Of a stretch of DNA of 43,553 nt, positions 1 to 43,553 are shown in pieces. Under the pieces are notes generated by a model. It did no database searches, was not told where the DNA came from, and saw only the letters and a list, made by a program, of their open reading frames with translations. Positions within the stretch are counted from its first letter, which is position 1; every line of letters begins with the position of its first letter. Position numbers and translations under genes: made by a program. The DNA comes from a virus, in the IMG/VR virus record IMGVR_UViG_3300006880_000028, positions 1 through 43,553 of that record. One strand, written 5' to 3'.

Positions 1-827
1 TGGCCGACGTATTTGCTATTTCCGTGCGCCTTGCTGCCTTTGCCCCAATCGCGGATCGCAAACGCGTGCCGAGCCCACACGAGCGCCGCCGGAAGAAGCG
101 CCGCATCGCAGCGCCATGGGAGGTATGAATTGCTCGAATAGATCGTCCAGCGCCCATCGCCGTGGATGATCGGGACTTCATAGGGGCCGAAGCTTCCGAG
201 CTCCGGCTCGGGGAGCGTCAGATCTCCCGCCGCCACGCTGTCCGGATCGATGCGCGTGAGAAGCAAGCGCCGATACGGGTCCCATCTAACATCGTCGAGC
301 GGCCAGAATCGATGAAGGAGATCGAAACGCGAACCGTCCTCACGTTGCGTGAGCGAGTTTACGCCGATCGCGACGCCGTGGTTCACGAGAGATCCGTGTA
401 TATCGGTGAGCGCGCCGGGTGCGATGCCGACGGCGCGGGGCCCATAAAGGGCATCGGCCTCGCCAGCGATCGATTTCGCTTTTGGCTTGTCGCTCGACGG
501 AAGGATTTCTACGCGCGTGCACTTTTGGGGAGCGAGTCGGTTCGAGTACGCGACGAAGAGCGCGTCGTCGGTCCGCATGTTCTCTGCCATGCGGCATGCG
601 AGCGCGAATTGTCCCCGCATTTGCGCCGCACGCGCAGCGACGATCTGCTCGAGCGTCATCGGCTGCGGAGTCCCCTCGGTCCGCTGCATCATGAGATTCG
701 CGCGAAGCCGAGCCGGAGAAAACTCGCTCGCTTCGCGAATGATCCGCGCTCTCTTCGATGCTCGGCCGAGCTGCATCACTGACAGCCCGCGATCGATCAC
801 TTGCTTGAGGACGTCCGAGATGCTCAT
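1..827 (-). CDS. Phage portal protein, Mu gp29-like (5' part, truncated by window edge)
   Basis: Reading the minus strand from an ATG at 827 gives an open frame that runs off base 1 (at least 275 residues). The C-terminal part visible here has a Trp-Thr-Ile-Tyr stretch, then PWR, then a hydrophobic helix ending in a RDWGKGSKAHGN-like segment. This is the pattern of the DUF935/Mu gp29 portal family, in which a tryptophan strand is followed by a helix with RDWA..HG. Portal proteins form the dodecameric DNA gate at one capsid vertex. It is transcribed away from the protease and capsid genes, which is unusual, since portal and protease genes are normally co-oriented. No strong Shine-Dalgarno is visible before 827, so an internal start is possible. 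Confidence 0.72.
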   Translation of the reverse strand, partial: MSISDVLKQVIDRGLSVMQLGRASKRARIIREASEFSPARLRANLMMQRTEGTPQPMTLEQIVAARAAQMRGQFALACRMAENMRTDDALFVAYSNRLAPQKCTRVEILPSSDKPKAKSIAGEADALYGPRAVGIAPGALTDIHGSLVNHGVAIGVNSLTQREDGSRFDLLHRFWPLDDVRWDPYRRLLLTRIDPDSVAAGDLTLPEPELGSFGPYEVPIIHGDGRWTIYSSNSYLPWRCDAALLPAALVWARHAFAIRDWGKGSKAHGNSKYVG

Positions 828-852
828 TCGGGGAGTTTACGGCGCCGGACTT

Positions 853-880
853 TCTACCTAAGCACTTTTTCATCTACCTA
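853..880. repeat. Two direct TCTACCTA repeats 20 bp apart in the divergent portal/protease intergenic region
   Basis: TCTACCTA occurs at 853-860 and again at 873-880. The 20-bp period is about two helical turns. The copies lie in an A/T-rich island between the divergent portal and protease genes, where late promoters for both strands would be expected. A binding site for a late-gene activator or repressor is an inference; the repeat itself is directly visible. Confidence 0.4.
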
Positions 881-927
881 GATTTGTTGCAGAAGACTTT
901 TGTGAAACCGGTGATACGCGTCGATCT

Positions 928-2550
928 GTGAGGCGCACCGCACAGTTGAGTGTGGCGATGCTCGCGAGCAAGAAGCTCGCGGCCTTTGGAGTGATCACGC
1001 TGGCTGTTGACGAGGCGGCGCCGTCCGAGTTCCGCATCTTCAAAGCCGGGTGGAACGAGACGCACAAGGGCAAATTCCTCTTCGACGAGAAAGCGGCGAA
1101 GGCGGTGATGGCCGCCTACAAGAAGTGGGGCGTCGACCTCGCGATCGATCTCAACCACCAAATGCTCGACGAGGAACCGTCACCCGACCCGACGGCGAAG
1201 GACGCGCGCGGGTGGTGCAACCTTGAAGTGCGCGAGGACGGCTCGCTTTGGGCGATCAACGTGCGCTGGACCGAAGACGGCGCCGCTCGCCTCTCGGAAA
1301 AACGACAGCGCTACATCTCGCCGGCGTTCGCGTTCGACACGAAGACGAACCGCGTACTGGAAATTATGAACATCGCGATGGTCGCGATGCCTGCAACCCT
1401 CGAGACGCCAGCGCTCGTCGCCGCGCAGCGTGTCGCCTTCGACTTTCGCAAGCTCGCCGTTGGGCCCTCGTTTGATGACGTGCGGACCGTGCTGAATGCT
1501 GCGCTCGTCGAGAAATATCCGGCGGCCGATCCCGCCGTGGGCGCCGGCCCGTGGATCGTGGCCGTTTACGATGCGAGCGTCGTCTACATGAATGACGGAA
1601 AATATTTCGAGATCCCATACACGCGCAACGGCGGCGACGTCGCGCTGAGCGGCGAGCCCGTCGAAGTCATTCAAACCTTCGCGCCTGTTTCGGGCGCACC
1701 CGCACCGACTCCGCAACCCGAGACACCTCCGCCGGCGCCGCCGGAAGAAACCCCAGCCGCCGCAAAAAGGATCGTCATGAAACTCCCGAAGGCTCTCGTT
1801 TTCGCGATGCTCGCCGCCCTCGCCGCCAACGATCAAGCGGCCGGCCTTAGCTGCCTCTCGCAGGCGACCGCCCTGGCGGCCGGCGCCACGCCCGCGCTCC
1901 CGAAGGAGCTCTCGAGCGCAGCACTCGAGGCAGTCGCGAACGGCGACAAGAACGCGGCTCTCGACTTGCTCAAGCAAATCCTTGCCGCGCTCGTCGGCGG
2001 CGACGTCGAAACGCCTGCACCGGATGCCGGTGGTGGCGATGAAGCGGCGGCCGCGGCGCGCGTCGCGATGTCGACGACCGGGAAGCCCACGATCGGCGAG
2101 GCGATGGCCGAGCTCGCGCGGCGTTCGAAGATCGCCGTCGACGTCGAGGAGCGCGAAGCCGGTCTTGCGCGAGATCGAGAAACGCTCGAGCTCGACGAGC
2201 GCATCGCGATCACGAAGAGCCTTCAAGCGCTTGGTGTCGAGACGCCGGCGACATCGGGCCTCACGAACGGAAAGCTCTGCGAGCGCCTTCTCAAGGAACC
2301 AATCGCGGAACTTCGTGCACGGCACGCGCAGCTCCTCGCCGTGAAAGGCAAGGGCGCCGTCGGCGGAATTCAGCCTCACGTAGCGAATTCGGGCACGACA
2401 GCCGACGGGGAGATCGTCATTGTCAGCGGCGAGTCTGTCGCGCTGAGCAAGCGCGAGCTCGACATGATCGTTCGGACGAAGAGCGACAAGCAACGCTACG
2501 CGGCCGACAAGCTCGCGCATTCGAAGAAGACGGCCACCTCGACCACCTGA
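928..2550 (+). CDS. Mu I-like head maturation protease fused to scaffold
   Basis: 540 residues from GTG 928; in-frame starts at GTG 952 and ATG 958 are equally possible because none has a clear ribosome-binding site. Residues 1-170 match the phage Mu protein I (peptidase U35 type) pattern: an FRIF.AG opening, a Phe-Asp-rich segment, DLNHQ, then a GW..L..R.DGSLWA..W and RYISPAF region with MVAMPA near residue 155. A Pro/Thr-rich linker (about 250-280) leads to an Ala-rich helical C-terminus typical of scaffolds. The protease cleaves scaffold and capsid during procapsid maturation. An internal start creates a separate scaffold product (see 1777). Confidence 0.75.
   Translation: MRRTAQLSVAMLASKKLAAFGVITLAVDEAAPSEFRIFKAGWNETHKGKFLFDEKAAKAVMAAYKKWGVDLAIDLNHQMLDEEPSPDPTAKDARGWCNLEVREDGSLWAINVRWTEDGAARLSEKRQRYISPAFAFDTKTNRVLEIMNIAMVAMPATLETPALVAAQRVAFDFRKLAVGPSFDDVRTVLNAALVEKYPAADPAVGAGPWIVAVYDASVVYMNDGKYFEIPYTRNGGDVALSGEPVEVIQTFAPVSGAPAPTPQPETPPPAPPEETPAAAKRIVMKLPKALVFAMLAALAANDQAAGLSCLSQATALAAGATPALPKELSSAALEAVANGDKNAALDLLKQILAALVGGDVETPAPDAGGGDEAAAAARVAMSTTGKPTIGEAMAELARRSKIAVDVEEREAGLARDRETLELDERIAITKSLQALGVETPATSGLTNGKLCERLLKEPIAELRARHAQLLAVKGKGAVGGIQPHVANSGTTADGEIVIVSGESVALSKRELDMIVRTKSDKQRYAADKLAHSKKTATSTT
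1777..2550 (+). CDS. Nested in-frame scaffold protein (Mu Z-like)
   Basis: ATG 1777 is in frame with the protease gene (codon 284) and is preceded by AAAAAGGA ending 6 bases upstream, a good ribosome-binding site lying right after the Pro-rich linker. The product would be 257 residues, Ala/Leu-rich and helical, ending with lysine-rich residues. In phage Mu, protein Z is made from an in-frame start inside gene I and serves as the capsid scaffold; lambda C/Nu3 is analogous. The nested start is seen in the sequence; its use is inferred. Confidence 0.6.
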   Translation: MKLPKALVFAMLAALAANDQAAGLSCLSQATALAAGATPALPKELSSAALEAVANGDKNAALDLLKQILAALVGGDVETPAPDAGGGDEAAAAARVAMSTTGKPTIGEAMAELARRSKIAVDVEEREAGLARDRETLELDERIAITKSLQALGVETPATSGLTNGKLCERLLKEPIAELRARHAQLLAVKGKGAVGGIQPHVANSGTTADGEIVIVSGESVALSKRELDMIVRTKSDKQRYAADKLAHSKKTATSTT

Positions 2551-2563
2551 CGGAGAAAAGACC

Positions 2564-3232
2564 ATGGCGAACAGCACCGAAAATCTCGATCTCCTGCCGG
2601 TTGGCAAGGAAGGCCGCCACATTCACGTCGGCGTCGATGGGGCCTCGCATATTCGGCGGGGCATCATGGTGACGCAGCTCACCGCGACGGGAATGCTCGT
2701 TCCGGCTACGACGGCGGCCGCCGGGCCGGTGATCGGCGTCGCCACGCATGAGCAAGACAACACCGCCGGAGCCGATGGCGATCTCGAGGTCAAGGTCGAA
2801 TACGACCGGATCTTTCGATTCTCCAACGCGACCGCCGGCGACGCATGCAGCGCGGCAACGCCGCTCGGCGCAGCCGTCTACGCGAAGGACGATCACACGA
2901 TCGCCGACAACTCGAACGCGGGCGCCTATACCTTCGCCGGCTTCTTCCGCGGGCTCGATCCCGACGGAACGGTGAAGGTCTATATCCCGCTCGGCAGCCA
3001 AGTGACGAACCAGGCAGCCGATATCGGCGCCCTCACAGACAACACGGGTGGCGCTGCGAATGACACCCTCGAGGCGGTTCCCAGCCCGGCCGACGCGCCC
3101 GGCACCGCCGACATCCTCCGCGACGATCTCGTCGCCAACGCGTTTCCGGCGATCCGAAACAACTTCGCCGACCTCGCCGACGCAATCAACGACATGCGCG
3201 CCGCGCTGCAGGCGGCCGGGCTCATGTCCTAA
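2564..3232 (+). CDS. Head decoration / capsid cement-like protein
   Basis: 222 residues, ATG with a GGAG site 8 bases upstream. The N-terminal 140 residues are beta-rich with a GPVIGVATHEQD and VKVEYDRIF segment and a GTVKVYIP ending. This is like the DUF2190/HK97-type decoration proteins that sit between protease and major capsid in Mu-like and lambda-like head modules. Residues 145-222 are an acidic linker and a helix (IRNNFADLADAINDMRAAL), perhaps for trimerisation. Family assignment rests on position and beta-rich pattern rather than a strong motif. Confidence 0.5.
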   Translation: MANSTENLDLLPVGKEGRHIHVGVDGASHIRRGIMVTQLTATGMLVPATTAAAGPVIGVATHEQDNTAGADGDLEVKVEYDRIFRFSNATAGDACSAATPLGAAVYAKDDHTIADNSNAGAYTFAGFFRGLDPDGTVKVYIPLGSQVTNQAADIGALTDNTGGAANDTLEAVPSPADAPGTADILRDDLVANAFPAIRNNFADLADAINDMRAALQAAGLMS

Positions 3233-3251
3233 GAGATCGCTCGTCCGATCG

Positions 3252-3285
3252 GCCCCGCACTGCTCGCGAGAGCGGCCGGGGCTTT
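3252..3285 (+). terminator. Nested hairpin between decoration and capsid genes
   Basis: GCCCCG (3252-3257) pairs with CGGGGC (3277-3282), with a smaller inner hairpin GCTC-GCGA-GAGC, followed by only three T residues. It could be a weak terminator, attenuator or RNA processing/stability element setting the ratio of capsid to decoration protein. Confidence 0.35.
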
Positions 3286-3305
3286 CGGGCTGTGAGGAGA
3301 TCAAC

Positions 3306-4448
3306 ATGATCGTCACCGTTCTATCGCTCGTCCTGCTCGTGATCATGGTTACGAGGGGAACCATCCTGCGATCGGCTTCGTCCTCGGTTGCGAAGGCGAT
3401 AACGTTCGCCTCCTTCGCATGCGTCGCGGCGCTCGCTGGGATTGCGCTCGTCGATCGAGACGCCTTTGCGGCTGGAGGAGCGGCGTTCGCGGTGCTGTAC
3501 ACCACCGAGCAGCTTCCGCAGACGTCGCAAGAGGCGATTCAGATCTTCATGGAAAATTATCTGAACGGAACGCAGCTCGCGCCTCCGTCGACATGGGCGA
3601 ATCAGTTCGGCGACGTGATTCCCCTTTCGTCACCGACTGCGAAGTTCCCCGTCTCGCTTCTTTCGTTGCTCTTCCAAGAGACGAAGGGCGAGCACCGGTT
3701 CGCCGACATGAAGGAGGACTCGTTCGAGCTGCTCGTCCTCGAGTACGACGAGGGCATCGAGGCCGACCTTCTCTCGCTGAAAACGAACGTCTTCGCGTAC
3801 AGGAAATGGGTTGATGGCCCGTCGCGCCTGCAGCTTGCCGAGCAGCAACACATCGCGCGCACTGTCGCTGTCGACATCATCGAGGCGAACGCCGCGTGCG
3901 GATGGGACGGGCTCGCGCTCTTCCACGACACGCACAAAGTCCGCAATCGATCGAGCAGTACCTTCGACAACCTCCACGCGGCCGGCGCCTTCGCGATCAC
4001 CATCGCCAACTTCGAGGCCGAGACGACCGTCATGATGGGGCAGGTGTTGGACGAGAACGGCCAGAAGATGATCCGGAATCCGGACTGGGCGATCTTGGCG
4101 CCGACGGAGCTCTACCAGCCGGCGGTGAATCTGTTCTCGCAGGCTTTGATCGTGAGCGGCAACGCCGCCATCGACAATCCCTTCAAGGGGCGCGTCGAGG
4201 TCGTGCACGTGCCGGAATTCACGAACACAACGGCTTGGTACATCGTCGAGAAGAACCTGCTTCGCGCGGCCATGCCGCCGTGGCTCGTCGGCGTCTACGA
4301 CCCGGGCCCCGAGCTCAACCTCCGCGAGTACACCGCCGGAAACTCCGATTGGGCGCGCAACACCGGAAAGATCGCGCTCTCGAAACACATCTGGAACGGG
4401 CACAAGGCCGTGTTCCCGCACGCGATCCGCAAGATTCCCAACGCGTGA
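3306..4448 (+). CDS. Major capsid protein, Mu GpT-like, with a hydrophobic N-terminal extension
   Basis: 380 residues from ATG 3306, which has GAGGAG 7 bases upstream. Residues about 63-380 match the Mu-like major head subunit (GpT) pattern: ending of a propiece, E.F.Y...GTQLAPPSTWANQFGD, a DWAILAPTELYQPA strand, and a C-terminal NRVE-type VVHVPEFTNTTAWYIV...LRAAMPPW region. The first 62 residues are unusual: two predicted membrane-spanning segments (about 2-20 and 31-52). A second start, GTG 3492, has GGAGGAG 11 bases upstream and would give a normal-size capsid protein of 318 residues. Either start may be used, or the extension may be removed by the protease. Capsid identity is secure; the extension is unexplained. 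Confidence 0.8.
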   Translation: MIVTVLSLVLLVIMVTRGTILRSASSSVAKAITFASFACVAALAGIALVDRDAFAAGGAAFAVLYTTEQLPQTSQEAIQIFMENYLNGTQLAPPSTWANQFGDVIPLSSPTAKFPVSLLSLLFQETKGEHRFADMKEDSFELLVLEYDEGIEADLLSLKTNVFAYRKWVDGPSRLQLAEQQHIARTVAVDIIEANAACGWDGLALFHDTHKVRNRSSSTFDNLHAAGAFAITIANFEAETTVMMGQVLDENGQKMIRNPDWAILAPTELYQPAVNLFSQALIVSGNAAIDNPFKGRVEVVHVPEFTNTTAWYIVEKNLLRAAMPPWLVGVYDPGPELNLREYTAGNSDWARNTGKIALSKHIWNGHKAVFPHAIRKIPNA

Positions 4449-4465
4449 GCATGAGGTGAAAGTAG

Positions 4466-5128
4466 ATGTCGACGCCGTCGTACGCCGCACGAGAGGATGT
4501 TTTCGGCATGGGCGTGCCGCGTGGCGCGCTCATCCGAAAGGCACGCCTCATCGCGAGCGTCGACATTGGGGCGAACGCGCTCGAGCTCGCCGGACACGGC
4601 CTCAAGGACGATGACGCCATTCAGTTCACGGCCGACGCCGGCGGGGAGCTCCCCACGCCTCTCGCACTTCTAACTCCGTACTTCGCGAAGCTCATCGACG
4701 TCGGTGGCGAGAACGACGAGAACCGGTTCCAAGTCTCGGCGACGCTCGGCGGATCGGCCGTCGACCTTTCAGACGAGGGAACTGCGCCGTTTCGTGTTGC
4801 CGTTCCTCTCGGGCCGACGATCGATCGCTACCTCGCGCAATTCTCGCGATGGGCGGATCGGAAGTGCATCGCGCACAAGGTTCCCTTCGAGGAGCCTTAT
4901 CCGGACGAGATCGTCTACATCGTCCGGCTCCGAACGACGCTGCAGGTCATCGCCGACCTCAACCTCGGAGGCTTCGCACATCTCGCGGGCCGAGAGAGGG
5001 ACGCGATCGCCGATTTTCTAGCGTTCGCCGCCACGCCTCTTCGCGACGAGCGCGCGACAGCGTCGACGAATCGCGCTGTCAGCGGGAGCTCGCGCTCGAG
5101 CGCAGACAGGACGGACACGATCCCATGA
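4466..5128 (+). CDS. Putative head-tail connector protein (Mu gp36 position)
   Basis: 220 residues immediately after the capsid gene. Residues 35-110 are beta-rich (a GHGLKDDDAIQF segment), and residues 115-185 are helical with a DRYLAQFSRWADRK stretch that resembles the helical core of gp36/gp6-like connector proteins. The C-terminal 25 residues are Ser/Arg-rich and look disordered. The TGA overlaps the next ATG. The function is inferred mainly from gene order (capsid, connector, morphogenesis protein, tail terminator). Confidence 0.45.
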   Translation: MSTPSYAAREDVFGMGVPRGALIRKARLIASVDIGANALELAGHGLKDDDAIQFTADAGGELPTPLALLTPYFAKLIDVGGENDENRFQVSATLGGSAVDLSDEGTAPFRVAVPLGPTIDRYLAQFSRWADRKCIAHKVPFEEPYPDEIVYIVRLRTTLQVIADLNLGGFAHLAGRERDAIADFLAFAATPLRDERATASTNRAVSGSSRSSADRTDTIP

Positions 5129-5520
5129 AGATCGCGAACGTCTCCGAGCTCCGCGAAATCCGCCGCCGCATCGGCTCGCTCCCCGAGGTGACGGCGAAAA
5201 TCGCGAAGCGCGTCGCCGAGGCATTCACGCGCCTTTCCGAGCAAGCGTTCGATGCGCAGCGCCGCCCCGACGGCGGCGCATGGGAAGCCGGCGAGAACGG
5301 GACCCCGAAGCTCAATCGAACGGGACGGCTGCGCGCGGCCGCGACACGCTTCGAAGCCGTCGGCTCGACGGTGCGCGCGAGCGTCGGGAGCGTGCCCTAC
5401 GCGCGCTATCAGGCACGTCGAGGTTTTCTCCCCACGAAGACGCTCCCGGCAGAATGGGCCGAGGTCGCCCGCCAGATCGCGCGCGAAGAGATCGACCGGC
5501 ACATGCGAGGCGCGTCGTGA
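5125..5520 (+). CDS. Phage virion morphogenesis protein (Mu gpG / HK97 gp10-like)
   Basis: 131 residues, translationally coupled (ATGA) to the preceding gene. The pattern is an N-terminal helix with F..Q, then RPDGGAWEAG, a LNRTGRLRAAATRF segment, and VGSVPYARYQ.RRGFLPTKTLPAEW. These are the hallmarks of the virion morphogenesis / tail completion family, in which a D/P-DG..W motif is followed by L..TG.L and PYA..H/YQ. Such proteins join the head connector to the tail. Confidence 0.65.
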   Translation: MKIANVSELREIRRRIGSLPEVTAKIAKRVAEAFTRLSEQAFDAQRRPDGGAWEAGENGTPKLNRTGRLRAAATRFEAVGSTVRASVGSVPYARYQARRGFLPTKTLPAEWAEVARQIAREEIDRHMRGAS

Positions 5521-6074
5521 TTGCCGAGATCACCAAAGAGATCGGCGCCGAGCTCGCCCAGCAAAAGATTCCGGCAACGGTCGTCTTCGGCAAAGACGAC
5601 GGCATCGAGCGCGAGATCGGCGAGGAGCCGTTCGTGCAAGTCCTCTACGCCGGCCGCGACGCATACGACGTCGCTGGAACCGTGCGCGGTCCGACGATGG
5701 GATCGGCGTCGACGAAGTGGGTCGGCGTTCGCGTTCTTCTCTCGGGGAGCTCGAGCAAGACGGGTGCGAGCGAAATCGATCACAAGCGGGCCGTCGAGGG
5801 GCTCGTCGATCAGTTCATTCTCGCGCTCGAGCTCGTGCTCGAGAAGCGCTCGAACGTCTGGAGGCAAATGAGCGGGACGTTTCTCGTGCCGGCGCCGTCG
5901 GTGCCCGGGCAAGAGGACATGACGGAAGTCGGCGCCCGCTACGAGCTCGTATTTCAGATCGGACGCTCCGTGCTCCGAAAGGTCGCGGCGACCGCGGCGG
6001 CCGATCTGGTTGTGAAGAACGTGACGACGATTGACCAGGGCGGGACGGAAGAATCGTCCTGCGGAGGAGATTGA
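5517..6074 (+). CDS. Putative tail terminator protein (Mu gp37 position)
   Basis: 185 residues from GTG 5517, which overlaps the previous TGA. The N-terminal helix (AEITKEIGAELAQ), a central beta sheet with FVQVLYAGRDAY and VGVRVLLSG, and the long helix EGLVDQFILALELVLE fit the tail terminator / DUF1834-like fold that caps the tail tube and sheath. The C-terminal 30 residues are variable, ending in CGGD. The position before the sheath gene supports the call; sequence evidence alone is modest. Confidence 0.5.
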   Translation: MIAEITKEIGAELAQQKIPATVVFGKDDGIEREIGEEPFVQVLYAGRDAYDVAGTVRGPTMGSASTKWVGVRVLLSGSSSKTGASEIDHKRAVEGLVDQFILALELVLEKRSNVWRQMSGTFLVPAPSVPGQEDMTEVGARYELVFQIGRSVLRKVAATAAADLVVKNVTTIDQGGTEESSCGGD

Positions 6075-6077
6075 GCG

Positions 6078-7787
6078 ATGGCTGAACTTCCGAGTGCGAA
6101 CACGAATCTCGTCTCCGAAGGCGGAGGCATCGGCAATGGTACCGAGCTCATCGCGGTCATGTCGTGCATGCAGAGCGGGACGGACGACGTCTATACCCGA
6201 TTCTCTCGCACGCAAGACATCCTCGACGAGTTCGGCTTCGGCGAAGGCGTCGACTTCGTCGCTCACTACATCGAGACGACGCGAAAGCCGGTCGTCTTCG
6301 GAAAGCTCGCGGAGGCAACGGCCGGTGCGCTCTCAAACGCCGATCAAACGAACGTGACGGGAACGAGCGTCGTTACCTTCACGGGAACGCCCTACGATGA
6401 CGCGGAGATTCGCGTCGAGGTGCCGGAAGACGGCGGCGGCACGATCGGAACGCTCGGCTGCAAGATCGACGTCTCGGTCGACGGCGGCCGCACCTTCAAA
6501 CGAAACATCCCGCTCGGCACGGCGACGACGTATGTCATCCCGAACACGGGCGTCACCGTGAACTTCGCCGCGGGCACGCTCGTCGAGGGCGACTACGCGA
6601 GCGTCGTTGCGAAAGCCCCGATGTGGGACGCGGCCGGGCTCACCGCAGCCTTCGCGGCGCTCCTCCAGACGGTTCACCTTCCGCGCTTCGTCATCATCAT
6701 GGGCGAGCTCGCCGACGACGACCAGCTCCAGGACGTCATCGATGAGATCGAAGCCTTCGAAGCCGCGAACCGCTTCACGCGCGTCATCTGCGCCGTACGC
6801 GATCGCTACCACCAAGCCGTCTTTCAAGGAGGCGTCACGATTTCGGTCCTCACGGCCGGCGATACGTACACGCGCTCTGGCGGATCTTGGATCACCGAAG
6901 GTTTCAAGGTCGGCATGAAGCCCGTATTCGCTGGCTTCTCGAGCGGCGGAAACAACGGCCAAAAGACGATCGTGACGCTGACGGCGACCGTGATGACAGT
7001 ATCGGAGAACCTCGTCGACGAAGCTGTCGTCGCCGACGTGACGTGTACGGCGCCCGTCGAAACGTTCACCGCGTGGAAGAACGCCCTCGCGGCCGACATC
7101 GTCGGAAACTCCGTCCCGTCGCTCAAGATCTCGCACCGGACATCGGTGTGGGGCGGCCGAGCTCGCCGAAAGAGCCCCATCGACTCCTCGCGAAAGCGAC
7201 GGCCTTCGTCCTGGGCGCTCGCCTGCAAGTGGATGCAGCACGACGTCCAAGTCTCGCCGGCCTACCCAGAGGGCGCCGGCGAGCTCGACGGCTGGACGAT
7301 CACCGACGAGGACGGAAACCTCGAGGACTTCGACGAGCGCGCGGTCGGGGGCCTGCTCGCGAATCGCATCGGGTGCCTCCGCACGTACGCGGAGATCCCG
7401 GGCGTCTTCATCGCGCTTCCGATCACGCTCGACAACGACAACGCGAACCTCTCGCGCTTGCCGGTGGGTGGTGTCGCTGACATCGCATGCACGATCGTGC
7501 AGCGCGAGACAACGAAGAAGCTCAACGCCTCGCCGCTCCTGAACGACGACGGCACGATCACGACGGCCGAGCGAATGCGCATCGAGGAGTCGGTGCTCAC
7601 CGCGCTCAAGAAGGAGCTCCTCTCGGAGAAGCGTGAGGGTCAGCGCGCCAGCAACGTCACGTTCACGATGGCCGGCGACGTAGACATTTCCGAACCGGGC
7701 GCCGAGGTCCTCACCGAAACGGTCGTCGTTCCGCGCGGCACGGTCGAAAAGATCTCCAACACGGTTCGCGTTCGAAAGGCGGCCTGA
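6078..7787 (+). CDS. Tail sheath protein
   Basis: 569 residues with GGAGGA upstream of ATG 6078. The C-terminal 200 residues show the sheath pattern seen in DUF2586-type and Mu L-like sheaths: GRAR/NRIG..RTYAEIPGVFI, a DNDNANLSRL segment, VADIACTIVQRETTKKLNASPLLNDDGTI, and a long helix ending in a VPRGTVEKISNTVRV strand that would donate to the neighbouring subunit. Residues 85-190 form an inserted beta domain with an FTGTPYDDAEIRVEV start. The presence of a sheath makes this a contractile-tailed phage. Confidence 0.8.
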   Translation: MAELPSANTNLVSEGGGIGNGTELIAVMSCMQSGTDDVYTRFSRTQDILDEFGFGEGVDFVAHYIETTRKPVVFGKLAEATAGALSNADQTNVTGTSVVTFTGTPYDDAEIRVEVPEDGGGTIGTLGCKIDVSVDGGRTFKRNIPLGTATTYVIPNTGVTVNFAAGTLVEGDYASVVAKAPMWDAAGLTAAFAALLQTVHLPRFVIIMGELADDDQLQDVIDEIEAFEAANRFTRVICAVRDRYHQAVFQGGVTISVLTAGDTYTRSGGSWITEGFKVGMKPVFAGFSSGGNNGQKTIVTLTATVMTVSENLVDEAVVADVTCTAPVETFTAWKNALAADIVGNSVPSLKISHRTSVWGGRARRKSPIDSSRKRRPSSWALACKWMQHDVQVSPAYPEGAGELDGWTITDEDGNLEDFDERAVGGLLANRIGCLRTYAEIPGVFIALPITLDNDNANLSRLPVGGVADIACTIVQRETTKKLNASPLLNDDGTITTAERMRIEESVLTALKKELLSEKREGQRASNVTFTMAGDVDISEPGAEVLTETVVVPRGTVEKISNTVRVRKAA

Positions 7788-7789
7788 CG

Positions 7790-8272
7790 ATGGTCCAGCA
7801 AGCGTTTCCGACAATCCAGGGCCAGCACTTTAGCTGGGCGAACGTCCGGCCGAGCGCCGACATTTTCGACGGCGACACCTTCCAAACCGCGGACTGGTCG
7901 GCGGTCGACTGGGACGATTCGCTGACGCCAGGCAAGGTAAAGGGCGTAGGCGCGATCATCATCGGGCGAACCTTCGGCGAGCACGACGCCAACGCGTCGA
8001 TGACGATGTATGTCCAGAAGGCCGTCGAATTCCAACGACGCCTCCTCGCGGCGGCTGCGCTCAAAGGGCACCAAGCCATCGGCTCCGTTCCCTTCGATCT
8101 CTTCGTCGCGCTCGAGCCGCGTGACGGCGAAGGCGAAGTGATTCGCCTCAAGCTCGTCGCCGCGCGGATCATGACGCGAACGTTCAAGTCGGCGCCCGGC
8201 CCGGATGCCCTCACGATCGAGATGCCGCTTTCGATCGTGCGTGTCGAGCTCGACGGCATGTCGCTCGCCTGA
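7790..8272 (+). CDS. Tail tube protein
   Basis: 160 residues directly after the sheath gene. It opens with QAFPTIQGQHFSWANVRP and a TADWSAVDWDDSLTPGKVKGVGA segment, then alternates charged helix and beta strands and ends LTIEMPLSIVRVELDGMSLA, as in tube proteins whose last strands line the lumen. Size and place (sheath-tube-chaperone-tape measure) are canonical. The internal tube carries DNA into the cell when the sheath contracts. Confidence 0.7.
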   Translation: MVQQAFPTIQGQHFSWANVRPSADIFDGDTFQTADWSAVDWDDSLTPGKVKGVGAIIIGRTFGEHDANASMTMYVQKAVEFQRRLLAAAALKGHQAIGSVPFDLFVALEPRDGEGEVIRLKLVAARIMTRTFKSAPGPDALTIEMPLSIVRVELDGMSLA

Positions 8273-8283
8273 AAGGAAGTCCT

Positions 8284-8691
8284 ATGTCGATCGAAGACAT
8301 CCTCAAGAAACGCGCGGACGCGAGGGCGAGCCGCTCTGCTCGGGCAGAAGCCGAGCTCGAGACGCAAACTGATCTGCTCGAGAATCCGGACAACGGATTC
8401 TGCATTTTCGACAACGTCCCGGAAGATCTCCCGTGTGTTGTCATCGTGCGCCGGCCGAACCGCGACGAGATAGATCGCTACCGCGCGATCATCTGGCGCA
8501 ACAAGGACGAGCGCGGGGCGACGGAGGCCAAGGCGAAAGCCGCCCCGCAGCTCGCGCGAGGGTGCGTGCTTTACCCCGAGAAGGGGAAGTACGACCAGCT
8601 CGTCGACAAGGTCTCGATGGTTCCCGACGCCGTCGCCCGCGAGTGCATCAAGCTCGCCGAAGGGGGGATGAGAGACCTCTCAAAAGAATAG
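8284..8691 (+). CDS. Tail assembly chaperone, short form (gpG/gp41 type)
   Basis: 135 residues between tube and tape measure, GAAAGGA site upstream. Charged helical protein with an RRPNRDEIDRYRAIIWRNKDE segment and a C-terminal helix (VPDAVARECIKLAEGG), typical of the tail assembly chaperone that coats the tape measure before tube polymerisation. Near the 3' end a GGGGGG run (8662-8667) and a CTCAAAAGA run (8678-8686) provide slip sites for a -1 frameshift. Confidence 0.65.
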   Translation: MSIEDILKKRADARASRSARAEAELETQTDLLENPDNGFCIFDNVPEDLPCVVIVRRPNRDEIDRYRAIIWRNKDERGATEAKAKAAPQLARGCVLYPEKGKYDQLVDKVSMVPDAVARECIKLAEGGMRDLSKE

Positions 8692-8837
8692 AGGATCGGG
8701 TCCTCGCGGGACGAGGATCGCCCGGTGCGATGGCCATCAACATCGCCGCGCTCTTCGCATGCGAATCCCCGGAAGGCATCGCCGGAGCTCACGCAATCGC
8801 CGACCTGATCCACTCCGTGATGTTCCAAAAGAAGTGA
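8662..8837 (+). CDS. -1 frameshift extension of the tail assembly chaperone (gpGT type)
   Basis: The -1 frame is open through the stop of the short chaperone and continues to TGA 8835-8837, encoding about 50 further residues (RVLAGRGSPGAMAINIAALF...DLIHSVMFQKK). There is no independent ribosome-binding site; ATG 8730 lies within it. Programmed -1 frameshifting producing a chaperone fusion at this locus is a conserved feature of tailed phages (lambda G/GT, Mu 41). The slip could occur at the six-G run or at the CTCAAAAG run. Confidence 0.6.
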
Positions 8838-8847
8838 GGACCCAGAC

Positions 8848-10734
8848 GTGGACGGACTCGATTTCCAGCTCGACATCGAACAGCGCTTGCGGGGCGGCGA
8901 TGCCGTAACGGAGCTCGAGCGCCTCGAGGCCGCGTTCGAAGACGCGCAGTCCCGCTATGCCGACTTCGAAAAGGAGTCGCTGAGAGCGGCGAAGGCCCTC
9001 GAGAAGGTCGGCGCGGATGCCGAGATCGCGCGAACGAAGATGCAAGCCGCGATGAACGCCGGCGACGACGCGAAGGTAACGAAGCTCGCCGCTTCTCTCC
9101 AGGAGCTCGCGCAGAAGGAAGCCCGGCTCACGAAGGAAGCGGCCGCGGCAGATGCCGCGATGAGAAAGGAAGCCGAAGCGATCTCGGGCATGGCCGATCA
9201 GATCGGCGAAATGAAGGAAGCGGAGAAAGGAGGCTCCGAACAGGTGGAGGGCGCGGCCAAGGGCTTCAAGAAGCTCGGGGGCCCCCTCGGGCAAGTCGGA
9301 AACCTCGTCGAGGATGTCACCGAAGGCTTCGGCTTTCTCGAAGAGAGCCTCGGCGCCATGGGCGCGATCGCAGCCATCGGCGTAGCTGCCCTCGCGGCAC
9401 TCGCCGTCGGCCTTCTCGCCGTCGGCGCCGCGGCTCTGGGCGGCATCGCAGCCCTCGCCAAGTTCGGCGCGGAGACATCGAACATTCGTCGCGAGCAAGA
9501 GCTCACCCTCGAGGCGATCGCCGGCACCGATGCAGAAGGGCGCATTCTCTCGGAGACGTTCGACGACATCTCGAGATCGACGGCCGTCGGCTCCGAACGC
9601 CTGCTCGACATCACGCGAGATCTCAAGAAGGCCGGGCTCGAGGGAGACGATCTCTCGACGGCCCTTCGCGCGATCGCGGAGCAAGAGAGCGCCCTCGGCG
9701 ACACGAGCGGAACGAGCGATCTCGTAAAGGCGCTCAAAGACGGAACGAAGACAGCGGGCGACTTGGCCGACGAGATGGATCAGAAATATGGCGGCGTCGT
9801 CTCGAAGAAGATCCTCGGCCTCGATCAACAGTTCGCGCAGTTCAAGCGCAACATCGCGAGCATCTTCGGCGGCCTCGATCTCGAGGAATTCCTCGAAGGC
9901 CTCTCGAAGCTCGTCGCTCTCTTCGATACGTCGACCGCGAGCGGCCAGGCCCTAAAGACAATCTTCGAGTCGCTCTTTCAGCCGCTCTTTTCTTCGTCGG
10001 GCGACGTCTTCACGTTCATCGAGCGCGGGTTTCTCCAGCTCGAGATCGTCGCGCTCAAGTTCGGCATCATGGTGAAAGAGGCGCTCAAGGACGGAACGAG
10101 CGGTCTCGATCTCAAGCCGCTAAAGGAGCTCTACGACCTCACGAAGGATCCGGCGTGGACGATGTTCGGCATCGCGCTCGACACCATCGGGATCGGTCTA
10201 CGCGGGATGGCGCTTTTCGGGCTCATGGTCGTTGGTTTCATCGTCGACACCATCAACCTCTCGAGCCGCATGCTCCAGTTTTTCAAGGATCTCGGCGCTG
10301 GCGTCGTCGAAACACAAAAAGCGTTCATGACGCTCGGCAGTGACATCGTCCAGGGGCTCATCGAAGGCATCACGGGCGGCGCTCCGAAGGTGATCCAATC
10401 GATCACGAGCATGGCCTCGGCCGCCGTCGATGCCGCGAAGGCCGTGCTCAAGAGCCACTCTCCTTCCGAGGTCTTCTACGACATCGGCGAGAGCGCGCCG
10501 GCGGGCATGGCTGGAGGCATCGACGACGGTGCCCCCGACGTTGCCGCGGCCGTCACCGACCTCGTCTCGATCCCCGCGGTAAAGAGCGAGGGCAAGGGCG
10601 AGACAGCGAGCGCGCCGATCGGGCCATTTATTTTTCAGATCAACGGCGCACAGGACTCGAAGAGCGTCGCAAACGACATCGAGCTCGTACTCACGGAGTT
10701 CTTCGAGCGGCGAGCTCGCCAGGTTGCGACATGA
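8848..10734 (+). CDS. Tail tape measure protein
   Basis: 628 residues from GTG 8848. Residues 15-140 are a long Glu/Ala/Lys coiled coil; residues 165-215 are a hydrophobic Ala/Gly/Leu block (membrane-insertion type); residues 420-500 are helical and hydrophobic; the C-terminus contains SHSPSEVFYDIGESAPAGMAGGIDDGA, a segment typical of tape measure proteins in Mu-like and other myoviruses. At about 0.15 nm per residue, as for lambda gpH, the tail would be roughly 90 nm long. The last bases overlap the next ATG. Confidence 0.82.
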   Translation: MDGLDFQLDIEQRLRGGDAVTELERLEAAFEDAQSRYADFEKESLRAAKALEKVGADAEIARTKMQAAMNAGDDAKVTKLAASLQELAQKEARLTKEAAAADAAMRKEAEAISGMADQIGEMKEAEKGGSEQVEGAAKGFKKLGGPLGQVGNLVEDVTEGFGFLEESLGAMGAIAAIGVAALAALAVGLLAVGAAALGGIAALAKFGAETSNIRREQELTLEAIAGTDAEGRILSETFDDISRSTAVGSERLLDITRDLKKAGLEGDDLSTALRAIAEQESALGDTSGTSDLVKALKDGTKTAGDLADEMDQKYGGVVSKKILGLDQQFAQFKRNIASIFGGLDLEEFLEGLSKLVALFDTSTASGQALKTIFESLFQPLFSSSGDVFTFIERGFLQLEIVALKFGIMVKEALKDGTSGLDLKPLKELYDLTKDPAWTMFGIALDTIGIGLRGMALFGLMVVGFIVDTINLSSRMLQFFKDLGAGVVETQKAFMTLGSDIVQGLIEGITGGAPKVIQSITSMASAAVDAAKAVLKSHSPSEVFYDIGESAPAGMAGGIDDGAPDVAAAVTDLVSIPAVKSEGKGETASAPIGPFIFQINGAQDSKSVANDIELVLTEFFERRARQVAT

Positions 10735-11309
10735 CGAATCCCGTCCGCAACCCGCGCCTCTATGACTCCTTCAAGCTCGCCGGCCGGCGCTCGCCGGGTC
10801 GGTGCAAGTTCAACTTCCCGAAGCGCGAGCTCGGCTGGGACGTTCAGGTCCCGAAGGGCTCGACGGGTGGAAACACCGTCCTCAACAACACGAAGCCGAT
10901 GCAGTTCGAGGTCGAGATCTACGTCTGGGACGGCGATGACGAGTTCGGCGCGCCCGTCGATCACTTCGCGCGCTGGGACGCGTGGAAAGCCGTCCTCGAT
11001 AAGCCGATCAAACCGACAGATCCGAAGGCTCTCGACATCTTTCATCCGCAGCTCGAGGGGCTCAAGCCGCCCGTTCGCTCTGTTGTTGTGCAGTCGTATT
11101 GCGAGCCGCAGCCGGACGGAAAGGGCGGAGGCACCGCGAAGATCACGCTCCTCGAGTTTCGGCCGATCGTCCCAAAGAAAGCGAAGACGCCGAAGGGGAG
11201 CGATTCCTGGTTCTCGACCGACGAGCTCGCCGGAAAGAAGAGCGATCCCAACGCAGATCTCAAGGCCGAGGTGAAGAAGCTCACCGAAGCCTACAAAAGG
11301 GCCGGGTAA
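10731..11309 (+). CDS. Tail/baseplate protein following tape measure (LysM/XkdP-position)
   Basis: 192 residues, ATGA overlap with the tape measure gene. Beta-rich protein with GWDVQVPKGSTGGNTVLNNTKP, then QFEVEIYVWD and an FHPQLEGLKPPVRSVVV segment, ending in a lysine-rich helix. In myoviruses this place holds a protein that joins the tube end to the hub (XkdP, gp53 or P2 gpU-like). No decisive motif is visible, so the call relies on order and fold pattern. Confidence 0.4.
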   Translation: MTNPVRNPRLYDSFKLAGRRSPGRCKFNFPKRELGWDVQVPKGSTGGNTVLNNTKPMQFEVEIYVWDGDDEFGAPVDHFARWDAWKAVLDKPIKPTDPKALDIFHPQLEGLKPPVRSVVVQSYCEPQPDGKGGGTAKITLLEFRPIVPKKAKTPKGSDSWFSTDELAGKKSDPNADLKAEVKKLTEAYKRAG

Positions 11310-12541
11310 TGACGGACGCCGTCCTTAATGGGGAAAAGGTGCTCCGCGCGAGCGTTGTGCTCCCCCGCTGGGGTGTGTGGACGGCCGACGTCGAGCTCGC
11401 CGGCGATCATGCCCTCGCCGGCGCCGCGAAGCTCGAGATCGGCGGACTCTCCCTCAAGGGCACAATCGTTCACGGCGCTCCCTACGAGGGGCGAAGCTTC
11501 TATCAGATCGACGGCGGAAAAGCGGGCTGGAGAAACGTCGTAAAGCCACGCGCGTATCGGAGCGCGGCCGGCGTCAAGCGCTCGAACATTTTGATCGATG
11601 TGGCGCGCGACGCAGGCGAGGCCCTCGAGCTACCGGCGAACGACACGCGCATCGGTCCGGCGTGGGAATATCCGGAAGACCACGCCGCCCGCACGCTCGA
11701 CGCGATCGCGCCCGAGAATTGGTACGTCGGCGAAGACGGCGTCACGCGGATCGGCGTTCGCACGGCGAAGACATACACGAAACCGCACACGCTTCTCGAC
11801 TCGAGGCCCGAGCACAATCGCATCCTTGTTTCGACGGAGGACCTCACCGGGCTCCTTCCGGGCGCGAAGCTTCATGGGCTCGAGGCGGCGACGATTCGTC
11901 ACGAGATCACTTCCGACACGATGCGCACGCACATCTGGGGAACGGTCGGCGTCTCGCTCTCCGATCGCTTCTGGCAAGCGATCGCGCGGCTCGTTCTGCA
12001 GATCGTGCGCCCGCACTGGTATCACGGCGTCTACGAGTATCGCGTGACGGGCGGCGGAGGCGGTTACCTCAACCTACGGCCGATCGCGGGCTTTCTCCCG
12101 CCGCTTTCGAACGTCCCGATTCGCGTCGGGGCTTATGGCGCTCGAGGAACTCCGCAGACGGGCATGGGTTGCCTCGTCGGTTTCATCAACGCCGATCCGT
12201 CTCGTCCCTTCGTGCACTCCTTCGAAGGACAATGGGGCGGAGCCGCGGTGCCTCCGCTCTCGGCACTCTACGGCGACATCGTCGAGCTCGGCGCCGGCGG
12301 CGGGCCGAAGTGTGCTCGAGCCGGTGACACCGTGAACGCCGGATACATTGTGCTTACCTCGACGGGGCTCGTCAGCACGGCGAGCGGAACAAACGGATAT
12401 TTCCCGGGCGATGACGCGGGGAGCACGGTCAACCAAGGACTCGCGAATAGCGCCGCCGCCTCCTTGGTTCCCGCCGGCTCTGTGCTTGCGATGACGGGTG
12501 GCAAGATCACGAGCGGCTCCGCGAAAGTGAAGGTCGCGTGA
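11309..12541 (+). CDS. Baseplate hub/spike protein
   Basis: 410 residues, start ATG 11309 overlapping the previous TAA. The N-terminal half (beta domains with RSFYQIDGG and ENWYVGEDGVTRIGVR) resembles hub proteins of the gp44/gpD type. The middle contains GYLNLRPIAGFLPPLSNVPIRVGAYG and GMGCLVGFINADPSRPFVHSF, the OB-fold pattern (V.VGF..GDP..P) of baseplate spike proteins (gpV/gp45). It therefore probably combines hub and OB-fold spike functions at the tip of the tail tube. Confidence 0.6.
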   Translation: MTDAVLNGEKVLRASVVLPRWGVWTADVELAGDHALAGAAKLEIGGLSLKGTIVHGAPYEGRSFYQIDGGKAGWRNVVKPRAYRSAAGVKRSNILIDVARDAGEALELPANDTRIGPAWEYPEDHAARTLDAIAPENWYVGEDGVTRIGVRTAKTYTKPHTLLDSRPEHNRILVSTEDLTGLLPGAKLHGLEAATIRHEITSDTMRTHIWGTVGVSLSDRFWQAIARLVLQIVRPHWYHGVYEYRVTGGGGGYLNLRPIAGFLPPLSNVPIRVGAYGARGTPQTGMGCLVGFINADPSRPFVHSFEGQWGGAAVPPLSALYGDIVELGAGGGPKCARAGDTVNAGYIVLTSTGLVSTASGTNGYFPGDDAGSTVNQGLANSAAASLVPAGSVLAMTGGKITSGSAKVKVA

Positions 12542-12954
12542 TGACCATCACCACGCCGCCCTACGGTCGCGACACCTCGGCGACGTCGCGCGTCCACTAC
12601 GGAAAGGTCGTTTCCGGCGGGACTCTCCTCGCAGAGGCCTGCTATCGGCGCCTCATCTCGGAGCGCAGCGCGCTCGAGGACGATCTCACCTACGGCTTCG
12701 CGCTCGCGAACAAGCTCGGAGCGTCGATGACGCTCGACGATCGCGAATCGCTCGCCCCAGAGCTGGCGGCCGAGCTCAAGAAAGATGAGCGCATCGATGA
12801 CGTGACGGTCTCGATCATCGAGACGCAGACAGAAGGCGCGAGCGTCGCTCTCGACATCGAGATCGAAGGCATCGGCAAAGAGGGCGAGGAATTCGGGCTC
12901 GCGCTAAGAGCCAAAGACGCGAAGGTCGAGCTCCTTCACCTGTGGGGCGAGTGA
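12541..12954 (+). CDS. Baseplate wedge protein (gp46 / gp25-like)
   Basis: 137 residues starting in a TGATG overlap. The region ALEDDLTYGFALANKLGASMT, with two following helices and a strand VTVSIIETQTEGASVALDIEIEG, matches the small wedge protein (Mu gp46, T4 gp25 type) that starts sheath assembly. The gene is directly followed by the J-like wedge gene, as in Mu and P2. Confidence 0.6.
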   Translation: MTITTPPYGRDTSATSRVHYGKVVSGGTLLAEACYRRLISERSALEDDLTYGFALANKLGASMTLDDRESLAPELAAELKKDERIDDVTVSIIETQTEGASVALDIEIEGIGKEGEEFGLALRAKDAKVELLHLWGE

Positions 12955-14276
12955 TGGCGGCCGAGACCCTTTTGAAGAGCCTGATCGCGTCGCTCCCGAA
13001 GGAGAAGATCTACCAAAAGTTCGTGGACGTCATGAGCGCGCTCGGCGTGGATACGGAGTCATGGCAGCCAGGCGATCCGACGCGCTCGACCCTCGCCGCC
13101 ATCGCTTCGCGCGAAGCGGAGTGGGAGAATTTCGACACCGGCTTTCCCGTGATGATCAAGGGCATGCTGCTCGGTCTCTCGAGCGGCTCCTGGCTGACGG
13201 TCCTTCTCGAGAAGAACTTCAACGTGTTTCGCGACCCGGCGACGTACGCGACGTGCACGCTTCGGGTGACGAACAACGGGAGCGAGGACTTCGGGACGGT
13301 CGATGCAGGCGATCTCACCACCGCGAATTCGAACGTCGACGGCGAGCCAAACTTCACGAACGACGACGCCTTCGCGCTCGGCCCGAACGACATCGTCGAC
13401 ATCGACATCACCGCGAGCCAAGCCGGCACGGCGAGTAACTCACAGGTCGGCGAAATCGACACCATCGTCGGGACGCCCTTTCCCAATGTGACGGTCACAA
13501 ACATCACCGCCGCGCTCGCGAACGACGAGGAAAGTGATGCGCAAGCGACGGCGCGCGGCCAGGTAAAGAACGAGAGCACGTCGCCGAACGGCCCTAAGGG
13601 CGCCTACGAATATTTCGCGAAGACACCGTCGCCCGAGAACGGCACCGCGCTCGAGCACGGCGTAAGGGCTGCGCTCGGCCTTCTCGGCGAAGAGGAGCCC
13701 GACGTTGAAGGCGCGAAGGAGACGCTATCCAATCTTGTCGCGGCCAAGCCCTCGACGAACGTTACGCGCGTCCGCGTGATCCCTGAATCGGACTTCGGCG
13801 ACGCCATCGTTTTCCTCGCTGGCGCATCTGGCGCCCTTACGACCGACGATCGCGACGCGGCCGAAGAGCGGCTGGAGACATGGGCGAATCCCTTCGTCAT
13901 CAACCTCGTCGTCATCAACGCGGACAACAAATCGATCGCCGTCACCTACGAGCTCTGGGTCTACGACACCATCAACTTGACGACGAGCGAGATCGAAGAC
14001 GTCGTCGAGGACTACCTGCAGGCGCAGATCAAAGAACGCCCCATCGCCGGCGACATCCTCCCAGGCGATACGACCGGCGCGATCTTCTTCGATTGGATCA
14101 AGGCGCAAATCATCGAGGCCGTTGCTCCGCATGCGTTCAAGTGCACGGTGACGGCGCCGAGCGGCGACACAGCGCTCGATCTCACCATCGACACCGACAC
14201 GCCCGAGAATTCGAGCGCCGAAGTCGCGATCCTCGGAACCATCACCGGCACCGTCCACACGGTGGTGAGATCATGA
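12954..14276 (+). CDS. Baseplate J-like protein (Mu gp47 / P2 J)
   Basis: 440 residues, TGATG overlap start. It shows the J-like plan: an N-terminal helical part with SREAEWENF and LGLSSGSWLTVLLEKNFNVFR, a central beta domain containing an AGTASNSQVGEID loop, then an NGPKGAYEYFAKT helix and ferredoxin-like repeats with NVTRVRVIPESDFGDAIVFLAG. It forms the wedge ring around the hub and signals sheath contraction. Confidence 0.75.
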   Translation: MAAETLLKSLIASLPKEKIYQKFVDVMSALGVDTESWQPGDPTRSTLAAIASREAEWENFDTGFPVMIKGMLLGLSSGSWLTVLLEKNFNVFRDPATYATCTLRVTNNGSEDFGTVDAGDLTTANSNVDGEPNFTNDDAFALGPNDIVDIDITASQAGTASNSQVGEIDTIVGTPFPNVTVTNITAALANDEESDAQATARGQVKNESTSPNGPKGAYEYFAKTPSPENGTALEHGVRAALGLLGEEEPDVEGAKETLSNLVAAKPSTNVTRVRVIPESDFGDAIVFLAGASGALTTDDRDAAEERLETWANPFVINLVVINADNKSIAVTYELWVYDTINLTTSEIEDVVEDYLQAQIKERPIAGDILPGDTTGAIFFDWIKAQIIEAVAPHAFKCTVTAPSGDTALDLTIDTDTPENSSAEVAILGTITGTVHTVVRS

Positions 14277-15142
14277 GGTTCCGCGACATCATCAAGAAGC
14301 TCGGTCCCGGATGGCTCGTGAGGGACGTCATCACGATGCCCGATGGGAGCAACGTCGAGGTCGACTCGCGCCTCTTCCGAGCTGTTATGACGTGGTGGGA
14401 CGTTCGCGCGACGCGACTCAAGCTCGGCTTGTACGCGGCGTTGCCAGGCCTCGCGCCGGCGGATGCCCTCTCTTACATCGGCAATCGCCTCGGCATCGAA
14501 CGAGGTCCCGAGGAGCCGCGCGCGAGCTACGAGTACCGTTTGCAGCGCGGCATCGACGACAAGCGCGTCGCCGGAAACGCATGGGCCCTGCTCGAGCAGA
14601 TTCGCGGCTACTGCACGCCGCACGCGGTCCGCGTTCGCATCGTGAACGAGCACGGGCATTGGTACACGATCGATCGCGATGGAACGCGCTCGCGCTATCG
14701 AAACAGCACGTGGGACTGGGACGGCGCGAGCGCTCGAGCGGAGCTTTTCGGCACACGCATTCCGTGGTCGCGCTTCTGGGTCCTGATTTACCCGACGACG
14801 GGATCGCCGAAAGAGCCGTGGGATCGCGACGGCACGTGGGGCAACGGCGAGCTCTGGGGCGATAACCTCGAGACGGAGACGTGGGGCTCGACAGCGTCGC
14901 CGGCGGACGTTCTCGCGATACAGCGCATCATTCAACGCTGGAAGCCGGCCGCGTCGAGGTGCGTCTCGGCGATCATCGTGTTTGACGACGCGGCGTTCGA
15001 TCCGGCTGACACGTCACCACCGCTCGCCGACGGCACCTGGAAAAACTGCGGCCGGTACGGCGTCGTCGCCGGTCGCAAAACCGTGGCGCGTAGCGTCGAC
15101 GCCATCTACTGGCGAGCGTCCTCTGGAGTCGATCCCGCATGA
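14273..15142 (+). CDS. Tail protein, gpI/gp48-like baseplate periphery
   Basis: 289 residues, ATGA-coupled to the J-like gene. It has a helical N-terminus (DALSYIGNRLGIERGPEEP, ASYEYRLQRGIDDKRVAGNA) and a Trp-rich region (STWDWDG, WGDNLETETWGS) followed by VLAIQRIIQRWKPAASRCVSAIIVFDD. This WKPA..R...I pattern recurs in tail proteins located between gpJ-like and fibre genes. It probably connects fibres to the baseplate. Confidence 0.5.
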   Translation: MRFRDIIKKLGPGWLVRDVITMPDGSNVEVDSRLFRAVMTWWDVRATRLKLGLYAALPGLAPADALSYIGNRLGIERGPEEPRASYEYRLQRGIDDKRVAGNAWALLEQIRGYCTPHAVRVRIVNEHGHWYTIDRDGTRSRYRNSTWDWDGASARAELFGTRIPWSRFWVLIYPTTGSPKEPWDRDGTWGNGELWGDNLETETWGSTASPADVLAIQRIIQRWKPAASRCVSAIIVFDDAAFDPADTSPPLADGTWKNCGRYGVVAGRKTVARSVDAIYWRASSGVDPA

Positions 15143-16302
15143 GCACTTCCTACACACCGAAGCCCCGAGCACAGCAGACGTTCACGAAGCCCCAGGACGG
15201 CGACAACAAGGACGTCGCCTCGATCAACATCGCTGTCGAGGGCCTCGCCGACTCGGATGCGCGAACGCATCTCGCCGAGGCGATGGAATGGGGCCCAGCA
15301 ATCACGACGGCAAAAGACGTCGTGCGCGGGGCGTATTCGCTGAAGGAGCAATCGTGGTTCACCGTCGGCCCTGGCGCGAACGACTTCCTTCTGCGGTCGC
15401 AGGACAGCGGCCGATCGTGGGTCGATCTCAGCGGGACCATCGGCGTCGACGACGCGCTATCGACGTACGACATCGCCATCAACGCGGCCGGGCAAGCCGT
15501 AATCATCAACGTGGGCACGCAGGATATCTACGAGTCGGCCTACGGTGGTTATGCCGGCTTCGCGTTTTCGACGTCCGCCGGCGTCCTCAACGCTGCGATG
15601 ACGGCGGGCCAGATCATCTTCGAAGAGGTCAACGATCTTTGGCTCGCTCTCTACCGGACGACGGGCAGCGGCATGCGGGCGGACACGTCGCCCAATCGAA
15701 CGGCGTGGACGAACCAAACGCTTCCCGCCGGATGGGCGGCCTACAACAACTCGACGCAAAACCCGCGTGTCGCCGCAAACGATGCGGGCAGGATCGTCGC
15801 TCTTTTCTACGACGACACCGCGCTCAATTTGAAATATCGGTTCGCCTACTCCACCGACGGCGGCGTGAACTGGACGGCCGGCACCGCGCTCACCCCCGGC
15901 TTCGGGCCGGCGACGGATTGTGTTTCGAAGCCCACCTACGATCCTGACTTCGACGACTGGTACTTCTGCGCCGCGGAAACGACGGGCACCAATTCGACAG
16001 AGGTCTATCGATCGGAAGACGGCGGCGCGACATGGTCGATCGTCTACTCGAACATCAACACGGATAATTACGCCTTCGTAGCGATCGCGTGGTTCAACGG
16101 CGTGCTCGTCGCCTCCAACATCGGCGGGCGAATCTTCTTCTCTACCGATCGCGGCGTCACCTGGAAGCTCGCCACGCGAAACCTCCTGAACGGCGCATGC
16201 CGACCTTGGCTCAGCGTCGGCAACGGGCAGCTCCTCGTCATCGACGACACCGACAACGTTTCCTATGTCACGCGCCGCCTCGGCGCAGTGGGAGGTGGGT
16301 GA
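15139..16302 (+). CDS. Tail fibre with Asp-box (BNR) beta-propeller
   Basis: 387 residues, ATGA-coupled. After an N-terminal attachment segment (about 1-45), four Asp-box motifs S-x-D-x-G-x-x-W are visible: SQDSGRSW (about 87), STDGGVNW (about 237), SEDGGATW (about 292) and STDRGVTW (about 335). Asp boxes mark blades of sialidase-type propellers, so the body should be a glycan-binding or glycan-cleaving propeller. Sialidase catalytic residues cannot be assigned by eye, so binding is the safer role. It begins the receptor-binding cluster. Confidence 0.65.
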   Translation: MSTSYTPKPRAQQTFTKPQDGDNKDVASINIAVEGLADSDARTHLAEAMEWGPAITTAKDVVRGAYSLKEQSWFTVGPGANDFLLRSQDSGRSWVDLSGTIGVDDALSTYDIAINAAGQAVIINVGTQDIYESAYGGYAGFAFSTSAGVLNAAMTAGQIIFEEVNDLWLALYRTTGSGMRADTSPNRTAWTNQTLPAGWAAYNNSTQNPRVAANDAGRIVALFYDDTALNLKYRFAYSTDGGVNWTAGTALTPGFGPATDCVSKPTYDPDFDDWYFCAAETTGTNSTEVYRSEDGGATWSIVYSNINTDNYAFVAIAWFNGVLVASNIGGRIFFSTDRGVTWKLATRNLLNGACRPWLSVGNGQLLVIDDTDNVSYVTRRLGAVGGG

Positions 16303-16862
16303 TGAGCGATTTCGCAGACGACCTCCTCCCGATCCGCAAGATCTTCGTCGACGGCGTCGAGCAGCCCTTCATTCGCGACGTCGACTTCAAGAGCGGCGCC
16401 TTCACCGTCACCGTCGATACTGAGAACGGCGTCCTATCGATCGAGAGCTCCGGCGTCATCGCGAAGGACGAATCCACGTTCGGCGAAGAAGCAGACGTCG
16501 TTTCCCGATTGGTGCGCTACTTCTCGACGGACTCAGGCATCGTCACAGCCGACAGCTACACGATGGCGAATGGCGAGGCACTCTACGACTTCATCATCAC
16601 CGTCAACGGCAAAAAGCGGCTCGACTCCGATGCGTACTGCCGTGACCACCGCGTGAAGTACCGCCGCACGGCGAGCGGCGCGCCTTCAATCCTTGGCTCA
16701 CTTGTCAGTGGCACAGAAGATCGCGACGGCGACCTCGCGACAGCGACCTCAACGATTGATCTCAGCTCCAACGATCTTCGCGTTCGCATCACGCCCAACA
16801 CGGGCTCCGATGTCGACTGGACGATCACGATGCAGGTGCAGATCACGAGGGATGTCACGTGA
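16302..16862 (+). CDS. Hypothetical fibre-associated beta protein
   Basis: 186 residues with an internal GGAGGTGGGTG ribosome-binding region inside the end of the propeller gene. The N-terminus (IRKIFVDGVEQPFIRDVDFKSG) and the FTVTVDTENGVLSIESSG strand look like a virion attachment domain. The second half alternates strands with IDLSSNDLRVRITPNTGSDVDWTITMQVQ. No family is recognised; the position inside the fibre cluster suggests a fibre chaperone or adaptor. Confidence 0.45.
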   Translation: MSDFADDLLPIRKIFVDGVEQPFIRDVDFKSGAFTVTVDTENGVLSIESSGVIAKDESTFGEEADVVSRLVRYFSTDSGIVTADSYTMANGEALYDFIITVNGKKRLDSDAYCRDHRVKYRRTASGAPSILGSLVSGTEDRDGDLATATSTIDLSSNDLRVRITPNTGSDVDWTITMQVQITRDVT

Positions 16863-17599
16863 CACCTCCCTTCGGTGTCGGCCTCGCGTTCAAGCATCCG
16901 GCCAAAGGGGCAGCTCCGTTCTCGCCGCTCGACTTGCCAAATCTCGAGCTGTGGCTCGACGCCTCGGACACGGGCGGCGTCGACATGACCAATCTCACCA
17001 CTTGGCTTGATCTCAGCGGCAACGGGATTGACCTCGACGCTCAAGACGGCGCCAACGTTTTTCATGCGACGGGCGGACCGAACAATCAGCCCTACGTCGG
17101 GTTCTCGGCTGGCGGCCTTTACCGACTCTCCCCTCTCATCGCTGGCGCCGATGCTGCGCGCACCATGTTCGTCGTCTCGCGGCGCGGAGCGGACGGTTGC
17201 GTGTGCGTCTTCGATGGGCGCTACGGATTCAACGGCTTCGCTTACACCTACGGTCTCGCGACATCGAACAAACGCGAGGTCTACCTGGGCGGAGTCGCTG
17301 GCGAATACGACACCGGCTCGAACGCAACGAACAATTGGGAAAAGGTCTGCTGCATCAATACCGGGACCGGCGGATCGTCAGGCGCCCAACGTTTTCGACT
17401 GAATGGCGCCGAGCGAACTCTCAGCGCGAGCAACGCAACGGAGGGGGCGAGCACGCTTTATTTCTCGGTCGGTGGCGATCACCCGTCAACGCTTCCGCTC
17501 AACGGCGACGTCGCCGAGGTCATCATTTGCTCCGGCGTCACGTCGGCCGACGACATCGATCTCACGGAGGCGTACTTGCTCGACAAGTACGGCGTCTAA
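16859..17599 (+). CDS. Concanavalin A/LamG-like lectin fibre protein
   Basis: 246 residues from GTG 16859 (GTGA overlap). The pattern LELWLDASD...TTWLDLSGNGIDLDAQ, PYVGFSAGG, a FVVSRRG strand and a RFRLNGAERTLS strand, then LPLNGDVAEVIICSGVTSADDIDLTEAYLLDKYG, is characteristic of LamG/ConA-like jelly-roll domains in phage and secreted proteins, where the last segment is the terminal helix. It is likely a carbohydrate-binding fibre module. Confidence 0.6.
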   Translation: MTPPFGVGLAFKHPAKGAAPFSPLDLPNLELWLDASDTGGVDMTNLTTWLDLSGNGIDLDAQDGANVFHATGGPNNQPYVGFSAGGLYRLSPLIAGADAARTMFVVSRRGADGCVCVFDGRYGFNGFAYTYGLATSNKREVYLGGVAGEYDTGSNATNNWEKVCCINTGTGGSSGAQRFRLNGAERTLSASNATEGASTLYFSVGGDHPSTLPLNGDVAEVIICSGVTSADDIDLTEAYLLDKYGV

Positions 17600-19885
17600 A
17601 TGAAGCAGCCGTTCGAAGATGCCGCCTATGCCGGCCGGCCGAAGAAGCCGCGCATGGCGCGCATCGCTCTTAGTTCGATTACCCCAAGCGAGGGCGAAAC
17701 AGGCGGGGGAACCGAGATCTCGATCGGAGGAGCGAACCTCGAGGACGTCACCGACGTCCTCATCGGCGGCACGCCTGCGCGAGTCACCGCTCGGAGCTCT
17801 GGAACAGTCGAGGCGACGACATTGCCGCGCGAAGCCGGCGCCGATCTCGACGTCGTCGTTATTGCAAGCGTTGGAACTCGAGTGATCGGTGAGGCCACCC
17901 TGCTCGCCGCGTTCTCGTATTTGGACGCGCCCGTCCCCACCGTCGTTTCCGCTAGCCCGTCACAGGTAGACACGCATGGCGGCACACTCGTGAAGATCGA
18001 GGGCACGGGCTTCGTCGGCACCCCGTCGATCACCATCGATGGTCTCGATGCACCGCTCGCGTGGCTCGAGAGCGACACCGTCCTCTATGCGCGATCGCCG
18101 GCGCATGCGTCGGAGGAGGACCTCGACGTCGTGGTCACGACGATCGGCGGCGTGTCCACCGGCGGCGAAGGATTCATCGAGGCGTGGTATCCAACGGAGG
18201 AATCAGGACTCTCTGTTTTTGACTCGCGTTTCGGCGTAACGGGATCGCCCGCATCGGCCTGGGCCGACCAAGGTGCCGGCGGAAACGATTTGTCATCGGC
18301 TGGTTCCGCTCGCCCAGCGGTAAAAGCGAACGCGTTTAGTGATGGCGTTACGGGGTTGAGCTCTGACGGCGGCGACGATGTGATGACGCTCGCGGCTCCG
18401 GTCGCCGTTCCTACCCACATCGAACGACTCGCCGTCATTCGATGGGATACCGACGTCGCGACTGGCGCCATTCACGGCGGGACAGGATCCGCAGTCGTCG
18501 ATTTCGCCGTCGATCGCACGCCCGGACAGCCGGGCCTGCGGACATACGATGCTGACGAGATATTCAACCATCACCAACCGATCGCGAATCTGAACAACGG
18601 ATCGCCCTACTGCGTTGCCGCGACACACGACGGCGTTTCGGGAGATTTGAAGTTTCGAAAGGATGGCGCACAAATCGGCGGAACGCAAACGGACACATTC
18701 GGAAATACGCGCGTCAACTGGGATCGCGTCTTCGGTGCGGCCGGCAACTTTTTCAAGGGATACGTCGGCGCTGTGCTCGTCAAGGTGGGAACGATCACCG
18801 ACTTCGCGAAGTGCGAGACCTGGTGCCGAGCAGAATTCGTTCAGCAGACTCCGGTGATGTCGCTCGTCAGCTCCGACGCCTTCGGGGATCCGCGCGATGG
18901 CGCCTTGATGCTCAAGGGACCGCTCGCCGGCGAGTGGTTCATTCTCTTCGGTTGGAACAACAATTGGGGCGCGCCGCTCACGCTTGATCGCGTGACGAAC
19001 GAGGTTCTTCGATCGACAGACGATTGCGTCACCTTCACGACGATTCTCGCGCGAGACGCCTCGCCGCCAGCAAATCGGCCCCCTTGTCAGCACTCATGCG
19101 GATGGCTCGTGAAAGAGGGCTACATCTACGCGATCGGCGGGGACGGTGCGTACTCCAATCATCGGGAGATCTATCGCGCCCCAATCACCGCCGATGGCTT
19201 GACGAACGGATGGGAGCACGTCGCGACCGGCCCTTGGCCGATCGATTGTCTCTCGCAAACGTTCGCGATCGGCAGCCGAATGTGGAAGATCGCCGGACAA
19301 GAGGTCTGGGACGATCCAGGAACGGCGCACCGACGGACGTACTATTCCGACGACGACGGCGAAACGTGGACGCAAGGGCCAGATTGCCCGGCGGAGCTCG
19401 CTGGCGGCCTCATTCAGAATCCGTTGCCCGTTGCGGTAATCGACGGACGCCTGCAAGCGATCTTTGTGTGCGGTGGTGGAACGAGCGACACGGACGGCTC
19501 GACGCGCACGTATCGAAACAGCGTGATCACGTTCGATGGTGAGACGTACACGACGCACATCGCGGATGGTGCTGGCCCGTTTAGCGCGCGCGTCTATCCC
19601 GCGGTTCGCGTGTTCCGTGATCGAGTTGCTCTTTGGAATGGCGCTCGTTGGAACGGCAGCGAGTCCGAAAACATCGGGGACATGTGGTCGGCTCGGCTTA
19701 CCGATCTCACGCTCACCGGATGGCGCCAGGAATTCCACGGTGTCGGCAAGGCGGTTCCTTGGCTTCCGTCGCATGCGGACGGCGTTGCCGTCGACGCCGA
19801 CAGGATCATGCTCGGCCCGGGAAACGGCGGCATCGGCAACGACACGGGCACCGTCCACAAAATCGAACCGATCCCATTCGCATGA
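17600..19885 (+). CDS. Large multidomain receptor-binding protein: TIG-TIG-LamG-propeller
   Basis: 761 residues; ATG directly follows the TAA of the preceding gene. Two IPT/TIG immunoglobulin domains are recognisable from ITPSEGETGGGTEISIGGANL (about 27) and VVSASPSQVDTHGGTLVKIEGTGF (about 115). A LamG-like domain follows (about 195-400, with AWADQGAGGNDLSSAG and GDLKFRKDGAQIGG). Residues 420-761 read as a kelch/Asp-box propeller with SDDDGETW near 590. It has the architecture of an exposed adhesin and is probably the main or accessory receptor-binding protein. Confidence 0.6.
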   Translation: MKQPFEDAAYAGRPKKPRMARIALSSITPSEGETGGGTEISIGGANLEDVTDVLIGGTPARVTARSSGTVEATTLPREAGADLDVVVIASVGTRVIGEATLLAAFSYLDAPVPTVVSASPSQVDTHGGTLVKIEGTGFVGTPSITIDGLDAPLAWLESDTVLYARSPAHASEEDLDVVVTTIGGVSTGGEGFIEAWYPTEESGLSVFDSRFGVTGSPASAWADQGAGGNDLSSAGSARPAVKANAFSDGVTGLSSDGGDDVMTLAAPVAVPTHIERLAVIRWDTDVATGAIHGGTGSAVVDFAVDRTPGQPGLRTYDADEIFNHHQPIANLNNGSPYCVAATHDGVSGDLKFRKDGAQIGGTQTDTFGNTRVNWDRVFGAAGNFFKGYVGAVLVKVGTITDFAKCETWCRAEFVQQTPVMSLVSSDAFGDPRDGALMLKGPLAGEWFILFGWNNNWGAPLTLDRVTNEVLRSTDDCVTFTTILARDASPPANRPPCQHSCGWLVKEGYIYAIGGDGAYSNHREIYRAPITADGLTNGWEHVATGPWPIDCLSQTFAIGSRMWKIAGQEVWDDPGTAHRRTYYSDDDGETWTQGPDCPAELAGGLIQNPLPVAVIDGRLQAIFVCGGGTSDTDGSTRTYRNSVITFDGETYTTHIADGAGPFSARVYPAVRVFRDRVALWNGARWNGSESENIGDMWSARLTDLTLTGWRQEFHGVGKAVPWLPSHADGVAVDADRIMLGPGNGGIGNDTGTVHKIEPIPFA

Positions 19886-20112
19886 ACCGAACGTGCATCC
19901 ACTGTGGAAAGGACTACTCAGCGGCCGAGATTTGGGCGCTCCCTCTCGCGAAGAAGCACGGCGGGCGTGTCCTCATCTCCGGAGAGATGCACGAATATCG
20001 CGTGTGCACGTGCGGCTCACACATCCTTCTCGTTTATCCGCGCCGCGAGACGCCGCCGGCGTCGATTCCCGTTGCTGCTTTCGCGGAGGCGAACGATGCC
20101 CGACGCCGCTGA
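19882..20112 (+). CDS. Small zinc-ribbon-like protein (paralogue of 35010-35498)
   Basis: 76 residues, ATGA overlap. CIHCGKDY at the N-terminus and RVCTCGSH at about 42 give a four-cysteine zinc-ribbon pattern separated by a WALPL segment. The same pattern (CSCGKRY, WAGLPL, RNCPCGST) occurs in the gene at 35010-35498 on the other strand. The gene overlaps the start of the receiver-domain gene by 17 bases, suggesting coupled expression with it. Function unknown; a regulatory partner of the receiver protein is possible. Confidence 0.5.
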   Translation: MNRTCIHCGKDYSAAEIWALPLAKKHGGRVLISGEMHEYRVCTCGSHILLVYPRRETPPASIPVAAFAEANDARRR

Positions 20113-20500
20113 GAATCCGCGCGTCTTCATCGTTGACGACGAGAAGCCGCTCACCATGGCGATGTGGCGAGGCTTGCCGCGTACGTTCGACTTGCTTCTT
20201 ACGCACAGCGCGCGCTTCGCACTCGACGTGCTCAATGCCGACGTCGACTTCGATGTCGTACTGCTCGACATCGTCATGCCCGATCTCAATGGCCTCACCC
20301 TCTTCGAGAAGCTCCGTGCGACGGCGCCGGCGCGCGCAGATCGCATTGTCTTCATGACCGGCGGGTTGCAGATACCCGCCGTCGCGGACTACCTCCGAGG
20401 GCTCGACAATCGCGTCCTCGAGAAACCGTTCACGCTCGACGAGGCCGAGCGAATCGTCAGCATTTATTCCAGCATGTACACGCCACGGGGTCCGCGATGA
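20096..20500 (+). CDS. Stand-alone response-regulator receiver domain (CheY-like)
   Basis: 134 residues; GGAGG lies 7 bases before ATG 20096. The full receiver signature is present: acidic pair D14-D15 (VFIVDDE), phosphoacceptor D58 (VVLLDIVMPDLNG), T88 (VFMTGG) and K110 (VLEKPF). There is no output domain. Such proteins are phosphorylated by histidine kinases and act by binding partners. Here it sits in the late operon between receptor-binding and lysis genes, an unusual place, and could capture host two-component signalling. All catalytic residues are intact, so it should be active. Confidence 0.85.
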   Translation: MPDAAENPRVFIVDDEKPLTMAMWRGLPRTFDLLLTHSARFALDVLNADVDFDVVLLDIVMPDLNGLTLFEKLRATAPARADRIVFMTGGLQIPAVADYLRGLDNRVLEKPFTLDEAERIVSIYSSMYTPRGPR

Positions 20501-20515
20501 AGGCGGCGTCGTGAC

Positions 20516-20890
20516 ATGCCGAGCTTCAAGGACCTATCGGATGCACAGCGCTGGGCGAACGAGCACGAGGCGCTCCACAAGCGCGAGCGCGAATCGATTC
20601 GGGACGAGGTGCGCGACATGAACGACGCGGCGATCCGTCACATCGAACGAGCGCTCGAGCCCGTCTCGAGCATAGAGAAGAAGGTCGACCGGGCGATCAA
20701 GCAAAACCGCCGTCAGTCGAAGGGCATCGAGGGCGTCGCAGAAGAGCTCAAGGCCGCGCGTGAGGAGCGGCTTAGTCGAAAGGCTGTCGAGATCGAAGAT
20801 CGCAAGCGTCGCAAGCGCCTTCTCACCATCCTTGCCGCCATCACCCCTGTACTCGTCGCCGCGCTCGCGGCTTGGAAAGGTTGCCATTGA
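20516..20890 (+). CDS. Coiled-coil protein with C-terminal membrane anchor (XhlA-like lysis protein)
   Basis: 124 residues. Residues 10-95 are strongly charged and coiled-coil-like; residues about 101-120 (LLTILAAITPVLVAALAAW) form one membrane segment, followed by KGCH. This is the layout of XhlA-type haemolysin/holin-associated proteins. With the next two genes it forms a likely lysis cassette, even though the endolysin lies 4 kb downstream. Confidence 0.45.
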   Translation: MPSFKDLSDAQRWANEHEALHKRERESIRDEVRDMNDAAIRHIERALEPVSSIEKKVDRAIKQNRRQSKGIEGVAEELKAAREERLSRKAVEIEDRKRRKRLLTILAAITPVLVAALAAWKGCH

Positions 20891-21468
20891 TGTTCACCTG
20901 GCTCGAAGCTCACCCAGTCTTCTACACAATGTTCTTTCTCCCGCTGGCGCTCGCAATCGGCGGCGGGATCTTCAACGCGTTCGCGCGAAAGCGCACGCCA
21001 GAGGAGTACGCCGCGATGCCGCAACGGGTGGCCGGCTTTCTACGGCTCATGAGCGCGATCTTCCCGGACCCCGATAAGACGCGCGACGCGGCGAAGCAAA
21101 TGATGACGAACGCTCCGCCGTCGAATCCCACGAGGAGCTTGCAAGCAGGGGAAAGCGTTCCGCCCCCTATTCCAAAACCAGATACGACCGCGCCGCTCGT
21201 TCTTTTGCTCGTCGCGATCGGCTCCGTTCTCTCGCTGACGCCATACGCGCTCTGCTCGTGCGGGCCGAATCAGCCGGCGCTGATTCCTCCGAATCCGGAC
21301 GGCGCAAACTGCAACGCCAAGAAAACGAAGCGGGAGCTCGATTGCGTCGAGACACACACGACGCGAGCGGAGATCGACGCGTGCCGGGCGGACGTCAAGA
21401 GGTCGATCGATTGCGCGACCGACGCCGGCGTCGCGGCGTTCGTCGCATCGAAGGAAGGTGGAACATGA
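20890..21468 (+). CDS. Membrane protein with lipobox-like cysteine; spanin/holin candidate
   Basis: 192 residues, TGATG coupling. Hydrophobic segments at about 8-28 and 102-122; the second ends in YALCSCG, resembling a lipoprotein signal, and is followed by a periplasmic-looking tail with four more cysteines (CNAKK, LDCVETH, DACRADV, IDCATD). It could be a unimolecular spanin, a holin with a periplasmic tail, or two fused genes. No family is recognised with confidence. Confidence 0.4.
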   Translation: MFTWLEAHPVFYTMFFLPLALAIGGGIFNAFARKRTPEEYAAMPQRVAGFLRLMSAIFPDPDKTRDAAKQMMTNAPPSNPTRSLQAGESVPPPIPKPDTTAPLVLLLVAIGSVLSLTPYALCSCGPNQPALIPPNPDGANCNAKKTKRELDCVETHTTRAEIDACRADVKRSIDCATDAGVAAFVASKEGGT

Positions 21469-21692
21469 TCGCCGAAACCATTCTCGGACTTCTGCCCTCG
21501 CTCTTCGGTGCGGTGCGAGAAGCGGCTGCGCTGGTTTCTCCAAGAGCCGGCACCATCGCAAAATACGCCGAGCGCTTCGTCACGTTCGCGATCCAAGCAG
21601 AAAAGGACGGGCTCGCTTCGTCCGCGATCCTTCAAGGCATCGGGGAGATCTACGTCGATCTCGTCGAGGACGTGAAGCTCGGAGTCCAATGA
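21465..21692 (+). CDS. Small hypothetical protein, lysis/fibre interval
   Basis: 75 residues, ATGA overlap, GGAAGGTGG upstream. Begins MIAETILGLLPSLFGAVREAAALV, an amphipathic to hydrophobic helix, and ends with IYVDLVEDVKLGVQ. Size and place are compatible with an antiholin or small inner-membrane protein, but nothing decisive is visible. Confidence 0.4.
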   Translation: MIAETILGLLPSLFGAVREAAALVSPRAGTIAKYAERFVTFAIQAEKDGLASSAILQGIGEIYVDLVEDVKLGVQ

Positions 21693-21979
21693 GCGGGAAT
21701 CGACGGCCGAGCGGTACGACGGTGATTTCTCCCGATTGCCCGAAATGCAAAGGGAAAGGGCACGTCCCCCTCGGACTGGTCGCCGAAGTCGTCAAATGCT
21801 CGGAATGCGGCGGCACGGGAAAAGTCACGCTCGAGCGCGCCGGCGAGCTCTTCGGTCTTGAGCCGATTACGCGCCGCTCCACTCCAGAGGCGCTCGAGGC
21901 CGTGCGCGTCGACGACAGAGACACGGATCCGGCGCCCCCGATACCAAGAATCGATCACCGACGGGAGCCGGACGAATGA
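21689..21979 (+). CDS. DnaJ-type CXXCXGXG zinc-finger protein
   Basis: 96 residues, ATGA overlap. Two CXXCXGXG elements are present: CPKCKGKG at about 17 and CSECGGTG at about 37, the half-site pattern of the DnaJ cysteine-rich domain that binds one zinc ion. The remainder is acidic and Pro-rich. It lacks a J domain. It may assist folding of the large fibre proteins encoded around it; this is inferred. Confidence 0.55.
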   Translation: MSGNRRPSGTTVISPDCPKCKGKGHVPLGLVAEVVKCSECGGTGKVTLERAGELFGLEPITRRSTPEALEAVRVDDRDTDPAPPIPRIDHRREPDE

Positions 21980-22296
21980 CCGTCTACATCAATGCCACAG
22001 CTCCGCAGGGCGCGAGCGTCCGCCTCACACGCCGGACGGGCTCGACATTCGACTTCTCAACGGTGACGGATGTCGCGTTTGAGGTCTCGAAGCCGGACAA
22101 ATCGATCGTGACGTGGGACGCCTCGATCGAAAGCCAGTCGACGACCGAGCTCATCATCCGCCACGTCTTTCAGACAGGCGACCTTCCGATCGCCGGCCTG
22201 TACATCCTCGTCCCCAAGCTCACCGTTGCAGGCGGGACCGTCGACGGCGAGCTCGTAGAAATGCCCGTGAAGAATCCCCACAAGAGGAAACCATGA
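21976..22296 (+). CDS. Small beta-rich tail/fibre-associated protein
   Basis: 106 residues, ATGA overlap. Strands include VYINATAPQGASVRLTRR, VAFEVSKPDKSIVTWDASIE and LIIRHVFQTGDLPIAGLYILVPKLTV. An immunoglobulin-like baseplate/fibre domain is a reasonable fold guess (BppU N-terminal-like), but no motif proves it. Confidence 0.4.
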   Translation: MTVYINATAPQGASVRLTRRTGSTFDFSTVTDVAFEVSKPDKSIVTWDASIESQSTTELIIRHVFQTGDLPIAGLYILVPKLTVAGGTVDGELVEMPVKNPHKRKP

Positions 22297-22700
22297 CGAT
22301 CCAATTCTCTGTCGCAACTCGCAACGCACGACTCGATGCGATCGAAACCACCATAGGTACATCCGCGGTCTTGAAGATCCGGACGGGAGCACAGCCCGCA
22401 AGCTGCGCGTCTGCCGATTCGGGCACCGTCCTTGCGACGGTGAACTGCCCTTCCGACTACCTCGCCGCAGCGAGCTCGGGGAGCAAGGCGAAATCCGGCA
22501 CGTGGGAGGACACGGCCGCCGATGCCGCCGGCACCGCCGCGCACTTCCGTCTGTATAGATCGGACGGGACCACGTGCGAGGTGCAGGGAAGCGTCACCGC
22601 GACAGGGGGCGGCGGCGACATGACGCTCGACAATACCGTTCTCGCAGTCGGGCAGGACTTCATCATCACGGGCTTCACGTTGACCGACGGCAACGCCTGA
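22293..22700 (+). CDS. Phage tail-associated beta protein of a widespread phage family
   Basis: 135 residues, ATGA overlap, AAGAGGAAA upstream. Text pattern RNARLDAIETTIGTSAVLKIRTGAQP, then SGTVLATVNCPSDYLAAAS, SGTWEDTAADAAGTAAHFRLY and GGDMTLDNTVLAVGQDFIITGFTL. I recognise this as a family often found next to tail-fibre genes of temperate phages; its role is not known to me. Likely a virion protein. Confidence 0.5.
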   Translation: MTIQFSVATRNARLDAIETTIGTSAVLKIRTGAQPASCASADSGTVLATVNCPSDYLAAASSGSKAKSGTWEDTAADAAGTAAHFRLYRSDGTTCEVQGSVTATGGGGDMTLDNTVLAVGQDFIITGFTLTDGNA

Positions 22701-24040
22701 TGCTCCTCCTCACGTCGACGAGCGATCTCATCCAAGTAGTGACGGACGCAAGCGCGGACATCGAAGTCCACGCGTCGTGGATCGACAACGCTTCGAACGT
22801 CCTTACGCCAGGGCGAACGAATACGGCGAGCATCACGTCGGCGACGACAACGACAGTGGTCGGATCGCCGGCGAGCTCGACGCAGAGAAATGTGAGGTGG
22901 CTCAGTGCGCGAAACAATCATGCGTCCGTCGCATGCACCGTGACGATCCAGCACACGGACGGGACGAACGTGGAGAGCCTGTGGAAGGGCATTCTTCAAG
23001 CCGGCGAATCGGTGAGCCTCACCGACAAGGGCTGGCAGCGCATAAGCTCGGGCGGCGCCGAAGTGTCGGCCGTCTCCGGAGGTCCGCCGGACATCCAAAC
23101 CTTCGTAGCCGGCGGCGGAACGACGTGGACGAAGCCGACTGCCTTCACGCCGAAGATCGTCATCGTTGAAGCATGGGGCGCGGGCGGCGGTGGCGGCGGA
23201 GGGGCAAGCCTCGCGACGGCCGTCGTCGCAAAGGGCGGCGGTGGTGGCGGAGGAGGCGCTTTCAAGCGCGGAGTCTTTCTCGCGAGCGATCTCGGATCGA
23301 CAGAGACGGTTGCGATCGGCGCCGGCGGAACGGCGGGCACGGGCGCGGCCGCTGGAGGCTCTGGCGGTGATGGTGGTGCCGGAGGAAACACGACGTTCGG
23401 AGGAACGAAGCTCATCGCATACGGCGGCGGAGGTGGCCGTCTTGGCGCAAACTCCGCAGTCGTCACGGGCGGCGGTGGTGGTGGTGGTGCAGGCGGCGCC
23501 GGCGGTGTTGGAACGACAGCGGGCGGACCTGGCGGGCTTCCGACGGCTGCAACGAACGGAGCCGGCGGCCAGGGCGTGACAGGCAGCGTCGCTGTTTCGA
23601 CTACGTCAAATGCGGAGTTCGGTGGCGCGGGAGGGGCTGGCATCGCCAATCCCCCCGTCGCGAGCTCGCTCGGAGGCTCGAGCGATCGCGGAGGCGGTGG
23701 CGGCGGAGCAGGCGGCTCACATAGCTCGACGCCGACGAATGTCGCCGGCGGAGCTGGAGGCGCATCGGGATCATACGCAGCCGGCGGCGGAGGCGCAGTC
23801 GGAACGGACGGCGCATCACCCACGGCGGGAACGGCGGGCGCCGACGGAAACAGCTCGAAGGGTGGCGCAGGAGGCGGCGGCGGTGGGACGACGGTCACTG
23901 CGTCGACGAACGGGCAGCCTGGAGGAAACGGTGGCCGCGGCGGCGGAGGCGCAGGCGGTGGCGGTGTCGGAATGAATCCCGGTACGGGCGGCGCCGGCGG
24001 CACGGGCGGGCCCGGCTACATGGTCGTTTACACGTGGTGA
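22700..24040 (+). CDS. Glycine-rich tail fibre tip protein
   Basis: 446 residues, TGATG coupling. After about 145 residues with FVAGGGTTWTKP and IVIVEAWGAGGGGGGG, which is the entry motif of glycine-rich phage tail proteins, the rest (about 150-440) is dominated by runs of glycine with sparse Ala, Ser and Thr, ending GGPGYMVVYTW. Polyglycine helix sandwiches of this kind form adhesin tips in T-even-like phages (gp38-type). The Pro-rich opposite-strand frame is a shadow. The DNA is GGC/GGA-repeat-rich and prone to slippage. Confidence 0.6.
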   Translation: MLLLTSTSDLIQVVTDASADIEVHASWIDNASNVLTPGRTNTASITSATTTTVVGSPASSTQRNVRWLSARNNHASVACTVTIQHTDGTNVESLWKGILQAGESVSLTDKGWQRISSGGAEVSAVSGGPPDIQTFVAGGGTTWTKPTAFTPKIVIVEAWGAGGGGGGGASLATAVVAKGGGGGGGGAFKRGVFLASDLGSTETVAIGAGGTAGTGAAAGGSGGDGGAGGNTTFGGTKLIAYGGGGGRLGANSAVVTGGGGGGGAGGAGGVGTTAGGPGGLPTAATNGAGGQGVTGSVAVSTTSNAEFGGAGGAGIANPPVASSLGGSSDRGGGGGGAGGSHSSTPTNVAGGAGGASGSYAAGGGGAVGTDGASPTAGTAGADGNSSKGGAGGGGGGTTVTASTNGQPGGNGGRGGGGAGGGGVGMNPGTGGAGGTGGPGYMVVYTW

Positions 24041-24044
24041 TGCG

Positions 24045-25046
24045 TTGGGGCTCTACGATGCGCAATGGTTCGATGAAGCTCCTATAGCGAGCTGGTTCGA
24101 TCAAGAGTTCGAGACGCCGACGGGCGTGCTCGCAAAGACGCTCGAGGACGCGACGCTCAGCGCAACGGGGATCTCGACGATCACGGGCGCGGTCTCGAAG
24201 ACTCTCGAGAACGCGACGCTCGCAGCAACGGGAACATCGACGATTACGGCAAGCCTTTCGAAGACGCTCGCCGATGCGACCCTCGTCGCGACCGGCGTGA
24301 GCATCGTCTCTGGCGCAGTCGCTGTCACGCTCGAGGAGGCTTCGCTCGCGTCGACGGCGAAGGCGATTATTGCCGGCACACTCTCGAAGACTCTCGACGA
24401 CGCGACGGCTGCGAGCGCCGGCGTTTCGATCGTGGCGGGCACGACGAACGGACAGCTCGCGGATGCGACCCTTTCCGCGAGCGGGACGTCGACGATCAAG
24501 GCCGCGGCGGCCGTTGTGCTTGCCGATGCGAGCCTTTCCGCGTCGGGAGTCTCGAAGATCCATGGCTCTGTATCGGTAGGTCTCGAGAATGCCTCGCTTG
24601 CGGCCAGCGGGATCTCGAAGGTGATGGGTGCCGTCGACGCGATTCTCGAAGGAGCAACCCTCGTAGCGACGGGCACGTCGTCGATCGCCGCATCGCTCGG
24701 CATCACGCTCGAGGACGCTTCGCTCGTTGCGACGGGTGGGATCGCCGGCAGCACTCCGGTTCATGGCGTCCTGGACGTCACGCTCGAGGACGCCACGGCG
24801 GCGAGCTCCGCGGTCTCCCCCGTCGCGGGCACCCTCGGCGCGCTGCTCGACGACGTCGTGCTCGTAGCGACGGGGGCCGCGTTCTTCCCGGAGATCGTCT
24901 TCGCCGGCGCGAGCGAGGTTGGTGAGATCGCGCTCCGCTCAGGCGTCTCGCCCGAGCTCAGCGAGTCCTTCGAAGAGGACACGCTCCTCGAAAGCAAAGT
25001 CTCGAAACCATTCTTCGCAAACAGCACCGTCGGGGAGGCAGCATGA
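24045..25046 (+). CDS. Repeat-rich tail protein with twelve 21-residue repeats
   Basis: 333 residues from TTG 24045 with GGTGA 5 bases upstream; no ATG or GTG is available before the repeats. Opens GLYDAQWFDEAPIASWFDQEF, a leader seen on phage tail proteins. It is followed by twelve copies of a 21-residue unit of the form G-x-L-x-K-T-L-x-D-A-x-L-x-A-T-G-x-S-x-I-x; copy 10 has a four-residue insertion. The regularity suggests a solenoid or fibrous stalk. The end (FFANSTVGEAA) overlaps the endolysin start. Confidence 0.55.
   Translation: MGLYDAQWFDEAPIASWFDQEFETPTGVLAKTLEDATLSATGISTITGAVSKTLENATLAATGTSTITASLSKTLADATLVATGVSIVSGAVAVTLEEASLASTAKAIIAGTLSKTLDDATAASAGVSIVAGTTNGQLADATLSASGTSTIKAAAAVVLADASLSASGVSKIHGSVSVGLENASLAASGISKVMGAVDAILEGATLVATGTSSIAASLGITLEDASLVATGGIAGSTPVHGVLDVTLEDATAASSAVSPVAGTLGALLDDVVLVATGAAFFPEIVFAGASEVGEIALRSGVSPELSESFEEDTLLESKVSKPFFANSTVGEAA
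24123..24890 (+). repeat. Twelve tandem coding repeats, 63-bp period
   Basis: Units begin at 24123, 24186 and so on at 63-bp steps, each encoding 21 residues; unit 10 is 75 bp. Third positions differ between copies, so the protein pattern is kept by selection rather than by recent duplication. Confidence 0.75.
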
Positions 25047-25741
25047 TCGAAGGCATCGACGTATCGTCCGCGAATCTCGTTCCGACGTGGAGCGAGGTCC
25101 CCGAGGAACTCGCGTTCGCGTACATCCGCGCGACGCACGGAAAGGCGCGTGACGGCCGCCTCACCGCCCATTGGAACGCGTGCGTCATGGCCTCTCGAAT
25201 GTGCGGCGCCTATACGTTCGAGGAGCCCGACGACGATCCGCTCGACGAGGTCGCCGCCTTCGTCGACACGGACGCCGTTCACATGGTTCTTCCGCCGGCG
25301 CTCGACGTCGAGTGGCTGGGCGGGCGGACGCCGAAGCAGGTACTTACGTACACGCGGGGCTTCCTCGACGATCTCGAGAAGCGCATCGCTCGAGTGCCGA
25401 TGATCTACACGGGCCCGTCGTTTTGGATGAACCTCGGCGCCGAGGCGAAGCATCCGGACTTTGCGCGCTATCCGCTATGGATCGCGCACTACGGCGCAGC
25501 GAAGCCGATCGTTCCTGCGCCGTGGGATCGGTGGACGTTCTGGCAGGACAGGGCGAACACGATCGTTCAAACGCCCGACGGAAAGCAGCTCTTCGGAACG
25601 CCCGCGCGAAAGGCGCTTGCGGAAATCCCCGGCGCGAAGATCATCGCCCAGCCCGGCATCGTGAAAGGCGTGCAAGGCGAGGTCGATCACAACTTCTACA
25701 ACGGGACGATCGACGATCTCAAAAAGCTCGCTGGCTTCTAG
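25043..25741 (+). CDS. GH25 family endolysin (lysozyme)
   Basis: 232 residues, GGGGAGG upstream, ATGA overlap with the previous gene. Glycoside hydrolase 25 signature: GIDVS with D6, FAYIRATHG, the PPALDVEW strand with D88 and E90, YTGPSFW, PLWIAHYGA, WTFWQD, and a terminal VDHNFYNGT. The enzyme cleaves the N-acetylmuramic acid to N-acetylglucosamine bond of peptidoglycan for host lysis. There is no signal peptide or separate wall-binding domain, so it needs a holin. Its TAG shares the tetranucleotide CTAG (25738-25741) with the stop of the convergent gene. Confidence 0.9.
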   Translation: MIEGIDVSSANLVPTWSEVPEELAFAYIRATHGKARDGRLTAHWNACVMASRMCGAYTFEEPDDDPLDEVAAFVDTDAVHMVLPPALDVEWLGGRTPKQVLTYTRGFLDDLEKRIARVPMIYTGPSFWMNLGAEAKHPDFARYPLWIAHYGAAKPIVPAPWDRWTFWQDRANTIVQTPDGKQLFGTPARKALAEIPGAKIIAQPGIVKGVQGEVDHNFYNGTIDDLKKLAGF

Positions 25742-25959
25742 GTCGAAGGGCCGAGACCGCTCGAAGGTTTCGGCGCGCACGTCTTACACCACCAATGCCA
25801 GCGCTCGCGCTCTTTCCCCGCTCGAGCGCATTCCAGCCATCCGATGCGGGTGAGATCGAAGCGGGCGTCGTCGACGTTGTCCTCGTCGAGCTCGGCGGTC
25901 GCTCCGCATTTGTCGCACGTCGCGACGTAGCACGTCTTGCCGGGCGGGATCGCGAGCAT
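25738..25959 (-). CDS. Small zinc-ribbon protein
   Basis: 73 residues, minus strand, starting 4 bases after the lipoprotein stop. CYVATCDKCG at the N-terminus and WWCKTC near residue 58 give a two-CXXC zinc-ribbon, with an acidic LDEDNVDDARF middle. Convergent with the endolysin; the two stop codons overlap on opposite strands. Probably co-transcribed with the lipoprotein. Function unknown. Confidence 0.5.
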   Translation of the reverse strand: MLAIPPGKTCYVATCDKCGATAELDEDNVDDARFDLTRIGWLECARAGKERERWHWWCKTCAPKPSSGLGPST

Positions 25960-25962
25960 GAT

Positions 25963-26361
25963 TTATTTGCACCACCCCTGGATGTTTTGCGGCTCGAGCA
26001 CGCACTTCGAGCCCTGCTGACAGGGCGGCGTCCAGTTCTGGCACGCCGAACGCGTGGTGCAATCGAGGCCTTTGCACACGGAGTATTGCCCCGGACTCGT
26101 TTGACCTCCGTCGATGGTTGGCGAAAACGGGCAGACGTACTTCCCACCGTCGACGAGGCAGTAGCCGCCGAAGAAGACGGGCGGCTCCTCCTTCGCGTCG
26201 TAGACGTCGATGCCAGCGTCGATCGTCGGCGCTGCTTCCTTCGCCGCGTCCTTCGGCGAGCTCGCATCTTTCGGCGGGATGACGATGTCGTCGTCCGGGA
26301 CGAACGAGACGCTCGAGCAGGCAAGGGTGAGCGCGGCGGTGAAGAGAGCGAGAAGGCGCAT
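25963..26361 (-). CDS. Cysteine-rich lipoprotein, probable lysogenic-conversion (moron) gene
   Basis: 132 residues. MRLLALFTAALTLAC is a lipoprotein signal peptide with lipobox LTLAC (C15). A disordered Asp/Ala/Pro linker follows (PPKDASSPKDAAKEAAPTID), then a domain with eight cysteines (YCLVDGGKYVC, YSVCKGLDC, ACQNW, PCQQGSKC, WCK), suggesting a disulphide-bonded exported domain. It lies opposite to the late operon, between endolysin and attP, the usual place for genes expressed by the prophage. Possible role in superinfection exclusion or surface change; inferred. Confidence 0.6.
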   Translation of the reverse strand: MRLLALFTAALTLACSSVSFVPDDDIVIPPKDASSPKDAAKEAAPTIDAGIDVYDAKEEPPVFFGGYCLVDGGKYVCPFSPTIDGGQTSPGQYSVCKGLDCTTRSACQNWTPPCQQGSKCVLEPQNIQGWCK

Positions 26362-26405
26362 GGTGAAAGCGTCGGACGGTGCGTCGTTTACGTCAATGCA
26401 GAGCG

Positions 26406-26424
26406 ACCGTCACCCGGTGACGGT
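26406..26424. repeat. Left arm-type site pair: perfect inverted repeat ACCGTCACC-C-GGTGACGGT
   Basis: Nine-base arms around one central base. GGTGACGGT is also present twice in direct orientation to the right of the core (26615 and 26627), matching the design of arm-type integrase sites on both arms of attP. Confidence 0.6.
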
Positions 26425-26543
26425 TTGGTGTCGCCCCCTGTCGTTTCCTGGCGGTTTTTGTCGATCCACCGCGAAACGCACAAAAGCGCCGATCACCCTG
26501 AAATCCAGCGTTCCCCGCGATTAGGCGTGCGAGGCGGGCTCGC

Positions 26544-26585
26544 CTGGGGGTCTAGGGGTCGGGGGTTCGAATCCCCCCGCCCCGA
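26544..26585 (+). other. attP core: 3' half of tRNA-Pro(GGG)
   Basis: The segment reads as anticodon loop CTGGGGG (anticodon GGG), 3' anticodon stem TCTAG, variable GGGTC, T stem-loop GGGGG-TTCGAAT-CCCCC, acceptor 3' strand CGCCCCG and discriminator A. This is the 3' half of a bacterial proline tRNA. The matching 5' half is absent: the preceding bases do not pair with TCTAG or CGCCCCG. tRNA 3' halves starting at the anticodon loop are classic tyrosine-integrase crossover sites and restore the tRNA on integration. Confidence 0.8.
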
Positions 26586-26613
26586 CGTAGGATCGCCTCT
26601 AATGCGGTCTGTC

Positions 26614-26637
26614 GGGTGACGGTTCGGGTGACGGTTC
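26614..26637 (+). repeat. Right arm-type sites: two direct GGGTGACGGTTC repeats, 12-bp period
   Basis: CGGGTGACGGTTC occurs twice in tandem at 12-bp spacing. The core GGTGACGGT matches the left arm palindrome at 26406-26424. Probably bound by the N-terminal arm-binding domain of the integrase encoded 530 bp away. Confidence 0.6.
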
Positions 26638-26686
26638 GCACCTCATTATTGACACCATCCTCACGCAGGCGCCTCATCCGACTCCC

Positions 26687-26991
26687 ATGCCCGAGCAGCA
26701 AAACGGCACCGAAAAGCAGCCCACCCCTCCCCCTCCGCCGAATACGACGGAGCCCGCATCAAACGAACCAGCAAACGAACCAGCAACGGGAAGCAGCCCG
26801 GAGCCGAAGAGCGAAGAGCCTCCGAAACAAAAGCGCTTTGTGGCCAGCCTCGCTCCCGATGGCGATGACCCAACTGTTCTGCCGGAGGAGTTCGTTGCCG
26901 CGATACACGGACTCGAAGCATCGCTCAAGATGCCCGTATTTTGCTACACATCGAGGGCATGAACGCGTTTGGAAAGGTCGTTGAAACATGA
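26687..26991 (+). CDS. Small Pro/Asn/Glu-rich protein, probably frameshifted near its 3' end
   Basis: From ATG 26687 the frame gives a disordered, Pro/Glu/Asn-rich N-terminus and a helix (LPEEFVAAIHGLEASLKMPV), then stops at 26962 after FCYTSRA. In the -1 frame the sequence after the TTTT run (26939-26942) reads LLHIEGMNAFGKVVET and ends at a TGA (26989-26991) that overlaps the next ATG in ATGA, as operon genes here do. One missing T, or a -1 slip, would join them. Function unknown. Confidence 0.4.
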
Positions 26992-27164
26992 GCGATGAGA
27001 AGCGGCGAAAGGGAACGCGTGACGCCGTCGAAACCGCGATCGATCTCGTGAAGGAGAATCGATCCGGAACCTGGGAACAGCTCACGCAGAGAACGCGCAA
27101 TAGCAAGCACTGCATTGATGACGAGCGCGAGGAGCCTGCCCCGGTGTCCTGTCGTCACGGATAA
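26988..27164 (+). CDS. Small hypothetical protein convergent with integrase
   Basis: 58 residues from ATG 26988: MSDEKRRKGTRDAVETAIDL, a charged helix, then TWEQLTQRTRNSKHC and an acidic end. Its TAA lies next to the integrase stop on the other strand. It could be a small directionality or immunity factor by location, but nothing in it shows a function. Confidence 0.35.
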   Translation: MSDEKRRKGTRDAVETAIDLVKENRSGTWEQLTQRTRNSKHCIDDEREEPAPVSCRHG

Positions 27165-27165
27165 A

Positions 27166-28251
27166 TTATCGGCCTTTTGCGGCGCGAAGCGTCGCCTTCC
27201 CCGCTTTTCGATCGGGTGCAACGTAGCGGTTCGTCGTCGTGACTTGCTTGTGTCCGAGCACATACGCGACGCCGCGGAGATCCTGCGAGACGTCGAGCAG
27301 ATACCGAGCTCGGCCGTGCCGGAAGTCGTACGCCGCGAAGTCCTTCGCCCGCGCCTTGTCGAGCACCTTCGCGGCCGCTTCTTTCAAGTACCAGTCGAGC
27401 TCATGCGCGCCGAAGATGAGACCGCTCGCCGGCGCGTGCTTCTCGAGGATGGCCTTCGCCGGCGCGGTGAGATCGATTGAGCGGCCGAAGCGCGCTTTGT
27501 CGTCCGTGTCGTGGAGCTCGAGCACGCGCGAGCCCTGGCGCCAGTTTCGCGGCACCTCGAGACGGTCGAGCGTCGCCGGTCGCAAACCGAGCTCCCACGC
27601 GAAGCGCATACGATCACGGATGATGAATCGCTTCCCGCCGACCTTGCGCTCCGAATAGAGCGGGAGCGCCGCGATGATCTTGATGGCCTCGGCGCGCGTC
27701 ACGTCGACGGGCTTCGCACGCTGGACGCCGGCGCGCTTTCCGAGGAGGCCTCGCGCCATCGGCGGCCGCGCGGGAACGACCTCGAGGAGCTCTCGCGATT
27801 TGCACCATCGGAGAAAGCGCATCGCTGCGCTCATCTCCTTCTGAACGCTCCGCCGAAGCACCTTCGCGAGGCGCGCGAGCTGGTAGTCGTTCAAGGACTC
27901 CTCGCTCGCCATGACGGCGAGATCGTCGAAATGCTCGACGAAGTGCCCGGCATAGACGAGGAACGCACCGGCCGACGTCGGCTGCAGCGTTTCGATTTCC
28001 GCAACCCATTCGCCGAGGATGTCCGCGAGATCTTCATCGGACGCCCGGACTACTTGAGGCCGCCGGCGACCAGAAACAATCTCGGCGTACGTCGACGCCG
28101 CTTCTTCTTCAAGTGCCCGACGATCTGCTTCGCACGTTGCCGGGAATCGGAGGTAGAGCGCTGGCCGGTAACGCCTTCCGCGGTGCCACGCGTCGAGGTA
28201 CGCCCAGCCCCTTTTCTCACGGATCGTGTAGCTCTTTTTCCTTGCAGCCAT
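27166..28251 (-). CDS. int: Tyrosine recombinase integrase
   Basis: 361 residues. N-terminal arm-binding domain (RGWAYLDAWHRGRRYRP), a core-binding helical domain with a WVAEIETLQPTSAG start, and a catalytic domain: Arg in WELGLRPATL, Lys in DTDDKARFGR, Y308-D-F-R311 followed by H312, G333-H334 and nucleophile Y343 (TNRYVAP). The HxxR histidine is replaced by Tyr, as in some integrases. It recombines attP (26544-26585) with a tRNA-Pro gene. Transcribed from the left early operon after the excisionase-like gene, whose 3' end overlaps its 5' end. Confidence 0.92.
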   Translation of the reverse strand: MAARKKSYTIREKRGWAYLDAWHRGRRYRPALYLRFPATCEADRRALEEEAASTYAEIVSGRRRPQVVRASDEDLADILGEWVAEIETLQPTSAGAFLVYAGHFVEHFDDLAVMASEESLNDYQLARLAKVLRRSVQKEMSAAMRFLRWCKSRELLEVVPARPPMARGLLGKRAGVQRAKPVDVTRAEAIKIIAALPLYSERKVGGKRFIIRDRMRFAWELGLRPATLDRLEVPRNWRQGSRVLELHDTDDKARFGRSIDLTAPAKAILEKHAPASGLIFGAHELDWYLKEAAAKVLDKARAKDFAAYDFRHGRARYLLDVSQDLRGVAYVLGHKQVTTTNRYVAPDRKAGKATLRAAKGR

Positions 28252-28406
28252 CCGAGAACATCCTCTTTCGCAAACACGACGCGTCCGCGCGTGACACGAC
28301 GACCTATCACGGGCACGAGCTCGCGCTCAACGGTGCGCACCGAGACGCGGAGGAGCTCGGCGACCTCCGCCTTCGTGAGCAGGAGCGGGAGCGCGGCGAC
28401 GTTCAC
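28050..28406 (-). CDS. Excisionase-like helix-turn-helix protein
   Basis: 118 residues from GTG 28406 (GTGA overlap with the upstream gene). Residues 9-57 (LLTKAEVAELLRVSVRTVE, then VFAKEDVLGWLQGK) form the MerR/Xis-type winged helix that binds DNA. The rest is very basic (HLKKKRRRRTPR). Its last 202 bases overlap the integrase gene in a different frame. Adjacent and upstream of int, it is the natural candidate for the recombination directionality factor. Confidence 0.6.
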   Translation of the reverse strand: MNVAALPLLLTKAEVAELLRVSVRTVERELVPVIGRRVTRGRVVFAKEDVLGWLQGKRATRSVRKGAGRTSTRGTAEGVTGQRSTSDSRQRAKQIVGHLKKKRRRRTPRLFLVAGGLK

Positions 28407-28648
28407 GCTCGCTCCAAATCGATTTTGATGGTGACGGCGTGCTGCAATTCGACGGGCAGCTCGCTTCGAATCTCAGCGACAAGACCCTCCTCGAGAGCGC
28501 TCGGCACTGATTCGCTTTTGGTCACAAGACGGACGTCGATCTCAAGGCCCGTCACGCTCACCTCACGAAGCCAGACCAGAGGCCGAGCAAGGGCTGCCTT
28601 CTCGACGATTCCAAAGACGCGATCCGCCCAATCCCAGGTGACACTCAC
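28403..28648 (-). CDS. Hypothetical protein of the left early operon
   Basis: 81 residues from GTG 28648, overlapping both neighbours by 4 bases. Pattern: helix (VTWDWADRVFGIVEKAAL), strands (WLREVSVTGLEIDVRLVTKS), helix (PSALEEGLVAEIRSEL), strand (HAVTIKIDLERA); a compact alpha-beta fold. No family is recognised. Confidence 0.4.
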   Translation of the reverse strand: MSVTWDWADRVFGIVEKAALARPLVWLREVSVTGLEIDVRLVTKSESVPSALEEGLVAEIRSELPVELQHAVTIKIDLERA

Positions 28649-29979
28649 GACCGGAGCTCCGGCGCGAGGCCATAGCCGTCTTCGGTGCGATCGATCGCTT
28701 CGCGTGCGCTGAGACGCTGCAGATACGACCGCACGCTCGTTTCCTTGTAGTCGGCCGCCTCGCCCAGTTCAGCGTTCAGCATCCGGCGCGGGTGCGCTTT
28801 GGCGAGGATCCCGAAGATGATGCGCTCGCCCTCGGGCAGGTCCTCGAGGAGCTTCGCTCGGAGCTCGGCCCCGGTGAGCTGAGTCGGCCGCTCGGCGAGC
28901 TCAGAGATAGCGTCGAGAGATGCGAAGTGCCGTCCGACGTATTCCGGGGGGCTTCCGTCGTCCTTCTTCGCCGTCCACACGAGCTCTCGCGCCGTGAGTC
29001 GTTGCACGAACGATCGCCGAGACGTTTCCTTGTAGCCCGTCACGATCGCGAGCATGGCGTCCGAGCACCCGTTTCTTGCCTGAACGATTGCATTGAAGCA
29101 GGCGAGCTCGCCGGCGGGGAGCTCACGAATGACGGCGCCTCGCTCAGGCCGCTCGAAGTCGCCGAGTGCTAGCTTGCCCACCGGCGTCCACCGGTATCGC
29201 TTCACATCGCCAAGAAGAAACGTTTCGATGCACCCGCGTTGCGCGAGACGCTGAATGAAGCTGCGCCGGCTCGTCTCCTTGTAGCCCGTGACGATGGCGA
29301 GCTTCGAATCGGTGCAGCCACGCTCGCCCGTGCACGCGATCGCGATGAGCGTCGCTCGCTCGCCGGCGCCGAGCTCGCCGGGGGCACTCGTTTGAGTGGT
29401 GTCGATGTGGCGATGCACCTTCTCGAGCGACGACATGGCCTCATCCACCGACGGCGGCGGCTTTCCCTCGGCGCGCTTGGCCGACTCTTTGACGATCCGC
29501 TCGACAGTCGCTTGCGCTTCCGACTTCGGTGGAGATGGCGGAGCATGATTCCGCGCTGGAGGCCGAGCGACGCCGGCGCCGACGTTCCCTTGCGGGGCGC
29601 TTCCTCTCATCCCCGAAACTATTTCAAGAACGGTCGCCGAGAATTCGTCGAGGGCCGTCTGCAGCTTTGCGCGAGCGGCCTCGAGCACCGTCGCCGGCGT
29701 TCCGCTCGCGCCTTTGTCGAGGCTCACGTCGAGCTCGACGCCTCGGGCGATCTTGCTCATCGCCTCGAACGAGGGGTGCTCGAAGACCGCGGCCGGCGTG
29801 GCGACGTCGCGATCGCCAATCTCCCGCGGCGCATTGAAGCCCGGGCACGGGCAGACGCCGAAGACCGACGTCCCGCCGCCGTAGGGATGGGCAGCGCCAT
29901 AGCCGCACGGCCCCTGGTCGTGGAACTTCTTCTCGTGCTTGCAGCGCTTGCACTGGGGGCGCGTGTTGCGTTTCTTCAT
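28645..29979 (-). CDS. Zinc-binding N-terminus plus three tandem winged-helix-like repeats
   Basis: 444 residues from ATG 29979, ATGA-coupled to the gene before. Residues 10-45 carry CKRC, PCGYG and CPCPG, a Cys cluster likely to bind zinc. Residues 95-200 are helical and disordered. Then three repeats of about 70 residues start near 202, 285 and 378. Each has an L-x-x-G-E helix, then (LAIVT)GYKETSRRSF-x-QRL, or DYKETSVRSYLQRL in the third, then a wing-like strand. The GYKETS..SF.QRL helix looks like a recognition helix. A multi-site DNA-binding protein is likely; I do not recognise the family. Confidence 0.5.
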   Translation of the reverse strand: MKKRNTRPQCKRCKHEKKFHDQGPCGYGAAHPYGGGTSVFGVCPCPGFNAPREIGDRDVATPAAVFEHPSFEAMSKIARGVELDVSLDKGASGTPATVLEAARAKLQTALDEFSATVLEIVSGMRGSAPQGNVGAGVARPPARNHAPPSPPKSEAQATVERIVKESAKRAEGKPPPSVDEAMSSLEKVHRHIDTTQTSAPGELGAGERATLIAIACTGERGCTDSKLAIVTGYKETSRRSFIQRLAQRGCIETFLLGDVKRYRWTPVGKLALGDFERPERGAVIRELPAGELACFNAIVQARNGCSDAMLAIVTGYKETSRRSFVQRLTARELVWTAKKDDGSPPEYVGRHFASLDAISELAERPTQLTGAELRAKLLEDLPEGERIIFGILAKAHPRRMLNAELGEAADYKETSVRSYLQRLSAREAIDRTEDGYGLAPELRS

Positions 29980-30386
29980 CCGGTCGCCGTAGCGCGTTCC
30001 TGCTCTGCGCACGCGTTGCAGAAGATGCGGCCCTCGAGCTCCGTCGTGTCGTCCTCGAGGAGCGCCTTCGCGCAGCTTGAGCACGCGATGAACTCCGGGT
30101 CATCGTCGACGTCGTCGAATTCCCCGATGGTCGGATTCTCGCGCGCGAGCTGCGCATAGGTCGGCGTGTACTGCCGATAGCGCTCGAGCACCTTCTCTTT
30201 CGTCGTCTCCGCGATCGCGAAGATCGACCCGCCGCCGTAGTCCTCGACGTGGTCGATCCCTTCGCCGTCTGGCGTCGGGATTTCGATCCGACACATGACG
30301 ACGCCGAATTGCGTCACCTCGCTCACGCGCCCGGCGCGAACGCGGTGCCCCATGATCTCGACAATCGCCCAGCGTTCCGCGCTCAT
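29976..30386 (-). CDS. Conserved phage protein of unknown function with C-terminal zinc-ribbon
   Basis: 136 residues from ATG 30386 (upstream in-frame codons belong to the ParB-like overlap). Residues 1-80, with WAIVEIMGHRVRAGRVSEV, then VMCRIEIPTPDG and YGGGSIFAIAETTKEKV, match a small beta protein widespread in phages, often written as MGH(R)xxAG. Residues 105-136 carry CSSCAKALL and IFCNACAE, an added zinc-ribbon. Role unknown. Last base pairs overlap the triple-repeat gene. Confidence 0.5.
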   Translation of the reverse strand: MSAERWAIVEIMGHRVRAGRVSEVTQFGVVMCRIEIPTPDGEGIDHVEDYGGGSIFAIAETTKEKVLERYRQYTPTYAQLARENPTIGEFDDVDDDPEFIACSSCAKALLEDDTTELEGRIFCNACAEQERATATG

Positions 30387-32056
30387 CGTTTCGACCCCTT
30401 CTTGACGGTGGTCTTCTTCCCGCCGCGCTTGAGCGTCGCCTCGGCGCGCTTCTGGGCTTTCGCGTCGCGTGCGGGAACATCGCTCTTTGCCTCGTCCTCG
30501 ACGGCATCCTTCGCGAGCTTCGTGAAGCGCTTCACATCGACGCCGAAGAAACGAACGAGCTTCTTCGGCTCCGCCCATTCGAAGTCCTCGAGCGAGCCGC
30601 GAAAGCACGAATCGCGAAGCCGATCCTCGATGAAGAACGCGCGAAGCTCGTCCTCCTTCATCTTGGCGAGCTCGGTCTCGAGCTTACCTTTCAGCCCTCG
30701 CGCCCTGAGCGTTTCTTCGGGATACGCGCCCGCAAGCTCAATTAGGAAGCGCCAGAACGACGCGTCGGGCTTTCGTTTCAACGCCGCGACGGTGACCGCC
30801 GCAATGATCGATTGCACGGCCCGGGCTTCGATCTTCTTCTCGAGCGAATCTTTCGCTTGCTGCTCCGGCGAGCGGGAGCCGCTTGGCGTCGGCGTCGAAC
30901 GTTTCGACGGCTTCGTTGCCGGCTTCGGCTGAGCGAATTTGTGGCCGTTCTCGCGGAGGCGCTTGTCGACGTCCTTCGAGCGCACGATCTCATGCGTCGT
31001 CTGGTCGTGCGGGTTTCGCGCAAGGACGATGAAGTCGATGGTGCCGCCGCCTTGCGGACCCTCCTTCAAGAGCTGGCGAAAGGTTCGACCCTGCTTGTCG
31101 TCGAAGCACTTCGAATCGAGCGCGACATATCCGCCGCTCGGCGGTGAGCCGGCCGAGTAGAAGATCTGCTTCGCTTCCTTTTCCGAGAGGATCGCGCTCC
31201 CGCGCTTCTTCGCCTCCGCGCACTGCTTGTCCCACGCGGCGTTCGACTTCTTGTCGAAACAGTCCGGGTCCGTGCAGAGGTCGGTCGACTTCAGTTCGCC
31301 GAAGAGGTCCGGCTGGTTTCCCGTCCGCTTCGGGCACGAGGCGCAGTCGGTCGCGCCGGCGACGAGGTTCTTGTCCTTCTTGTCGAACGACGCGTCGACG
31401 AGGCGGAGCATGAACCGGTCGCGAAGGAGCTCGAGCGCGCGCCGTGCCGTCGGCTTCGAGAACTCGTGCTCGAGATTGAGCTCCCGCAGAAACTGCTTCT
31501 GTCGGTCACTCGAGTTGATGCGAGCGCAGACGTACGCGATCGAAACGTCGAGCCGGCCCTCGCGGAGCTCCTTGCGGGCCTCGGGGCAGAGCGAGAGGAG
31601 CTTCAATCGATTGAAGATCGACGCGCGGTGCTTTCCCGTCATGAGGGCGATCTGGTCGGCGGTGCGTCCGTGGATCTTCATGAGCTTCTCGAAGCCCTCG
31701 GCCTCCTCGAGCGGCGGAACGTCCTGACGTGCCACATTCTCGACGAGCTGGCGCTCGAGCACGGTCGCGTCATCCCAGTCGACGACGAGGCACATGAGGG
31801 GAAGTGAGGCGAGCTTGGCCGCACGCCAGCGCCGCTCACCGATGACGAGCTCGTGCCGAAGGCCCTTCTTCCGAACGACGCACGGCTGGATCTGCCCATC
31901 GTTTACGAGGCTCGTCGAGAGCTCCTCGATCCCCTCGAACGTCTTTCGGTAGTTCGAGAGCGGCCCGTCGACCTCCGCCGACGGAAGAAACACGACTTCC
32001 TTGTGCTGCACACCGTTCGTCTTCTTCTTCGCCGGCATCGCCTCTTGCATCGTCAT
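30383..32056 (-). CDS. ParB-like nuclease/partition-family protein
   Basis: 557 residues. The start at 32056 is preferred over 32071 because AAGGAGGAG lies 3 bases before it and just after the upstream stop. The ParB N-terminal domain shows LVNDGQIQPCVVRK and the GERRWRAAKLA CTP-binding box (about 75), a VENVARQDVPPLEEAEGF segment and an HTH (RTADQIALMTGKHRASIFNRLKLL). A cysteine-rich part follows (CASCPKRTGN, LCTDPDCFDKK). The C-terminal 200 residues are Lys/Arg-rich. Phage ParB-like proteins may act in genome segregation, DNA coating or transcription control. No ParA is visible here. Confidence 0.75.
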   Translation of the reverse strand: MTMQEAMPAKKKTNGVQHKEVVFLPSAEVDGPLSNYRKTFEGIEELSTSLVNDGQIQPCVVRKKGLRHELVIGERRWRAAKLASLPLMCLVVDWDDATVLERQLVENVARQDVPPLEEAEGFEKLMKIHGRTADQIALMTGKHRASIFNRLKLLSLCPEARKELREGRLDVSIAYVCARINSSDRQKQFLRELNLEHEFSKPTARRALELLRDRFMLRLVDASFDKKDKNLVAGATDCASCPKRTGNQPDLFGELKSTDLCTDPDCFDKKSNAAWDKQCAEAKKRGSAILSEKEAKQIFYSAGSPPSGGYVALDSKCFDDKQGRTFRQLLKEGPQGGGTIDFIVLARNPHDQTTHEIVRSKDVDKRLRENGHKFAQPKPATKPSKRSTPTPSGSRSPEQQAKDSLEKKIEARAVQSIIAAVTVAALKRKPDASFWRFLIELAGAYPEETLRARGLKGKLETELAKMKEDELRAFFIEDRLRDSCFRGSLEDFEWAEPKKLVRFFGVDVKRFTKLAKDAVEDEAKSDVPARDAKAQKRAEATLKRGGKKTTVKKGSKR

Positions 32057-32067
32057 CGTCTCCTCCT

Positions 32068-32769
32068 TCATTCAAACGAAAGTGATTCGTCCTCTGCTCG
32101 GCGCGTCGACCGAAGCATTTGTGAAAGCTTGTCGAACGTCTGCGCACGGCTCTCCTCGGGGATCCATCCGCGCCGCTTGCACTCGCGCGCCATCGCCTCG
32201 AGCTCGAGGGAGAACGCGGTTACGTGCTCGCGGAGGATCTTGATGAAGCCTTCGTCGCGCTCGACGCGGATGAGCGCCTTCGGCATCTCTGGGTGGTAGC
32301 TGCAGAGATCGACCCACTTGCGCTCCGTTAGCCAGAGCTGCCCTTGCACTTGAGGCCGGTACTCGGCGTCGAGCTCGCGGGCGAGCAAGTAGTGAACGTG
32401 CGTGTGAGGAGCCGGGACCTTGAGCTCGACAAGGCCGTCGGCGCCGACCGCGCGATCGGGGCTCGTGCCGATGGTCCCGTCGTCGTTCGTGATGAAGCCG
32501 ATGCGCTTCGTATCGAGGTTGCGCTGGGCTTCGTAGAAGAGCACGGCCTCGGCCTCGAGCTCCCGCCCTCGCATCATCCAGAGAGAGACGTGCTCCTCGA
32601 GCGGATGGCCCATCATCCGCTCGGCGAGAAGCTCGTTCATGTACTTCGTCGCCGACTTCGACGCGGCGCCGGACTTCGTCACGATCTTGTCGAACATCGA
32701 CGACGTTGGAATCCCCGCGCGAACGCGAAGCCACGCCTCGCTACCTTGCTCGACGTCGTGCTCGATCAC
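32068..32769 (-). CDS. YqaJ / lambda Exo-like 5'-3' alkaline exonuclease
   Basis: 233 residues from GTG 32769 (GTGA overlap). YqaJ motifs: QGSEAWLRVRAG (8-19), RGRELEAEA (67-75), GTSPDRAV with D105, VELKVP with E115 and K117, and QVQGQLWLT. These correspond to D119, E129 and K131 of lambda exonuclease. It resects one strand of double-stranded ends to feed the ERF annealing protein encoded next to it, giving a two-component recombination system. Confidence 0.88.
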   Translation of the reverse strand: MIEHDVEQGSEAWLRVRAGIPTSSMFDKIVTKSGAASKSATKYMNELLAERMMGHPLEEHVSLWMMRGRELEAEAVLFYEAQRNLDTKRIGFITNDDGTIGTSPDRAVGADGLVELKVPAPHTHVHYLLARELDAEYRPQVQGQLWLTERKWVDLCSYHPEMPKALIRVERDEGFIKILREHVTAFSLELEAMARECKRRGWIPEESRAQTFDKLSQMLRSTRRAEDESLSFE

Positions 32770-33521
32770 TTGCCGGCGCTCCGCTTCGCTTCTTCGATGA
32801 AGTGGAGCGCTCGCTGGTAGTCGCGGGCGAGGATGTCCTCGAATGCCGCGACGCCCATGAACCGAAGAAAACGCTCCGGAGTGCGGCCAGCGGCCTCGAG
32901 GTGTTCGCGAATCGAAGCGGCTTGCTCTCGAGTCACGGGCTCTGAGCCGCCGGCGCCGTCATCGTCCTCACCGACCGTGATGAGATTTAGATGCATCGAG
33001 AGCAAGTACCGGCGCGCGTAGCTCACGCTCGAGCCCATGCCCTGAATCTTGTTCTTGCCGCCGCTGTCATCGACGGGGAGCGTGAGGTACTTCGTTTCGC
33101 TGTGGCCCTCTCGATGCGACATCTCGCACGAGAACGTCGTCACACCTTGAACGGTCTTCGAGTCGAACGAGAACGCGAAGCCCTCGGCCGAGCACGGGCC
33201 GCGCACGGCTGCATCGATGTCTTCGTACCGAGCGAACGGCGTGTCGCGAATGAGCCGCCCGTCCTTCTCGACCTTGGCGTGTCCCTGTTTCGTGATCCGC
33301 GGGAGTTTCTCTTGCAGTCTGGCGAGCGCGGCTTTGAATGCGACGCGCGCCTGGTCGGCGACCATCTTCTCGTGAAGCGCGAAGAGCCTCTCGACCGTTT
33401 CGACTTTGACCGTGGGATCCTTCGCGATGTTCATGATCGTGGCGAGCACGGCTCGAGCCTCGTCGGGTTGCGGCGCGAGCTCGGCGCGCTCGACCTTGGC
33501 GAGCTCCGACTTCGCCGTCAC
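32766..33521 (-). CDS. erf: ERF-family single-strand annealing protein
   Basis: 251 residues from GTG 33521. Features of the ERF superfamily: an N-terminal helix, ALARLQEKLPRITKQGHAKV, the TPFARYEDIDAAVRG start of the core, SFDSKTVQGVTTFSCEMSHREGH strands, and GSSVSYARRYLLSMHLNLIT with EDDDGAG. The C-terminal helices (about 195-251, TREQAASIREHL) are the usual variable protein-interaction part. Works with the adjacent Exo in recombination or end circularisation. Confidence 0.85.
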   Translation of the reverse strand: MTAKSELAKVERAELAPQPDEARAVLATIMNIAKDPTVKVETVERLFALHEKMVADQARVAFKAALARLQEKLPRITKQGHAKVEKDGRLIRDTPFARYEDIDAAVRGPCSAEGFAFSFDSKTVQGVTTFSCEMSHREGHSETKYLTLPVDDSGGKNKIQGMGSSVSYARRYLLSMHLNLITVGEDDDGAGGSEPVTREQAASIREHLEAAGRTPERFLRFMGVAAFEDILARDYQRALHFIEEAKRSAGK

Positions 33522-34642
33522 AGCTCACCCGCGACTTTCTCGATCCAGGCGGCGAGCTTGTCGAGGTTCGCGTAGACCTTCTCGGCGGCAGCCTTCCCCT
33601 TCGCCGTGGAGAAGCTGGGGAGCTCCTTCGTACGGAACTCGAGCGCGAGCGCTTTGAGTTTTTCCTTGTCGGGCGCGAGCTCGGCTGCCTCCCGCTCGGC
33701 TTCGCGCTTGCGCGCTTCGGCGATCCGATCGGCCTCCTCTTTCGCCACGCGATCGGCCTCTGCCTTCTTCGCCGCGGCGAGGTCGCGCTCCGCCCTCTCC
33801 TTCGCCGCACGCTCCTCATCGGCGGCCTTCGCAAGCTCGCGCTCCTTCTCGGCTGCTGCTAGGCGATCCCTATCCGCCGCGAGCTCGGCGGCTTCCCGTT
33901 CGGCCGTATGCGCCTCGAGCATCGCTTTCGCTTCGGCCACCTTGCGCGCGTTCTCCTTGCGAAGGCGCTCGTTCTCTTCCTTCTGCGCTTTCTCGCGCTC
34001 GACGCGCTCGGCCTCGAGCCGCACCGCTTCCTTCCGCTCGGCCTCGAGCTTCTCGGCGGCGAGGCGCTCGGCCTCGAGCTTGACCGCCTCCGCGCGCTTG
34101 GCCTCCTCCTTCCGATGCTCGGCGGCGAGCCGCGCGCTCTCGATCGTCGTAGCCCACGTCTCCTCCGCCATCTCCCCGAGGTTCACGAACGCGGCGGGAT
34201 CGGCGCCGTAGGCCGTGAGCGCTTCCTTCCTCGCGATCGCGAGCGCGTCCTTTCTCGCCTCCTCTGCCCGCTCGGCGAACGTCTCATCGAGATAGAGCTT
34301 GTCCTCGAGCGGCTCGGTTAGCGCTTTCAAGATGTTCGCGAAGCCGTCGATCGCCTTTCCCTGGCGAACGATGTTTTCCTTGAGCCGCTTTCGAGCCTTC
34401 TCGCAGCGAACGCGAATCTCGCGAAGAGCGAGCCGGGTATCTCGCGCGAGCTTCATCTCCCGCGTCTGGCTGACGTCGGTCACCTTGATGAGCGCCGCGC
34501 GCTTCGCCCACTCGTCGGCGGAGTCGAACATCTCCTCGAACACCGCCCGGAGCGTGACGGCCGCTGTCGGATCGTCGTGCTCGAGCTCGGCGAGCACTTT
34601 CGAATAGGTCTCTCGGGGCGCTACGACAATCGCTTGATTCAT
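33518..34642 (-). CDS. Long coiled-coil protein of the recombination operon (DUF1351-like)
   Basis: 374 residues with GGAGATGAG before the ATG. Residues 50-115 (TREMKLARDTRLALREIRV..., then RQGKAIDGFANIL) are like the DUF1351 or recombination-associated proteins found beside Exo/SSAP pairs. Residues 155-330 are an almost uninterrupted Glu/Ala/Lys/Arg coiled coil. Residues 330-374 form a short globular end. It is likely a recombination accessory or scaffold; biochemical role not known to me. Confidence 0.5.
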   Translation of the reverse strand: MNQAIVVAPRETYSKVLAELEHDDPTAAVTLRAVFEEMFDSADEWAKRAALIKVTDVSQTREMKLARDTRLALREIRVRCEKARKRLKENIVRQGKAIDGFANILKALTEPLEDKLYLDETFAERAEEARKDALAIARKEALTAYGADPAAFVNLGEMAEETWATTIESARLAAEHRKEEAKRAEAVKLEAERLAAEKLEAERKEAVRLEAERVEREKAQKEENERLRKENARKVAEAKAMLEAHTAEREAAELAADRDRLAAAEKERELAKAADEERAAKERAERDLAAAKKAEADRVAKEEADRIAEARKREAEREAAELAPDKEKLKALALEFRTKELPSFSTAKGKAAAEKVYANLDKLAAWIEKVAGEL

Positions 34643-34646
34643 CGAC

Positions 34647-34919
34647 TCATCTCCTTCGGGCTGATTGAAAAACGGGCGGGTAGAGATCGCGCTCGGCTGG
34701 CGGATCCATCTCGCGAACCTTCTCGCTTCGAACCGGGTGGTAGCCGTCGATTCGCGCGAGCGTTTCCGCCTTGTCGCGTGCGCCGGGCACCGTCCGAGAC
34801 GTCACGCGGTAGAAGCGCTCGACCTCACGGAATCGCTCGGGGACGTTCACGCATGCGGGGCAGCCCTTCCCCTTGCAGCGGCCGCACGCACAAACGACGG
34901 TGACTTGATAATCCGGCAT
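34647..34919 (-). CDS. Small cysteine-rich zinc-binding protein
   Basis: 90 residues. VVCACGRCKGKGCPACVNV near the N-terminus places five cysteines in 11 residues, a DnaJ-like or rubredoxin-like metal knuckle; the remainder is charged (RFREVERFYRVTSR). It ends 4 bases before the coiled-coil gene, whose ribosome-binding site lies at the junction. Upstream bases 34920-35009 contain no gene. Function unknown. Confidence 0.45.
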   Translation of the reverse strand: MPDYQVTVVCACGRCKGKGCPACVNVPERFREVERFYRVTSRTVPGARDKAETLARIDGYHPVRSEKVREMDPPAERDLYPPVFQSARRR

Positions 34920-35009
34920 GACTTCGGGCGCGTTGCCCGAGAGCGAAGCCGAACGGTGTGCGCGTGGATCTAGGAGGACAACACGGCGCCGCTCGACTCC
35001 GCTCTCGGA

Positions 35010-35498
35010 CTACGTGCTCCCCTCCGCGGCCGCCGGCGGGTCCGTCTTCGCTCGCTCATCGGCGCCGGCGTCGACGACGAGGGAGATGTTTCGACCGACG
35101 CGCTTCGCGGGGTCCGCGAGCTCGCGCGCCCGCCAGATCTTCTCGAGCAACCCTTCGAGCCGACGCTGCTCGAGGCGAAGGACGCGGGCGTTCTGCCTGT
35201 CGGCCCGGACATTGAGGAAGCTCGGCTTCGTTCCGTCGATGGCGACGTCGGCGCGAAGGCAGGCGAGCTCCAGCCTGGCTTGCGCGATCGCCACGCGCAT
35301 CGCTCCGCGCACCTTGCGTATCTGCTTGCAGATTACATCCTCGTGCTCGGGCATCGTGCGCGTACTTCCGCACGGGCAGTTACGGAGCGCGAGGAGCTCG
35401 CCATCGATGCCCGTGTCCTGCATCCCCTTCAGCGGAAGCCCGGCCCACGTCTCGGGCGTGTAGCGTTTTCCGCAAGAACAAATCGACGCGACGATCAC
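35010..35498 (-). CDS. Zinc-ribbon protein with helical C-terminus (paralogue of 19882-20112)
   Basis: 162 residues from GTG 35498 (GTGA overlap). The N-terminal 50 residues, CSCGKRY, WAGLPL and RNCPCGST, repeat the pattern of the late-operon protein at 19882. Residues 55-135 are helical and charged (QARLELACLRADVAIDGTKP, RLEQRRLEGLLEKIWRARELA). The final 25 residues are Ala/Pro-rich. Two copies of this domain in one phage, in early and late operons, suggest related regulatory roles. Confidence 0.5.
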   Translation of the reverse strand: MIVASICSCGKRYTPETWAGLPLKGMQDTGIDGELLALRNCPCGSTRTMPEHEDVICKQIRKVRGAMRVAIAQARLELACLRADVAIDGTKPSFLNVRADRQNARVLRLEQRRLEGLLEKIWRARELADPAKRVGRNISLVVDAGADERAKTDPPAAAEGST

Positions 35499-35626
35499 GA
35501 CAGCGCCTTATTGGGCTCGGGTTGAAGATGGCGCTCGCGGTAGATGACGGCGCTTTGCAAGCCGTCGAGCTCGAAGCTCCAGCCGGTCGCGCCCTTTTCC
35601 CACTTCGTCTCGATTCTCGTTCGCAT
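35495..35626 (-). CDS. 43-residue microprotein
   Basis: ATG 35626 is preceded by GAAGGAGATGTG, a strong ribosome-binding site, and the frame closes at a TGA overlapping the next GTG. Product begins MRTRIETKWEKGATGWSFEL and ends LQPEPNKALS. Spacing with both neighbours (10 bases and a 3-base overlap) fits the operon, so it is very likely translated. Function unknown. Confidence 0.6.
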   Translation of the reverse strand: MRTRIETKWEKGATGWSFELDGLQSAVIYRERHLQPEPNKALS

Positions 35627-35636
35627 CACATCTCCT

Positions 35637-35903
35637 TCACGCCGCGCCGGCGAGATGACGTTTCAAGACCTCGACGTCGATGCCGACTCGCGACGCCGCG
35701 TACTCGAGCGAATCGCCCGTCAAGATGCGGGCCCTCGCCTGCTCGATCTTTCCGCCGAAGCTCGACCGCGAAAAATCCCCGTCGCGCTCGCGCTGCTGCT
35801 TCTTGTAGATGCGGTTCTTCGCGCGGACGCAGTTTCGGCATCGGCCCTTGACGAAGAAGGTCTCGGGCCATTCGAGATTGCACCTTCGACAAACGCGGCT
35901 CAC
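35637..35903 (-). CDS. Zinc-finger plus helix-turn-helix small DNA-binding protein
   Basis: 88 residues from GTG 35903. Two CXXC pairs (VCRRCNLEW and RCRNCVRAKNR) make a zinc finger of the HNH-edge or recruiter type, followed by ILTGDSLEYAASRVGIDVEVLKRHL, an HTH. There is no catalytic HNH core, so a regulator is more likely than a nuclease. Confidence 0.5.
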   Translation of the reverse strand: MSRVCRRCNLEWPETFFVKGRCRNCVRAKNRIYKKQQRERDGDFSRSSFGGKIEQARARILTGDSLEYAASRVGIDVEVLKRHLAGAA

Positions 35904-36172
35904 GAGTCCCCCTCGCTCGCGTCGAAAGGCACGTTCGGCCCGGCGAGCGAGAGCTCGTGCATCCCCGCGGCCGTCAGCACGTAGCAGCCCGGGAACACGT
36001 ACGGGAGCCGGTGCGCGACCAGGCCGTCGAGCACGAGCTCGTCGAGTGCGGCCTTCCGTGCCTTCGGTGCGATGGTGTCGCCGAACGCGTCACCCCGCTC
36101 GATGGCGTGAAGGGCGCGGCGCTTCTCCGAGGGTCGAACGTTTCGACTCCGCAACTGTTTCGCGCGTCCCAT
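35900..36172 (-). CDS. First gene of the left early operon, winged-helix-like
   Basis: 90 residues with AGGAGG 7-8 bases before ATG 36172. Basic N-terminus (MGRAKQLRSRNVRPSEKRR), then a helix ARKAALDELVLDGLVAHRLP with a following strand YVFPGCYVLTAAG, the order of a winged helix. Being the first gene after the operator-controlled promoter, it may be an early regulator. Family not recognised. Confidence 0.45.
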   Translation of the reverse strand: MGRAKQLRSRNVRPSEKRRALHAIERGDAFGDTIAPKARKAALDELVLDGLVAHRLPYVFPGCYVLTAAGMHELSLAGPNVPFDASEGDS

Positions 36173-36190
36173 CCGTGATGCCTCCTAACC

Positions 36191-36211
36191 AAAGTCATAG
36201 CTGATGACTTT
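36191..36211. promoter_or_regulatory. Operator: perfect 8-bp inverted repeat AAAGTCAT-N5-ATGACTTT
   Basis: The 21-bp palindrome overlaps the -10 region of the predicted left promoter and lies 19 bases upstream of the first gene of the left operon. It is ideally placed for repression by the phage repressor or Cro-like protein. Confidence 0.65.
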
Positions 36212-36223
36212 CTGAGAGGTCAA
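36194..36223 (-). promoter_or_regulatory. Predicted left early promoter
   Basis: On the minus strand, TTGACC (36223-36218) is separated by 18 bases from TATGAC (36199-36194). The -35 matches the sigma-70 consensus at 5 of 6 positions and the -10 at 4 of 6. The operator palindrome covers the -10. Confidence 0.5.
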
Positions 36224-36247
36224 GATGGTAGGCCAGAGCTATCCCTT

Positions 36248-36266
36248 TAGGCGTTCCTTTCGCCTA
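36248..36266. terminator. Hairpin TAGGCG-N7-CGCCTA after the repressor gene
   Basis: A perfect 6-bp stem with a 7-base loop starts 5 bases beyond the repressor stop on the minus strand. No U-run follows in that direction, so it may be a weak terminator, an RNA stability element or a further operator. Confidence 0.3.
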
Positions 36267-36270
36267 TAAA

Positions 36271-36888
36271 TTAGCCGCGGAAACGGCGTCTCGTTTTTGC
36301 GATGGCCGGGACGACTGGCGCCGCCTCCGGCACGGGCTTCTTTTTTGGCTTCCGGCGTATCTTGGCCACTTTGGCCGCCCGATCGATCGCCTCATCTTCC
36401 AAGCCTCGCTGGTGGCCACGCTTCGCCTCGACCTCGCGTAGCCGCTCAAACTCGAGACCGATCTCCTTCAGTCGATCCCAAACGTCCAAGCTCTCGTATT
36501 TGGCGCCCGAAAACCGTTCTCTCGTGGTGAGGATCGCTTCATCCAAGAGCACTCCTCGAAACGTCGAGATGGCCTTGGCAATGTTCTCCGCCTCGTCCTG
36601 CGGGCTCGGCTCCGCTGGCAGTTCCTCCGGCTCACCAACGACCGCCTCATATTCCTTCCCTAAAAGAATCGCCGTGCGCCTGGCTGTTTCGTACGAGGCT
36701 CCACTGCGGCCGTTCAAAAAGTCGGAGATGCTCGGCTGTGCTCGCTTCACCGCCTCGGCGAAGCGGCTCACCTTGCCGTCGAATTGAAACCGAATGATGT
36801 CGCGGATGGCCTTGCGCAGCCGTTCATTCTGCTTTGGCGTGAGATGCTGGCTCGACGTCACGCTGAAAAGCCTATGAGAAAGCCGCAT
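36271..36888 (-). CDS. CI-like phage repressor without S24 domain
   Basis: 205 residues from ATG 36888, or 196 from GTG 36861; neither has a clear ribosome-binding site. Residues 20-80, with LRKAIRDIIRFQFDGKVSRF, then AEAVKRAQPSISDFLNGRSG and YETARRTAILLG, form an XRE-type helix-turn-helix. The remainder is helical and acidic, then basic (RRKPKKKPVPEA). There is no LexA/CI S24 peptidase Ser-Lys dyad, so RecA-stimulated self-cleavage is not expected and induction must work another way. It sits between left and right early operons, divergent from the Cro-like gene. Confidence 0.65.
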   Translation of the reverse strand: MRLSHRLFSVTSSQHLTPKQNERLRKAIRDIIRFQFDGKVSRFAEAVKRAQPSISDFLNGRSGASYETARRTAILLGKEYEAVVGEPEELPAEPSPQDEAENIAKAISTFRGVLLDEAILTTRERFSGAKYESLDVWDRLKEIGLEFERLREVEAKRGHQRGLEDEAIDRAAKVAKIRRKPKKKPVPEAAPVVPAIAKTRRRFRG

Positions 36889-36892
36889 AGGC
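36870..36892. promoter_or_regulatory. Operator candidate: GCCTATG-N9-CATAGGC at repressor start
   Basis: A perfect 7-bp inverted repeat; a further CTATG half-site lies at 36897-36901. The ATG at 36888 falls inside it, which favours autoregulation by the repressor or Cro, or use of the downstream GTG 36861 as the real start. Confidence 0.5.
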
Positions 36893-36923
36893 GAAGCTAT
36901 GAACTGAGCGTCCGTCAAGGCAC

Positions 36924-36950
36924 TTGATCTCGCAAAGTTATAACTATAAC
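36924..36950 (+). promoter_or_regulatory. Predicted right early promoter, near-leaderless
   Basis: TTGATC (36924-36929) and TATAAC (36945-36950, a second copy at 36939-36944) are separated by 15 bases. The expected transcript start is only a few bases before ATG 36960, and no Shine-Dalgarno precedes that ATG, so the Cro-like mRNA may be leaderless or nearly so. Confidence 0.4.
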
Positions 36951-36959
36951 GTTCAGTGC

Positions 36960-37217
36960 ATGTATGACACTGGCGGCTGCAGAAAGCTTCGTTCGCTCGT
37001 TGAGCGTGGGGAGATTTCGCAGTCGACGATCGCAAGAAAACTCGGGGTAAGTCAGCCGTCGGTCTCCGCCTGGCTTCTTGGCCGGACACGCCCAGAGTCC
37101 CACTATCGCGAGGCGATCGAGCGCCGTTTCAAGATTCGTGCTTCCGACTGGATGACGGACTCCGAATACTTCATGGCGTTCGGCCGTCAGCGAACGCGAT
37201 CGAAGAAGGCAGCGTAG
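36960..37217 (+). CDS. Cro-like helix-turn-helix regulator
   Basis: 85 residues from ATG 36960 (the in-frame TTG 36924 is inside the promoter). RGEISQSTIARKLGVSQPSVSAWLLGRTRP is a textbook XRE helix-turn-helix with recognition helix SQPSVSAWL. First gene of the rightward operon and divergent from the repressor, as Cro is. It probably represses the repressor promoter and commits to lytic growth. Confidence 0.7.
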   Translation: MYDTGGCRKLRSLVERGEISQSTIARKLGVSQPSVSAWLLGRTRPESHYREAIERRFKIRASDWMTDSEYFMAFGRQRTRSKKAA

Positions 37218-37221
37218 TCGC

Positions 37222-37596
37222 ATGGGCCGACCGTTCGACGTGCGGACCCCTTTGCCCATTCGGCCTGTACATGCGCGCACGACTGTTCAAATAACGCGTG
37301 GAGAAGTCGCGGTACTGTCGCCGCAACAGGGAGCGGCCCTCCAAGTCATCGTCGAAGAATATCGACGCACCGGGCTTCCCCCAACGCACCGGGAGATCGC
37401 ATCGCGTCTGCGAATGTCGTGCGCAAATGTGGGCCGCCTGATCGGTGCGCTCCGACGGAAGGGCGCTCTTCGAATCGAGCACGGGAAAGCGCGAGCATAT
37501 GCGCCCCGCGCGAAGGCGATCTTCATTCGCTTCCCGACGGCGGTGCAGCGTGAGCAACAAGAGGCTCACGCCTTTTCCAAAGCGAGGTCGGCGTGA
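37222..37596 (+). CDS. LexA-DNA-binding-domain-like winged-helix regulator
   Basis: 124 residues starting 4 bases after the Cro-like gene. Residues 32-95 (LSPQQGAALQVIVEEYRRTG, then LPPTHREIASRLRMSCANVGRLI, then ALRRKGALRIEHGKARAY) match the LexA N-terminal winged helix. No autoproteolytic domain follows. It may bind host LexA-type sites or phage operators and so link the phage to the SOS state; inferred. Confidence 0.6.
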   Translation: MGRPFDVRTPLPIRPVHARTTVQITRGEVAVLSPQQGAALQVIVEEYRRTGLPPTHREIASRLRMSCANVGRLIGALRRKGALRIEHGKARAYAPRAKAIFIRFPTAVQREQQEAHAFSKARSA

Positions 37597-37814
37597 TCTA
37601 CACCTCCGCGTGCGTCGTGTGTGGTGGCTGGTCGATCGAGTGCGCGGAGAGTTTCGATCTCGTAGGGCCTGACGGGGAGTGCGCCCGATGCGGGCCGCTC
37701 AACCGGCTCACATGGTGCAAGCGATGCGGCTCACTCAATTCGTTTGACGACAAGCGCGGTCTCGACGCTGCGCGCATGCCCGCGATGAGCGACGACTTAG
37801 TGGGGGCCGCATGA
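37593..37814 (+). CDS. Small double zinc-ribbon protein
   Basis: 73 residues from GTG 37593 (GTGA overlap). Four cysteine pairs or singles, CVVCGG, C (17), CARCG and CKRCGSLN, indicate one or two zinc sites. The C-terminus is disordered. Function unknown. Confidence 0.45.
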   Translation: MIYTSACVVCGGWSIECAESFDLVGPDGECARCGPLNRLTWCKRCGSLNSFDDKRGLDAARMPAMSDDLVGAA

Positions 37815-38050
37815 GCGCGCTTGCCGCGCTCAAGTGGCGCCGCGTCATCAACGGCCACATCGCGAGCGCCACCATCCACGGCGATCGCATCGACGCGCGC
37901 ATCTTCTTCGAGATTCCGCTTCGGGAGTGGAAGTGTCGGCTCAGTCGAAACGGCGAGCAGTTCGAGCTGACGTCGCTCCCGAGTGAGAGCGCAGCGATGG
38001 CGCACGCGTGGCGCGTCATCACGGAGCTGAGCGAGCGAGGGGCGGCGTGA
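37811..38050 (+). CDS. Small hypothetical protein
   Basis: 79 residues, ATGA overlap. Strands (VINGHIASATIHGDRIDARIFFEIP) then a helix (SESAAMAHAWRVITELSERG): a small alpha-beta fold. No family recognised. Confidence 0.45.
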   Translation: MSALAALKWRRVINGHIASATIHGDRIDARIFFEIPLREWKCRLSRNGEQFELTSLPSESAAMAHAWRVITELSERGAA

Positions 38051-38688
38051 GCAAGCGCCTCAACGCCTTCGGCATGCTCGTCGATGACGACGACGAGCAG
38101 GTCTACGCCGGCGAGCTGGCGACGAAGACGTCCGAGCTCGGGCGCGCGAGAACTTCGGAGGATCGTGGGCTCGCGAGGCAAGGGCGCGCGTCTACGAACA
38201 CAGGCTCTCGCCGCGCGGAGGCTCCGAAGAGCGCGGCTCCCCCTCGGGGGAAGGAGAACACCATGCCGACGAAGAACGACGAACGCGCGAAGAAGCTCCT
38301 CGAGGTCCTCCGTGACGCAGGACCGCTCACGAACCAAGAGCTACAGAAGGAGCTTCGCCTCACGAAGCAGCAAGTTCGCGCTTGTGTCGACGTGCTGCGC
38401 GACGACGGCGAGGTCGAGATCTCCGGCACGCGCGCGAGCGCTCGCTATCACCTTCCGGGCCAGGCCGTCGACGCTCCGCTCGCAAAGAAGAAGGTCGCGA
38501 AGAAGTCGACGCGCCGAGCGCACGCGCCGAGCGCACGCAAGATAAACGGTTCCTCGAACGGATTCGCGAACGGTGCGGCCGAGCCGTCGCCGTCGAGCCC
38601 CGTCGCGATGCTCATGCGCGTTCAGGAAGATCTCTCGAACGAGCTCGCTCGCGTGAACAGGGCGATCGCCGCCTTGCAGGGGGAATGA
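38047..38688 (+). CDS. Winged-helix protein, possible internal start at 38263
   Basis: 213 residues from GTG 38047 (GTGA overlap) or 141 residues from ATG 38263, which has AAGGAG 6 bases upstream. The first 72 residues are low-complexity, so the internal start may give the main product. Its residues 8-66 (AKKLLEVLRDAGPLTNQELQ, then LRLTKQQVRACVDVLRDDGEV) form a winged helix, followed by a lysine-rich linker and a C-terminal helix LMRVQEDLSNELARVNRAIAAL suited to dimerisation. Confidence 0.5.
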   Translation: MSKRLNAFGMLVDDDDEQVYAGELATKTSELGRARTSEDRGLARQGRASTNTGSRRAEAPKSAAPPRGKENTMPTKNDERAKKLLEVLRDAGPLTNQELQKELRLTKQQVRACVDVLRDDGEVEISGTRASARYHLPGQAVDAPLAKKKVAKKSTRRAHAPSARKINGSSNGFANGAAEPSPSSPVAMLMRVQEDLSNELARVNRAIAALQGE

Positions 38689-38689
38689 C

Positions 38690-38776
38690 GTGAGCCTTCT
38701 CGACGTCGCTATCGTTGGCTTCTGTTTCGGGATCGTTGTCGCCCTCATCGTCCACCATGAGCGGAGGCAAGGGTGA
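38690..38776 (+). CDS. 28-residue membrane microprotein
   Basis: GTG 38690 to TGA 38776: MSLLDVAIVGFCFGIVVALI then VHHERRQG, one membrane helix with a basic end. Located 1 base after the preceding stop and overlapping the next GTG in GTGA, so it fits the operon. Function unknown. Confidence 0.5.
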   Translation: MSLLDVAIVGFCFGIVVALIVHHERRQG

Positions 38777-38994
38777 GCGCTCTTCGTTTCGTCGGCCGGC
38801 ATGTGGGCCTCTGGACGATGATTGCGTGGGCATCATATGCACTCTTTGTCGGTGTCGCGTCGCCGCGGCTCTGGGTGCTCGCCGCCGTCGCATGGTGCGT
38901 GTGCAACTCAATCCAGCTCGAAGCGAGCCGGTTGCAGGAAAAGATCGTTTGCCTCTTGCACGAAGAGATCGATCTGCTCAGGGGACGCCGATGA
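38773..38994 (+). CDS. Small two-helix membrane protein
   Basis: 73 residues from GTG 38773. Hydrophobic segments at about 12-29 and 33-48 are followed by a charged amphipathic helix (EASRLQEKIVCLLHEEIDLL). With the neighbouring 28-residue protein it forms an early membrane pair, perhaps for superinfection exclusion; inferred only. Confidence 0.45.
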   Translation: MSALRFVGRHVGLWTMIAWASYALFVGVASPRLWVLAAVAWCVCNSIQLEASRLQEKIVCLLHEEIDLLRGRR

Positions 38995-39518
38995 CGCCGC
39001 TCGCCGCATGGATTGTGTCCGTCTCGACATTCGTCACCGACGCCGCGGGCCATCCGGCGACGAAGCCGATCGACGTTGCCGGCGCCGAGGCGATCGCGAA
39101 GCGCTGCGAGGGCGTCGGGAAGACGTTCGAGGAGCAGGCGACGTGCGGCGCCGTCTACCTCGTCCACTCGTTTCTCGAGAGCGGCTACAACCTTCTCGCC
39201 GTCTCGCGCACGGACTGTCGCGATCACCTGACGGGGAAGTTCTACACCGTGCCGTGGGGCGAAACCTGCCGACCAGGTGATGAGCCCGTCTCGTTCGGGC
39301 CGTTCCAGACAGGGAAGAAGCCGAAGGACTGGGAAGAGGCCGTCGCGATCTTTACGCCGCTCTTGATCAAGAGCGCGACCACGTGCCTCGAGCCGCTCGC
39401 CATGGTGGCGTCGGGCTCGTGCACCAACAAGGCGGGGATCGCGATCTCGAAGTCGCGTATGGCGAAAGCTCGAAAGCTCGTTGCGGATCACCCGTTCAAA
39501 CCGGAGGACAAATCTTGA
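38991..39518 (+). CDS. Lytic-transglycosylase-like protein
   Basis: 175 residues, ATGA overlap. LVHSFLESGYNLLAVSRTD resembles the catalytic E-S-x-(F/Y)-N-P-x-A-x-S motif of SLT-type transglycosylases, with E in position. Further on SFGPFQTG resembles the G-x-x-Q motif. The N-terminus (PLAAWIVSVSTFVTDAAGHP) is mildly hydrophobic. Several cysteines are present (C43, C52, and others), suggesting export. An early-expressed peptidoglycan hydrolase is unusual for a phage. Confidence 0.5.
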   Translation: MTPLAAWIVSVSTFVTDAAGHPATKPIDVAGAEAIAKRCEGVGKTFEEQATCGAVYLVHSFLESGYNLLAVSRTDCRDHLTGKFYTVPWGETCRPGDEPVSFGPFQTGKKPKDWEEAVAIFTPLLIKSATTCLEPLAMVASGSCTNKAGIAISKSRMAKARKLVADHPFKPEDKS

Positions 39519-39721
39519 GGCCTCCGCCGACGGTCTACGAGATCCCGAAGGACGCGCGCATCGTCGAATGCAGCGACATTCGGTGCCGTGCGCCGATCGC
39601 CTTCATCACGACGCCGGCGGGCAAGCGCATGCCCGTCGAGGCAGCGGCGAACATCCGAGGCGAGAGTCACTATATTAGGTGCCCGGGCGCGAAGCGATTT
39701 CGAAGGAGCTCGAAGCCGTGA
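39515..39721 (+). CDS. Small zinc-binding protein
   Basis: 68 residues from TTG 39515, which has GGAGG 7 bases upstream and overlaps the previous TGA. VECSDIRCRAPIAFITTPAG and YIRCPGAKRFRR place three cysteines and basic residues in a ribbon pattern found in small phage proteins that bind metal. Function unknown. Confidence 0.5.
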   Translation: MRPPPTVYEIPKDARIVECSDIRCRAPIAFITTPAGKRMPVEAAANIRGESHYIRCPGAKRFRRSSKP

Positions 39722-39951
39722 GCGTCAATTCCGACACGCTCTATGACTGGAGCTCGCGCGTCGCTGCCTACAAGCTCGGGACGAAAGGCGGGACCAAGGA
39801 GGCCCTCGATGTTCTCGAGACCGAGATTCATCGCGCCTACCTCGAGACGCTTCACGAGGAAACGATGGCGGCCGTGTTCACGCCGCCGGCGAGCTCCGTG
39901 CAGCTCGCATGCATCCGACACGTTGACCGAACACCCTCACCGACGGAGTGA
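39718..39951 (+). CDS. Small hypothetical protein
   Basis: 77 residues from GTG 39718 with GAAGGAG upstream. Helical (TLYDWSSRVAAYKLGTKGG, TKEALDVLETEIHRAYLETL). No family recognised. Confidence 0.4.
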   Translation: MSVNSDTLYDWSSRVAAYKLGTKGGTKEALDVLETEIHRAYLETLHEETMAAVFTPPASSVQLACIRHVDRTPSPTE

Positions 39952-39953
39952 CG

Positions 39954-40235
39954 ATGGCCCCGAAACGACGAATGAAGCAAGAGTCCTTCGAAGCTCCCGG
40001 CATGCAGGAGCATCACAAGGACATCTCGGACGCGGGCTACGCGCTCGCCGATGCGAAGGACGACGTCAAGGCCGCCAACGTCGCGAAGAAGGAGCGCGAG
40101 ACCGCTCTCATCGCGGCGATGAAGAAGCACGGCAAGAAGGTCTACAAGGATAAGGGCCTCGGCCTCACCGTCACGCTCAACAGCAAGGACGCGGTCTCGG
40201 TCAAACGCAAGAACGCGCCGAGCGACCGAACGTGA
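39954..40235 (+). CDS. Small coiled-coil protein
   Basis: 93 residues from ATG 39954 with GGAG 5 bases upstream (GTG 39948 is the alternative). A long charged helix (about 20-60, DAKDDVKAANVAKKERETAL) followed by YKDKGLGLTVTLNSKDAVSVKR strands. Resembles small phage coiled-coil proteins that accompany recombination or helicase genes; role unknown. Confidence 0.45.
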   Translation: MAPKRRMKQESFEAPGMQEHHKDISDAGYALADAKDDVKAANVAKKERETALIAAMKKHGKKVYKDKGLGLTVTLNSKDAVSVKRKNAPSDRT

Positions 40236-41062
40236 ACGCTCAGCTCGAGCTCGCAGAGCGACAGAATAAACCGAAGCGCAAGCGCGCTCCGGCGCCGGCG
40301 ATGTGCAAGTGCGGCCACGCCGAATGCGAGCACCGCAATGGCGTCGGCGCGTGCATGGCGTGCAGTGAAGAGCACGCGCGCGTTCGCTCCGTTATGGGCC
40401 CGCTCACGCCGACGAAGGCCTGCAGACGCTTCAAGAACCGTAAGCGCATCGTTCCTCCGACGCCCCTCGAGCTGCTCGGTCCCATGGGAAGCGTCGCCGT
40501 GTGGCGTCCCGACACGGTCAACCCGAAGCCGATGGGCTGGGGACACATCGAGGAACGCGAGCTCACCCTCGCCGATGAGAACGGTTTCGAGGGATGCCGG
40601 ACCGTCCTCGAGACCCGGTACACGACCTATCTCGCACAGCTCAAGGCCGAGTCGCCGAACAACGACCACATTCCAAACGATCCCGTGCTCGCGCACCGCA
40701 TCAAGATGGGAAAGAAGGCGAGCGTCGCGCGGCAAGTCGAGCGCACGTCGGCCGCGTTCGCGCAGCTCGCCGAGCTCGAGGGGATCGAATTCTCCGACCA
40801 TCCGCTGCCCTTCATGATTCTCCTTACGCGCGTCTCCTTCGGCGTCTGCGACAACGACAACGCGATCGCCTCGCTCAAGTGGATCGAGGACGGCGTGTGC
40901 GACGCGCTCGGCTTCGATGACTCCGATCTCGTGCAGACGACGGAGTACTCGCCGATCGGCCCGCTTCCGCCGGGCAAGGTGTGGATTCGCTATGACCAGG
41001 GCGACTCGTTCAAAGCAGGCATCTTCGGCGTGAGAATCGAAGTCGTGTGGAGAGACCCGTGA
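40232..41062 (+). CDS. RusA-like Holliday junction resolvase with N-terminal zinc site
   Basis: 276 residues. The N-terminal cluster CKCGHAECEH...CMAC (about 24-45) looks like a zinc site. Residues about 206-232 (CDNDNAIASLKWIEDGVCDALGFDDSDLV) match RusA: D-x-D-N, a K, D.(V)DAL, and DD.D, the acidic residues that bind magnesium. RusA resolves recombination and replication intermediates before packaging. The gene precedes the helicase gene in the rightward operon. The zinc-containing N-terminal extension of 190 residues is atypical for RusA (about 120 residues). Confidence 0.6.
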   Translation: MNAQLELAERQNKPKRKRAPAPAMCKCGHAECEHRNGVGACMACSEEHARVRSVMGPLTPTKACRRFKNRKRIVPPTPLELLGPMGSVAVWRPDTVNPKPMGWGHIEERELTLADENGFEGCRTVLETRYTTYLAQLKAESPNNDHIPNDPVLAHRIKMGKKASVARQVERTSAAFAQLAELEGIEFSDHPLPFMILLTRVSFGVCDNDNAIASLKWIEDGVCDALGFDDSDLVQTTEYSPIGPLPPGKVWIRYDQGDSFKAGIFGVRIEVVWRDP

Positions 41063-41286
41063 GCCTCCCCGAGCTCGCCGCCCTGCTCGATGTCGCTCCG
41101 CCGGCGCGCGTCTATTCGTCCGACGATCCGTGCATGTTTCGTCGCTCCTACGCCGACGTCGTCGAGGACTACATCGACGCGCACGGCATCGAGGGCCTCG
41201 AGCTCGCAGCGCGAGGCTTCAAACGCTTTCGGCCGGACGCGACCGAGAGCGACTTTCGCCAGTGGCTGGCAGCGAGGTTTCCGTGA
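41059..41286 (+). CDS. Small hypothetical protein
   Basis: 75 residues from GTG 41059 (GTGA overlap), ending in TGATG overlap with the helicase gene. Contains SYADVVEDYIDAHGIEGLEL and DATESDFRQWLAARF, helical. It could be a helicase loader or accessory by position; no motif. Confidence 0.4.
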   Translation: MSLPELAALLDVAPPARVYSSDDPCMFRRSYADVVEDYIDAHGIEGLELAARGFKRFRPDATESDFRQWLAARFP

Positions 41287-42938
41287 TGGCGGCGCCCTCC
41301 GGCCGTTTCCCTTCGCGGGGACCGAAGAAGCTCGAGGTAAAAGAGCCGCCGCCCGTCGAGGGGCGCGTCCCGCCGCACGATCTCGACGTCGAGGCCGCCG
41401 TTCTTTCGCAGATCATGAACGACTCCTCGGCGCTCGAGAAGATCGTCGGCTTTCTTCACCCCGAGCACTTCTATTCCGAATCGCACAGGCGCATCTTCGA
41501 AGCGATGCTCGAGCTCGCGGGCCAGGGGAAGCCGACCGAGCTCGTGATGGTCATGTCTTGGCTCAGAGATCGCAATCGTCTTCAGCAGGTGGGAGCGGAG
41601 TACCTCGCCCAAGTGCACACGCAGCCGGCGGCGATCGCGAACGTCGCCGCGTACGCGAAGGTGATCCACGAAAAGTGGCGCGTTCGCATGATGATTTCGA
41701 TGTGCCAGCGCCAAGCGGCGACGGGTTACATCGACTACGGAGACGCGGGCCGATTCATCGCGGAGATGTCCGCCGCAATTGAGACGATCGCCACCATCAA
41801 TAGCGGGCTCGAGTTTCGCTCGGGCGCCGAGATCATGAGGGAGCCCCCAAAGGACGACGACATCCGCTTTCTCATCGAGCAGCTAAAGCTCGGGCCCGGC
41901 CGCCCGTGCATGGTCGGAGGCGACTCTTACACGGGTAAGAGCCTCATCGTCGGCGACATCGCTGTATGCGTCGCAACGAAGCGCGACGTCTTCGGGCTCT
42001 TTCGCGTGGGTGAATCGGGATTCGTGCGGTGGCTCAATTTCGACCAATCGCCGAAGCTTGCCGAGAGGCGCATTCGCCGCATCGCTCGAGCACGGGGCGT
42101 TTCCCCCGAGGAGCTTCGAGGGCGCTTCGAGATGTGCCACTTTCCGGAGTTTCGTCTCGACGACGACGACGCCGAGGCCGTTCTTTGCCGCGTGACCAAG
42201 GGCGTCTCCCTCTGCGTCATCGATGCCCTCATCGGAGCGATCGGCCGAACGCAAGAGCGCGACGAAGCGATGGGCCGCATGCTTCTAAAGCTCATGCGAG
42301 TCTCGTTCAAAACGGGCTGCACGTTTCTCGTGATCCATCACACGACCAAGCCCCAGGCCGAGTTCGTCGATAAGAGCGGAACGATCCAGCAGCGCACGCA
42401 CGGCCCGACGCGCTCGGCCTCGGCGACCATTCGAGGAAACCGCGCCATCTTCGGAGCGTGCGACTCGGTCTTCGTCCTCGAGTCGACCGGAAAGAAAAAG
42501 CCCGTTCGCATCATCCACGACAAAGCTCCGACCGACGGCCAGACGCTCGAGAACTTCTATGTCGACTTCCGCGACGTCGCCGAGGACAAGCCGAACGGCC
42601 TTCTCGACGAAGACGACAAGCCCACCGATCGAACGTGGGGCCTTCGCGTGATTCACCTCGAGCCCGAGCAGGTCGAGGTCAAGCAAGAGCGAAAGAGCGA
42701 CGAGCAAGCTCTTCGTGAAAAGAGCGATGCCAAGGAAAAGCACTTTGCCGATCTCTGCGACGTCTATCTCGAGCTCGTGAAGAAGCACCCACTCTGCGAC
42801 ACTGACCAACTCTTCGAAGAGGGCCCCGTGGGGCGGAAGGCGACCGTGGTGGCCGTCATGAAGCGCCTCGAGGACCTCAAGAAGGTGGTAGACCAGGGTG
42901 GCAAGAAGAAGAATCAACGCGCTTGGAGGGCCGTTTGA
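41286..42938 (+). CDS. Replicative helicase: DnaB N-terminal domain fused to RepA/RecA-like ATPase
   Basis: 550 residues. Residues 30-150 (PHDLDVEAAVLSQIMND, FYSESHRRIFEAMLEL, VGAEYLAQVHTQ) are the DnaB N-terminal domain. Residues 190-430 form a RecA-like core: Walker A GGDSYTGKSL (about 211-220), Walker B LCVIDALIG (about 308), HHTTK sensor segment, and a final NRAIFGACDSVFVLE strand. The C-terminus (450-550) is charged and ends KKKNQRAWRAV. Likely the main replicative helicase or initiator, unwinding near the iteron array just downstream. Confidence 0.75.
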   Translation: MAAPSGRFPSRGPKKLEVKEPPPVEGRVPPHDLDVEAAVLSQIMNDSSALEKIVGFLHPEHFYSESHRRIFEAMLELAGQGKPTELVMVMSWLRDRNRLQQVGAEYLAQVHTQPAAIANVAAYAKVIHEKWRVRMMISMCQRQAATGYIDYGDAGRFIAEMSAAIETIATINSGLEFRSGAEIMREPPKDDDIRFLIEQLKLGPGRPCMVGGDSYTGKSLIVGDIAVCVATKRDVFGLFRVGESGFVRWLNFDQSPKLAERRIRRIARARGVSPEELRGRFEMCHFPEFRLDDDDAEAVLCRVTKGVSLCVIDALIGAIGRTQERDEAMGRMLLKLMRVSFKTGCTFLVIHHTTKPQAEFVDKSGTIQQRTHGPTRSASATIRGNRAIFGACDSVFVLESTGKKKPVRIIHDKAPTDGQTLENFYVDFRDVAEDKPNGLLDEDDKPTDRTWGLRVIHLEPEQVEVKQERKSDEQALREKSDAKEKHFADLCDVYLELVKKHPLCDTDQLFEEGPVGRKATVVAVMKRLEDLKKVVDQGGKKKNQRAWRAV

Positions 42939-42951
42939 AGCGGCTGCGTCA

Positions 42952-43149
42952 AACGCGTTCCCTCTTCTCAGACGCGTTCCCAACGCGTTCCCGTACGTCG
43001 GTTGCACGTGTTCCCGGAACGCGTTCCCGGCATATCTTTGTGGCCGTCAGGCCACAAGATAGCCAGGGAACGCGTTTCGGGTACGTGCATGCAGCCGGGA
43101 TCGTGAGAACGCGTTCCCGTTTCAGAAGAGACAAAACCGGGAACGCGTT
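42952..43149. repeat. Iteron array: eight copies of AACGCGTTCCC in both orientations
   Basis: Copies at 42952, 42971, 42982, 43005 (variant CACGTGTTCCC), 43018, 43066 (inverted), 43108 and 43139 (inverted). The core ACGCGT is palindromic. The array lies in the 238-bp intergenic region after the helicase gene. Phage and plasmid origins often carry iterons beside the initiator or helicase gene, so an origin, or a site bound by a phage regulator, is likely. Confidence 0.65.
43033..43061. other. Strong hairpin inside the iteron array
   Basis: TATCTTTGTGGCC (43033-43045) pairs with GGCCACAAGATA (43050-43061) across a GTCA loop, 12 pairs with one bulged T. It is centred within the iterons and may be extruded as a cruciform at the origin, or be a bidirectional terminator without U-tract. 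Confidence 0.55.
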
Positions 43150-43176
43150 TGTCTCGCTGCGTCATAAGGAGGCCCC

Positions 43177-43483
43177 ATGATCCCGGAGCATCCCCCTCGC
43201 TACTTCGGGGAGTCGACTGTTTCGACTCTCGAGGCCGAGCTCGCCCGAGCCATCTTCGATGTTGATCTCTATGCCGAGGCGGAGCGCATCGCTGAGGTCG
43301 AATGGGAGACCACGCAGACAGCGACGCTCACCCTCGCGATAGCGAACAGGAAGGACGGAAGCCTGGTTTCGTCTCGTTCCACATCACATCGAGCACGCGC
43401 TCGATTGCTTCGAAGGCGTGGAGCGAGCAAGCGACTACATGGGTCGATTGATTGTGCGGAGGTCTATATGCCCATCGAGATAG
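43177..43483 (+). pseudogene. Small gene with apparent +1 frameshift near 43343-43362
   Basis: AAGGAGG lies 4 bases before ATG 43177. The first frame (MIPEHPPRYFGESTVSTLEA..., then AEVEWETTQTATLTLAI) has GC-rich third positions up to about 43340. After that the +1 frame has the higher third-position GC and reads RTEAWFRLVPHHIEHALDCFEG, then RASDYMGRLIVRRS, closing at TAG 43481-43483, which overlaps the next gene start as expected. Either a one-base indel or programmed frameshifting joins the parts. Function unknown. Confidence 0.45.
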
Positions 43484-43553
43484 ACGCATTTTTTGAAGAG
43501 GGGTGGGGCCATCCGTTTGCGGGGGTATACCCCTCCCCTCGAGGCCCGCAGCG
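43468..43553 (+). CDS. Start of next gene, truncated by window edge
   Basis: ATG 43468 has a perfect GGAGGT 4 bases upstream. The visible product MPIEIDAFFEEGWGHPFAGV continues off the window. A 12-bp palindrome GGGGTATACCCC lies inside it. Too short to name. Confidence 0.4.
   Translation, partial: MPIEIDAFFEEGWGHPFAGVYPSPRGPQ

Follow-up and report, generated by a model that had tools for sequence, protein, structure and literature searches.

The timing of lysis is usually ascribed to the holins of the phage or, in lysis inhibition, to superinfection. Single-domain receivers as well as regulators borne by phages are already known, and one of the former, EpsW of Myxococcus, works by contacting a membrane enzyme directly (PMC12802240). 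A conserved bare receiver in the block of a phage genome that runs from the tail fibres to lysis is apparently new, since no description of such a case was found in the open-access literature searched. Two similar-sounding cases were considered and set aside: in the pinholin of phage N4 (PMC12642591) the term "receiver domain" shares the name only, denoting a regulatory region and not a CheY-like receiver, and RoeA, which controls a lysis cassette of Yersinia, does so at the level of transcription as a DNA-binding regulator of the PhoB type (PMC10101115).

Herein a receiver of this kind is described from the window, i.e. the whole stretch of DNA analysed, which is the entire IMG/VR virus record IMGVR_UViG_3300006880_000028 of 43,553 bases. 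Its head-tail set comprises a head protease, capsid-type, tail sheath, tape-measure and baseplate proteins, and its other genes include those for an integrase, a ParB-like protein, an exonuclease, an Erf-like annealing protein, a DnaB-like helicase and a GH25 endolysin. Judged by this gene content, the virus is a temperate contractile-tailed phage. Neither a terminase nor a portal could be recognised in the scanned ORFs of the window (the ends at 1-930 and 43000-43553 being noted), so that the record is probably incomplete at one end.

The receiver gene and its neighbours

The gene in question, REC, encodes a stand-alone CheY-like receiver of 134 aa at 20096-20500 (+), with its ATG at 20096 and its stop at 20500, and the GGAGG at 20085-20089 (+), 6 nt ahead of the start codon, is its probable ribosome-binding site. 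The assignment is based on the translation, the Pfam profile, a structure model and an ortholog in a second phage. In fact REC is the sole match in the record to the Pfam family Response_reg (PF00072; E 1.6e-12, 48 bits against a cut-off of 30.2), and its AlphaFold model, with a mean pLDDT of 89, has the receiver fold and retrieves 561 PDB matches at E<=0.001. The original prediction of a complete CheY-like receiver is well borne out, as D14 and D15 (the acidic pair), D58 (the phospho-Asp), T88 (the Thr/Ser) and K110 (the Lys) are all present at the residue numbers predicted. The claim that it has no output domain likewise holds, as the receiver domain covers residues 10-117 and none was found in the rest of this free-standing ORF, which is not part of a kinase polypeptide. 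A chance ORF is ruled out by the profile score, the ortholog and the synteny, and the view of REC as one half of a regulator-kinase pair was rejected because the window yielded no kinase gene. Most likely REC is a single-domain response regulator that host kinases would phosphorylate and that would act late, either on lysis-membrane proteins or as a kinase decoy.

The location between receptor-binding and lysis genes was also predicted correctly. Upstream are genes for a BNR-repeat tail protein at 15139-16302 (+) (Pfam BNR, E 9.3e-9), a LamG-like virion-type protein at 16859-17599 (+) (phrog_10356, E 1.5e-17) and a TIG-domain adhesin or tail-fibre-type protein of 761 aa at 17600-19885 (+) (Pfam TIG, E 1.8e-18), which are 32%, 59% and 43% identical to their counterparts in the second phage, L097. 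Next comes ZnR, a 76-aa four-Cys zinc-ribbon-like protein at 19882-20112 (+), whose gene begins within the last bases of the TIG gene, sharing its stop codon region, and contains the start of REC. Downstream, REC is followed by a coiled-coil-like protein at 20516-20890 (+) which has a single TM helix at its C-terminus by hydropathy and whose relatives immediately follow REC in L097 and a further phage, L099; a protein at 20872-21468 (+) that combines two hydrophobic stretches with a lipoprotein-like, Cys-rich C-terminal part, its start codon being uncertain, with relatives in the same two phages; a small protein of the same block (MIAETILGLLPSLFGAV...) encoded by the ORF at 21465-21692 (+), similar by eye to small proteins at this place in both; and ZnR2, a CxxCxGxG zinc-ribbon-like protein at 21689-21979 (+), 74-76% identical in L097. 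The recognisable endolysin, a GH25 enzyme at 25043-25741 (+) (Pfam Glyco_hydro_25, E 1.1e-23; phrog_6219), is 4.5 kb downstream of REC. The protein at 20516-20890 is a candidate lysis-membrane protein and a putative partner of REC, and that at 20872-21468 may also act in the lysis block, while holin or spanin roles for these neighbours are guesses from topology. We tentatively hold, with somewhat less than even confidence, that REC is a host-derived regulator under selection, which would be phosphorylated by kinases and bind a neighbouring membrane protein to tune the time of lysis.

Besides, an opposite-strand pair follows the endolysin at 25738-26361 (-), one gene encoding a small protein rich in Cys and the other a lipoprotein-like protein whose tail is Cys-rich, and a similar lipoprotein-like gene (13089-13739, -) stands after the endolysin of L097. 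The pair in the window could possibly be lysogenic-conversion genes.

Conservation of the block in other phages

The kin of REC came to light when IMG/VR was scanned with an alignment that combined REC with receivers of hybrid kinases. Scans of IMG/VR with one protein at a time gave no hit, tblastn with the REC, ZnR, TIG, baseplate and DnaB proteins gave no close relatives among 50,697 phage records, REC had no close relatives among plasmids either, and the membrane protein of the lysis block had no match in 318 genomes in a search run with no positive control. Marker searches with LamG and ZnR2 yielded L097 (IMGVR_UViG_3300043432_000417, 45,140 bases) as the only close relative. Its gene order is that of the window, from BNR through LamG, TIG, ZnR, REC, the coiled-coil/TM protein, the membrane/Cys protein and ZnR2 to the endolysin, which is an amidase standing where the window has GH25. 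The two phages are 55% identical in ZnR, 48% in REC, 30% in the coiled-coil/TM protein and 44% in the membrane/Cys protein. Since L097 is syntenic, with diverged ZnR and REC and an overlap between these two genes of 17 nt as in the window, the block is not chance cargo. Moreover the codons of REC agree in 62, 68 and 50% at positions 1, 2 and 3, and by this comparison the protein is constrained while its silent sites drift. The top DNA-level match between the two records spans 19772-20390.

It is also observed that the block from LamG to ZnR2 (16859-21979 in the window, 6681-11778 in L097) is far better kept than the head-tail genes, which diverge more (25% identity in the sheath, 28% in the baseplate). 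As the head-tail genes are less alike, the block has its own, closer history, and it looks as if it moves as one module.

Two more distant loci were obtained. In L098, a contig of 193,844 bases, ZnR (35% identity) is followed by REC (43%) and the endolysin lies 5.3 kb beyond, with no recognisable cassette in the genes directly after REC; immediately ahead of the pair, at 4949-9553, this contig encodes a tail-fibre-like protein of 1534 aa with many SISDSIxAPSDA-type repeats. In L099 (94,388 bases), REC (32%) is followed by a coiled-coil/TM protein, a TM protein, a lipoprotein-like gene, a second ribbon and GH25. The five catalytic residues are intact in all four related copies of REC. Elsewhere the copies vary: the beta5 position, which in CheY is Tyr and bears on signalling through the 4-5-5 face, carries Val in two copies, those of the window and L098, with Tyr in L097 and Trp in L099, and the FMTGGL of the window agrees with the FATGUY-type motif only at FxTG.

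These relatives bear on whether REC is simply lysogeny cargo or a neutral passenger, that is, a host receiver useful to the lysogen or to nobody and with no role in lysis. Complete regulator-kinase pairs do occur in a cargo-like manner in Stenotrophomonas phage Bhz63 and Mycobacterium prophiGD05-1. Moreover distant prophages, which came from the baseplate and protease searches, share the head-tail genes of the window and have neither REC nor ZnR where their downstream part was read. However, the synteny, the same-strand overlap and the survival of the catalytic residues in copies that share only about 48% identity speak against a passenger, and no promoter-like site of REC's own was found in a scan limited to sigma-70 types. 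A recent acquisition of host cargo is disfavoured in particular, with REC kept in the diverged phage L097 and its silent sites diverged. The original prediction reckoned with chance cargo if the pair were absent from all related phages; the pair is present in L097 and L098, and we regard the cargo reading as quite improbable.

The same comparison can be used to examine ZnR as the output of REC, in which the phosphorylated receiver would control ZnR and ZnR would have nucleic acid or a host protein as its target. The original prediction of a Cys4 gene overlapping the receiver stands as to the overlap; the label zinc ribbon is taken from the cysteine pattern (Cys 5, 8, 42 and 44), because none of the Pfam zinc families reaches its cut-off against ZnR, and a search of PDB folds with the ZnR model gave no match and is uninformative. 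The Cys pairs are retained as CxC or CxxC in four relatives, and ZnR may bind zinc. A coupling of the two proteins, also predicted, agrees with their genes overlapping in the window and L097 and adjoining in L098, and there is the precedent of the single-domain receiver CpdR, which binds the zinc finger of ClpX (as cited in PMC9981736). However, no ZnR was seen beside the receivers that occupy this place in L099 and in the phage L102 considered below, and overlapping genes are frequent across this operon. The coupling is weakened further by a second ribbon protein of the ZnR type that the window phage encodes in its early region, at 35010-35498 (-) (ICSCGKRYTPETW...RNCPCGST / CSCGKRYTPETW...RNCPCGST), and by similar ribbons that bacterial genomes hold with no receiver. 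A physical pairing of REC and ZnR is possible but not likely, and ZnR as the output seems improbable to us.

Origin of the receiver

The best cellular matches to REC, sought in 184 genomes of one bacterial order, are about 35-46% identical. Among the 30 nearest that were examined, 28 form the C-terminal receiver of an ORF that has histidine-kinase boxes or the length of a kinase, and one REC-like match fully checked by Pfam has the architecture PAS-HisKA-HATPase-REC. The motif VAHEINN is found in most of the hybrid-kinase ORFs with REC-like receivers. In the tree, the receivers of the window, L097 and L099 unite (96/77), and with the hybrid-kinase receiver L067 as their sister they form the starred set (96/93). 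The receiver of L098 is not firmly placed, and one clade of all four phage copies is not rejected (p-AU 0.52). The original prediction had suggested placing the receiver against host receivers in a phylogeny, and once placed it groups with hybrid-kinase receivers from an order that looks myxobacterial. A hybrid histidine kinase of the host was apparently the source from which the phage took REC, by capture of the C-terminal receiver, and because REC is a free-standing ORF, it is considered to derive from this group, known as Rec-inter, and not to be a member of it.

The order with the kin of REC has genomes of up to 16 Mb and also holds the distant prophages with the same head-tail genes. The size of these genomes, together with what is generally known of hybrid kinases in myxobacteria, leads us to infer that the order is myxobacterial, and since it is taken as such, the host would be a myxobacterium, as the original prediction also supposed.

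The kinship to the receivers of the kinases themselves is also what would be expected if REC were a decoy or sink, which is the main rival to lysis control. As a mimic of these receivers it would dock on the DHp domain and drain or block the phosphate, shifting the motility, development or envelope responses of the host during infection or lysogeny, and the lysis neighbourhood would be incidental. There are precedents in Osp, a single-domain regulator inhibiting the hybrid kinase CckA (PMC9430884), and in the phage protein PIT4, a binder of several histidine kinase domains (PMC10714779). However, a gene for host takeover would not be looked for first among the late genes, and the DHp-facing helix alpha1, in which the window and L097 share 6 of 13 residues, shows no greater conservation than the remaining domain. 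Such a decoy is conceivable, though we consider it rather unlikely.

Receivers in lysis cassettes and comparison with known systems

Apart from the kin of REC, a phage record of 52,967 bases (L102, IMGVR_UViG_3300025921_000005) encodes at 9998-10459 a receiver with a C-terminal TM helix, amid a possible holin, a lipoprotein-like gene and a CHAP endolysin. This receiver is unrelated to REC and falls on the OmpR/NtrC side of the tree; on that placement, it is an independent arrival at a phage lysis cassette. In another record, L100 (IMGVR_UViG_3300032053_000237), a single-domain receiver is followed directly by a membrane histidine kinase gene (9989-12222), possibly a phage-borne receiver-kinase pair. 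Five of the six free-standing phage receivers encountered (window, L097, L098, L099, L100 and L102) lie between tail-type genes and the endolysin, the exception being L100 with its adjoining kinase gene, and this count is small, post hoc and drawn partly from related phages that are not independent. The 4.5 kb between REC and GH25 in the window and the genes after REC in L098, which form no recognisable cassette, likewise tell against control of lysis. In the window, L097, L099 and L102, again a small sample, the receiver is encoded together with genes whose lysis roles are presumed. It is worth mentioning that many receiver-bearing "phage" records, for instance Listeria phage LM 4-11-1 and Acinetobacter phage MD-2021a among others, resemble contigs of host chromosomes, and these should not be counted as phage-borne regulators.

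The recurring position on the lysis side, along with the membrane-anchored receiver in the cassette of L102, favours timing of lysis among the roles originally proposed. More specifically, after its capture the REC gene would have been kept under selection in the tail-fibre-to-lysis block and, judging from its position, REC would be made late with the late genes. Host hybrid kinases of the VAHEINN type would phosphorylate it, as its kinship and intact residues suggest, and it may bind a partner in a phospho-dependent manner, for which EpsW serves as the precedent. The partner would be a membrane protein of the lysis block, with the coiled-coil/TM protein at 20516-20890 as the first candidate, and the time of lysis would then follow the activity of the host kinases, as the neighbourhoods in the window, L097 and L099 and the receiver-TM protein of L102 hint. 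A wider and more doubtful idea is that a captured receiver, elsewhere anchored in the membrane, senses host kinases and gates the membrane proteins of lysis, by which the exit of the phage would follow the physiological or developmental state of its host. If the proposal is true, the two-component signalling of the host is a direct input to the lysis timing of a phage, and REC is a rare case in a virus of a host hybrid-kinase receiver kept as a free-standing protein.

In comparison with the systems described so far, the cREC of jumbo phages (PMC7824862) resembles REC in being a receiver-like fold encoded by a phage, but it is tied to NAD/ADP-ribose enzymes and is not known from histidine-kinase systems, whereas REC is canonical and of the hybrid-kinase type. 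PIT4 of Pseudomonas phage LSL4 aims at host two-component signalling and is a functional parallel to the decoy reading, while it differs as an early protein which binds histidine kinase domains and is not described as a receiver (PMC10714779). The pairs of Bhz63 and prophiGD05-1 share with the window phage a response regulator in a phage genome, but theirs are multi-domain regulators of the DNA-binding type with a kinase beside them, whereas REC is a bare receiver in a window where no kinase gene was found. CpdR, Osp and EpsW (PMC9981736, PMC9430884, PMC12802240) are receivers with no output domain for which contact with a partner is expected, as for REC; they are cellular with known pathways, while REC is viral. 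Closest of all in sequence are the C-terminal receivers of hybrid kinases, the Rec-inter group, which have in common with REC the 35-46% identity, the length, the catalytic residues and the FxTGG after beta4, and from which REC differs by being encoded alone, free of the PAS-HisKA-HATPase part, within the late block of a phage.
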